Origin: a virus
Virus record (IMG/VR): IMGVR_UViG_3300030103_004598
Coordinates: 1 to 36,137 of that record
Strand: one strand, 5' to 3'
Length of the DNA stretch: 36,137 nt
Shown: positions 1-36,137 of the stretch, piece after piece
How positions within the stretch are numbered: the first letter of the stretch is position 1
Layout: every line of letters starts with the position of its first letter
The notes under the pieces: generated by a model
What the model was told of the DNA's origin: nothing
Database searches by the model: none
The model's input: only the letters and a program-made list of their open reading frames with translations
Program-made: the position numbers and the translations under genes

Positions 1-90
1 TCTAGAGATGTATTTCATAAGATATCCCCAGAGCGTATTTATGTGAATTTAATAGAGATAGACAGCAAATGGGGTAGTGTAAGGATATGA
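1..90 (+). CDS. C-terminal end of a hypothetical protein (5' truncated)
   Basis: Frame 1 is open from the first base and ends at TGA 88-90, giving a 29-residue tail ending DSKWGSVRI. The stop overlaps the ATG of the next gene (ATGA, 87-90), the same coupling used throughout the window, which supports real coding. The incomplete CDS at the right edge (35997-36137) ends on a codon boundary. If the molecule is circular the two pieces would form one uninterrupted 76-residue protein. The function is not recognised. Alternatively this is the end of an unrelated gene outside the window. Confidence 0.5.
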   Translation, partial: SRDVFHKISPERIYVNLIEIDSKWGSVRI

Positions 91-325
91 ACTACTTGGG
101 TAGAAATCTGTGTGATAATGCATCGAGCTGGGTTGACAGTAATTTTGTATTATTAGCATCATTCTGGTTGCAGAGCGAGCTTTATAGATCCGATGAGATT
201 AGAAACACTCTAGATAGCTGCGAGGTGTTTTTTGAGCTTCGTAACAAACTCTCTAAGGAGTTGTTTTTTGCGTTATTGGCATTGTTGTCATCCCGTTCCA
301 AGTATTAGACAGCAAATGGGGTAGT
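59..325. repeat. 20-bp direct repeat flanking the first small gene
   Basis: Bases 59-78 and 306-325 are identical over 20 bp (TAGACAGCAAATGGGGTAGT). The first copy lies in the last codons of the truncated gene at 1-90, and the second begins exactly at the TAG stop of the gene at 87-308. The pair therefore brackets that gene, like the larger intergenic repeats at 33.7-34.8 kb. Confidence 0.85.
87..308 (+). CDS. Small hypothetical protein of a MNYLG-start family
   Basis: This encodes a 73-residue protein of unknown function, with an AAGG just upstream and a coupled ATGA start. The first residues, MNYLGRNL, match the starts of two leftward genes in this window, at 2273-2410 (MNYLGKQL) and 2100-2276 (MNYLGKNL). 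The rest of the three proteins does not align by eye. The middle is hydrophobic (VLLASFW) and the C-terminal part has a second hydrophobic stretch (LFFALLALL), so membrane association is possible. The shared start and the coupling make it a real gene despite its size. No known domain is recognised. Confidence 0.6.
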   Translation: MNYLGRNLCDNASSWVDSNFVLLASFWLQSELYRSDEIRNTLDSCEVFFELRNKLSKELFFALLALLSSRSKY

Positions 326-431
326 ATCAAATACTAGCAACAAGTAGTGAGTAATGTCTCTAGTAGTCAAAGATATTCCCCACCCAAATCTTTATAAACA
401 CATGAATATTGATGTATTGACAATTTAAACC

Positions 432-459
432 TTGACTTTTCAGACTACTCATATATAAT
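432..459 (+). promoter_or_regulatory. Sigma70-type promoter, rightward
   Basis: TTGACT at 432-437 and a perfect TATAAT at 454-459 are separated by 16 bp. Transcription would start near 466 and give a leader of about 180 nt before the terminase small subunit gene. Confidence 0.6.
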
Positions 460-600
460 CGCAAGCATAGCGCGGGAGGCCACTATACGCCCCTTAGATT
501 CAAAGTAACGCGAACCAACTCAAAAGCACCGCAGGTATAACCGCCAAGCAACTAATCTAATCTAATCTAATTGGATCTTTTAAGCAATGCAAATAAACCC

Positions 601-628
601 TTGACTCAATGAAAATGTGTGCTATCTT
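601..628 (+). promoter_or_regulatory. Second promoter candidate directly before the terminase small subunit
   Basis: TTGACT at 601-606 and TATCTT at 623-628 are separated by 16 bp. A start near 635 would put the SD (AAGGAGG, 634-640) at the very 5' end of the message, so this promoter is less certain than the one at 432. Confidence 0.4.
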
Positions 629-644
629 TGGGTAAGGAGGGTCT

Positions 645-1133
645 ATGGAGAATAACAGACGTAACAGCGTGGAAATTGTTCCTAATAGCATAGGTAAAGG
701 GTTGACATATAGACGAGGTGGAAGACCAACTAAGTATGATCAAGATGGGCTGCTAGATGCAATAGAAACATACATAGAGTGGAAACAAGGCAAATCAACA
801 ATGTCAGGAATGGAATTGTATCTGTTCGGATATACAGGTGGAACAGGTGGGAGTATATCGTTATACGAGAGGGATCCAAGGTTCTCACCAATAATCAAGT
901 ATGCGCGTCAACAAGTACGCGTAGCTCAAGAAGAAAAGCTGATAGAAGGCAAAGGTGGAGCTGGATTAATCTTCTGGTTTAAGAACACACAAGGCTGGAC
1001 AGATAAGACAGAAGTACATACAACGCAAGAGCTTACAATCAGCAATAAGCTATCAGAACTAATAAAGTCTAAGCGTCCCACAGAGATAATTGATGTTCCA
1101 CGTGAAACAACAAGCAATGAGGATGATCAATAG
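645..1133 (+). CDS. terS: Terminase small subunit
   Basis: This 162-residue protein resembles phage small terminase / DNA-packaging proteins. Visible family features are the N-terminal GRPTKYDQ segment, a helical region ending in YERDPRFSPIIKYAR, and the conserved block GAGLIFWFKNTQGWTDKTE (about residues 105-123), typical of small terminases that recognise phage DNA and hand it to the large subunit. The start is fixed by AAGGAGG four bases before the ATG. The large subunit is about 4 kb away on the opposite strand, which is unusual because the pair is normally adjacent and co-transcribed. Two promoter candidates precede the gene. Confidence 0.85.
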   Translation: MENNRRNSVEIVPNSIGKGLTYRRGGRPTKYDQDGLLDAIETYIEWKQGKSTMSGMELYLFGYTGGTGGSISLYERDPRFSPIIKYARQQVRVAQEEKLIEGKGGAGLIFWFKNTQGWTDKTEVHTTQELTISNKLSELIKSKRPTEIIDVPRETTSNEDDQ

Positions 1134-1469
1134 GCGATAGGGTACATAGATCAATCTAAAGTAGATAAGAATTCTTTTTATTAGCAAGACGATTTGAAAA
1201 CCCGGTAGGTTCTCTGTACATATAAAGACTGATGTAACTAGAGAGCTACATATATATACAGAATACAAAATATACACAAAACACACAGAATAAATACAAA
1301 ATACAAACCATACAATACAAACCACAAACCACATATATACGAAATAAAAAATAAAAAAAACAAAGCAAGCAATAAGAGAACACTGAGTGTATGGTTGCTT
1401 ACTAAAGTTAGTTATACATTTAAAAAGGGATATTGTGTTCTTAGATATTAACCGAGAGGGGATGGGGTT
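1134..1469. other. AT-rich non-coding stretch with A/C-skewed repeats
   Basis: No gene is supported here. Between about 1250 and 1375 the + strand is almost only A, C and T, with repeated ATACAAA and ACCACAAACC-like words, giving a strong strand asymmetry. A small palindrome ACTAA-AG-TTAGT lies at 1401-1412, followed by TATACA. The region could be a DNA-unwinding or packaging-related site, or simply a spacer. An opposite-strand reading through it is a low-complexity hydrophobic artefact. Confidence 0.4.
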
Positions 1470-1691
1470 ATGAATGAGATAAGTTTGAGTGAGATACAAG
1501 CTGTAGAGAAGCGTAGGGAGGCTGAGAGAGATAGAATTATGGACATTCCACTAAGGCCTGATTGCAAGTTGAGTGTTGCCATTGATGCGTTTATAAAGCA
1601 GAAGAAGACTTCCGATAGAAAGAGGTACGGTAAGAGTTTATTTGATGACTTAAACGATCTGGGAACTCTTATTAATGGGAGGATTAGATGA
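1470..1691 (+). CDS. Hypothetical protein, first of four coupled small genes
   Basis: This encodes a 73-residue charged protein without a recognised domain. The N-terminal half is a predicted helix rich in E, R and K (EIQAVEKRREAERDRIM). A GAGAGGGG purine SD-like run lies before the ATG. Its TGA overlaps the ATG of the next gene (ATGA, 1688-1691), starting a chain of four tiny coupled genes running to 2098. No membrane segment or metal-binding motif is visible. It is probably a small early accessory protein. Confidence 0.6.
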   Translation: MNEISLSEIQAVEKRREAERDRIMDIPLRPDCKLSVAIDAFIKQKKTSDRKRYGKSLFDDLNDLGTLINGRIR

Positions 1692-1834
1692 CTGGAGATA
1701 TTGAATGTTATCATAGAGAGAGTAGGGTAGAGTTTAATTTGGTTGATCTTCCAGAGGATGGGTTTATTATTGGTGATTACAAGAGGATGGTGAAGGTTTG
1801 TATTGAATGTGGTTATAGAGAGGGGGATAGATGA
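1688..1834 (+). CDS. Hypothetical 48-residue protein with paired cysteines
   Basis: The gene begins MTGDIECYHRE and ends with a C-IE-C pair (about residues 38-41) near GYREGDR. A third cysteine lies at residue 7, followed by H9, so a small zinc site is possible but not proven. Start and stop are both ATGA overlaps with its neighbours (1688-1691 and 1831-1834), which is the main evidence that it is real. No family is recognised. Confidence 0.5.
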   Translation: MTGDIECYHRESRVEFNLVDLPEDGFIIGDYKRMVKVCIECGYREGDR

Positions 1835-2001
1835 CGGAAGGTTTTACTACTGCTAAGATTAGAGAGATTGTTTCTGAGTTAGAGAAGAAGTCTTGTGATC
1901 ATATTGTTTTAGATCCTGTTAGACTTGGTGAGTTTCTCAGTAATTTTGAGGATGGCGATAAGTTGATGACTAGAGAGGACTTTTTTAATGAAGACATGTG
2001 A
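1831..2001 (+). CDS. Hypothetical 56-residue protein
   Basis: The protein reads MTEGFTTAKIREIV at the start and ends MTREDFFNEDM. It looks mostly helical and acidic, with no recognisable motif. It starts inside the ATGA shared with the upstream gene and overlaps the start of the zinc-ribbon gene at 1988, so it belongs to the same coupled chain. Function is unknown. Confidence 0.5.
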   Translation: MTEGFTTAKIREIVSELEKKSCDHIVLDPVRLGEFLSNFEDGDKLMTREDFFNEDM

Positions 2002-2098
2002 TGAGTGTGGATCAATTGTAGAGGTTGTTTACAGCAATGAAGTTTTGGGGCATTATGAGTATCGCTGTGATGCTTGTGATTATATGTTTGAGGAGTAG
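1988..2098 (+). CDS. Tiny zinc-ribbon protein (36 residues)
   Basis: This protein has two CxxC pairs: TCDECG at residues 3-8 and RCDACD at residues 26-31, the classic spacing of a treble-clef or zinc-ribbon knuckle pair. An AGAGAGG SD (1972-1978) lies in the preceding gene, about nine bases before the ATG. It ends at 2098, two bases from the stop of the convergent leftward gene at 2100. Small zinc ribbons of this kind are common phage accessory proteins, often binding nucleic acid or host protein. The exact role is not recognised. Confidence 0.6.
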   Translation: MKTCDECGSIVEVVYSNEVLGHYEYRCDACDYMFEE

Positions 2099-2099
2099 A

Positions 2100-2276
2100 T
2101 TATACTCTATGCCCATTAAATGCCATAATCATGGGAAGTAGTATTTCGAATATAGGATTATCTAATCCTTTCAGCAATTTAACTTTGTAAGGGGGAAGAA
2201 AGGCATATAAGTCATCTTCTACATTTAGTGGACTGTCTATCATTTCGTACTCTAAGTTTTTACCGAGATAGTTCAT
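2100..2276 (-). CDS. Small hypothetical protein of the MNYLG-start family
   Basis: This 58-residue protein begins MNYLGKNLEYEMIDS, matching the opening of the genes at 87-308 and 2273-2410. The C-terminal half is hydrophobic (FEILLPMIMAF). Its ATG overlaps the TGA of the upstream leftward gene (ATGA, 2276-2273). It is the last gene of the leftward cluster and ends two bases from the convergent gene at 1988-2098, with no clear terminator between them. Function is unknown. Confidence 0.55.
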   Translation of the reverse strand: MNYLGKNLEYEMIDSPLNVEDDLYAFLPPYKVKLLKGLDNPIFEILLPMIMAFNGHRV

Positions 2277-2410
2277 AGTAAATCCACGATTTGATCTGCT
2301 TGAATCCCCACCTTAATGCTCCAGAATAAGCTAAAGTCAACATTGTCTATTAATTCAGAAGTGTTCCACATCATTTGGTCTAATTCTAATTGCTTCCCTA
2401 AGTAGTTCAT
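2273..2410 (-). CDS. Small hypothetical protein of the MNYLG-start family
   Basis: This 45-residue protein starts MNYLGKQLELDQMMW. It is preceded by a strong SD (AGGGGGAG, complement of 2413-2420) in a 16-bp module (TTCATCGCTCCCCCTA on the + strand) that is repeated before the gene at 2586-2810. It is translationally coupled to the next gene through ATGA. No domain is recognised. Confidence 0.55.
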   Translation of the reverse strand: MNYLGKQLELDQMMWNTSELIDNVDFSLFWSIKVGIQADQIVDLL

Positions 2411-2418
2411 CGCTCCCC

Positions 2419-2589
2419 CTAGCTATAAAATTTATGATACAATCTATTCCAAGCCTCTATTAGCTCTTTCTTAGATTTAGTACAACCTTGCATGTTTAAA
2501 GGACAACTTAGACAAGATACTGTTTTATCTTCTTCGTAGTATTCGGCCTCTGTACCGCAATTAAGACAATTTGCTACTCCATTTTTCAT
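2419..2589 (-). CDS. Lar-like zinc-ribbon protein (restriction-alleviation family resemblance)
   Basis: This 56-residue protein has CLNCG (residues 8-12), CLSCP (26-30), and a C-terminal KELIEAWNRLY segment. Paired CxxC motifs followed by an EAWNR helix are the signature of the Lar family. The best-known member, from the E. coli Rac prophage, alleviates type I restriction; many phage relatives have no tested function. The start is coupled to the upstream gene (ATGA, 2589-2586). An anti-restriction role is an inference from family resemblance; the zinc-ribbon call is firmer. Confidence 0.65.
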   Translation of the reverse strand: MKNGVANCLNCGTEAEYYEEDKTVSCLSCPLNMQGCTKSKKELIEAWNRLYHKFYS

Positions 2590-2810
2590 AGTTCACCTTC
2601 TTCTAGCAACTCATGAGGAGGATGCCATTCAACTTCTTTCTTTATAGCCTCTAGTAGGCTTTCTCTAGTTGGGTTCGAGCAAGCAAACTCCATAGTGAAG
2701 TTCTCAATGCTCATCCATTCATTCCAGCAATTTGTTCCACAATTAAACGTTCTTACTGTGCCTATGTAAGCATTTCCTTCTTTAAAGATCTTGTATTGTA
2801 TCGATTTCAT
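2586..2810 (-). CDS. Small hypothetical protein
   Basis: This 74-residue protein begins MKSIQYKIFKEGNAYIG. The start at 2810 is chosen because AGGGGGAG lies just before it, in the same 16-bp module that precedes the gene at 2410. An upstream in-frame start at 2900 would read through the terminator hairpin. It has two cysteines in CGTNCW, an ESLLEAIKKEVEWHPP helix, and an acidic C-terminus. It couples by ATGA to the Lar-like gene. Function is unknown; by setting it is a host-takeover accessory gene. Confidence 0.6.
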   Translation of the reverse strand: MKSIQYKIFKEGNAYIGTVRTFNCGTNCWNEWMSIENFTMEFACSNPTRESLLEAIKKEVEWHPPHELLEEGEL

Positions 2811-2828
2811 CGCTCCCCCTAAAATGTA

Positions 2829-2865
2829 GAGGGGCAAGGAAAAAGTAATCAAAACCTTACCCCTC
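2829..2865 (-). terminator. Hairpin after the SPFH gene, possible terminator
   Basis: An 11-bp stem (2829-2839 with 2855-2865, one mismatch) encloses a 15-nt loop. On the minus strand it follows the SPFH stop and is followed by TACATTTT, a weak U-tract. It may only attenuate, since the small genes downstream have no obvious promoter of their own. Confidence 0.45.
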
Positions 2866-2910
2866 AAGTGATAGAAAAGCCGTACGCGCTCCTCTATCAA
2901 TATTGTTTAA

Positions 2911-3930
2911 TTATTTCACCTTTTCAGCCAAGTTTAAGAAAGGTAAAGGTGAAACGTCTTCAGGATCCATGATAATTAAATGATTCCCGTTCTGGATCTT
3001 AGTTAAAGCCCCCATGCTCTCTAGTTTAAGGTAGCCATCAAGTGTTAATACTTCAATGACTCTCTTGTTAGCTTCCGCTTGAGCATTCGCCTTAACAACA
3101 ATAGATTCAGCTTCAATTCTAGACGCTTCTAAGGTTGCATTAGCAGAAATAAGAAGGACTTCACGTTTCCTTTGAGCATTAATCTTAGCAGCTTCTAAAT
3201 CAGCATTAGCAGAGATTAATAAAACCTCCTTTTTCTTTTGAGCTTCAATGATTTCTGATCTTTTATCAGCCTCAGCTCTAGCTTCTTTGCGTTCTTGGTC
3301 TACTTTGAACTTTTTAAGCTCTTCTTTTGCTTTTTCTGCCTCTTGAGCTGCTTTTTTCTTCCTTAAAACAGCATCAGTGATGATTTTTGGTAGAATTACG
3401 TTTCGAATCAATAAAGCTTCTACTTTTATGCCTTTCCTGGACAATGCAGACATAGAAATCATCAATTCAGTCTGGATTCTTTGCTGAACACTCTGAATAT
3501 AGAAATCTTCTGCCTTTTCAACGGTCTTTCCAAGCTCTCTTAGCTGACTTCTAAGTAATGGTAGCATATGAACCGCCATAACTTCGCTAGGTGTGCCAGT
3601 CTCTTTCAACATTTCAGGCGCTTTCTCTTTAATAAGCCTATATTGAATAGAGATATCAAAGGATGTGATTAATTGATCCTTAGAAGGCACTCCCATTTGC
3701 TCTTTTTGAGTCTTTTGCTTAGAATCAAATAAAGTTACTTTCAAAAAAGGATTTACAAAGTGCATCCCCTCACTAAAAGGATCTTTCTTGACTTTCCCAA
3801 ACAATGTCCCCACACCAACGTTTCCTGCTGGAACAGTTTCTATAAAGGAAGATAGCATCATAACCGCAATTAAAATACTAGTTCCCACTAAACCCATCTT
3901 TACCCAGCTTACTCCTTTTTCGTTCCCCAT
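2911..3930 (-). CDS. SPFH/band-7 (prohibitin/HflC-like) membrane protein
   Basis: This 339-residue protein has a short N-terminal region, one transmembrane helix (VGTSILIAVMMLSSFIETV, about residues 15-33), an SPFH domain (GNVGVGTLFGKV through LIRNVILPKIITDAV) and a long charged coiled coil (about 195-300). This is the layout of bacterial HflK/HflC, stomatin and prohibitin proteins, which form membrane-bound rings or cages. The start at 3930 has GGAGAG seven bases upstream; an earlier in-frame ATG at 3978 lacks an SD. The coiled coil contains a 22-residue duplication (VLLISANADLEAAKINA, then VLLISANATLEASRIEA). In bacteria such proteins modulate the FtsH protease and membrane microdomains. 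In a phage, effects on FtsH, exclusion of other phages or lysis timing are possible but unproven. Confidence 0.8.
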   Translation of the reverse strand: MGNEKGVSWVKMGLVGTSILIAVMMLSSFIETVPAGNVGVGTLFGKVKKDPFSEGMHFVNPFLKVTLFDSKQKTQKEQMGVPSKDQLITSFDISIQYRLIKEKAPEMLKETGTPSEVMAVHMLPLLRSQLRELGKTVEKAEDFYIQSVQQRIQTELMISMSALSRKGIKVEALLIRNVILPKIITDAVLRKKKAAQEAEKAKEELKKFKVDQERKEARAEADKRSEIIEAQKKKEVLLISANADLEAAKINAQRKREVLLISANATLEASRIEAESIVVKANAQAEANKRVIEVLTLDGYLKLESMGALTKIQNGNHLIIMDPEDVSPLPFLNLAEKVK

Positions 3931-3964
3931 CTGCTTACTCTCCTTTGTTTTTGTTTTCCCGTTA

Positions 3965-4075
3965 TTAAAATTCTTCAATTATGCGAGTATCCCAGAAAGT
4001 TACTAACTTCATTGGAGGACCCCATTTCTTTTTCCTTCTACGCTTATTTAAAGTTTTGTATTTACTAGTTCTCAC
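3965..4075 (-). CDS. Tiny basic protein, GTG start
   Basis: This 36-residue protein is strongly basic in its N-terminal half (NKRRRKKKW). It starts with GTG in a GTGA overlap (4075-4072) with the preceding coiled-coil gene and has GGAGGAG about eight bases upstream. It ends 34 bases before the SPFH start. The basic run could bind nucleic acid. The coupling and good SD make it likely to be translated. Confidence 0.45.
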   Translation of the reverse strand: MRTSKYKTLNKRRRKKKWGPPMKLVTFWDTRIIEEF

Positions 4076-4404
4076 AAGAATGCTCCTCCATACTTAGCTC
4101 TTGAACGTCTAAGCTGAGAATCTCTTCTTTGGAAATCAATTTCGAATCCAACAGATTCTTTCTCTTCTTTAATGATTCCGACCGCTTGGTAAGCATTAAA
4201 CAGTAAATCAGCAGAATTTTGGTCTCTTAATTCCTTCTTTAGCTTGATTAACTCTTTTTTGGTTTCAAATAGCTCTTTAGAAGCTCCATTAGTTTGTGAC
4301 TTTAAGTCCTCAATGTTCTTTTGAAGCCCTTTTATAGCCTTTTTGTAGTCTTCATTCTTATGACTTAGCCTATCTACTTGTTTTTGTAGCTTTGATTTAA
4401 ACAT
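4072..4404 (-). CDS. Coiled-coil protein of unknown function
   Basis: This 110-residue soluble protein has heptad-like K/E/L-rich sequence over about residues 5-70 and a basic C-terminal segment (RRDSQLRRSRAKYGG). The ATG at 4404 is favoured over a GTG one codon earlier because GGGGGAG is better spaced and the ATG overlaps the upstream stop (TGATG). It sits directly after a small membrane-anchored coiled-coil gene and a small hydrophobic protein. The trio may be a membrane or lysis-associated complex, but nothing in the sequence proves it. Confidence 0.6.
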   Translation of the reverse strand: MFKSKLQKQVDRLSHKNEDYKKAIKGLQKNIEDLKSQTNGASKELFETKKELIKLKKELRDQNSADLLFNAYQAVGIIKEEKESVGFEIDFQRRDSQLRRSRAKYGGAFL

Positions 4405-4622
4405 CACTCCCCCTCTCTAAGCTTTGCTTGCTGTTGTGAGTTTATTTGTAGCTCGTATTTCTTGATTATTGCGTCTTTTTCTTTAAGCTTTGCTTGCTGT
4501 TGTGAGTTTATTTGTAGCTCGTATTTCTTGATTATTGCGTCTTTTTCTTTAATTTCTGAACCACGGTCACAAATATTCGAAATTACAGCTAGAAACACGA
4601 TGCCCCATAAAAGCATTCTCAT
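4404..4622 (-). CDS. Membrane-anchored coiled-coil protein with exact 22-residue duplication (i-spanin-like layout)
   Basis: This 72-residue protein begins with a hydrophobic helix (MLLWGIVFLAVISNIC, residues 3-18) and then consists of two identical 22-residue units, each containing DAIIKKYELQINSQQQAKL. A single N-terminal anchor followed by a periplasmic coiled coil is the layout of an inner-membrane spanin subunit. No lipobox is present and no outer-membrane partner is recognised, so spanin is only a possibility. The start ATG overlaps the upstream stop (ATGA, 4622-4619), with AAGGGG upstream. The duplication is exact at DNA level and therefore probably recent. Confidence 0.6.
   Translation of the reverse strand: MRMLLWGIVFLAVISNICDRGSEIKEKDAIIKKYELQINSQQQAKLKEKDAIIKKYELQINSQQQAKLREGE
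4419..4550. repeat. Exact 66-bp tandem duplication
   Basis: Bases 4419-4484 and 4485-4550 are identical over 66 bp. The unit is 22 codons long, keeps the frame, and lengthens the coiled coil of the gene at 4404-4622. The lack of any difference points to a very recent duplication or strong homogenisation. Confidence 0.95.
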
Positions 4623-4810
4623 AGTATCCCCTTTATTAGTTCATATAGCCCATAGGCCACTTGTTTGCCGATAATCAGCATTAAAAATAACCCTAGCAGA
4701 ACATCGATTCGTTGTTTCAATGTATTAAGCTTTTCTACCAATGCCGCTAGGGTTAATAGTACCGCTTCTAGTCCGTAAGAAGCATATTTATAGTTTTCTA
4801 GCACCGTCAA
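4619..4810 (-). CDS. Small hydrophobic protein, possible holin; non-ATG start
   Basis: This protein of about 63 residues has one moderately hydrophobic segment (YGLEAVLLTLAALVEKL) and a strong transmembrane helix (IDVLLGLFLMLIIGKQVAYGL), separated by a short basic linker. Size and layout fit a small phage holin, and the next gene has a spanin-like layout, but no endolysin lies nearby. No ATG is available: TTG at 4813, TTG at 4810 and GTG at 4804 all follow AGGGGA. 4810 is chosen for SD spacing. It overlaps the upstream ribbon-helix-helix gene. Function is an inference. Confidence 0.5.
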   Translation of the reverse strand: MTVLENYKYASYGLEAVLLTLAALVEKLNTLKQRIDVLLGLFLMLIIGKQVAYGLYELIKGIL

Positions 4811-5144
4811 CAAATCCCCTTAAAAAGTCATCGTTATCCGTGTTTTGAGAGAGATTTAGTCCTACAACATGCCCTTTCGCATACTCTTCTGACTCTCCTA
4901 AAGATATTCTAGTGTCTTCAATGATTGTACGGTTAACAGCAGTCACTCCAAAGTTAGCATTGACAATAGTCTCGTTGTCTCGAATAGGCGTTGAGAATAA
5001 AGCATCTGCTAGGAACTCATCACGCAGTATTCCACGATTCTTAGCACCAGTACGCAACCATTCTAAAGTAGAACGAGGAAGCTTTATTTGTGCAGTTACT
5101 AGCCTTCCTGGATCAGTGTTTCTTGATACTTTCTTTTTACCCAT
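4788..5144 (-). CDS. Ribbon-helix-helix-like protein
   Basis: This 118-residue protein has a segment at about residues 14-50 (LVTAQIKLPRSTLEWLRTGA, then GILRDEFLADAL) that fits the strand-helix-helix pattern of Arc/CopG DNA-binding proteins: a short beta strand, then two helices joined by a turn at the Gly. The C-terminal half (to FLRGFVDGARKL) is unassigned. AAGGAA precedes the ATG. It lies directly downstream of the terminase large subunit gene in the same transcript. It could be a regulator of the leftward operon or a DNA-binding packaging accessory. Confidence 0.55.
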   Translation of the reverse strand: MGKKKVSRNTDPGRLVTAQIKLPRSTLEWLRTGAKNRGILRDEFLADALFSTPIRDNETIVNANFGVTAVNRTIIEDTRISLGESEEYAKGHVVGLNLSQNTDNDDFLRGFVDGARKL

Positions 5145-5154
5145 TTTATTTCCT

Positions 5155-6765
5155 TTATCTTGTTTTAAACACTTTATTTCGGTCTAAACCTCCACGCTTT
5201 TTATGAGAGTATTTACCTGTCCTCTTATACACAGCCGCACGGTTCTTGGATACTGTACCCATTAAGGGTTTCTCTAAAAGAACTACTGCTGCTAGCGAGT
5301 GGGCAATGACGCAATCATCGTGGTTTTTCCCAGTTGCACCCATGCGAGAACTCATGCCCGCATCTAATCTAACAAATGTTTTCATTTCTTCAAAGAGTTT
5401 TTTACTTCTAGGCTCAATTTCTCTTTCCCTCATTAAAGAATTCAACGCATCAATCATTACTGGCTTCGTTGATACTGTAGTCTTCCAGCCGAGTTTCTTG
5501 ATTCTTTGATTGTTCGCTTGATCGTATCGGACTTGTCTGTAAATATTGGGGTAATGCAAGTGTTTTTGAAGCCTATTTAACACTGAGTCTCCCATATTGT
5601 TTATTTCTGGGATAAGTAAAGCAGTATTGTACCACCTTCCCAGAGAATTAAGAATATTTGAGAACAAATCAGTATCTATGTGGGCTCTAAACTCTGCAAC
5701 TTGTACTTTAGTGGAGCGCTCATACACTGCAGCAACACTCCAATCATGCTTCTCTAAGCCTTCAGCAATGTCCGCTCCAATGACATATTGACCTCCAGCT
5801 TTAGGCTTTTGAAAGATCTTAAGCATTCCTCTGTCATTAGGGTAGAATACGCCTTTACCAGTTAAATCACCAAGCTGGAAACGATATTCTGGCTTGTTTA
5901 AGTAGTCTGCAATCATTTCTTGGTTGAATACGGTGTGCCCAGTAACAATAAATGCTTCAACATCATTACGAGGATACTCTTGCTTGAACTTTAGTAAAGC
6001 CTCCGTTCCTTGCGCTTCTGCTCTTCGGTATCGCATGTCGTACCAAGACTGGTCTCTACTGGGGTCGCCGTTCCATGAGATGAAGTTACATTTGAATCCG
6101 TTTTGACCGTCTTTACCCGCTGCCCAGGTTGCTTGAAAAAACTTGTCATAGCCGTTAGCCGTACTGATAATGATAGCGGGTCCACCTGTTTTCTCCAATG
6201 TCGGTTCTGCTGCTGTCCAGATTGTTGGCGCATCTACCATGAACGCAGCTTCATCCATGATTAACATGTTTAAAGTGTCAGAACGACCAGCTTCAGGGTT
6301 GGCAGATTCAGCCTTCATTTGTGATTCTACACCTTTAAGCTTTAAAAGCAAGCGATTTGATGTCTCTACGGGGTAAAGATTATCACGTATAATAGAAGGG
6401 AGATGATCATACATGAACTTAAGCTTGGCAAGGGCTGATATCGCTGCCTCTTCCTTCCTGGAGACAACTAGTCCCTCGAAATATTTCTGTTTCAGCATAT
6501 GCCATAAAGCAAAAGCTAAAGCAAGCCAAGTAATCCCAATTTGTCGGCTTTTAAGGGTCTCGTTAAGTTGATTCCCCATCCATATACTAATTTGATCTTT
6601 TTGTGCTGGCCATAATTTAAAAGGGATAGGTCGCCCAGCTTTTTGATCTTTTAGCATACAATAGTTTTCAATGAAAAATATACAATCGTCCATTGCCTTA
6701 ACCCAGTCGTCAGCAGCTCTTTCTAGCTGGATATCGAGCAATTCGTCTTCTTTTTGGCTACTCAT
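5155..6765 (-). CDS. terL: Terminase large subunit (packaging ATPase and nuclease)
   Basis: This 536-residue protein has the two-domain layout of the DNA-packaging motor. The ATPase half shows the terminase-type Walker A variant KSRQIGITW (residues 72-80), Walker B LIMDEAAF (168-175) and coupling motif IIISTANG (198-205). The nuclease half shows the acidic residues of an RNase H-like fold: D332 in GADIAEG, E387 in IPEIN, and D483/D484 in NHDD. Length is normal for the family. GAGGTG five bases before the ATG fixes the start. It is transcribed away from the portal gene and is on the opposite strand from the small subunit, an unusual arrangement. Confidence 0.95.
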   Translation of the reverse strand: MSSQKEDELLDIQLERAADDWVKAMDDCIFFIENYCMLKDQKAGRPIPFKLWPAQKDQISIWMGNQLNETLKSRQIGITWLALAFALWHMLKQKYFEGLVVSRKEEAAISALAKLKFMYDHLPSIIRDNLYPVETSNRLLLKLKGVESQMKAESANPEAGRSDTLNMLIMDEAAFMVDAPTIWTAAEPTLEKTGGPAIIISTANGYDKFFQATWAAGKDGQNGFKCNFISWNGDPSRDQSWYDMRYRRAEAQGTEALLKFKQEYPRNDVEAFIVTGHTVFNQEMIADYLNKPEYRFQLGDLTGKGVFYPNDRGMLKIFQKPKAGGQYVIGADIAEGLEKHDWSVAAVYERSTKVQVAEFRAHIDTDLFSNILNSLGRWYNTALLIPEINNMGDSVLNRLQKHLHYPNIYRQVRYDQANNQRIKKLGWKTTVSTKPVMIDALNSLMREREIEPRSKKLFEEMKTFVRLDAGMSSRMGATGKNHDDCVIAHSLAAVVLLEKPLMGTVSKNRAAVYKRTGKYSHKKRGGLDRNKVFKTR

Positions 6766-6790
6766 GTAACACCTCGTTTCATTTTTTTTC

Positions 6791-6818
6791 TTGACATGTT
6801 TTATATCATGGTTATATG
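6791..6818 (+). promoter_or_regulatory. Promoter of the late structural operon
   Basis: TTGACA at 6791-6796 and TATATG at 6813-6818 are separated by 16 bp in the 102-bp gap between the divergent terminase and portal genes. TGTAACAC occurs at 6765-6772 and again at 6819-6826, the second within a perfect inverted repeat TGTGT-A-ACACA (6817-6827) that overlaps the -10. These could be binding sites for a regulator controlling both directions. Confidence 0.6.
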
Positions 6819-6867
6819 TGTAACACAGTATACACTTTTAAATCAAATCAAATTTAGAGGGTAGATA

Positions 6868-8901
6868 ATGGTTGACTTAAAAATTAAGAAAAAAGCTAGG
6901 ATTGAACAAGACAATCGAGCTAAGTCTCTGTACTCCGAAAAACCGATCATCTTTCCCAGAAGAGATATTCCAGAAAAAGTGGCTGATTATGTATCAGAAT
7001 ATGAAGAATCTAAAGATTGGCAGAGAAGGAACTATGAGGAAGACTGGATTAGAAACTCAGCAGACTTCCAATCTATCCCAGGAGAAATATTTAAGCCTTG
7101 GGCTGATGCAAATGACTATTTCATGCCTTCGACAAATATTACTATTGAGAATTATGTGGCAAGATTCATGGAGTCAATCAGAGGCGCTAGAGAGTTCATT
7201 TCTTGTCGTCCAAGGGGGCGAGACGACATAGAGAGTGCAGCGATTGATGAACATCTATTACGTTACCAGTTTGAAAACGAAATGGACGGATTTAAGAACT
7301 CTGAACTAAATTTTAGAAATAAATGTATCTATGGAACTTCAATAAGCACTGTTCCTTATGTTATTGATGATAGACAAGTCAAAGTTGATGGAGTTTTCCT
7401 GTTTGATAATGAAAAAGACGCTTTTGTCATGGAAAGCGCAGAAGAGCAACCAGAAGAATCTTTAAGAGGGCCAAAAGATTTCTCTGATTTATCAGAAGAT
7501 GAAATTGATATGATTCTTGTCTCTAGCCCTTCTTTTGAAATAAGAGATTTGTTCGAGACTGTCAGAGTTAAAGATGGGCCTCAACTAGAAGTTCAGGACA
7601 TCATGAATGTTAAGATTGATCCTAATGGCGGGGATGATATCGATAAACATCAATTCACTTACATTGAAACTGTTGAAACGTTAGATACTATTAGGCGTAA
7701 AGTAGCCCAAGGGATCTATGATGAGAAGCAAGCTGATATGTTAGCTTCTACTTTATCTGATGATCAAGAGTTAGTTCCATCTGATGAGAATGGCTCCATT
7801 CGAAGACGTAATGCCGCTGAAGGGATCAGTGATGAGAACTACGGTATTAAAGGAGGAGTTAGGATTTGGATTAGATACGGTAGAGATGTTCTGCCGGATT
7901 TAGACCTAGAAGTAGAAACGATCAACATTATTGCTAATGGTAAGTATTTATTAAGAGCTCAAAAGACACCATTTGTTTATAAGGGAGTTCCTTACAGACC
8001 TATCCTTGTAGATAGATTTATCCAGATTCCACACAGATTCTACGGAATGGGTATCGCTGAAGTCTTGAAGGACCTTAACTATCTTTTAAACCATTTAGTT
8101 AACCAGGTCTTAAATCATGGGGATATCAGCAACTCTCCTACTTTAATTTATCCTCAAGATGGACAATTCGATCCAACTACAGCTATTAATGGCCCTGGTC
8201 AAACGATTGCTTCAGATAATAGCGACGGGTTTAAATTCTTAATCACCCCAGATATTAAAGCTTCTCAGGTGCAAATGATTCAGTTTGTAGAGAGCTTTCT
8301 TCAAAAGTCATTAGGGATTGCTGATTTTTCTTTGCAATCATCAGACGCTACAAAGACAGCACATGGGCTAGCAAATCAATTAAGAGAGCAGAATAGAAGA
8401 ATTGATTTCTACGCCAGCAAGTCACATGAGGATTACTACCGTAAAATGTTTGAGATCGTTTTAAAAATGGATCAAACGTTTATGGACGATAGAGAAATTC
8501 GATTAATCTCAGATAAGAGAAGCTGGGAATTTAAATGGATTGAATCTAAAAAAGTGAATCCAGAAGTTGATATTAGGATCTTTGCTGACTCTGTTACTTC
8601 AAGTAGAGAGTTCGATCAGATTAAATGGAATACATTATTGCAAGTGTCTCAACAAATTGTTGATCCAAACACGCAAGCACCTAAATATAATACGGTTAAG
8701 ATTACAGACCAATTATATAAAGCATTCGGGGAAGAGTATCCTGAAGTTTACCAGACAGAACAAACAGTGCAACAACAAGATCTACCTGGAGAAGAAGAAG
8801 GGCAAGGCGGTTCATTACAGGGAGAAACTCCTGGGATTGAAGGACCTAGTCCTACAGAGATCAATGCAGGTGGATTAGGGGATTTGGATTCACAACAATG
8901 A
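6868..8901 (+). CDS. Portal protein (P22-type)
   Basis: This 677-residue protein is similar in size and style to the P22 gp1 portal family. Its N-terminal part (SKDWQRRNYEEDWIRNSADF, then NITIENYVARFMES) and central stem/wing region (YRPILVDRFIQIPHRFYGMG, then LNYLLNHLVNQVLNHGD) resemble podovirus portals, with an acidic Q/E/G-rich C-terminal tail. The portal forms the dodecameric ring at one capsid vertex through which DNA is packaged and ejected. GAGGG lies before the ATG. It is the first gene of the late operon and couples by ATGA (8898-8901) to the next. Confidence 0.85.
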   Translation: MVDLKIKKKARIEQDNRAKSLYSEKPIIFPRRDIPEKVADYVSEYEESKDWQRRNYEEDWIRNSADFQSIPGEIFKPWADANDYFMPSTNITIENYVARFMESIRGAREFISCRPRGRDDIESAAIDEHLLRYQFENEMDGFKNSELNFRNKCIYGTSISTVPYVIDDRQVKVDGVFLFDNEKDAFVMESAEEQPEESLRGPKDFSDLSEDEIDMILVSSPSFEIRDLFETVRVKDGPQLEVQDIMNVKIDPNGGDDIDKHQFTYIETVETLDTIRRKVAQGIYDEKQADMLASTLSDDQELVPSDENGSIRRRNAAEGISDENYGIKGGVRIWIRYGRDVLPDLDLEVETINIIANGKYLLRAQKTPFVYKGVPYRPILVDRFIQIPHRFYGMGIAEVLKDLNYLLNHLVNQVLNHGDISNSPTLIYPQDGQFDPTTAINGPGQTIASDNSDGFKFLITPDIKASQVQMIQFVESFLQKSLGIADFSLQSSDATKTAHGLANQLREQNRRIDFYASKSHEDYYRKMFEIVLKMDQTFMDDREIRLISDKRSWEFKWIESKKVNPEVDIRIFADSVTSSREFDQIKWNTLLQVSQQIVDPNTQAPKYNTVKITDQLYKAFGEEYPEVYQTEQTVQQQDLPGEEEGQGGSLQGETPGIEGPSPTEINAGGLGDLDSQQ

Positions 8902-9233
8902 TTTATAATTTAAGACCACAATCGAAAGCACAACTTGAAGAATTGCAATCTTCTTTAAAGCGTCTTTCGAAAGAAAGCCTTCATTTCCTGATTAATCAAG
9001 AACTGAGAGCTAGAATTGATAGCGTTCGCAAAAGCGAATCTAATGCAGATGAGAAGATCGGAGCGATCAACCAGCTAATGGACATTACTGATTTCTTCAA
9101 TGGTTCACTTATGAATGAGTTGAACCAGATGATAGGGAAATATGATGTCCATGAAGAAAGTGACACAGCCACAAAAACGCTTGAAAAAGCAAAAAAACAA
9201 GAAGAATTCAAAGCGAGAGTTCTAAAAAAATAA
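8898..9233 (+). CDS. Hypothetical coiled-coil protein between portal and scaffold
   Basis: This 111-residue, mostly helical, charged protein starts MIYNLRPQSKAQLEELQ and ends in a Lys-rich tail. Its ATG overlaps the portal stop. Its position between portal and scaffold genes, conserved in many podoviruses, suggests a head-assembly accessory. No specific family is recognised. Confidence 0.65.
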   Translation: MIYNLRPQSKAQLEELQSSLKRLSKESLHFLINQELRARIDSVRKSESNADEKIGAINQLMDITDFFNGSLMNELNQMIGKYDVHEESDTATKTLEKAKKQEEFKARVLKK

Positions 9234-9242
9234 GGATTTAAT

Positions 9243-10082
9243 ATGTCAAATGAATCTATTTTAGCTTCTGTCGATGATGAGAACCTACTAGCTTCGCAAT
9301 CAGCGGATGAACTAGAGAAACTTATTAATCAGAAGCTACAAGAAAGCCCTCCAGAAGAAGAGGAGCCGTTACAAGTAATTGAAAGTGAACCTGAAGTAGA
9401 ACAAATCGAAGAAGTTCAAGAAGCTGAAGAAGTGGAAGAACCTCAAGAAGAAGTCGCTCAGGAAGTTGAAGAGGATGAAGAGGACGATGAGGGCGATGAA
9501 GAGCTGAGAAATGCTCCTATCCCTGATCAGAATTTTCAATCCGTTATGACTCAGAATCAACAATTGATTAATGAGTTAATCAAACGAAACAACCCTTTAC
9601 CAGAATCTACAGACATTAATCCTAGTAAGACTAACGATGAGCTGCTTGACGACTTATCCAAAAATCCTAAAGCATTTATTGAGGATATCCTTAATGAAAA
9701 ACTTCAGGGTCAAAATGCAGATATCCAAAAACTCCGCAAGGAGCAAGCTTGGAATGCTGCAATGGGTAACGAGAGGTTTGCTAAGTTAGCCCCTAAGATT
9801 AAAGCTCTGCAAGATGAGTTCCCTAATATTTCATACGGCAATGATTTGAAAACTTTAGAGGGATTTATGCTTATGGCAGAAGGAATGAAAGCTCAAGAGA
9901 ATACGGCGAAAGCTGCTAAGAAAGAAGCAAAGGCTGCTAAGAAAAAAGCGAAAGCTAAGAAAGTAGCCTCTTCTATCGCTCCTGGGTCTAAACCTGTTCC
10001 TGCTAAGAAAGCAAAAAAACCTCAAAGCATGTCATCTGCTGAACTTGAAAAGGAACTTATTAGATTAGGCGCTGGTATCTAA
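9243..10082 (+). CDS. Scaffolding protein
   Basis: This 279-residue protein has an extremely acidic N-terminal third (long Glu/Asp runs around residues 35-88), a central helical region, and a Lys/Ala-rich C-terminus (KAAKKEAKAAKKKAKAKK). Immediately upstream of the capsid gene, this is the typical profile of a phage scaffold: a helical, charged protein whose basic C-terminal end docks on the capsid protein during procapsid assembly. AAGGA precedes the ATG. Scaffolds diverge quickly, so the call rests on composition and position. Confidence 0.75.
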   Translation: MSNESILASVDDENLLASQSADELEKLINQKLQESPPEEEEPLQVIESEPEVEQIEEVQEAEEVEEPQEEVAQEVEEDEEDDEGDEELRNAPIPDQNFQSVMTQNQQLINELIKRNNPLPESTDINPSKTNDELLDDLSKNPKAFIEDILNEKLQGQNADIQKLRKEQAWNAAMGNERFAKLAPKIKALQDEFPNISYGNDLKTLEGFMLMAEGMKAQENTAKAAKKEAKAAKKKAKAKKVASSIAPGSKPVPAKKAKKPQSMSSAELEKELIRLGAGI

Positions 10083-10099
10083 TTTAAGGAATAAAGAAC

Positions 10100-11197
10100 A
10101 TGGCTGATCAAAAGACAACCGATGCTGGAGTTGCCTTTCTTTTAAAAACTTTTTACGATAAGAAGTTAATTGAAAGGCTCGAACCTCAATTGCATTTATA
10201 TCAACTAGCTCAAAAGCGCCCTATCCCTTCAGGAGCAGGTAAAACTATTGAGTTCACTAAATACAACAACATGTTGCCAATGACTGCTGACAGTAACGAG
10301 CTTAGTTCAACTCAAGTTTACGTTTCTGGTCAAACTATCAGTGCAACATTGACTACTAGGCACCAATACGTTCAGTTCTCTTCTATGTTGAAGATGACTG
10401 CAATCGATCAAAACTTGCTTGAAGCAATTAATGTTTTGGCTGATTCTGGTGCTAGATCTGTTGAATTTAAGATCAGAGAAAAACTAATCGGAATCGGATT
10501 TGCTAACAGATCTTCTGTTGCAAATGCTTCCATTAACACTTCTCACAGTAACATCAACTATCAAGGGATCATCACTGGTACTTCTGCGCAACAACACCAC
10601 AGAATTTACAGTGACTTTGCTCTTTTGAACGACAAAGCGCGACTTGGCGCATCTGCATCTATTACTGATACAGTTGCTGGTTCTGCAATGACTGTTCGAA
10701 CTGTTGGTAACGCTGTAACATACTTGGAAAACCAAGATGCTAAGCCTATGGATGGTGTCAACTTTGTAATGCTTGCTAACCCAACTACTGTTGATCAGTT
10801 GATGGTAGATCCTGCATTTAAGACTTGGAACCAATTCGGTAACGCAGACAAGATGTTCAACAACGAAGTAGGTATGATCCGTGGGGTTCGAATCCTCAAG
10901 TCTACCTTCGGTTGGAGATACGTTTATTCTGCTGCGCCTTGGTCAACTGCTTCTGGAGCTTTAAACGCTTCTCTAGTTGTTGGTAAAGATGCTTTTGCTG
11001 TTACAGAAATCAATGGCGGGAAAGGCACTAAAGGTATCGAGCTAATCGTGAAGAATTCTGGCTCTGGAAACACTGCAGACCCTGCAAACTTAATCCACAC
11101 TGCTGCGACTAAGTTAGTAATGGCTGAAGCTATCTTGAACAAGTCTTCTGCTGCTTGGATTTTAACTTCAGACAGAGCGGTTTCCTCTGGATCTTAA
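10100..11197 (+). CDS. Major capsid protein, N4-gp56 family
   Basis: This 365-residue protein has the N4-gp56-family pattern: LLKTFYDKKLIERLEPQLHL near the N-terminus, IPSGAGKTIEFTKY, then QYVQFSSMLKMTAIDQNLLEA, a VMLANPTTVDQL strand and VRILKST-FGW in the middle, and a C-terminal K-GIELIVKN segment. This HK97-fold protein builds the icosahedral shell. Codon use looks more regular and slightly richer in C-ending codons than the neighbours, as expected for a highly expressed gene. AAGGA precedes the ATG. A small GC-rich hairpin follows the stop. Confidence 0.9.
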   Translation: MADQKTTDAGVAFLLKTFYDKKLIERLEPQLHLYQLAQKRPIPSGAGKTIEFTKYNNMLPMTADSNELSSTQVYVSGQTISATLTTRHQYVQFSSMLKMTAIDQNLLEAINVLADSGARSVEFKIREKLIGIGFANRSSVANASINTSHSNINYQGIITGTSAQQHHRIYSDFALLNDKARLGASASITDTVAGSAMTVRTVGNAVTYLENQDAKPMDGVNFVMLANPTTVDQLMVDPAFKTWNQFGNADKMFNNEVGMIRGVRILKSTFGWRYVYSAAPWSTASGALNASLVVGKDAFAVTEINGGKGTKGIELIVKNSGSGNTADPANLIHTAATKLVMAEAILNKSSAAWILTSDRAVSSGS

Positions 11198-11207
11198 TTA
11201 ACCTAAT

Positions 11208-11231
11208 AGAGGGGTGGGAAACTGCCCCTCT
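11208..11231 (+). terminator. Hairpin after the capsid gene (attenuator or weak terminator)
   Basis: AGAGGGG (11208-11214) pairs with CCCCTCT (11225-11231) around a 10-nt loop. It is followed by TACTTTAAGG, not a clean U-run. It may raise capsid mRNA relative to downstream genes by partial termination or by 3'-end protection. Confidence 0.45.
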
Positions 11232-11248
11232 TACTTTAAGGAGCAAAT

Positions 11249-11560
11249 ATGCAAATTATTAGAGATGGTGTTAAGGCCCCAGTAAGACAATATCGAGGAT
11301 GTCTTTTGTTTGAATATAAAGGGCTAAGCACTCTTGATGTATATGATAAACATGAAGGCGATCAAGTAATTAAACTAATCACTAAAAACAACGGTAATAT
11401 TCAGATTTATATTACTCCAAAAGTACAATTGATTAAGGAGGTAGTACGACCTACTTCTGTAGAGATAGCTGAAGAACCAGCAAAAGTTGATGGAATAAGA
11501 CCAAGAAAACAAACACTTACTGCGAAGGATAAATTAAAATGTCGGGACGAAGCGAGCTAG
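11249..11560 (+). CDS. Hypothetical protein after the capsid gene
   Basis: This 103-residue protein starts MQIIRDGVKAPVRQYRG with predicted beta structure in its first half and a basic C-terminal tail. AAGGAGC precedes the ATG. Its 3' end overlaps the start of the next gene by 22 bases. Position suggests a head-completion or decoration role, but no motif supports this. Confidence 0.6.
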   Translation: MQIIRDGVKAPVRQYRGCLLFEYKGLSTLDVYDKHEGDQVIKLITKNNGNIQIYITPKVQLIKEVVRPTSVEIAEEPAKVDGIRPRKQTLTAKDKLKCRDEAS

Positions 11561-13173
11561 AAAGTATTGAAGAAAAAAAGATTTCATTTGTAATCCCTGT
11601 ACACGGGGAGTCTGGAATGTTCTTACCACGATGCATCCATTCTATCTTAGAACAAGATTATCCAAATAAGGATATCACAGTTGTATTTGATGGAGAAGAT
11701 CAATTCAAGGGCGCCTTAAGACAGCGTGAATTCTTTAAAGATGATGATAGAATTAAATTCTTCATTAAAAAACAAGGTGGCGCTCCTGCTGCTAGAAACT
11801 ATGGGTTAGACAACTCAGACGGATACTACGTTTGTTTCTTTGATTGCGATTCCATATTAAGAGCAGGTGCTATTAGATCCTGGGTTACAGCATTTGATGC
11901 AAACCAAGATTGTGATTTTGTCTATAATGGGTACCGATATACCATGAAAGACAAGTATCAAACAGGAGTTCTTGCAAAAGACTTCGATCCTCGTTTGTTG
12001 ACTTGCAATAATTATATTTCAACAATGAATCCTATTAAGCGTGACAAGTGCCCAAGGTGGGACGAAAGCTTAGAAGGACTTCAAGATTGGCATTTCTGGC
12101 TTCAAGCAGTTCATTTAAATGGTTCTAAAGGTGTTAAGATAGATGATAATCTAGTTGTCACTGAGCCTCCTAGTGAAGAATCACTTTCTGGAAAGACTCA
12201 CAAGAATCACTTAGAGATCTACAACAAAGTCAGAGAAAAGATTGGCATCAAGAAAAGAGAATGGGTCATAGGAACATCTGGAGCAGAGTTCCAATCCATG
12301 AGAAGAGCCCGTATCTTAGATGCAGATTATCATGATTTTGGGCTTTTAATGACTAAGCCTAATGATTACAAAGCAATTATCTCAATGGGCTTCTACGTAG
12401 AGACTCCGGCAACTCCTGGAGCTATTTTCTTTAAAGCGAATAAAGATTGCAAAAAGATTATTCACTTTATCGGAACAGATGTCTACCAACTATCTAAAGC
12501 AAGTTTTGGCGCTGTTAGACAGTTTGCAAAGAACTTACCTCCATTCGTAGATAAAATCCTATGTAATGCTCCTTGGTTGAAAGAAGAGCTAGGAGAAATG
12601 GGGTTAGATGCAGAGTTGGTTTATTGCCCACTTGAATCTGAGAAGCTACCATTTTATGAAGAACTACCAAAAGACTACACGGTCGCAGTGTACCGATCTG
12701 ATACAAACCCAATGTATCATGAATGGTTTATGATTGAAGCTGCTAAAGCTTTGCCAGACATTAAATTTAAGTTTTTTGGTGGAGAAGTTCCAAGATCATT
12801 AAATGGTGTTCCAAAGAATGTAGAGTACTTAGGGCGTGTTGCAGAAGAAGATATGCCAGAACTTATTAAGTCTACAAATTGTATCGCAAGGATATCATTG
12901 CACGATGGATTCCCCGCTTCTGTATCGGAATGGATCATTTCTGGGAGAGAAGCATTGTTTAATATTGAAGCAATGCCTGAAACTTCTTTTTGCGATATCC
13001 AACCAAGAGAAGAAACAATTATCCAAGATAAGAGAACATTCATTGAGAGCATCAGAAAAATGCAAAGGGATCCCAAAAACTTAGAGGATAGAAAGAAGTC
13101 ATCTAAGTTCTATAAAGAACTGCTATCTGTTGAAGCTTATAAAAGCAAAATGGAGAACATAATCAATGGATAA
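11539..13173 (+). CDS. Two-domain glycosyltransferase (GT2-like plus GT-B-like half)
   Basis: This 544-residue protein is a fusion. Residues about 14-230 are a GT-A family 2 domain: ISFVIPVHGE, an EQDYPN-DITVVFDG segment, GGAPAARNYGLDNSDG, and the metal/nucleotide-binding DCDS (102-105). Residues about 290-544 resemble the nucleotide-sugar-binding half of GT-B enzymes (FIGTDVYQL, KFKFFGGEV, VEYLGRVAEEDMPELI, SLHDGFPASVSEWI). It would transfer sugars to an unknown acceptor. It opens a block of glycan genes between the capsid and tail genes. Capsid or fibre glycosylation, or host surface-glycan modification, is inferred. Confidence 0.8.
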   Translation: MSGRSELESIEEKKISFVIPVHGESGMFLPRCIHSILEQDYPNKDITVVFDGEDQFKGALRQREFFKDDDRIKFFIKKQGGAPAARNYGLDNSDGYYVCFFDCDSILRAGAIRSWVTAFDANQDCDFVYNGYRYTMKDKYQTGVLAKDFDPRLLTCNNYISTMNPIKRDKCPRWDESLEGLQDWHFWLQAVHLNGSKGVKIDDNLVVTEPPSEESLSGKTHKNHLEIYNKVREKIGIKKREWVIGTSGAEFQSMRRARILDADYHDFGLLMTKPNDYKAIISMGFYVETPATPGAIFFKANKDCKKIIHFIGTDVYQLSKASFGAVRQFAKNLPPFVDKILCNAPWLKEELGEMGLDAELVYCPLESEKLPFYEELPKDYTVAVYRSDTNPMYHEWFMIEAAKALPDIKFKFFGGEVPRSLNGVPKNVEYLGRVAEEDMPELIKSTNCIARISLHDGFPASVSEWIISGREALFNIEAMPETSFCDIQPREETIIQDKRTFIESIRKMQRDPKNLEDRKKSSKFYKELLSVEAYKSKMENIING

Positions 13174-13927
13174 ACCAATCATTTCTTACGTAATACCTTG
13201 TTACAACTGCGAGACATCAATTATTGATACAGTAGAATCAATAAAGTACACTCATGAAGAAGCAATGCAAGCTAAAGAGAAGGAATCTCAATGGCCTAAC
13301 ATAGAAATTATTCTTGTCAATGATGGATCAACAGATGCAACAGGAATTATACTGGAGTACTTGAAGCAAGAGTATTCAAACGTAAGAGTGATTGATAACG
13401 GAAAAAACTTAGGCCGCGGTTGTTCTCGTAATAAGGGGAACGAAGCGGCAGAAGCTGATATTATTGCAGTTTTAGATTCGGATGATATCCATGTAGCGGA
13501 TAGAACTAATGAGATATTAAGTGTCTTTGAGGAAGAAACAAAGGCAGAGGTGTTTTACAGCAGCTTTTATATTAAGAACCTGGATACAAACGATATTGAT
13601 TTAAAGGTAGCTGGGAGAATAGACAGAGAATTCCTGCAAAAAACAGGGCAATTTAAGATAGGTCATTCAACAGTGGCTTATAAGAAAAAGACAATACAAA
13701 CATTCCCTTACAGTGAAGATAAGAACCATGATGATTGGGCTATGCTTTGGACAATGTTCTCGCATGGAGTGAAGTTCACCTACTCTGAAAAGCCACTTGT
13801 GACATATACATTCACAAACAAAGGCAGAGCTAACGAATTCATCCCGGGGAAACAAGAATCCATTTTAAGAAAAAAACAACAAATCATGGAGCCGTATTTC
13901 AAAGGAGAATCAGATGTCTCGAAATAA
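13166..13927 (+). CDS. Family 2 glycosyltransferase
   Basis: This 253-residue GT-A enzyme shows SYVIPCYNCETSI (7-19), EIILVNDGSTDATG (47-60), NLGRGCSRNKG (81-91) and the DxD-type AVLDSDD (101-107). It overlaps the end of the preceding glycosyltransferase and has GGAG upstream. The later KNHDDWAMLWTMF segment fits the acceptor/catalytic-base region of GT2 proteins. The sugar donor and acceptor cannot be told from sequence. Confidence 0.85.
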   Translation: MDKPIISYVIPCYNCETSIIDTVESIKYTHEEAMQAKEKESQWPNIEIILVNDGSTDATGIILEYLKQEYSNVRVIDNGKNLGRGCSRNKGNEAAEADIIAVLDSDDIHVADRTNEILSVFEEETKAEVFYSSFYIKNLDTNDIDLKVAGRIDREFLQKTGQFKIGHSTVAYKKKTIQTFPYSEDKNHDDWAMLWTMFSHGVKFTYSEKPLVTYTFTNKGRANEFIPGKQESILRKKQQIMEPYFKGESDVSK

Positions 13928-14234
13928 AGTTTGGACAATAAAAACAATGGCTAGCGGAGATAATACTTTACTAGCTGCTAGAGCTGGAAGAAGCGTTGAA
14001 CTGGTTCATGTCTTTATTTCAGTAAACAACCCTTGCGATATGTATTTCTTTTATGATGGGCCCAGTGGAGATGTTAAGGTTTTCCCAACACTCCATTTTA
14101 CCAGCAAAGGATCGTTCACAAGTAGGGATGGGATGAATTTAGATGTAGTGATTCCAGTAAACAAAGATTTGAAAGTAAACTTCTCTTCTGACCCTGGCAC
14201 AGAGCTTGGCTATATAGCGAGGTATGTAAACTAA
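13914..14234 (+). CDS. Small beta-rich structural protein (decoration or fibre-base type)
   Basis: This 106-residue protein has KTMASGDNTLLAARAGRSVELVHV-like opening strands and an ending LKVNFSSDPGTELGYIARYV. This resembles a widespread class of small phage beta-sandwich proteins encoded near fibre genes (pattern: SGDNTI-AA, central strands, G-I-Y-V end). The gene at 14785-15090 seems to be of the same general type. AAAGGAG precedes the ATG. It lies among glycosyltransferases, so it may be a glycosylated or glycan-associated virion component. Confidence 0.55.
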   Translation: MSRNKVWTIKTMASGDNTLLAARAGRSVELVHVFISVNNPCDMYFFYDGPSGDVKVFPTLHFTSKGSFTSRDGMNLDVVIPVNKDLKVNFSSDPGTELGYIARYVN

Positions 14235-14788
14235 TGGGAATGACAAATGGTGAGATCGTCGAGCAAGTAAAAGGGAAGGTTCAAGTTATTGATTTGAATA
14301 ATCTTAAATCGAATGAGTTTAAGGTTTTGAAGATTGTTGAAGTCCCAAAGAAAGTTGACGTTCCTAGATTTGTTAAAAGGAAAGTTGATGATCCTGTATT
14401 TGTAGAAAAAGAGATCGTTGTAGAGAATCACATCATTAAAGAAATAGTTAAAGAGGTTGAGGTTCCTAAGTACGTTGAAAAGATCGTTGAGGTGCCTAAG
14501 TACGTTGAGAAAGAAATAATTATAGAGAAGCCTGTCTACGTTGATATTGAGGTTAAGAGACCTAAATTTAAAGACGTAGAAGTTATTAACCCGATCTTTA
14601 AAGATACAGAGGTTGAGAGACCAGTATTCAAAGAGATAGAAGTTATTAATGCCAAGATAAAAGAGATCATTTTAGAAGTCGAGAGGCCTGTTTTTAAAGA
14701 TAAGATCATTTATGAGCCTATCTTCAGAGAGCAAGTCTTTCATTTAAAACAATTGCTAGATGAAAACAAGAAGGACTTAATTAAATGA
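14234..14788 (+). CDS. Repetitive Val-Pro-Lys-rich protein with alveolin-like repeats
   Basis: This 184-residue protein has residues about 35-170 made of imperfect 10-12-residue repeats, for example VEVPKYVEKI, VEVPKYVEKEI, EKPVYVDIEV, RPKFKDVEV, INPIFKDTEV and ERPVFKEIEV. The alternating V/I, E/K and P pattern resembles the charged-valine repeats of protist alveolin and articulin cytoskeletal proteins, and would form an extended beta or fibrous rod. There is no signal peptide or membrane helix. It couples to both neighbours (TAATG and ATGA). A fibre shaft or linker is plausible, but no phage family is recognised. Confidence 0.6.
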   Translation: MGMTNGEIVEQVKGKVQVIDLNNLKSNEFKVLKIVEVPKKVDVPRFVKRKVDDPVFVEKEIVVENHIIKEIVKEVEVPKYVEKIVEVPKYVEKEIIIEKPVYVDIEVKRPKFKDVEVINPIFKDTEVERPVFKEIEVINAKIKEIILEVERPVFKDKIIYEPIFREQVFHLKQLLDENKKDLIK

Positions 14789-15090
14789 GTGTAGATGCAG
14801 GAACATCTTTTAGAAATATTGGCGAGTTTTCTGACGTGCCTCCCGTTGCCGTAACTAATGCAGCCGCAACTTCTCACACGATTACAGCGGGTAAAGGCTT
14901 TGTCTTTTTTATGAACGTTGGAAATAAAATCGTTTGGTATGGGGGTTCAACTGTTGATCCGGCTACTAGCCGAGGGGCAAAGCTATTGCCTAATTCTGGA
15001 TTTGCTATCGAACAGCCCTCACAAACATTTAAAGTCTATTTTAAAACTGCATCTGGTGATACAAGCACAATAGGAGTAGTTGAAGGATGA
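14785..15090 (+). CDS. Small beta-rich virion-associated protein
   Basis: This 101-residue protein contains AATSHTITAGKGFVFFMNVG and KIVWYGGSTVDPATSRG, then FKVYFKTASGDTSTIGVVEG. The pattern suggests a beta-sandwich, similar in style to the gene at 13914. It is coupled by ATGA on both sides, between the repeat protein and the fibre gene, so it may form part of the fibre or its base. It is not recognised at family level. Confidence 0.55.
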   Translation: MSVDAGTSFRNIGEFSDVPPVAVTNAAATSHTITAGKGFVFFMNVGNKIVWYGGSTVDPATSRGAKLLPNSGFAIEQPSQTFKVYFKTASGDTSTIGVVEG

Positions 15091-16385
15091 CAGGCCCAAT
15101 CAACCAGCTTTATTTAAATCTTACTGAGGAGGACTTGTCGCCAGACACTTTCCCTTATCAGTTTAGATTCCCAAACTCCTCTCTTACTGACAATGGAGAT
15201 AGCACTCTATCAGTAAGCTTCATTAATGGAATCGGAGGACCTTTCACAGCAGGTTCAGTTATTTTTTCAGACGGGACTTTGCTTGCTGAAGATAATGCTA
15301 ATCTTTTTTGGGATGATACTAATAATAGACTAGGGATTGGTACTAATGCGCCTAGTGAACAACTTGAACTTACAAAGTCTATTGAACTTCCAACAACTAC
15401 AGCTTCAGATGAGGGCGTTATTTATAAGGATGGAAGGCGACAGTTTCACGATTTTCATCATCCGACAGGCAGCACTGCTATCCCCGCGGGTAAAAATACT
15501 TTTTTAGGGTACGAGTCAGGGAATTTTACAACAGGTAGTAACGCTACTATTACAGCTCATGGCTCTTATAATGTTGGGATCGGTAATCAATCTTTAAAGA
15601 ATATTGACAATGGATACATGAACGTAGCGATTGGTAATAGATCTATGGATGCCAACACAGACGGGATATTTAATGTTGGATTAGGAGGTGATACTTTAAC
15701 CACAAACACGACAGGTAGAAACAACATGGCAATGGGATTCAGATCTCTAAGATTTAATGTTGATGGTGATGATAATGTAGGTGCAGGAAGATCTTCGTTA
15801 GAGAACAGCACAAAAGACGATAATGTTGCTATTGGCTCTTGGGGTTTAGCTAAAATTACCACAGGCCAGGAAAATGCTGCTATTGGGTATAGATCAGGAT
15901 ATTATCATGCAGACGGATCAACCTTGTTAACCTCCACTGATCGTTCTGTGTATATAGGGGCATATGCGAAAGGTTATAACAATAATGACGACAACACTAT
16001 TGTTATCGGATACAACGCTATAGGGCTAGGGGCAAACACTTCAGTTATAGGAAACTCTAGCACCACAAAACATAAAGTATGGGGAACATTAGAAACTGAT
16101 AAAGGAAGAATAGTAAATATTACAAGAATAACGTCAGGACCTTATACAGCTTTAGCAACTGATCATCATATATTTGTAAATACAGACGCAGGAGCAATAA
16201 CTTTAAACCTTCCAGCAGGAGTAGATGGAACTAACTACAGGATTATTAATACAGGCTCTAGCGGAAATGACATCACTGTTGCACCAAATGGATCAGAGCT
16301 TTTAACTGGAGCTAATGCAAGTAAGACAATGTCAGATGGAACTGTTATAATATTAACATACGAAACTACCTCTGGATGGTGGTAA
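15087..16385 (+). CDS. Tail-fibre or receptor-binding protein with trimeric-autotransporter-like head repeats
   Basis: This 432-residue protein has an N-terminal part (to GIGTNAPSEQLEL) typical of phage fibre start domains with SDGTLLAEDNANLFWD. Residues about 145-320 repeat a NVAIGNRSM / NVGIGNQSL / NMAMGFRSL / NAAIGYRSG motif, the YadA/Hep_Hag head-repeat pattern that builds a left-handed beta roll in trimeric adhesins. The C-terminal part (TDHHIFVNTDAGAITLNLPAG, then GSELLTGANASKTMSDGT, ending SGWW) is a common phage fibre tip module. It probably binds the host surface. Confidence 0.75.
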   Translation: MTGPINQLYLNLTEEDLSPDTFPYQFRFPNSSLTDNGDSTLSVSFINGIGGPFTAGSVIFSDGTLLAEDNANLFWDDTNNRLGIGTNAPSEQLELTKSIELPTTTASDEGVIYKDGRRQFHDFHHPTGSTAIPAGKNTFLGYESGNFTTGSNATITAHGSYNVGIGNQSLKNIDNGYMNVAIGNRSMDANTDGIFNVGLGGDTLTTNTTGRNNMAMGFRSLRFNVDGDDNVGAGRSSLENSTKDDNVAIGSWGLAKITTGQENAAIGYRSGYYHADGSTLLTSTDRSVYIGAYAKGYNNNDDNTIVIGYNAIGLGANTSVIGNSSTTKHKVWGTLETDKGRIVNITRITSGPYTALATDHHIFVNTDAGAITLNLPAGVDGTNYRIINTGSSGNDITVAPNGSELLTGANASKTMSDGTVIILTYETTSGWW

Positions 16386-16396
16386 TTAAATAAAAA

Positions 16397-16678
16397 ATGA
16401 AAAATAAAAATATGAAACATTTATTCGAAAAAGTGACTGAAGACGAGAGACAAACTATCAAAATAACTGATGATAATGGTAATGAAACTATAACTAGAGT
16501 CTCAGAGCTAAGAGATGAGTATGCAAATATTGAAGAACGCATAGTTGAGACTGGAGATGAGCTACAATTCCTTCAAGCTAGAAAACAAGAGTTAAAAACG
16601 TTAGTAACAGAAGCTAAGGAAGCTCTTAATTTAGATGTAACTATCCCTAACGGAGATGAGGATCCAAGTGATGCTTGA
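16397..16678 (+). CDS. Hypothetical coiled-coil protein after the fibre gene
   Basis: This 93-residue protein has a probable helical hairpin (VSELRDEYANIEERIV, ELQFLQARKQELKTLVTEAKEAL) and an acidic tail. No good SD is visible for 16397; an internal ATG at 16412 is an alternative start. Its position directly after the fibre suggests a fibre-assembly partner, which is an inference. Confidence 0.5.
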   Translation: MKNKNMKHLFEKVTEDERQTIKITDDNGNETITRVSELRDEYANIEERIVETGDELQFLQARKQELKTLVTEAKEALNLDVTIPNGDEDPSDA

Positions 16679-16808
16679 TATTGATAAATTGAAAATAGAA
16701 TACTGCGAATTAATAATAAAGAATAAAGCTATAGCATCCAGACTTGCTGAGTTAGAAAGGCTTTTAGCCCCAATAATAATTAGAGAAAACAATAAAGAGA
16801 ATAAATAA
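16671..16808 (+). CDS. Small helical hypothetical protein (45 residues)
   Basis: The protein starts MLDIDKLKIEYCELI and ends with a basic/Asn-rich tail. It is one leucine-rich helix (SRLAELERLLAPII). It overlaps the previous gene by eight bases and ends one base before the next glycosyltransferase start, so it fills the gap precisely. GAGG lies about nine bases upstream. Function is unknown. Confidence 0.5.
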   Translation: MLDIDKLKIEYCELIIKNKAIASRLAELERLLAPIIIRENNKENK

Positions 16809-16809
16809 T

Positions 16810-17490
16810 ATGAAGATTTCATGCGTGCTGCCAATTTACAACACAGATTATCAGCTCTCCGATACATTAAATAGCTTATTGAATCAAGACTACGATAATA
16901 AGGAAATAATTGTTATTGACGATGGTAGCACGGATGAGATCACACCATTAAAGAACTACTACTTAAAAGAAGGTGTTGCTTGGATCACAATGAAGAACCG
17001 CTCAGGTGCCGCATTCTGTAGGAATTACGGAAACGCAAACTCAAATGGTGACATTGTTGCAGTATGTGATGCAGGAGATTTTTATCTTCCTAAAAGATTA
17101 TCAAAGATAGCACAGTTTTTTAAAGAGTCAAAAAAGGATATATTTTACTCGGACGTACAAGTTAACTCCCCCGTTAATAAACCGCTGTACGTTCAACAAG
17201 CGACCGTTTGGGATGGCTCTTCGAAACCCCCCATCAGCCATCCCACGGTTGCTTACTCTCGTGAAGTTGCGAATACATTACGCTACCACGAGAAGTCTTT
17301 AGATACGGATCTCTATGAGTTCTTCATGCTTGATGCCTACAGACATGGCTACAAGTTTGGATTCTTAAATGAGACCTTATGTTTAAAACTTGCATTAGAG
17401 AGCGCCCCTGATGTGAGAGATATAAAAAAGGCGAAGGAGTTAAAAACAGAAATGTATAAAAAATATAAAATAGAGGTATTGCAAGCATGA
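16810..17490 (+). CDS. Family 2 glycosyltransferase
   Basis: This 226-residue GT-A enzyme has SCVLPIYNTDYQL (4-16), EIIVIDDGSTDE (32-43), the RSGAAFCRNYGN acceptor-loop segment (64-75) and VAVCDAGDFY (83-92) in place of the usual DxDD, a variant seen in some active GT2 proteins. It is about the minimum length for a GT2 catalytic domain. Its stop overlaps the next gene (ATGA). Substrate is unknown. Confidence 0.8.
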   Translation: MKISCVLPIYNTDYQLSDTLNSLLNQDYDNKEIIVIDDGSTDEITPLKNYYLKEGVAWITMKNRSGAAFCRNYGNANSNGDIVAVCDAGDFYLPKRLSKIAQFFKESKKDIFYSDVQVNSPVNKPLYVQQATVWDGSSKPPISHPTVAYSREVANTLRYHEKSLDTDLYEFFMLDAYRHGYKFGFLNETLCLKLALESAPDVRDIKKAKELKTEMYKKYKIEVLQA

Positions 17491-18278
17491 GCAGTAAAGA
17501 AAGTACTCTAATTATTGGATCAGCTGGACAAGTTGGTCGAGCATTGTTTAGAGCAATGAAGCATAAATTCAATGTCTACAAGCAAGATATTGTTAAAATT
17601 CCCTGCAAGGAGGGGTTTAAGTATGACAAAGCAGACCCTAAGCAAGCTAGCGGTTTAATCACTCATATTTGCATTCCCTTTTCAGACAAGTTCGAAGAGG
17701 AGATTACTAAAGTATCTGAGACTTACAATCCATCTTTAATGATCATTCACTCTAGTATTAACCCTGGGACTACAAAGCTATTATTTGACAAAGGTTTAAA
17801 AGTAGTACATAGCCCAACGTTCTTTGATGAGAGAGACTTTAGAACAATCATTAATTGGAGGAAGCCTATTGGTTTTGATGATTCCGATCTAGGGGTTATT
17901 GCTATGAAGCATATATCTCAGTATTTGAATTGCGTCCCTGTTCAAGGGTCTAAGAATACAGAATTAGCAGAGATTTGTTTAGGGCTTTATTGCTCTGTCT
18001 GTGTAGGAGTCTGCCAAGAAATAGGAACTATCTTCAAAGCGATGGATTGTTCTTATGATATTATGACGGGGATGATTGACGAGCATAATATGGGTTGTAA
18101 TCAGTCTGGCAAGCCCCGTGAAATGTTAATGAATCCAGTTGATAAGAATAAGATCAAGAACGATTACAGGATTGAGAACATTAACCTTTTACCAATAAAC
18201 TTAGTGTCACCTTATTTCAAGCTGACAGTAAAATCGAATCAATTATTTAAAGAAAGAACAGGGGGAGACAATGTCTGA
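17487..18278 (+). CDS. NAD-binding nucleotide-sugar-dehydrogenase-like protein
   Basis: This 263-residue protein has an N-terminal Rossmann glycine motif (LIIGSAGQVGRALFRAM, 8-24), an aspartate near the end of the second strand (YKQDIVK), and IIHSSINPGTTKLL, matching the STxxPGTT loop of UDP-glucose/GDP-mannose dehydrogenases. The middle helix (ELAEICLGLYCSVCVGV) fits the domain-linking helix. Full dehydrogenases exceed 400 residues, so this is a short form without the C-terminal UDP-binding domain and perhaps without full activity. GAGGT precedes the start. Confidence 0.6.
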   Translation: MSSKESTLIIGSAGQVGRALFRAMKHKFNVYKQDIVKIPCKEGFKYDKADPKQASGLITHICIPFSDKFEEEITKVSETYNPSLMIIHSSINPGTTKLLFDKGLKVVHSPTFFDERDFRTIINWRKPIGFDDSDLGVIAMKHISQYLNCVPVQGSKNTELAEICLGLYCSVCVGVCQEIGTIFKAMDCSYDIMTGMIDEHNMGCNQSGKPREMLMNPVDKNKIKNDYRIENINLLPINLVSPYFKLTVKSNQLFKERTGGDNV

Positions 18279-18927
18279 TTTAGCAGAATACAAAGACAGG
18301 GAAGCGGCACACAAAGACCACATTGAAAACTATAGAACGAGAGGTTATGAAAAAGGCAAGTATGAAGACAACGCACCTGATAAATATCGCATCGATAGAC
18401 TTAAAGATCCAATTAAGCCGGGGAGTGTTATCCTCGATGTTGGATGCAACGATGGTGGGCTTGGAATGTTATTGCAACGAGAGGGAAACGTGGTTTATGG
18501 TGTCGACTTGGTCCAAGAATTAGTTGACTTAGCATGTGCTAAAGGTGTAATAGCTTCGCAGGGGTGCGTTGAAGAATTAAAATTTAAAGATGACTATTTT
18601 GACATAGTCGTTATGGCTGAGGTACTAGAGCATCTGTATGACCCGTGCGACGGATTGACCGAGATTGTTCGAGTCTTAGATAATGACGGGCTTTTCATTG
18701 GATCAGTACCTCATCCTAACGGCAACATGGGGCATGGTCATAAAGCAGACTATCACCAGAATGTCTTTGATGAAAAAGGACTCTACGATCTTTTAAGTAA
18801 GCACTTTAAGAATGTGGAGTTAGAGGCTACCCCATATCATGAAGACTACTGCAAAGCTTACAACATTAACCCAGTAATGAAGCAGTGGACTAACTGGGTA
18901 TGTTCGGGGGTGATTAAAAATGGATAA
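18271..18927 (+). CDS. Class I SAM-dependent methyltransferase
   Basis: This 218-residue protein has motif I VILDVGCNDGGLG (53-65), the acidic ribose-binding residue in VYGVDLV (D79), a CVEELKFKDDYFDIVVMAEVLEHL segment with motifs II-III, and GLFIGSVPHP after the fifth strand. It follows a dehydrogenase-like gene and precedes a glycosyltransferase, all overlapping, so a methylated sugar is the most likely product. Small-molecule rather than DNA methylation is expected because no DNA-methylase motif (DPPY/PC) is present. GGGGGAG precedes the ATG. Confidence 0.8.
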   Translation: MSDLAEYKDREAAHKDHIENYRTRGYEKGKYEDNAPDKYRIDRLKDPIKPGSVILDVGCNDGGLGMLLQREGNVVYGVDLVQELVDLACAKGVIASQGCVEELKFKDDYFDIVVMAEVLEHLYDPCDGLTEIVRVLDNDGLFIGSVPHPNGNMGHGHKADYHQNVFDEKGLYDLLSKHFKNVELEATPYHEDYCKAYNINPVMKQWTNWVCSGVIKNG

Positions 18928-20044
18928 GCCTTTAGCAGTTCTATTCCTTCACCTTGGCAATGCACCTATCGCATACTACAGAATGATAAACTTTGCAAAT
19001 AAGATGATGGAGATGGATGACATTAACCCTCTCTATCCTAAGTTTGATCCTAACAATCAAAACGTAAATGACTATGAAATAAACGTTGACAATCACATCA
19101 ATGATTTGACCAATATCGTCAGCATTTCAGATGTCGTCATTTGCCAGACAGTTCATGACACAAAGTTTGGTTGTATCATTCCAGCAATGAAGCAAACCTT
19201 TCCTCACATTCCCTGGATAATGGAGTGTGACGATCACCCTTTTGCTATTGAAGCAACTAATCCTTCTTTCAAATACACTGGGCAAGGAACTAATATTGAA
19301 CGTAACGCTTACGATCAAGCTTTAGACTCTGATGGTATCATAGTAAGTACTGAATATTTAAAATACCAATTCGGAGACCATTCTAATTATGTTCGAGTCA
19401 TTCCAAACAGCCTTGATTTTGATATTTGGGGTAAACTTAAGGCACCAAAGAAAGAAAAAGAAAAGGTAATCATTGGTTGGTCTGGAGCTTCTGGCCACCT
19501 AAAAGATCTTTCAATTGTTTCTAAGCCATTACTTCATATTCTAGAAAAGTATCCTCAAGTAGAGGTGAATTGTCTTCATGGTGCTATTGAATGCATTGAT
19601 CATCCTCGTTTTAAGAATGAGAATGTGTGGACTAATATTCTAGATTACCCAGAGAAGCTGGCCAGTAAAGGTTTTGATATTGGGATAGCTCCTCTATGGG
19701 ATAGTGATTTTAATAGAGCTAAAAGTAACTTACGATATTTAGAATACAGTGCTTTAAAGATCCCTACTGTGGCAAGCAATTGTGGACCTTACAGAGAAAC
19801 GATTACTCATGGTGAAGATGGGTTCTTATGTAACAGTGTTTCAGAATGGGTTGACAATCTGTCTTTAATGATAGAAAATGTAGCCGAAAGAAAAAGAATT
19901 GCAAATAGTGCATACAATTTAGTACAATCAAAATTCAATGTTTCCGATGTTGCGCGAGATTACGCCGACTTGCTTAAAGAATTTGTAGAAGAATACAGAG
20001 CAAGGAGTAAAACCGATGTCAACATTCCAGCAGTTACAGGATAG
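18920..20044 (+). CDS. GT-B glycosyltransferase (family 4-like)
   Basis: This 374-residue protein is GT-B-like. It shows VIPNSLDFDIWGK (about 164-176), VIIGWSGASGHLKDL (start of the C-terminal Rossmann domain), GFDIGIAPLWDSDFNRAKSNLRYLEYSALKIPTVAS and GEDGFLC, the acceptor/donor-binding region of family 4 enzymes (an E-x7-E-like segment is modified). It is the last glycan gene. Its 3' end overlaps the tail-adaptor gene by 29 bases, so the glycan block is inserted cleanly into the late operon. Confidence 0.8.
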   Translation: MDKPLAVLFLHLGNAPIAYYRMINFANKMMEMDDINPLYPKFDPNNQNVNDYEINVDNHINDLTNIVSISDVVICQTVHDTKFGCIIPAMKQTFPHIPWIMECDDHPFAIEATNPSFKYTGQGTNIERNAYDQALDSDGIIVSTEYLKYQFGDHSNYVRVIPNSLDFDIWGKLKAPKKEKEKVIIGWSGASGHLKDLSIVSKPLLHILEKYPQVEVNCLHGAIECIDHPRFKNENVWTNILDYPEKLASKGFDIGIAPLWDSDFNRAKSNLRYLEYSALKIPTVASNCGPYRETITHGEDGFLCNSVSEWVDNLSLMIENVAERKRIANSAYNLVQSKFNVSDVARDYADLLKEFVEEYRARSKTDVNIPAVTG

Positions 20045-20723
20045 TGTCGCTAATGTTTTTGGTGTAGCATCTTCAGCTTACATTACAGAGATAAAACGCG
20101 CTATCAATGAGACTATTTTTGAGATTGATGATAATAATCCACAAGCTGAGCATCTGCAAGCTAGTTCAACAGCCACAACAACGGTTGGTACTATCTTGGT
20201 TACTGATGCTTTAGCTAGTGATTATGACCATACATTAAACTCATATCTAATTGACCCAACAGACAGTAAAGCCAGATTCCCTTTAGAATTCTTAGATCGC
20301 TCAAGGTGGAATGAGGAACGCTTGTTTGACCAACCTAATGGAGTCCCTAGATTCTATAACATTTGGTCAGGAGCTTACTACATTGGGCCACCACCAGATA
20401 AAGCATACACGCTAACTCATGATTACTATACCTTTAATACTGAGTTAACAGGAAATTCAGATACTACTAAGATTACAGACACTTACCCTAGGTGGGAGAA
20501 AGTTATCTTAAAAGGTGCTATTGCTAAGATTCATGCTTTCCAACGTGTAGATGATCAGATGATCGCTAACTCTGCACAAGCTTATCAGTTTGAGCTTTCC
20601 AGATTTAGAGCTTGGGTGAGAAGAAACTACGATAGAGCGCAAGAGTCTACTAGGATTAGAGGATGGAAAGAGCATAGCTTTAATCGTAATCCTGTTTTAT
20701 CATTACTTCAAAGTCAACCGTGA
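20016..20723 (+). CDS. Head-tail adaptor protein (gp4-like position)
   Basis: This 235-residue protein has a FQQLQDSVANVFG helix, a KRAINETIFEIDD segment, a central beta region (ARFPLEFLDRSRWNEE, then FYNIWSGAYYIGPPP) and a C-terminal helical part (RWEKVILKGAIAKIHAF). These match the general style of podovirus adaptor / tail-tube proteins bound below the portal. AAGGAG before the ATG lies inside the end of the glycosyltransferase gene. It resumes the structural order after the glycan block. Confidence 0.65.
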   Translation: MSTFQQLQDSVANVFGVASSAYITEIKRAINETIFEIDDNNPQAEHLQASSTATTTVGTILVTDALASDYDHTLNSYLIDPTDSKARFPLEFLDRSRWNEERLFDQPNGVPRFYNIWSGAYYIGPPPDKAYTLTHDYYTFNTELTGNSDTTKITDTYPRWEKVILKGAIAKIHAFQRVDDQMIANSAQAYQFELSRFRAWVRRNYDRAQESTRIRGWKEHSFNRNPVLSLLQSQP

Positions 20724-20731
20724 GGTGATGA

Positions 20732-22252
20732 ATGGCACTACGTTTAATATCAAAAGTATTTGAAAGACACAGAGGGATTAATGACTTATCTGAAATCAAA
20801 AGGATAGAGGATGATCATTTATTCACTTGTGAAAATTGGCGATTCTTACCAGCAGCAGAAGGCAGGGTCCAACTAGAAATGCGTACTGGTTATGATGAAG
20901 ACACCATGAACGCTAACTTGACAGGTGGAACTCAGATTCAAGGAGTGAACTTCACAGAGTATACTGGTGGAGAAGAAACCATATTTGCTTATAATGGAAA
21001 GCTTTATGAATTAGCTGGCACTCCAACAGAACTAGCGACTGGTCTTACTGATGCAATGTATGATTTTACAATGCTTAGTGATACATTAATTATGGCTAAC
21101 GGTTCAGATGTTATGAAGAAGAAAACATTTGGTGGTGCTATCGCTAACTTAGGGGGAACACCTCCAGTAGCAAAGTATGTACATCAATGGCATAACTTCG
21201 TATTTACAGCAGGAACTTCAGGCACATTGAATCGTTTGCGATGGTCAGACTTAGGAGCTCCTGAAACATGGCCTGCTGGTAACGTTCAAGATATGCCTTT
21301 CGAGATTACAGGAATAAGCTCTCTTGGTGATGTCCTTTACGTGTTTGGTAAGAACAAATTTAAAACTGTAACAGGATTTACTACCTCAACATTTGTTTTC
21401 GGTGAAGGAGATGACGTCGGGTGTATATCACATTATGGAATTGTGTCAAATGGAGCTTCTTTATTTTGGCCTGCTCAAGATGGGATCTATGCTTTAGGGA
21501 ACGTCGGAGGAACAGATGCTATTGTCGGTGGTTCATCTCTCACAAGGTTATCTACTGAAAAATTAAGAACTTTCTGGGATGCCTTGAACGTTTCTAGTAT
21601 TGGACAGTTTCACGGCATTCACGACGTAAAAAACCACTGTGTAAGATGGACTGTTAAAAGGACAGCTGGAACAATTAACGATAGGGAATTGATATTTGAT
21701 TACCATGAAAGGGTCTTAGGGTTCAGAACAACCACCGGGATTAATGCTTCTTGTTATACTAATGGTAAAGATAGTAATGGGAATTTCCAAGTATCATTTG
21801 GTGAGTCTCAGACAGACTCTAATGGTGGAGTAATATATAAGTTAGATGCTTCTAAGACAGACAATGACACCACCATAACTGCAACTCTTGAAACTAAAGC
21901 TTATGACTTTGATTCCCCAGATATAGATAAATACTTTGAAGGGGTTAAAATACTAGCAAAAGGGAATGATTCAGAATCAAAGCTTTTAGTATCTTTTGGG
22001 GTTGGTGACTTCCCTGATTATTCAAATGAGAAGACTATTACCGCATCTAAGCTAGCAGTTTATGACACAGCTATCTATGACGTTGATATATATGGAGAGG
22101 ACACCTTTAGGAACTATGGAGTAGGGATCAACCTTTTAGGAAAGTCCTTAGCAGTAAAGATGGTGTCTAATGAAAACAATAAATCAATTAGAGTAGCAGG
22201 TTGGACAGTACAGGCTCAGCCTTTTGAACCTCTACCAGAAAACCAGATATAG
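20732..22252 (+). CDS. Propeller-like tail protein (P22 gp10-like stabilisation/nozzle protein)
   Basis: This 506-residue protein has repeated beta-blade-like segments (TIFAYNGKLYELAGT, DTLIMANGSDVMKK, FVFTAGTSGTLNRLRWSD, GDVLYVFGKNKFKTVTGF, GASLFWPAQDGIYALG). This resembles tail nozzle or head-completion proteins of the P22 gp10 type, which close the portal and carry fibres. GAGGTGAT precedes the ATG. The order adaptor then propeller protein agrees with P22 synteny. Confidence 0.7.
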   Translation: MALRLISKVFERHRGINDLSEIKRIEDDHLFTCENWRFLPAAEGRVQLEMRTGYDEDTMNANLTGGTQIQGVNFTEYTGGEETIFAYNGKLYELAGTPTELATGLTDAMYDFTMLSDTLIMANGSDVMKKKTFGGAIANLGGTPPVAKYVHQWHNFVFTAGTSGTLNRLRWSDLGAPETWPAGNVQDMPFEITGISSLGDVLYVFGKNKFKTVTGFTTSTFVFGEGDDVGCISHYGIVSNGASLFWPAQDGIYALGNVGGTDAIVGGSSLTRLSTEKLRTFWDALNVSSIGQFHGIHDVKNHCVRWTVKRTAGTINDRELIFDYHERVLGFRTTTGINASCYTNGKDSNGNFQVSFGESQTDSNGGVIYKLDASKTDNDTTITATLETKAYDFDSPDIDKYFEGVKILAKGNDSESKLLVSFGVGDFPDYSNEKTITASKLAVYDTAIYDVDIYGEDTFRNYGVGINLLGKSLAVKMVSNENNKSIRVAGWTVQAQPFEPLPENQI

Positions 22253-22260
22253 GAGAAAAC

Positions 22261-23082
22261 ATGGCTATTAATATTTCAGATGTTTCAACCACTACAGTTT
22301 CTAGTGGGACAACAATCGCATCAGCTACTGAGAATTCAAACAACAATAACTTAAAGAATAAGTTTAATGATGATGTATTGCCAGCTCTGAATGACTTGAA
22401 CTTGGCTGACGTTACAGGCTCTAGTGGAGATGCAACAACCGAATCATTATTCCAAGATTACATTTGCGGTTGTTATGTTTACCGTGTGGACGGAACTCAT
22501 ATAGGTGTATCTGCTGGAAAAATTGTAATTAACTCTAAAACAAGAGTAAACACTAGCATAACAAGTTCTACTTTTTCGGCTCCAGACAACGGAGATTGGC
22601 TAGATGTTTGGGCTTTAGCAGACGCTACAGCAACAACATTTACCGTATCTATTGCTGACGCTGGAACCACAGCGGGATCAAGTTCAAACCCTGGCGCTAA
22701 TGGCAGGCTGCTTGGATCGATACAGTACGTTGATGGCACAACAACTATCTCTTCTTTCATTAATATTAGAGCTGACCATGTAGAGGGTTGGGTTTGGGCT
22801 GTTGGAGGTGACGCACCGAGTTTGAGTCTTTCTATTGATTGGGGTGTAACTCTCAACGATATAAGTAATGCTTTAATGTATGCAACTCCAATTGGGTTGA
22901 CTGCTTCTGGGGCTCCATCTCACCCACAAGATTCTATCGGAACATCAAGCAACATAGTAAACTCAAGGTTCACAGCCGCGACAACTTCAGGTGGAACAGT
23001 AGACTCTAGGATGGAAGGTGGTGCAACACACTTATCATCCAGATACTACTCTTACTACTGGAGATTATCGGGACAATTTTAA
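22261..23082 (+). CDS. Tail needle or fibre-like structural protein
   Basis: This 273-residue protein is rich in Thr/Ser/Asn/Gly with beta-strand patterns (GCYVYRVDGTHIGVSAGKI, GRLLGSIQYVDG, HVEGWVWAV). The C-terminus is aromatic (SSRYYSYYWRLSGQF). Its slot after the gp10-like gene matches that of the P22 needle gene, but the sequence looks more like a fibre or decoration protein. TAGGAGA precedes the ATG. Family unrecognised; a virion location is likely. Confidence 0.55.
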   Translation: MAINISDVSTTTVSSGTTIASATENSNNNNLKNKFNDDVLPALNDLNLADVTGSSGDATTESLFQDYICGCYVYRVDGTHIGVSAGKIVINSKTRVNTSITSSTFSAPDNGDWLDVWALADATATTFTVSIADAGTTAGSSSNPGANGRLLGSIQYVDGTTTISSFINIRADHVEGWVWAVGGDAPSLSLSIDWGVTLNDISNALMYATPIGLTASGAPSHPQDSIGTSSNIVNSRFTAATTSGGTVDSRMEGGATHLSSRYYSYYWRLSGQF

Positions 23083-23093
23083 AAGGATTTATC

Positions 23094-23333
23094 ATGGCAT
23101 TAATAGAAGAAATTCAACAGAGCGCAATATTAAACGATCCCCGTATTAATGATGAGGACCTTGCATTTATTGATGAGTTGACTAGAGTTAGTCAAGCAGC
23201 CTTCAGTAGGCAAAACCAGAAAGACGATATTTTTAGAGCGATGAATTTAGAAGACCATCTAAATAAACTTAACTTAGCTATCAAGTCAATATTAGCCCAC
23301 CGATTAGAAGGTAGGCAGACAGAAGTATTATAA
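23094..23333 (+). CDS. Small hypothetical protein in the ejection-protein cluster
   Basis: This 79-residue helical protein contains DEDLAFIDELTRVSQAAFSR. By position it corresponds to the small assembly gene (gp14 slot) before the three ejection proteins in P22-like phages, but there is no sequence evidence for that. AAAGGA precedes the ATG. Confidence 0.55.
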   Translation: MALIEEIQQSAILNDPRINDEDLAFIDELTRVSQAAFSRQNQKDDIFRAMNLEDHLNKLNLAIKSILAHRLEGRQTEVL

Positions 23334-23345
23334 GGGGTTTATATT

Positions 23346-24524
23346 ATGGCAACAGCCGACGAAACATTTAGAAAGAAGTTCTTTGAAAAGCATCCTAACT
23401 TTTTTAGAGACGATAAAGTAAACTTAGATGATCTTACTAGAAGTGAGAGAAGAAATGCAACATTCCGGAGATTATTGGGGGCAGGTCAACTACTCCCAGT
23501 AGGAGGTGGGGAAGAATCTAAAGGAGAACATGGAGCTCCAGGAGTACATGGGTCTTCAGCATCTACCGGCATCTCAAGAGCTATTGAGCAGCAAGCAGCA
23601 CGAGCTCAAGAAAGAGGCGATGAAGCTTTTGGAGCTTTCAAAGAAAGAGAAGGTCAGATTGGCCAAAGAGTCTCTGATATTAGGGGTGGCAGAATTACTC
23701 CTGAGTCTGAAGGTACTGTCCTTAGTGAGGAAGGTATCCAAGCTTTACTTGCTGGGCGTAAGGGAGAATTAGAAGCTCTAGACCGTCAGAACCAAGAAGC
23801 TTTATTTGGTAGACTATCACAGAGGGGATTATTGCCTGGTGCTGGACAAGCTGGATTTAGTGGCCCTGCTGCTGCGCAAGTCTTTGAAGAGCGTCAGCGT
23901 TTATTTGCTGATCCATTTACTCAGTTCGGTAATACAATTAGGGCTCAAGTAGAAGGCACTAGAGCAGAGCGTAATGCTCAATTGCAACAAGAGGCTACTG
24001 CATTGCAACAATTCAGAACAGCTTCATTTGCAGACTTTGGTAAATTCTTTCCTCAATTAGAGCTAGGTGCTAATCAATTAGCTTCTGGAAGAGATATTGC
24101 TGGCCGTCAGATTGCTAACCAACGTGACTTAGCACTGAGAGGTCTTGCTCAGAACGAAGCTCAATTTAACCAAAACTTACTGTTCCAGGAAGCACAGGCT
24201 GGCCAAGCTCAAAGAAATGCAGAACTTGCAAGAAGGGAGTCTCAAAGAGGTGGATTGCTGGGTGGAATTGGTGGATTGTTGGGTGGTGTTCTAGGAGGAG
24301 GAACAGGAGCTGGGTCTATCCTTGGAGGACTGGGCAATTTGTTCGGTTCTGGCAGGAAGTCTCTATCTAATATTGGGAATATCACACCTGGATCGTTTGG
24401 TGGCTTTGGTTCTAGATCAAATCTTACTGGAGCATTTGGAGACCCTAACTTTGGGAATTTAAACATTCCTTCTGGCCCTTCATTTGGTGGAAGCCCATTC
24501 ACTGGAATTAAAACTTTAAGATAA
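23346..24524 (+). CDS. Putative DNA-ejection (internal virion) protein 1
   Basis: This 392-residue protein has a long helical Q/E/R/A-rich middle and a Gly-rich hydrophobic C-terminal segment (GGLLGGIGGLLGGVLGGG and onwards) resembling a membrane-inserting glycine zipper. It has no enzyme motif. Such proteins are packed in the head and ejected before DNA to form a channel through the envelope. Position and composition match the first of the P22 gp7/gp20/gp16 trio. AAGGGG precedes the ATG. Confidence 0.6.
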   Translation: MATADETFRKKFFEKHPNFFRDDKVNLDDLTRSERRNATFRRLLGAGQLLPVGGGEESKGEHGAPGVHGSSASTGISRAIEQQAARAQERGDEAFGAFKEREGQIGQRVSDIRGGRITPESEGTVLSEEGIQALLAGRKGELEALDRQNQEALFGRLSQRGLLPGAGQAGFSGPAAAQVFEERQRLFADPFTQFGNTIRAQVEGTRAERNAQLQQEATALQQFRTASFADFGKFFPQLELGANQLASGRDIAGRQIANQRDLALRGLAQNEAQFNQNLLFQEAQAGQAQRNAELARRESQRGGLLGGIGGLLGGVLGGGTGAGSILGGLGNLFGSGRKSLSNIGNITPGSFGGFGSRSNLTGAFGDPNFGNLNIPSGPSFGGSPFTGIKTLR

Positions 24525-24533
24525 GGAAAGAAC

Positions 24534-25937
24534 ATGGCTGATCTAGGAGATTTTTTGGCTGGGTTTAATCCAGCATTTTTCGGACAAGTTGAGAGGGAGC
24601 GTAATCGTAAAGCTCAAGCTCAACAACGTCAACAATCATTACAAGCTCAAAAGGATTTGCTTACTTTTAAATCTGACTTAGAGAGACAGACTCAACAAAG
24701 AGGCTTAGAGGAGTTACAACAGTTTCAAGCTGACCGTCCAGAATTATTTGGAACAGGGCAACAAGTGCAAGCTCAGCAACCAAGTTCACTAGGAGTGGGT
24801 CAACAAGTTCAGACTCAACAACCTTTAGAGCCTCAAATAACAGAGCAAGAAGCAGCACAAGTTGGAGCTAACTTAGGAGACGCTAGAAACACAGCAGCGA
24901 TTGCACAAATTAATGCTGGCACTAGCCCTGAAGTGAATGCAATGGATACTAATATTGAGCAGACTGCTGAGCAATTGGATGCACGTGTAAACACTGCTGC
25001 ACAATTAGAGCAACAGATTAGAAGCTTAAGCCAAGAACCTGTTTTAGGTGTTAAAACTCCTTTAGGGCGGAAGCTTGAAGCTCAATTAAAGAATGCTGAA
25101 ACAAAACTTAAGACTGAGAACAATCTAATAAACCAAACATCAAAGAGGCTGCAGGACCAACAAAGACAGAAGTCTGCTCTGCAAACTAAGATTCAATCTA
25201 GCCGTCAAGACAGCATCACAAAGGGTCTTGATAAGCTGGCAGATGATGGAATTGCTTTTGATGAAACAGCTTTAGAAGGAAAGAGTTTTAGCCAACAGAT
25301 GGCAGAGATTCGTAAAGCTAGAGCATTTGGTAAACGTGAGAAGGAGGAGCAAAAGCTAAGACAGAAAGCTGCTAAGCCTTTAGGGAAGGAAGCGACTCAG
25401 TTAAAAGTTCAGTCCCAAGCTGCAATAAAACCTCTTGATACGTTAATTAGCGGTATTGAGAAAGGAGAGTTCGGAGGGTTTGAACAAGCTCTTGCAAATT
25501 TCCCGGTATTTTCTGGAGTAACCTTGCCCGGAGATTTAGCTAGAGCATTTAACACAGACTCTCAAAAAATAAACCTTTTAAAGAACCAGATAAGCTCTCT
25601 GTTACTTAGGATGAGATCAGGTGCAGCAGTAACAGACTCAGAGGCTGCTAGGTTTGATGCTTTATTGCCTAAAGGAACTAGGAGTGATGAACTAGACATT
25701 CAAAGCCTAAAAGACTTAAAAATAGAGATGAGCAAAACGTTTGATGAAATTGCAGCAGGCAGAAAGGCTATAACGGACCCAGAATTGTCTATGGAGATAT
25801 TTGGAGTGGATTTGACTAAGAGAAACCTACAGCCTCAACAAGCACCAGCAGCTGCACAAGCACCAGCACCACAACCAACAGCTGCACCAACTCAAGAAGA
25901 TTTATTAGCAGAAGCAAGAAGAAGGGGGTTAATCTAA
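24534..25937 (+). CDS. Putative DNA-ejection protein 2, Gln-rich coiled coil
   Basis: This 467-residue protein is strongly Gln/Ala-rich, with long predicted coiled coils (residues about 18-260) and a Pro/Ala/Gln linker near the C-terminus (PQQAPAAAQAPAPQ). The size is close to P22 gp20 (about 470 residues). The last codons overlap the next gene (TAATG, 25935-25939). AAGGAA precedes the ATG. The ejection role is inferred from size, composition and order. Confidence 0.6.
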   Translation: MADLGDFLAGFNPAFFGQVERERNRKAQAQQRQQSLQAQKDLLTFKSDLERQTQQRGLEELQQFQADRPELFGTGQQVQAQQPSSLGVGQQVQTQQPLEPQITEQEAAQVGANLGDARNTAAIAQINAGTSPEVNAMDTNIEQTAEQLDARVNTAAQLEQQIRSLSQEPVLGVKTPLGRKLEAQLKNAETKLKTENNLINQTSKRLQDQQRQKSALQTKIQSSRQDSITKGLDKLADDGIAFDETALEGKSFSQQMAEIRKARAFGKREKEEQKLRQKAAKPLGKEATQLKVQSQAAIKPLDTLISGIEKGEFGGFEQALANFPVFSGVTLPGDLARAFNTDSQKINLLKNQISSLLLRMRSGAAVTDSEAARFDALLPKGTRSDELDIQSLKDLKIEMSKTFDEIAAGRKAITDPELSMEIFGVDLTKRNLQPQQAPAAAQAPAPQPTAAPTQEDLLAEARRRGLI

Positions 25938-27499
25938 TGGCTGAATTAGGAACATTAAGTGATGAAGATTTATTGAGCATGATTGGGCAACAACCAGCTC
26001 CTGCACCTCAACCTTCTCCATTATCGCAAATGACAAACGAGCAATTAATGCAATCGTTACAGCAGCCTACACAAACTGGTCAAACACCATTGCAGCCTCT
26101 ACAACCTGTTGACCCGTCTCCATCCCAACAGAAAGACCCTTCTTTACTGCAAAGGTTTGGAGAGTTCCAATTAGGAGGAGCTAGAGGGTTTCTTAGAAGT
26201 GCTGCCGGAGTAGCTTCATTAGCAGAGAAAGCGATCCCTGATGTTATCTTTCCAGAGGCACAAGCTAAGGCTAGAGAGAACATTGAAGCTCTTAGAGGTA
26301 TCCCTGAAGTTGGAGGTGCTGGACAGATTGGTGAGGCTGTTGAGCAAGTAGGTGAGTTTTTACTGCCTATTGGTGCTGGAGCTAAGCTTGCAAAAACTGG
26401 CATCCAAGGAGTACAGAAGCTGCTTTCAAAAGCCCCTAAATTATTACAGAAGATAGGAAAACTTTCTGTAGTTGGAGCTACTGAAGCGGGAACTGCTGGT
26501 GCTGTAAGGTTAGCTCAAACTGCTGGTGAAGATGATAAAGACGTAGCTACTACTATGGCTATTGCTGGATTATTCCCACTTGGTGGAGCTGCTATCAAAG
26601 CAACTGGAGGTACTGCAAAGAAAGCAGCAACTAAGATATTGCAGGCACAGATCTTTAAAGGTCAAGGTAAAGCTAAGCTTACTAAACTGGGGTTCAAGCC
26701 AGAAAACTTAGAGAAGTTTGAATTGTTTGGGACCCTTCCTCAAGCTTATGCTAAAGCTGAAAAACTAACTAATAAGAAGCTTGCTCAAGTACAGGACCTT
26801 TTAGGCACTTCTAAAGAGAGAGTAGATATCCTAGATGTTTTAGTGAAGGCAGAGGCTAAGCTTGCAGACACTCCATTCAATCAAAAAGTATTGAGTGAGA
26901 TAAGAAAGATTGCTGATGACAACTTTGTATTACAAGCAACTGATGATTTAAGCAGAGGAGCTAGTATTAATGATGCTAACTTTATTCGTAAGGCTGCTAT
27001 TAAGAAGGCTAAGTTTGCAGAAGGATCACTTGACTTTGCTGCTAAGGACACCGCTAAAGCTTATAACACCTTTTATGCAGAACTTAGAGATGCCATTGCT
27101 GGTACTTCTAAGCTTCCTAAACAAGTGAAAAAGCTGAACAAAGAGATTAGTGAGTTAATCCCAATCTCTAATGCTATTGAGGGCCGTATTGATAAGAAAG
27201 CTTTAGAGGGAATGATTAACTTCAGAGACTCCTTACTAGCTTTTGGAGCAGTACATAACCCTTTATTTGCATTAGTATTAACAGGAGCTAAGGCTGCAGA
27301 GAGCCCAGCAGTTTCAGCGATACTTAGAAGACATGGTAAAAACTTAGAATCATTAGGAAGTTCTCTTGCTAACTTAACGAGAGATCAAACTATTAAGACA
27401 CAACTGGCTAGAGCAGGTGCTAAAAAAGTATCTGGAGAGATTGGAGAGGCAGTTTCTAGAGAGAATCGATTTAGAGAAGATTTAAGAAGGAGGCAATAA
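25937..27499 (+). CDS. Putative DNA-ejection protein 3
   Basis: This 520-residue protein has an N-terminal tail (1-70) rich in Gln and Pro with DEDLLSMIG and NEQLMQSL, reminiscent of docking peptides. A hydrophobic Gly/Ala region follows (FLLPIGAGAKLAKTG, AIAGLFPLGGAAIKATGG), then a long helical Lys/Ala-rich region. It corresponds in order and rough size to P22 gp16 (609 residues). No transglycosylase or peptidase motif is seen. AAGGGGG precedes the ATG. Its stop overlaps the next gene (TAATG). Confidence 0.6.
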   Translation: MAELGTLSDEDLLSMIGQQPAPAPQPSPLSQMTNEQLMQSLQQPTQTGQTPLQPLQPVDPSPSQQKDPSLLQRFGEFQLGGARGFLRSAAGVASLAEKAIPDVIFPEAQAKARENIEALRGIPEVGGAGQIGEAVEQVGEFLLPIGAGAKLAKTGIQGVQKLLSKAPKLLQKIGKLSVVGATEAGTAGAVRLAQTAGEDDKDVATTMAIAGLFPLGGAAIKATGGTAKKAATKILQAQIFKGQGKAKLTKLGFKPENLEKFELFGTLPQAYAKAEKLTNKKLAQVQDLLGTSKERVDILDVLVKAEAKLADTPFNQKVLSEIRKIADDNFVLQATDDLSRGASINDANFIRKAAIKKAKFAEGSLDFAAKDTAKAYNTFYAELRDAIAGTSKLPKQVKKLNKEISELIPISNAIEGRIDKKALEGMINFRDSLLAFGAVHNPLFALVLTGAKAAESPAVSAILRRHGKNLESLGSSLANLTRDQTIKTQLARAGAKKVSGEIGEAVSRENRFREDLRRRQ

Positions 27500-27858
27500 T
27501 GGAGAAAAACAAGATCGAAGAAACCCTCTTAAGCATCCAAAAGTTATCAGACTTATCTAATACTCAAGTTGCGGTAATTCATGCTAAGATGGAACAATAT
27601 GATAGAGATCAAGTTTACGTAAGAGAACATCTAAACAAGATTAGAGACTCTATGCCAGCAAATATTGTAGAGAATGCTAAGCTTATATCAGCTCAAAAGC
27701 AGTTAGATACTACAATGAATAAGATGACAGACTCTTACGAGCTTTTATGTAAAGATGTAGGAATTAATACTATATTTAGAAAAGTATCTGTATGGATTCT
27801 AGGTGTTTTAGTTGTCTCTGTAGTTGGAACTATATCAAAGGTATTCAAATGGACGTAG
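27499..27858 (+). CDS. Coiled-coil protein with C-terminal membrane helix, possible XhlA-type lysis protein
   Basis: This 119-residue protein has a helical N-terminal region (LSIQKLSDLSNTQVAVIHAK, HLNKIRDSM) and one C-terminal transmembrane helix (VSVWILGVLVVSVVGTI, about 97-113). A soluble coiled coil followed by a C-terminal anchor is the layout of XhlA-like haemolysin/holin-associated proteins. It lies between the ejection proteins and a gene with a HDxxY motif, a place where lysis genes often sit. AAGGAGG precedes the ATG. Confidence 0.5.
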   Translation: MEKNKIEETLLSIQKLSDLSNTQVAVIHAKMEQYDRDQVYVREHLNKIRDSMPANIVENAKLISAQKQLDTTMNKMTDSYELLCKDVGINTIFRKVSVWILGVLVVSVVGTISKVFKWT

Positions 27859-28190
27859 AGAAGTGGGGTTTCATATCTAAATATTTAAAGTTGTCTAACG
27901 TCAGGGATGAGGTCTACAAGTGGGTAAAGGAAGCCTATGAGTGTGGCTATGATGAAATCTCTGACGGTATTACAGCAATGCCAGAACTAAACTTTACTAA
28001 GTTCAGCTTAAAGCATCCTTTGGGTGTAATGCATGATTATCTTTATGAAACTGGCCACCTTTCCAGAAAAGAAGCCGATAAATTATTTGCTGCCGGACTA
28101 AAAGATTTAGGCCACAAGATCCGTTCAAAGACTTGGTACTTGGGGCTTAGACTCTTTGGCTGGTATTATTGGAATAAGGCTCGAAAATAA
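27849..28190 (+). CDS. DUF1353-like protein with HDxxY motif
   Basis: This 113-residue protein starts at MDVEKWG (27849), inside the end of the previous gene, with AAAGG upstream; an earlier ATG at 27792 lies wholly within that gene. The core HPLGVMHDYLYETG (56-69), SRKEADKLF (72-80) and LRLFGWYYW (100-108) matches the DUF1353 phage family pattern. HDxxY followed by an Asp (D77) resembles the His-Asp catalytic arrangement of parvovirus-type phospholipase A2, though no calcium-loop motif is visible. It ends the late operon. No recognisable endolysin is found elsewhere, so this and the preceding gene are lysis candidates. Confidence 0.6.
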   Translation: MDVEKWGFISKYLKLSNVRDEVYKWVKEAYECGYDEISDGITAMPELNFTKFSLKHPLGVMHDYLYETGHLSRKEADKLFAAGLKDLGHKIRSKTWYLGLRLFGWYYWNKARK

Positions 28191-28216
28191 TTATTTAACT
28201 TTTCTGTATTTTTTTA

Positions 28217-28245
28217 TTGACCTATGCCCTTATTTAGTCTAAATT
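28217..28245 (+). promoter_or_regulatory. Promoter of the early/replication operon
   Basis: TTGACC at 28217-28222 and TAAATT at 28240-28245 are separated by 17 bp, in the short gap between the late operon and the ribbon-helix-helix gene. An AAATAATTATTT palindrome and T-rich stretch just upstream (around 28184-28216) may help end late transcription. Confidence 0.5.
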
Positions 28246-28265
28246 TATCCCAAGGAGAAAGAGGC

Positions 28266-28409
28266 ATGGAAAGACACCGATTATGGGTAAGAATCAGCAC
28301 TAAACTTTTAGAAGAAATAAAGCAGAAAGTTAAAGCAGAAGGCAGGATCCTGGAGGACTATCTAGGCAAGATAATTACTAATGAACTAAAAGGGGAGCGA
28401 GATGAGTGA
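28266..28409 (+). CDS. Ribbon-helix-helix protein (Arc/CopG type), likely early regulator
   Basis: This 47-residue protein reads RLWVRISTKLLEEIKQKVKA and then DYLGKIITNEL, the strand-helix-turn-helix pattern of Arc/CopG repressors with alternating residues in the strand (LWVRIS). The start at 28266 has AAGGAG upstream; an earlier ATG at 28224 falls within the promoter. As first gene behind the early promoter it probably autoregulates the operon, by analogy with Arc. Confidence 0.7.
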   Translation: MERHRLWVRISTKLLEEIKQKVKAEGRILEDYLGKIITNELKGERDE

Positions 28410-28593
28410 GATTATCCTACTATCTATTATAGTTGCTCTGACTAACATCAGAATATGTTGGCTGAAAAAAGAAATAGAAAGGCTTGATGGGTTTGAGAAA
28501 TTCGTTATCGATAAGTTAGCAACGTTTGCAAATAGACAAGTAACTCGTGAAGATGTTGAGAGAATCATAAAATGGAAAGGGGGAACGAGATGA
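28402..28593 (+). CDS. Small membrane-anchored protein
   Basis: This 63-residue protein has an N-terminal transmembrane helix (IILLSIIVALTNIRICWL, 4-21) and a charged cytoplasmic or periplasmic helix (KKEIERLDGFEKFVIDKL). AGGGGAGCGAG precedes the ATG. It overlaps both neighbours (8 bases upstream, ATGA downstream). Function is not recognised. Confidence 0.55.
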   Translation: MSEIILLSIIVALTNIRICWLKKEIERLDGFEKFVIDKLATFANRQVTREDVERIIKWKGGTR

Positions 28594-29387
28594 CTGAGAA
28601 ATCATTCTACGAAAGAGTGGCAGAGATTCAAGCTAATCTCAAAGCACCAAAGAATCAATTTAATAAGTTTGGCGGTTACAAGTACAGAAGCTTAGAAGAC
28701 ATCCAAGAAGGTTTTAAGAAAATATCTAATGGCCTAATACTTAACGTTACTTATCAAATGATTGAACTCTCAATGCCAGTTTCATTTCAAGTGAAAGCGA
28801 AGAATGGAATGAGAGACGTAATTTGCAATGCTTATGTGCTAGCAAATGCCTCAATCACTGATGGCAAAGAAAAAGTAGAATCAACGGGTGTTGCAGGGAT
28901 TGACTTTAATAGACCTGGAATGGATGTGGCGCAAAGTTTCGGTTCCAGCTGTTCTTATGCAGGCAAGTATGCTTGTGGAGGACTTCTTTTGCTAGATGAT
29001 ACTAAAGACGCTGATACAACGAATGCCCACGGTAAATCAAAGCCTAAAGCTGAACCTGCAAAGCCAGCACCTAGAGCCCCAGCCGCAAACCCTAATGCAA
29101 TTAGTGAAGCTCAGAGAAAGCGTTTGTTTGCTATTGGTAAGTCACACGGCCTAAACGCAGCAGAGCTAAAAGCGATTACTTTGGAATGTGGTTTTGAATC
29201 AAGCAAAGACATCACTAAAGCAAAGTATGAAGAAGTAACTAAAGCTATTGAGAATTACAAAATTTTAAAAGAAAATACTAGGATAGAGGCAACCTTAGAC
29301 CGTAGCGGGGAGCAGGAGGAGATTGACGCTCTAATTGATGAGAAACTCGCAGAAATACAACATGGTGATGCTGGTGATAGACTTTGA
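28590..29387 (+). CDS. erf: ERF-family single-strand annealing protein
   Basis: This 265-residue protein starts at MTEKSFYERV, with AAAGGGGG upstream and an ATGA overlap; an ATG 18 bases earlier is in the previous gene. QANLKAPKNQFNKFGGYKYRSLEDI is the hallmark opening of ERF recombinases, followed by the central core with SSCSYAGKYACGGLLLLDDT and a Pro/Ala linker leading to a small C-terminal helical domain (SEAQRKRLFAIGKSHGL). ERF anneals complementary single strands, for example to circularise the phage genome. It is paired with a RecB-like nuclease next to it. Confidence 0.85.
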   Translation: MTEKSFYERVAEIQANLKAPKNQFNKFGGYKYRSLEDIQEGFKKISNGLILNVTYQMIELSMPVSFQVKAKNGMRDVICNAYVLANASITDGKEKVESTGVAGIDFNRPGMDVAQSFGSSCSYAGKYACGGLLLLDDTKDADTTNAHGKSKPKAEPAKPAPRAPAANPNAISEAQRKRLFAIGKSHGLNAAELKAITLECGFESSKDITKAKYEEVTKAIENYKILKENTRIEATLDRSGEQEEIDALIDEKLAEIQHGDAGDRL

Positions 29388-30019
29388 AAACTAAAGCTCA
29401 CACAGTATACAAAAACAAGGCTGGAAAGAGAGTGCCAGGGGTAACGACTATCCTTGGTGTTATGAATAAGCCAGCTCTAGTTTATTGGTCTTGGGATCTT
29501 GGTATGCAGGGAATAGATTATCGTAAATTTAAGGACGATAAAGCTGAGATAGGCACATTGGCTCATGAACTAATTAGAGCTGATTTAAGAGGGGAAACTC
29601 TCTCTGTAGACGATTGGTCTAAGAATCAAATTGATCAAGCTGAAGTATGCTTTAAGAAGTATTTAGAGTGGAAGAAGCGCCATGTTATTGAGCCGATACT
29701 TGTAGAGCAGTATTTAGTATCTGAGCAATATCAATACGGAGGGTCTATTGACCTTTATTGCTTGATTGATGGAGTTGCTGAGTTAGTGGATCATAAGACT
29801 TCAAAAGCTATTTATGGCGAGAATGGGCTACAATTGGCTGGTTACTGGCATCTATTAAAAGAGAATGGCTATGAAGTAAGTGCAACAAGAATCTTAAGAA
29901 TTGGTAGAGACGCAGAAGAGGGCTTTGAAGAGAAGAACTATCCTAAAATGGAAAGATACTTTGATGCTTTCAAACATTGTTTAGACTTATACAACATAAA
30001 AAAGGAGTTAAAGCTGTGA
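29384..30019 (+). CDS. PD-(D/E)XK exonuclease (RecB/Cas4-like), partner of ERF
   Basis: This 211-residue protein has the RecB-family motifs GTLAHELI (57-64, His motif), YGGSIDLY (118-125, D123), ELVDHKTS (133-140; D136-x-K138) and QLAGYW (150-155). It would chew double-stranded ends to give single strands for ERF. The start is TTG at 29384 in a TTGA overlap; no ATG is better placed. This nuclease/annealer pair is the functional equivalent of lambda Exo/Beta. Confidence 0.8.
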   Translation: MKTKAHTVYKNKAGKRVPGVTTILGVMNKPALVYWSWDLGMQGIDYRKFKDDKAEIGTLAHELIRADLRGETLSVDDWSKNQIDQAEVCFKKYLEWKKRHVIEPILVEQYLVSEQYQYGGSIDLYCLIDGVAELVDHKTSKAIYGENGLQLAGYWHLLKENGYEVSATRILRIGRDAEEGFEEKNYPKMERYFDAFKHCLDLYNIKKELKL

Positions 30020-30774
30020 GAATCAGAGTAAACAATCAAGTAATTGAAACAGACATTGTCTTTATTGAAGACAGCGAAGGTCTTGATACTACTTTCAAGC
30101 CAAAGCCTATTAAGTTTTCAGATGCTCCTAAGATTGCAGATGCTATTGAGAACTTTCTAGCTCCAGAGGAGAAGACAGACTTAGAGACTTTTCTTCCAAT
30201 TGCTGCTGATCTTTTAAAGCCTCTAGTATCATCCGCTGGAAGTGCTGGTAATATCCTGGCATTAAGTGAGAAGCTGATCCCTCTTTATAAAAATATCAAG
30301 AGAAAGAAGAGCATAAAAAGGGTGGCTGAAAAGAAAAAGAAGGCACAGGAGGCTCTTAAAGATTATTTCAAACCTAAGCTTTCAAGCGAAACTATTATCC
30401 AGAACGCTTTACATGAGAACTCAGGTTTAGACATGGAGGACCTTGAGGACCATAGGGACGAATATTTAAATGCTGAATCACTTTTGGTCGCTCCTGTAAG
30501 GATTTCTGTCGATGGTAGTAACGTTAAAGATATCACTTGCACAGAACCGAAATCTTTTAAAAAAGGGGATAAAGCATTTTTCTTTATTGGTTTTGATAAG
30601 AATAAGGAGCTAATTAAAGGCACTGAAGTACATGCCTCTCACGGAAGAACTACTGAGATGTATAAAAGACATGGTGACAAGGGTTTAAAATATGTAATGG
30701 CTTACATGGTTGATGCTAAGAACTACAACAGAATCTACGCAAGATCACAGCTTACGGCGGTACGTAATGGATGA
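30016..30774 (+). CDS. Hypothetical protein of the recombination operon, GTG start
   Basis: This 252-residue protein is chosen to start at GTG 30016 because AAAGGAG lies just before it and GTGA overlaps the preceding stop. An ATG at 29977 would lie inside the nuclease gene. Residues about 90-120 are very basic (LYKNIKRKKSIKRVAEKKKK), followed by a beta-rich C-terminal part (GDKAFFFIGFDKNKELIKG, KYVMAYMVDAKNYNRIYAR). DNA binding is plausible. It is not recognised. Confidence 0.6.
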   Translation: MRIRVNNQVIETDIVFIEDSEGLDTTFKPKPIKFSDAPKIADAIENFLAPEEKTDLETFLPIAADLLKPLVSSAGSAGNILALSEKLIPLYKNIKRKKSIKRVAEKKKKAQEALKDYFKPKLSSETIIQNALHENSGLDMEDLEDHRDEYLNAESLLVAPVRISVDGSNVKDITCTEPKSFKKGDKAFFFIGFDKNKELIKGTEVHASHGRTTEMYKRHGDKGLKYVMAYMVDAKNYNRIYARSQLTAVRNG

Positions 30775-30880
30775 ACCACTAGAAGTACAAGTCTATGATG
30801 CAATAGCAAAAATAGACTCAGCAAGAATGAGAACCTTTTTAACTAAACTAGCAGATGAACACTTCGAGGAGGAGGAGTAA
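30767..30880 (+). CDS. Tiny acidic protein
   Basis: This 37-residue protein (MDEPLEVQVYDAIAK... ending EEEE) overlaps the preceding gene by eight bases and shares TAATG with the next. It is helical with an acidic tail. The exact fit in the operon supports it. Function is unknown. Confidence 0.5.
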   Translation: MDEPLEVQVYDAIAKIDSARMRTFLTKLADEHFEEEE

Positions 30881-31107
30881 TGCAAAGCGACGTATGGACT
30901 AAGTTCAAAAGAACATCAGGGAGTGAATGCTTTCCATCTAACAATCCAGGTGATTCACCTTTTGATACGTTTGAATGCATTGATTGCAGTCATACTTTTA
31001 GCCTGAGGATGTATGGAATAAATATCTATACAAAATCTTTAGAAGAGCAAGCCTTAGATACATTGAGAGATCACTTACTAGTAAAACATATCATGGAGGA
31101 GAAATAA
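30880..31107 (+). CDS. Small C2H2-like zinc protein
   Basis: This 75-residue protein has CIDC (34-37) and a C-terminal LRDHLLVKH (H64, H69), giving a C-x2-C...H-x4-H arrangement that can bind one zinc. GAGGAGGAG precedes the ATG. It lies directly before SSB, with a TAATG overlap. A DNA-transaction role is a reasonable guess. Confidence 0.6.
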   Translation: MQSDVWTKFKRTSGSECFPSNNPGDSPFDTFECIDCSHTFSLRMYGINIYTKSLEEQALDTLRDHLLVKHIMEEK

Positions 31108-31493
31108 TGGGATCATATAATAAAGCAACATTTGTGGGGAATCTAACAAGAACACCAAAAGAGGTGGCGACTAAATCTGGAAAGACTATGGCTTCATTTG
31201 GGCTAGCAGTAAACGACAGATTCAAGAAAGATGGTGAGACTTTATTTATAGATATATTAACCTTCGGTAGGACTGCTGAGTTCTGCTTGCAGTACTTAGA
31301 AGTTGGAGTAAACATTCTAGCAGAGGGGAATATCAAGCTTGGAATGTGGACCGACAACCAAGGCAAATCTAAACCAACACTTACTTTAATGGCTAATGAT
31401 GTGATTTCTAACAGCAGGGCTGAAAAGAAAGAAAAGCCTGAAGACGACCCACACTTTAACTTACCACCACAAGATGACGAAATACCATTTTAA
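31107..31493 (+). CDS. ssb: Single-stranded DNA-binding protein
   Basis: This 128-residue OB-fold protein has NKATFVGNLTRTPKEVATKSG (5-25), FLDI-type core FIDILTFGRTAEFC (47-60) and VNILAEGNIKLGMW (68-81). It ends in an acidic tip DDEIPF, matching the SSB C-terminal tail that recruits replication and repair proteins. It has an upstream TAATG overlap. It works with the ERF/nuclease pair and during replication. Confidence 0.93.
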   Translation: MGSYNKATFVGNLTRTPKEVATKSGKTMASFGLAVNDRFKKDGETLFIDILTFGRTAEFCLQYLEVGVNILAEGNIKLGMWTDNQGKSKPTLTLMANDVISNSRAEKKEKPEDDPHFNLPPQDDEIPF

Positions 31494-31500
31494 ACACATT

Positions 31501-31562
31501 CCCTGCCTCGGGTTTATATTAACTAAACTTGGTTAAGTATAAAAAAGACACCCAGGGCAGGG
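31501..31562 (+). other. Long stem-loop between ssb and the first Ser-X repeat gene
   Basis: CCCTGCCTCGGGT (31501-31513) pairs with ACCCAGGGCAGGG (31550-31562) with two internal mismatches. Inside, TTAAC (31519-31523) pairs with GTTAA (31532-31536). No U-run follows, so a structured leader or RNase-stable 3' end of ssb mRNA is more likely than a terminator. Confidence 0.5.
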
Positions 31563-31595
31563 ATACCTTTAACTTAAGCAAAAAGGAATATAAAA

Positions 31596-31760
31596 GTGAA
31601 TCAAGCGATACTTCGGGCAGGATTCGATTGGAGTGGGAGTAGGAGTGGGAGTGGGAGTAGGAGTTGGAGTAGGAGTAGGAGTGGGAGTGGGAGTAGGAGT
31701 TGGAGTAGGAGTGGGAGTTGGAGTAGGAGTAGGAGTTGGAGTGGGAGTGGGGTTAACTAA
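31596..31760 (+). CDS. Ser-X dipeptide-repeat protein, copy 1 (GTG start)
   Basis: This 54-residue protein begins [12 protein letters not shown] and then is a strict Ser-X repeat with X = Gly, Arg or Trp to the end (GVN). Every repeat serine is AGT and every X codon is NGG. Bases 31626-31756 of the + strand contain no C and have a GG every six bases. The leader (AAAAAGGAATATAAAA, 31580-31595) is repeated before the gene at 31791. The head is almost identical to that of the gene at 32147. It is not a recognised family, and the low-complexity body would be disordered. The conserved head and SD argue for translation. Confidence 0.55.
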
Positions 31761-31790
31761 ACAGTTATAAATATAAAAAAGGAATATAAA

Positions 31791-32150
31791 ATGAATATAG
31801 ATATAAATGAGCTAACACTAGGACAAGTTAAAGAATTAAATAATATGATGAATAAAAATTCAAATGTTAAGGAATCAAACCAACCATTCAAAATAGGCAA
31901 AGCTTACTTATTCCGACTAGTGACGCACATTGACATAGGTGTCGTGAAAGACGTTGGAGAGAAAGAAATTGTTTTAACGAATGCGTCTTGGATTGCTGAC
32001 ACTGGCCGTTACAATGAGTGTTTTAAAAAAGGTGTTGATGGTTTAAATGAGGTGGAACCCTATCCTTTAGATCAAGAAGTCATCATCGGTCGCGGGGCTC
32101 TTGTAGATTCTACGATTTGGAACCATAAATTACCTACGGAAGCTAAATGA
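31791..32150 (+). CDS. Conserved small phage protein between the Ser-X repeat genes
   Basis: This 119-residue protein has a compact C-terminal domain: [20 protein letters not shown] (36-55), [20 protein letters not shown] (59-78) and [19 protein letters not shown] (97-115). I have seen similar small domains, with an -A-W-TGR- core, in other phages and recall them beside low-complexity repeat proteins, but cannot confirm it here. The SD module AAAAAGGAATATAAAA is shared with copy 1. It overlaps copy 2 (ATGA, 32147-32150). The function is unknown. Confidence 0.65.
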
Positions 32151-32338
32151 TGAGCCAAGCGATATTAAGAGCCGGTTATGATAACTCTAACTCTAGGTCT
32201 TTGTCTGGGTCTTGGTCTTTGTCTGGGTCTTGGTCTGGGTCTGGGTCTTGGTCTGGGTCTAGGTCTTGGTCTTGGTCTAGGTCTGGGCCTAGGTCTAGGT
32301 CTTTGTCTAGGTCTGGGTCTAGGTCTTTGTCTAATTAA
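32147..32338 (+). CDS. Ser-X dipeptide-repeat protein, copy 2
   Basis: The protein has 63 residues from ATG 32147, or 62 from ATG 32150. It begins [16 protein letters not shown], then Ser-X repeats with X = Gly, Arg, Trp or Leu. Here the serines are TCT and X codons are NGG or TTG, unlike the AGT serines of copy 1. The QAILRAG-aromatic-D head is shared with copy 1 (31596). A second frame across the same repeat is also open and would give a Gly-Leu repeat; the Ser-X frame is preferred because of the head and the coupling to 31791. Confidence 0.6.
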   Translation: MMSQAILRAGYDNSNSRSLSGSWSLSGSWSGSGSWSGSRSWSWSRSGPRSRSLSRSGSRSLSN

Positions 32339-32344
32339 CAATTT

Positions 32345-32454
32345 CCCCGTCTTTATTAATCAAATTTGGCGATGAGAGCAGTACTGGCGGGGATTTATTA
32401 AACCTATGTTAAAGAAATTGAGTTTTGTTAACACAGATTGAAACTATGTTAAAG
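32345..32454. other. Hairpin and short direct repeat in the gap after Ser-X copy 2
   Basis: In the 124-bp gap 32339-32462, TCCCCGTC (32344-32351) can pair with GGCGGGGA (32386-32393) across a 34-nt loop. CTATGTTAAAG occurs twice, 40 bp apart (32404-32414 and 32444-32454). There is no U-run and no clear promoter. Confidence 0.4.
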
Positions 32455-32462
32455 GAAAAGAG

Positions 32463-32567
32463 ATGTCTTATTTCGTTGGATGCACATGTGAGCATGAAGA
32501 AGATGAGCATACTTGGGGAGAATGTGAAGTTGAAGGATGTAAATGTGAGGGAGGCTGGGAATTATGA
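32463..32567 (+). CDS. Tiny Cys/His-rich zinc-binding protein
   Basis: This 34-residue protein has C7-x-C9-x-H11, H16, C21, C26 and C28, enough ligands for one or two zinc ions in a very small knuckle. AAAGGAAAAGAG precedes the ATG and its stop overlaps the next ATG (ATGA-type, 32564-32567). Many phages carry such peptides; no specific role is known to me. Confidence 0.5.
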   Translation: MSYFVGCTCEHEEDEHTWGECEVEGCKCEGGWEL

Positions 32568-32686
32568 GAGATTATTGGTTCGAAGGGAAGATGCATAAAG
32601 AAGGTCCTTATGCTGACGATGACGAAGAGATGGAAGACGAGGACGAGGGAAGAAAACAAGATTACTATGTGGAGGAAAAACTATGA
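32564..32686 (+). CDS. Tiny acidic protein
   Basis: This 40-residue protein (MRDYWFEGKMHKEG...) has a DDDEEMEDEDEG acidic run in the middle. It is coupled on both sides by ATGA overlaps. It could mimic DNA or simply be a small charged accessory protein. Confidence 0.5.
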   Translation: MRDYWFEGKMHKEGPYADDDEEMEDEDEGRKQDYYVEEKL

Positions 32687-32922
32687 GCAGATGTGAAAAA
32701 TGTGGAGTTGATAAGAAAGCACCAATTGAATTAACACATGATATGATGAAAGCAATAAGACGTTATATCAACATAAGAAAGCCTTCAAACAACATCATTA
32801 AAGATGAAGATTGGAGAGAAAGAGAGATAAAGCAAGTAAGAGAGTTCCTGTTAGAGAACTTCAATATTATTATAACAGTTAAGCATAAAGTCCCTAAGAT
32901 TCATGGACTTACAGGATTGTAA
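32683..32922 (+). CDS. Small protein with N-terminal CxxC pair
   Basis: This 79-residue protein begins MSRCEKCGVDKK (C4, C7) followed by a helical, basic region and a predicted strand (NIIITVKHKVPKI). Only one CxxC is present, so zinc binding would need a dimer or other ligands. GGAGG lies before the ATG. Function is unknown. Confidence 0.5.
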   Translation: MSRCEKCGVDKKAPIELTHDMMKAIRRYINIRKPSNNIIKDEDWREREIKQVREFLLENFNIIITVKHKVPKIHGLTGL

Positions 32923-32935
32923 AAGGAGGTTTGAG

Positions 32936-33142
32936 ATGTGGGTTAAGGTATCGGACAGCGCGGTTATAAATTTAGATAAAGTAGAATTATATGAATATAA
33001 TAAATCGGGGCTGCCCTTTTGGGCGAATTGGTTAGAACAAAGGCCGATTCAGGGGATTAACACTATAAACCCTAAAGAGGCTTTCAAAAAAATAAACGAA
33101 GCAATCAAGAAAGGTCAGAATTTTTTAGACTTAACAGAGTAG
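32936..33142 (+). CDS. Small hypothetical protein
   Basis: This 68-residue protein starts MWVKVSDSAVINLDKVELYE. The start is chosen by AAAAGGAGG; an earlier ATG at 32903 lies in the preceding gene. It looks like a small alpha/beta domain: two strands, WANWLEQRP, then two helices (PKEAFKKINEAIKKG). It ends five bases before the tRNA-like gene. Confidence 0.55.
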   Translation: MWVKVSDSAVINLDKVELYEYNKSGLPFWANWLEQRPIQGINTINPKEAFKKINEAIKKGQNFLDLTE

Positions 33143-33147
33143 TAAAA

Positions 33148-33252
33148 GGGGCAGTGGCGGAATGGTAGACGCTAAGCGACTCATTGTTCAGTAATGCCGA
33201 GTCGTTAAAGGCTAGCAAAAGAACGTTGCAGGTTCGAATCCTGCCTGCCCCA
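33148..33252 (+). tRNA. tRNA-like gene with abnormally long anticodon arm (possible UCA anticodon)
   Basis: Acceptor GGGGCAG (33148-33154) pairs perfectly with CTGCCCC (33245-33251), discriminator A. The D-arm is GCG-loop-CGC (33157-33172) with the Leu-like GGAATGGTAGACGC style. The T-arm is GCAGG-TTCGAAT-CCTGC (33228-33244). Between D- and T-arm there are 55 nt, about 20 more than a class II tRNA allows. Instead of a normal anticodon arm there is an 8-bp stem AGCGACTC/GAGTCGTT extended by ATT/AAT and capped by the 7-nt loop GTTCAGT, which would present UCA. CCA is not encoded. It could be an intron-containing or degenerate tRNA, a special tRNA, or a tRNA-derived structure. The amino-acid identity is uncertain. 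Confidence 0.6.
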
Positions 33253-33279
33253 TTTTTAATAAAAAGCGAAAGGGAGATT

Positions 33280-33456
33280 ATGGAAATAGGGAAAATATTA
33301 GAACTAGAGCTAAAAAACAACACCCGAATTTTAGAGCATAAACTAAAAGTTGATAGGCGTGAATGCCAGGAATCAAAGATTAATTTTGGCGTTTATATTA
33401 TTAGTGAGCAAATTAAGGCAAACACGATGGCGTTATTTGCAGGATTAGACGGATAA
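33280..33456 (+). CDS. Small hypothetical protein at the head of the module array
   Basis: This 58-residue helical protein starts MEIGKILELELKNNTRIL. The start is set by GCGAAAGGGAGATT immediately upstream, the common SD half of the 42-bp module described below. An upstream ATG (33184) would read through the tRNA-like gene. Function is unknown. Confidence 0.55.
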   Translation: MEIGKILELELKNNTRILEHKLKVDRRECQESKINFGVYIISEQIKANTMALFAGLDG

Positions 33457-33477
33457 AGAGAATAAAAGGGCAATATT

Positions 33478-33687
33478 ATGATTAAGCAGATTACAATTAT
33501 TACAGCTCCAGGCCCAAAAACTTACAAAGTTGGCCAAAAACTAGCTGGTGGAGTTGTCTCTACAATAAAGCTTGATACTTTGCGTTTTAATGGTGATCCG
33601 TTCTCGCAGTATTGCGGATATAGTCAAGCTGGGAAGTTACTATTTAATGTTGACCCGATGTGTCCTCATGAATGCGAGTATTTATAA
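33478..33687 (+). CDS. Small hypothetical protein
   Basis: This 69-residue protein (MIKQITIITAPGPKTYKVGQKLAGG...) is predicted to be beta-rich, with a C-terminal VDPMCPHECEYL. Its leader differs from the shared module (AAAAGGGCAATATT before the ATG). The first full 42-bp module starts five bases after its stop. Confidence 0.55.
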   Translation: MIKQITIITAPGPKTYKVGQKLAGGVVSTIKLDTLRFNGDPFSQYCGYSQAGKLLFNVDPMCPHECEYL

Positions 33688-33730
33688 TTATTATTGACAG
33701 CTAAAGTAAAATAAAAGCGAAAGGGAGATT

Positions 33731-33967
33731 ATGAGAGAATTGAAAGCGAATATTATTGAGAGATGGTTTTTGAAAAGAATAATCCGTAAAAATGTTATGC
33801 AAGGCAGCCATTATGACCGGATACTTAGTCTATACAATTTGATAATTAGTGCTTGCAGAGAGGAATTCACAGAAGACAATAAGCCAACACTAGATGGTTT
33901 TTTAAGCGAAATCCATCAATCGGCATTGGAGAGAGATAATTACAATAAATATAAGACAGGGTTGTAA
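33731..33967 (+). CDS. Small hypothetical protein in the module array (1)
   Basis: This 78-residue helical protein starts MRELKANIIERWFLKRIIRK, basic in its first third. It starts inside the first full 42-bp module, whose GGGAG is the SD. No family is recognised. Confidence 0.55.
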   Translation: MRELKANIIERWFLKRIIRKNVMQGSHYDRILSLYNLIISACREEFTEDNKPTLDGFLSEIHQSALERDNYNKYKTGL

Positions 33968-34010
33968 TTATTATTTACAACTAAAGTAAAATAAAAGCGA
34001 AAGGGAGATT

Positions 34011-34157
34011 ATGGGATTAGATGAATTAAGAGAAAAAATTGCTGAAGAGGTCGGGTATTCATTATTAGAAGGTGGTGGTTGTGATCACGGGGAAAGACAG
34101 TACGGCACAAGTGATGATGGGTTAATTAAGCTTTGCTATGAAATTTTAAATAAATAA
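34011..34157 (+). CDS. Small hypothetical protein in the module array (2)
   Basis: This 48-residue protein starts MGLDELREKIAEEVGY and includes GGGCDHGERQYGTSDDG. It is fixed by the second 42-bp module at its start; its stop TAA sits at the first base of the third. Function is unknown. Confidence 0.5.
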   Translation: MGLDELREKIAEEVGYSLLEGGGCDHGERQYGTSDDGLIKLCYEILNK

Positions 34158-34195
34158 ATTGACAACTAAAGTGAAATAAAAGCGAAAGGGAGATT

Positions 34196-34423
34196 ATGAG
34201 AGAGATAGACTTAGATATTAATAATAGATGGGAACAAGGAACCCCTCACCATCCAGAGTCTGAGAAGCTGATGGAAGAGCTCATGGAGGTAGATTTTAAA
34301 TATTGTGATGACTATTTTTGTTGGAAAAAGGGTGGTGACGGAGACAACGGGGAAACCTTTATGTATGAGCTAGATATAATCTTTGAAAGACGTGATCAGC
34401 TTAAAGAAATTATTGACAGCTAA
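34196..34423 (+). CDS. Small acidic hypothetical protein in the module array (3)
   Basis: This 75-residue protein (MREIDLDINNRWEQGTPHH...) ends KEIIDS, with the last codons and stop encoded in the fourth module copy. It is acidic with aromatic residues (DDYFCWKKGGDGDNG). The module SD precedes it. Family unrecognised. Confidence 0.55.
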   Translation: MREIDLDINNRWEQGTPHHPESEKLMEELMEVDFKYCDDYFCWKKGGDGDNGETFMYELDIIFERRDQLKEIIDS

Positions 34424-34449
34424 AGTAAAATAAAAGCGAAAGGGAGATT

Positions 34450-34833
34450 ATGGGACATTATACAGAGATTTATATAAATGCAGACTTAAAAGAAGAAACA
34501 CCACAAGAAGTCATAAATGTTTTAGCTGCTATGTGTAGTAAAAACGATAAAGAGGATAGCTTAAAAGATAAGCCTGGCCGTTGGTCGTACCTGTTCGGAA
34601 ACGGCAGTTACTACACGCCATTAACCAGTTGTGCAAATTTAACGTTCGATGATATTGGCGGCCATTATTCTATACTTGGTAAAGGCGATATTAAAAACTA
34701 CGAAGACGAAATAGAAGAGTTCTTTGCCTTTATTAAACCTTGGTGTGAAGATGAGTTCATAGGCTACTACCGCTACGAAGAGCAGCGAGAGCCTACCTTA
34801 GTTTATACAGACGAATTAAATATTGACAACTAA
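34450..34833 (+). CDS. Conserved hypothetical phage protein in the module array (4)
   Basis: This 127-residue alpha/beta protein begins MGHYTEIYINADLKEETPQEV and has GRWSYLFGNGSYYTPL and WCEDEFIGYYRYEEQREPTLVY. I recognise the MGHYTEI...L-ED-TPEEV opening as recurrent in phage genomes, but know of no function. The module SD precedes it and the half-module at 34821-34845 encodes its C-terminal NIDN. Confidence 0.6.
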   Translation: MGHYTEIYINADLKEETPQEVINVLAAMCSKNDKEDSLKDKPGRWSYLFGNGSYYTPLTSCANLTFDDIGGHYSILGKGDIKNYEDEIEEFFAFIKPWCEDEFIGYYRYEEQREPTLVYTDELNIDN

Positions 34834-34866
34834 AGTAAAATAAAATACGGTGACTGAATCACAAAT

Positions 34867-34968
34867 GACCAAGGAGTGAGCAAAATGAAATTGTATTCTT
34901 TTAAAAATATCTCCCTTTCATGGGATTCATGTGTCTTCTCAAAGTCACTGTTGCTTCACTCCTTGGTC
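34867..34968 (+). promoter_or_regulatory. 17-bp inverted repeat that can mask an SD upstream of the initiator gene
   Basis: GACCAAGGAGTGAGCAA (34867-34883) pairs with TTGCTTCACTCCTTGGTC (34951-34968) through 13 bp, a 1-nt bulge and 4 bp. The upstream arm contains AAGGAGTG, a strong SD seven bases before ATG 34885; the downstream arm holds its complement. The loop carries CTCCCTTTC, the inverted form of the module SD GAAAGGGAG. This is consistent with a translational switch or a mini-inverted repeat. Confidence 0.6.
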
Positions 34969-35028
34969 GGAATATCTCAACAAAATGGATCTCGTGGAAG
35001 GGTATTTTTATGTCTAATGGATACATAA
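34885..35028 (+). CDS. Possible 47-residue leader peptide overlapping the inverted repeat
   Basis: A reading frame from ATG 34885 (MKLYSFKNISLSWDS...) runs through the loop and second arm and overlaps the initiator start by 19 bases. Its SD, AAGGAGTG, is well spaced. The peptide is Ser/Leu-rich and not recognised. It could be a translated leader controlling the initiator rather than a functional protein. Confidence 0.35.
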   Translation: MKLYSFKNISLSWDSCVFSKSLLLHSLVGISQQNGSRGRVFLCLMDT

Positions 35029-35708
35029 AACTTCATAGAAAATTTCTAAAGTGGGAATGGTTTCAAGATTCCAACACTATGAAATTATTTTTATACGTTC
35101 TTTTGTCTGCAAATCATGCTGAAGCAAGGTGGCAGGGAATCACTATTCTCAGGGGCCAGTTACTTACAGGTCGACGCAAACTCGCAGAAAACCTAGGTTT
35201 ATCAGAAATGAATGTGCGTTCAATAATAAAACGGCTAAAATCAACCAACGAACTAACCATCAAATCTTACTCGAAATACTCGATTATAACGGTAGTTAGG
35301 TATGATGAGTATCAATCAAGTAACCAGCAAACTAACCAGCAACTAACCAGCAACCAACCAGCAACTAACCAGCAACTAACCACTAACAAGAAGAATAAGA
35401 ATGAAAAGAAGGAAGAGAAGGAAGAAATAGATATTGTTTTTTTTGAGGCTTATAAAATTTATCCTGGTTCTAAATCTAAAACGGATAACTTTAAAACGTT
35501 CAAGAAGCACAAAGATTGGAAAGAATGCTTACCCCTTTTAAAGCCAGCAGTTGAAAAAGAGGTTGGACACAAGAAGGCTTTAAAGTATTACGGTGAGTTT
35601 TGCCCAGACTTCAAGAACTTTAAAACCTGGTTAAACCAGAGATGTTGGGAACAAGAGTTTACGGCACGAGAGATGCCAAAGGAGGAGGAATACGATGGAC
35701 TATTCTAA
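35010..35708 (+). CDS. Replisome-organizer / replication initiator protein (DnaD/O-like)
   Basis: This 232-residue protein has an N-terminal winged-helix domain (GYIKLHRKFLKWEWFQDSN, ITILRGQLLTGRRKLAENLG, EMNVRSIIKRLKSTNELTIK, then IITVVRYDEYQ) typical of phage replisome-organizer proteins that bind the origin. A Gln/Thr/Asn-rich linker (about 107-127) is encoded by an iteron-like array. The C-terminal helical part is basic, with DFKNFKTWLNQRCW resembling a DnaD-like YxxxI-type helicase-loading region. GGAAGGG precedes ATG 35010; an ATG at 34920 lies in the leader hairpin. It would load host helicase and start theta replication. Confidence 0.7.
   Translation: MSNGYIKLHRKFLKWEWFQDSNTMKLFLYVLLSANHAEARWQGITILRGQLLTGRRKLAENLGLSEMNVRSIIKRLKSTNELTIKSYSKYSIITVVRYDEYQSSNQQTNQQLTSNQPATNQQLTTNKKNKNEKKEEKEEIDIVFFEAYKIYPGSKSKTDNFKTFKKHKDWKECLPLLKPAVEKEVGHKKALKYYGEFCPDFKNFKTWLNQRCWEQEFTAREMPKEEEYDGLF
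35321..35386 (+). repeat. Iteron-like 11-bp-period array inside the initiator gene (candidate origin)
   Basis: TAACCAGCAA occurs at 35321-35330, 35333-35342, 35344-35353, 35366-35375, with variants at 35355-35364 (CAACCAGCAA) and 35377-35386 (TAACCACTAA). Spacing is 12, 11, 11, 11, 11 bp. Because 11 is not a multiple of three, the array is not a protein-level repeat. Lambda-type phages carry their origin iterons inside the initiator gene in the same way. Confidence 0.7.
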
Positions 35709-35997
35709 GAAGGGAGAAGAGATGATGGGTGATTTAGCAGATGCAATGTGTGGTTACGATCATAGTGAAAAAAGTAGATTTCATATTAAACCGTTTAATG
35801 ATCCGAGCGGAAAGAGAGTTCAATGCCCTGAGTGCAAGAAAGTAGTCAAGGCAGTTGGGCTGCATTGTCATATTAGTGATGTCCATACAAAAAAAAATGA
35901 AGAGGGCAATAAAACGAATCAATTACTTGAAAAAATATTATCTGTTTTAGAGTCCATTCAACATGATGTTGATTTGATTTGCAGGAAGGAAATGTAA
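35695..35997 (+). CDS. C2H2 zinc-finger small protein
   Basis: This 100-residue protein has CPECKKVVKAVGLHCHISDVH (residues about 44-64): C-x2-C and H-x4-H, a one-finger DNA/protein-binding module. GGAGGAGG precedes ATG 35695. The last third is helical (LLEKILSVLESIQHDVDLIC). It overlaps the initiator by 14 bases and joins the next gene by TAATG. It may assist replication or regulate the operon. Confidence 0.6.
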   Translation: MDYSKKGEEMMGDLADAMCGYDHSEKSRFHIKPFNDPSGKRVQCPECKKVVKAVGLHCHISDVHTKKNEEGNKTNQLLEKILSVLESIQHDVDLICRKEM

Positions 35998-36137
35998 TGC
36001 AATATTCTAAAGACGACTTTAAAGCCAAGCTTTTAAAGCTAAGGGATTTAATATGCCCAAACTTTACGGACCACAGGGCTAATTCATTTGCTGAGCAGTT
36101 ATGCCGTAAGATGAGCTTTGATGTATTCAGAAAGGCT
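35997..36137 (+). CDS. Hypothetical protein, 3' truncated by the window edge
   Basis: The gene is open from ATG 35997 (MQYSKDDFKAKLLKLRD) to the last base, giving 47 residues with CPNFTDHRANSFAEQLCRKM. It overlaps the previous stop (TAATG) behind AAGGA. It ends on a codon boundary and would continue in frame into base 1 of the window, closing at TGA 90. Function is unknown. Confidence 0.55.
   Translation, partial: MQYSKDDFKAKLLKLRDLICPNFTDHRANSFAEQLCRKMSFDVFRKA

Follow-up and report, generated by a model that had tools for sequence, protein, structure and literature searches.

The window analyzed here is the complete virus record IMGVR_UViG_3300030103_004598, a stretch of 36,137 bases. It encodes a portal and a major head protein, and its right-hand early region encodes an Erf-like annealing protein, an exonuclease, a single-strand DNA binding protein (SSB) and a DnaD-like helicase loader. 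Between the SSB and loader genes lie three plus-strand ORFs: a Ser-X dipeptide-repeat ORF (copy 1), a middle gene, hereafter the partner, and a second Ser-X ORF (copy 2; Table 1). The inverted repeat that precedes copy 1 is possibly a terminator or regulatory stem. A 29-nt leader segment is present twice, ahead of copy 1 and ahead of the partner gene. The original prediction held that both repeat ORFs share leader modules with the middle gene. This is true of copy 1, which has the 16-nt leader, but not of copy 2, which lacks it and overlaps the stop of the partner gene. The +1 frame of copy 2 is open as well (positions 32178-32375), starting from an ATG within the head and specifying 65 residues with Leu-Gly repeats. 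This frame is probably incidental, as every TCTNGG array yields one.

Table 1. Features of the Ser-X/partner locus in the window.
Feature	Position	Strand	Details
SSB gene	31107..31493	+	Replication/recombination context
Imperfect inverted repeat between SSB and copy 1	31500..31563	+	Two 21-nt arms, 76% complementary, 22-nt loop
16-nt leader, ribosome-binding-like, ahead of copy 1	31580..31595	+	AAAAAGGAATATAAAA; identical copy at 31776-31791, ahead of the middle gene
Ser-X repeat ORF, copy 1	31596..31760	+	GTG start, 54 aa, 20 AGT serines, X = Gly/Arg/Trp
Partner (middle) gene	31791..32150	+	119 aa, member of subfamily A; fold predicted to be Sm/LSm-like (pLDDT 90.6); no match in family libraries
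ATGA shared by the partner stop and the copy 2 start	32147..32150	+	4 nt
Ser-X repeat ORF, copy 2	32147..32338	+	ATG start, 63 aa, 24 TCT repeat serines, X = Gly/Arg/Trp/Leu/Asn

The two repeat ORFs are indeed twins with a common head. The head comprises 12 residues in copy 1 and 13 in copy 2 and is followed in each by (SX)n. Within the heads, the only amino-acid changes are N/S and F/Y, with W/N following at the repeat junction. The head DNA differs mostly silently: the codons for Leu (CTT/TTA), Arg (CGG/AGA), Ala (GCA/GCC) and Gly (GGA/GGT) carry four silent differences, two of them by two bases. The serine codons were predicted to be exclusively AGT in copy 1 and TCT in copy 2. This applies to all 20 serines of copy 1 and to all 24 repeat serines of copy 2, but the head of copy 2 contains one AGC serine. 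Similarly, X was described as Gly, Arg or Trp plus Leu and one Pro break. Those four residues were found, but Asn also occurs, and the Pro occupies a Ser position, having arisen as TCT->CCT.

Pattern scans of IMG/VR for TCT and AGT arrays revealed short conserved heads ahead of the arrays in many contigs; array counts from these scans are of the matches listed and are lower bounds. Among the matches listed, the gene immediately upstream in 68 of 93 array loci belonged to a single sequence cluster that includes the middle protein of the window, and no partner was visible in the record itself at about nine array loci. The cluster comprises two subfamilies, A (the window type) and B, which are homologous by profile comparison (96.5%, E 9e-10). 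Subfamily A heads resemble MNQAILRxGFD and subfamily B heads are basic, e.g., MIKKSIYKRNIW or MRGLKQKYR.

Loci were also selected using the partner alone. One 8-residue, profile-derived pattern retrieved 392 relatives of subfamily A, of which 80 were kept; stricter patterns taken directly from the window protein matched none. A1 was too diverse for a pattern search; the B search, made with A4, gave 132 relatives, of which 80 were kept. A locus was scored as paired if a Ser-X ORF started within 160 nt of the partner stop. The original prediction implied that homologous loci carry a repeat ORF, and a Ser-X ORF lay directly downstream of the partner in 80/84 loci of subfamily A and 70/80 of subfamily B (150/164 together), as compared to 11/1553 when the identical rule was applied to other gene ends of the same loci. 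Reading the output by eye, the ten B exceptions comprised six with a short or contig-truncated Ser-X stretch, one at a contig edge and three without an array. Among MAG contigs with the partner, 10 of 12 carry the repeat ORF.

Array and partner were on the same strand in 127 cases and on opposite strands in none. The commonest arrangement was an exact 4-nt overlap of the array start with the partner stop, found in 67/121 A loci and 43/103 B loci. Copy 2 has all the features of the family, namely a short head, dipeptides of Ser and Gly, Arg or an aromatic residue, and a position immediately after the partner gene on the strand that they share. Copy 1 precedes the partner gene and has a leader of its own. 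The predicted tie to the conserved small protein is thus borne out: the gene pair recurs with five serine codons, and searches based on the partner alone retrieve the repeat ORF almost always. We have very little doubt that the Ser-X/partner module is real, and that it is a coupled and widespread gene pair. On the minus strand of contig L002 (reverse-complement coordinates 5543-8955), a single partner gene is followed by 13 or more Ser-X arrays, mostly consecutive; each has a near-identical basic head, and together they form a tandem gene family.

The pair is nearly absent from cultured phages. Clear matches were present in 2 of 50,697 phage records, both from one spring that had been sampled environmentally. 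One of these, phage ctTUS972 (Manatee Spring), carries the pair with TCG serines and an ATGA overlap identical to that of the window. In the Microbacterium phages Mashley, Squash and Nike, a marginal match to the partner within a larger protein (about 30% identity, E 5e-3 or worse) was rejected, and no arrays were found near the partner-like gene in the two that were inspected, Mashley and Nike. A plasmid search using the window protein returned no match. In locus L328, the pair lies within a 649-kb contig binned as Isosphaeraceae. This is perhaps a prophage in a planctomycete and, if so, a possible route to a host.

The partner had no convincing match in Pfam, PHROG, NCBIfam, PADLOC or the sequences of the PDB. 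Specifically, no match to LSM or Hfq profiles, which represent the families with Sm1/Sm2 motifs, was found in Pfam, PHROGs or NCBIfam. AlphaFold models of the B partner and the window protein had pLDDT values of 92.6 and 90.6, respectively. The predicted fold consists of an N-terminal helix and a five-stranded bent barrel, as in Sm/LSm proteins, and the top Foldseek matches were nearly all Sm/LSm. Using VIA-align, the best match of the B partner was to Sm/LSm, with a Z-score of 10.6 over 65 residues at 1.7 Å. The best match of the window partner had a Z-score of 9.5 over 68 residues at 2.0 Å, and its Foldseek E value was only 1.5e-3. Because small barrels look alike, we describe the partner as Sm-like by predicted fold and not as a member of the Sm family.

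The heads of the repeat proteins are under protein-level constraint: in 55 subfamily A heads, pS was 0.76 and pN was 0.42 at positions outside the alignment motif. Moreover, head class tracks partner class. An R-x-G-[aromatic-like]-[acidic] motif was present in 54/108 A heads and 0/91 B heads, and the mean net charge of the head was 0.5 in A versus 3.6 in B (Mann-Whitney p about 1e-29). Within subfamilies, the correlation between head and partner similarity was weak (Mantel r 0.35 and 0.22, p 0.001) and may reflect shared ancestry only. The correspondence between classes is a sign of long co-inheritance. Docking of the head on the partner would fit these data but is not proven by them.

The basic heads, together with the richness of the arrays in Arg and Trp, resemble cationic peptides and raise the question of whether the product is directed at the host, as an antimicrobial-like, lysis-helping or host-factor-blocking peptide whose hypervariability aids escape from host counter-measures. 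The arrays are hypervariable, and several copies can occur per genome, with up to 13 in one locus. However, no obvious signal peptide or transmembrane stretch was seen when the heads were read by eye, and the genes lie in the early DNA-metabolism region and not beside lysis genes. PADLOC, which covers defence and hardly counter-defence, returned no match. On balance, a host-directed role is unlikely.

The arrays occur in serine-codon dialects. In partner-selected loci, the dominant serine codon was TCG in 60 (37 in A and 23 in B), TCT in 48 (14 and 34), AGC in 20 (17 and 3), TCA in 19 (10 and 9), AGT in two (one in each) and TCC in one (A). The purity of the serine codon within an array was usually near 0.95. 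In the well-sampled dialects, the shares of Gly, Arg and Trp among the X residues were about 0.30-0.42, 0.22-0.34 and 0.23-0.31, respectively; larger deviations were seen in the few arrays written with AGT or TCC. The codon usage of the genome was rejected as the cause of the dialects, the array codon being the first choice of the genome in only 42/127 cases. In arrays of at least 12 units, mixed codons were found for Ser in 15/180, for Arg in 14/151 and for Gly in 12/161. We attribute this loss of synonymous alternatives to fast unit turnover. Gly, Arg and Trp were nevertheless each present at least twice in 161 of 180 such arrays, and the retention of all three despite turnover suggests selection on composition.

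About 87% of X codons are NGG. As Gly, Arg and Trp are exactly the residues of the NGG codon box, the X pattern by itself is ambiguous between DNA and protein. Accordingly, the repeat might work as nucleic acid with the peptide incidental, presenting NGG at six-base intervals in the DNA or the mRNA. Variants include a G-rich RNA bound by the Sm-like partner, a quadruplex or a recombination hot spot. The retention of NGG across nearly all dialects is in keeping with such a role, as are the fast turnover of the repeats and the behaviour of TCT arrays, where the first two bases of TCT vary more than the third. In these arrays, synonymous serine-codon changes were rarer than nonsynonymous ones: 1 versus 11 in partner-selected loci of subfamily A, and 19 versus 95 among the matches listed in the pattern-selected set, counts that are not independent because units duplicate. 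Fast homogenisation, the only explanation that we offer, may account for this deficit. Simple purifying selection at every serine codon does not: it holds for AGC/AGT, is less clear for TCG/TCA and fails for TCT arrays.

Against a nucleic-acid role, the remaining bases of the hexamer change completely between loci, always to another serine codon; the heads differ mainly silently and the arrays are in frame with them. In addition, other period-6 GG arrays, with CTC, TTC or AAC units, are without the partner and were rejected as family members. Two loci leave NGG while keeping the peptide pattern. In L365, TCG serines are combined with CGC, GGC and TAC to give Ser-[Arg/Gly/Tyr], with Tyr replacing Trp because a third-base C leaves Trp unavailable. 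In L273, X departs from NGG and Ser-[Arg/Gly/Trp/Ala] is retained. A search for the third-base-C Ser-X pattern matched 120 loci, all of them without the partner, which makes L365 an isolated dialect and a useful control. Taken together, the heads, the free choice of serine codon between loci, the pairing, the composition and exceptions of the L365 type argue for the protein reading, and a role of the repeat as nucleic acid is distinctly unlikely. What is conserved is protein composition and pairing, not DNA.

The arrays evolve very fast in DNA while their aromatic content stays constant. Arrays differed despite 97-100% identical partner DNA in four pairs of loci (L339/L340, L391/L394, L188/L204 and L048/L049), and the differences in array length at identical partners were multiples of six (84, 90, 6 and 6). 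The order of X was close to random, with neighbour ratios of 0.92-1.05. Repeated X 5-mers numbered 3.1 versus 0.95 in shuffles, and this excess is a mark of local duplication. In 95 partner-selected arrays of at least 20 units, the aromatic share of X (mean 0.26) had a variance 0.87 times the binomial value; the variances of the Gly and Arg shares were about 2.1-2.2 times binomial. The original prediction had attributed the common pattern either to selection on the protein or to independent growth of the repeats. Both are partly true: turnover of the arrays is very rapid in DNA, and the protein grammar is retained. The spread of the pair, the predicted Sm-like fold and the identity of Gly/Arg/Trp with the NGG box were beyond what that prediction could show.

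Local unit duplication and six-base length steps between viruses with identical partners are also what a functionless simple-sequence expansion, tolerated after a short coupled ORF, would produce. However, the array is near-universal beside the partner, the heads are conserved, the aromatic share is constant and all three residues are kept in most arrays, making this explanation quite improbable. Finally, early NGG codons in a message reduce expression in Escherichia coli, and the array is coupled to the partner by overlap, but a translation device, in which NGG runs slow ribosomes or sequester tRNAs and so regulate the coupled partner or host translation, is highly improbable, as arrays begin about 10-13 codons in, the serine codon varies freely, and the conserved heads and the Tyr dialect would be left unexplained.

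Our best explanation, which we favour tentatively, is that the widespread phage Ser-X repeat proteins work with the Sm-like partner, and that their disordered chain binds or condenses nucleic acid. Given the observed gene arrangement, the phage would make the partner and the coupled repeat protein from the early DNA-metabolism region. The head of 10-13 residues would then dock on the partner or on something partner-specific. The disordered chain would act multivalently, with Arg and Trp/Tyr as stickers and Ser/Gly as spacers, such that composition and length matter and order does not. Its target may be RNA or single-stranded DNA, or it may form a condensate that concentrates replication/recombination factors. 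Action would fall in the early replication/recombination phase, in the manner of the RG-rich tails beside eukaryotic Sm cores.

The composition of the arrays is that of a sticker-spacer chain: Arg and aromatic residues are set in Ser/Gly, X adjacency is near random, aromatic variance is at the binomial level and arrays are scrambled between close relatives. Multivalent Arg/aromatic contacts would explain why order is free while aromatic content is fixed. In other proteins, Arg-Tyr stickers and Gly-rich spacers drive phase separation (PMC12772222), and the FUS prion-like domain evolves rapidly with its tyrosines fixed (PMC7947763). It is possible, if somewhat doubtful, that the pair represents a new class of phage ribonucleoprotein-like module, in which an Sm-like protein acts with a separate, hypervariable and order-free chain that condenses nucleic acid, its composition being held while sequence and codon dialect are rewritten.

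The proposed module shares features with several known systems. Like Sm/LSm proteins (spliceosomal Sm D1/D3/B with RG-rich tails, archaeal SmAP and Hfq), it combines a predicted Sm fold with an accompanying low-complexity Arg/Gly chain. Unlike them, the phage partner matches no LSM profile, and the phage chain is a separate coupled gene, strictly alternating in Ser and rich in Trp. FUS-type sticker-spacer regions and silk proteins similarly have Arg and aromatics spaced by Ser/Gly, and FUS-type regions also evolve rapidly in order with aromatic content kept (compare PMC7947763 and PMC12772222). The phage chain differs in its strict dipeptide alternation and very short length, and nearly all arrays have Trp in place of Tyr. 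In the C9orf72 dipeptide-repeat proteins, a hexanucleotide repeat is likewise read as a dipeptide repeat, but those proteins arise in disease from the expansion of a non-coding sequence, whereas the phage ORFs have a start codon, and their heads and partner are conserved. SR proteins and protamines resemble the phage chain in their Ser-Arg dipeptides, positive charge and nucleic-acid context. By contrast, phage X is only about a third Arg and a quarter Trp, and there is no domain in common.

A literature search, incomplete for subscription papers and preprints, returned no description of phage Ser-X dipeptide proteins or of the Ser-X/partner pair. The ingredients (Sm fold, RG-rich tails and dipeptide repeats) are known; the combination, the Ser alternation, the codon dialects and the hypervariability match no system known to us. 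The pair, carried by several hundred or more contigs of uncultured viruses, is unnamed, lacks a family model and is almost without cultured representatives. It is also a natural experiment on low-complexity proteins: because different serine codons have been used to rebuild one peptide grammar, the effect of selection on composition can be told apart from the dynamics of DNA repeats. If the chain does condense nucleic acid with its Sm-like partner, phages would be using a two-gene minimal version of the RG-/SR-rich tails of eukaryotes.

Elsewhere in the window, the region right of the major head protein gene (positions 11539-20044) contains three family-2 glycosyltransferases, one group-1 glycosyltransferase and one methyltransferase. 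This cluster is situated within the structural region, as would be expected if glycans of the host or the virion itself were modified by the phage. Positions 14234-14788 encode a protein containing degenerate VEVPKYVEKIVEVPKYVEKEI-type repeats. Lastly, a Band 7/SPFH-domain protein, unusual for a phage of this size, is encoded on the minus strand at 2911-3978.

Follow-up and report, generated by a model that had tools for sequence, protein, structure and literature searches.

Near-identical 41-bp stop-to-start linkers in a row of unrelated small genes in a metagenomic phage record

Six small genes and the repeats between them

The window, meaning the whole 36,137-bp stretch of DNA analysed here, is IMG/VR virus record IMGVR_UViG_3300030103_004598. 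It comes from a tailed phage and has terminase, portal and major head protein genes. The nearest annotated relatives of the head protein, at 22-29% identity, are those of unannotated human-gut phages and of Bacillus/Paenibacillus phages. At the right end of the window (33262-34845) lies an array of six small genes, designated A to F, which encode products of 58, 69, 78, 48, 75 and 127 aa from one strand. The array is flanked on one side by a tRNA-like gene, which is not called as a tRNA by ARAGORN, and on the other side by a DnaD-like replication gene. Genes for an ERF-type annealing protein, an exonuclease and a single-stranded DNA binding protein (SSB) lie 2-5 kb upstream on the same strand (Table 1).

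Table 1. Module copies, array genes and neighbouring genes, with the basis of each assignment
Feature	Position	Strand	Basis
ERF-type single-strand annealing protein	28587..29387	+	PF04404, E 1.1e-28; phrog_155, E 1.7e-38
Exonuclease, likely ERF partner	29384..30019	+	phrog_298, E 2.4e-28
SSB	31107..31493	+	phrog_44, E 9e-27
tRNA-like gene, odd/extended anticodon-arm region	33148..33252	+	Rfam RF00005, 41.3 bits, E 1.4e-5
Module copy 0, 3' half only (Shine-Dalgarno and ATG), AAAGCGAAAGGGAGATTATG	33263-33282	+	pattern search
Gene A, no family	33280..33456	+	ORF, profile searches
Gene B, no relative found	33478..33687	+	ORF, relative searches
Module copy 1, full	33693-33733	+	pattern search
Gene C	33731..33967	+	match in 202-kb viral contig L111
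Module copy 2, full	33973-34013	+	pattern search
Gene D, no family	34011..34157	+	ORF, profile searches
Module copy 3, full	34158-34198	+	pattern search
Gene E	34196..34423	+	relatives in six viral contigs, 54-60% identity
Module copy 4, full, contains gene E stop codon	34412-34452	+	pattern search
Gene F, phrog_4334 (unknown function)	34450..34833	+	phrog match
Module copy 5, 5' half only (stop codons, no Shine-Dalgarno or ATG)	34822-34845	+	pattern search
DnaD-like helicase loader / replication gene, closes the array	35010..35708	+	phrog_2514, E 6e-35

The array is punctuated by a 41-bp module, ATTGACARCTAAAGTAAAATAAAAGCGAAAGGGAGATTATG, which is present in four full copies and two partial ones, a 3' half and a 5' half. 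The initial annotation had arrived at the same count, and pattern searches give 5 and 5 matches vs 0.06 and 0.00 expected from dinucleotide shuffles. The full copies are identical at 39-41 of 41 positions: copies 1 and 4 match over all 41 nt, copies 2 and 3 carry one or two changes, and any pair other than copies 1 and 4 differs at 2 of 41 positions. No copies beyond those listed are found elsewhere in the window. The 3' half, copy 0, begins ten bases past the tRNA-like gene, outside the interval that had been delimited earlier, and the start region of gene B contains a degenerate module at most.

The genes separated by the modules are unrelated, as had been claimed. Those between full copies are only 22-43% identical over the 60 nt past the start, and no similarity among them is detectable downstream of the start codon. 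The description of the module as running from the stop of one gene to the ATG of the next holds in outline, with the placement of the stop differing by gene. The genes ending at 34423 and 34833 use a TAA within the module, and the other three gene ends have their stop just 5' of the 41-nt core. Copies 1 and 2 remain alike upstream as far as the preceding TAA.

Two gene ends run into the repeat. The last residues of gene E (IDS) are encoded by module copy 4, and alignments of its relatives end at residues 68-71 of 75, the remainder of the protein running into the module. Likewise, module copy 5 encodes the C-terminal IDN of gene F, whose best relative aligns up to residue 119 of 127. In contig L111, a segment of a far longer frame matches residues 21-60 of gene C at 61% identity. 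Because of these module-encoded ends and the match of gene C to a longer frame, the array looks like a series of frayed ends of genes, each attached to a standard boundary, and its genes may be captured fragments. The family of gene F is patchy, being spread over 45 phage records with very different hosts, a scatter expected of a traded accessory gene.

Other repeats occur in the window. Three small genes at 87-308, 2100-2276 and 2273-2410 have a common N-terminal motif, MNYLG[RK]xL, and the first of these is flanked by a 20-bp direct repeat, TAGACAGCAAATGGGGTAGT, at 59 and 306. Two ORFs (31596-31760 and 32147-32338) share an N-terminus, M[NS]QAILRAG[FY]D, after which come different hexanucleotide arrays, GGAGTN and TCTNGG. 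A tandem duplication with a 66-bp unit and 98% identity is located in a coding region at 4414-4545.

Anatomy and rarity of the module

Every full copy has the same order of parts: stop codons in all three frames within the 5' part, an A/U-rich stretch, a Shine-Dalgarno-like GAAAGGGAG (GAAAGG/GGGAG) and the ATG. The presence of a Shine-Dalgarno and a start codon in the module, proposed from the outset, is thus borne out in each of them. Three-frame stops are also found in 29% of shuffles, with A/T richness as a partial explanation, and so they are too weak to be taken as proof of design. Predicted folding of the module (0 to -1.1 kcal/mol) is no better than that of shuffles and leaves the A/U-rich leader unpaired, and the module was therefore rejected as a hairpin. 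It was also rejected as a σ70 promoter: its TTGACA and TAAAAT, 7 bp away, have the wrong spacing, and a scan restricted to the σ70 type detected no promoter in the forward direction in any module. With neither structure nor promoter, the content of the module comes down to stop codons, leader, Shine-Dalgarno and start.

The leader of the DnaD-like gene (34846-35010) can adopt two mutually exclusive predicted structures. In one, a stem formed by GACCAAGGAGTGAGCAA and TTGCTTCACTCCTTGGTC surrounds a short leader ORF; in the other, a hairpin (z -2.9), the Shine-Dalgarno of the gene itself is paired with the ATCTCCCTTTC region. From this modelling, the leader looks like a translational attenuator. 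At 34909, the same leader has an 11-nt complement to the Shine-Dalgarno of the module (P about 0.001 within the 167-nt leader). An antisense RNA acting on the modules from this site was set aside because this hybrid does not rank with the strongest in the genome, and because pairing in cis with the Shine-Dalgarno of the replication gene is possible.

Two scans addressed how often such repeats precede starts. The first covered 89 sequences (0.9 Mb), consisting of the window and loci retrieved as its relatives, and compared the 38 nt upstream of the starts of unrelated ORFs at 80% identity; the window alone exceeded an isolated pair. The second used 28 nt upstream, 85% identity and three or more members, with Ounavirinae phages as positive controls. 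It recovered all of these controls, the window (with five starts that are at least 85% alike in the 28 nt upstream) and two further loci. One of these, L079, is the sole other fetched relative locus with three or more start-associated copies, and its repeat is a TAAA simple repeat. The other, from Synechococcus phage B23 (L094), was rejected as an artefact that lies inside pentapeptide-repeat coding sequence. Start-linkers arranged in this way are unusual among ERF-phage relatives, and this rarity indicates that ERF does not bring modules along.

Individual relatives provide smaller examples of repeats at gene boundaries. In locus L107, the relative of gene E is separated by one small gene from an ERF-like gene upstream. 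A terminator-like direct repeat of 24 bp (4956-5225) lies on either side of this relative and contains its stop codon; no other direct repeat of at least 20 nt was found in that 10-kb locus. In L108, a 61-bp repeat lies ahead of two unrelated starts.

Gene turnover at linkers and at other junctions

Exact searches for the module in viral and bacterial collections returned no match, and searches with the major capsid protein (MCP), DnaD, ERF and genes B, C, E and F found no relative that covers the array in the collections searched. The only close relative, L006, is 99.6% identical over window positions 1828-11393 (9.6 kb) and does not extend to the array. In its left arm, an additional 100-aa gene (L006 236-538) is present at about position 1470 of the window, and the 48-aa gene at window 1688-1834 is missing. 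Both differences span start codon to start codon, and their junctions share about 5-8 bp (GGTTATGA-like and ATGACKG), which are not the module. Single small genes come and go at start codons in the window's lineage without the 41-bp module. Gene turnover thus does not need the module.

Gene turnover at start-associated repeats can be followed in Mooglevirus, in the Ounavirinae. Citrobacter phage Mordin is reported to carry a SAS-like repeat of 26 bp ahead of eight of its genes (PMC4611695), and direct repeats are described for the corresponding region in the wV8 record (DR_1-DR_9) and in the Felix O1 paper. A search with the Mordin repeat matched 153 phage records, the majority with names that place them in the Felix O1 group. 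Pairwise alignment of the arrays of eight Mooglevirus genomes, in which pairs are non-independent, gain and loss are unpolarised and formal statistics are not applied, reveals small genes that some arrays have and others lack; most of the junctions fall within the repeat, with shared overlaps of 23-97 bp. Moogle is without the counterparts of Mordin genes 117, 113-114 and 111 (overlaps of 27-31 bp, within the repeat), KPS64 is without Sf13 gp44 (91 bp), and a difference between Mordin and Michonne has a 93-bp overlap. In addition, the repeat ahead of gene 108 in Moogle is clearly a chimera: the left part is the repeat found before Mordin gene 117, and the right part leads into the gene 116 homologue. 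This is the footprint expected of linker-linker recombination. Outside the array, the overlaps at most large indels between these pairs are 0-10 bp; the exceptions are 21 bp near Mordin 18885 and 33 bp in Moogle/Henu11. Within the array, the KPS64/Sf13 difference at 4388 has an overlap of 14 bp, and at the left edge (Mordin 8918/Moogle 6180) there is a divergent replacement rather than a clean junction. The proposal that module repeats allow genes to be swapped, deleted or added therefore finds its counterpart in the Mooglevirus arrays, the nearest analogue, whereas the turnover seen in L006 used microhomology of 5-8 bp.

For the window, the array is probably a small island of accessory genes in a tailed phage, with one 41-bp linker plus one gene as its unit, and the linker would be a gene boundary that doubles as homology for recombination. 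As a ready-made boundary, with its three-frame stops, unstructured A/U-rich leader, Shine-Dalgarno and ATG, the linker would terminate a gene or fragment placed between two copies and allow the next gene to be translated, to judge from the sequence. Since the copies are nearly identical, recombination between linkers is possible. Homologous recombination or single-strand annealing between copies, within one genome or between co-infecting phages, would remove, add or reorder genes and leave reading frames unbroken. The phage's ERF/exonuclease pair or the RecA pathway of the host could carry this out; a role for ERF is plausible only, because the gene is present but host RecA or replication slippage would leave the same footprints. 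The identity of copies 1 and 4, while copies 2 and 3 between them differ, fits exchange or homogenisation. By analogy, then, cassette behaviour of the array is likely. Such a linker bears on the question of how small genes of unknown function, of which phages have many, are gained and lost without damage to their neighbours: repeated stop-Shine-Dalgarno-start linkers would offer a direct answer, for which Mooglevirus supplies footprints at single-gene resolution.

A possible, though tentative, alternative is that the repeat is a regulatory start-associated element under selection, with a factor or RNA that binds the leader or Shine-Dalgarno and co-controls translation, recombination being a side effect or absent. 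Indeed, every full copy has the same register relative to a start codon and includes the Shine-Dalgarno, all variable positions fall outside the Shine-Dalgarno, and a role in regulating expression has been proposed for the SAS/ESAS of cluster K mycobacteriophages. However, near-identity over 41 bp exceeds what a Shine-Dalgarno requires, and the module contains no detected structure or inverted repeat for a regulator to read. Furthermore, no clear copy accompanies gene B of this row, and the 5' half past gene F has no Shine-Dalgarno or start to regulate.

It is rather unlikely that the module has evolved as a universal gene-capture linker, with the ERF/exonuclease pair loading foreign fragments as ORFs and the island yielding new small proteins, some of which would carry linker-encoded C-termini. 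Improbable, too, is the idea of passive leftovers from a recent linker-plus-gene duplication, in which the intervening genes were replaced or diverged and the repeats have no present role; copies as alike as these (0-2/41 differences) would have to be recent or homogenised, but unrelated genes are hard to reach by divergence while linkers keep 95-100% identity. The record is metagenomic, and unrelated fragments might have been joined at a short repeat during assembly, but this is very improbable given that the copies carry distinguishing substitutions and each joins different unique flanks in consistent strand and register. Scarcely credible is a site-specific cassette system of the integron type, which would share the row of promoterless small genes and the recurring boundary sequence: unlike integron cassettes, the array has no folded attC-like sites, its repeat includes the Shine-Dalgarno and ATG of the next gene, and the lack of an integrase stated in the initial annotation agrees with the absence of any match to the tyrosine recombinase family PF00589 in this record, which may be a fragment.

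Relation to known start-associated and boundary repeats

The reading of the array as linker-plus-gene units places it beside several known systems. Lambdoid phages have boundary sequences, conserved linkers at gene junctions that have been proposed as homology for gene exchange; unlike the module, these are common to several genomes at one junction and are not repeated within one. In T4-like phages, PeSLs are reportedly recurring intergenic sequences, proposed in work from Arbiol in 2010 and Comeau in 2014 to mediate small-gene shuffling. A PeSL combines an early promoter with a stem-loop, and neither is detectable in the module by the σ70-like scan and folding. These mobile regulatory cassettes are cited in PMC4503421.

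The SAS and ESAS of cluster K mycobacteriophages (PMC3203893, PMC12699233) are similar to the module in that unrelated genes, which lie outside the virion genes, have the repeat over their Shine-Dalgarno and start, and in that the repeat may contain the stop codon of the preceding gene. Unlike the SAS, the array lacks the 13-bp consensus GGGATAGGAGCCC, a search for which gave one 2-mismatch match elsewhere (0.34 expected); unlike the ESAS, the module has no 17-bp imperfect inverted repeat.

The Ounavirinae repeats occur in large myophages of enterobacteria. Like the module, they are near-identical direct repeats right before the starts of unrelated genes, and the window, too, has three or more such starts. 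They are about 26-97 bp long, extend from gene end to next start and accompany many small genes of unknown function on one strand. Unlike the module, they are longer, have hairpin-like GGGGTT...AAGCCCC parts and are present in more copies, and the repeat CCTAAACTGGAG is absent from the window (0 matches with up to 3 mismatches). Indeed, the module shares no sequence with the Ounavirinae repeat, SAS/ESAS or any searched record. By analogy, the module resembles the start-associated repeat of the Ounavirinae in its presumed working, not in its sequence, and the array probably belongs with it in a loose kind, the "start-associated linker array". If independent phage groups have evolved linkers of unrelated sequence, such arrays would mark sites of accessory-gene trading and could be used to find them.
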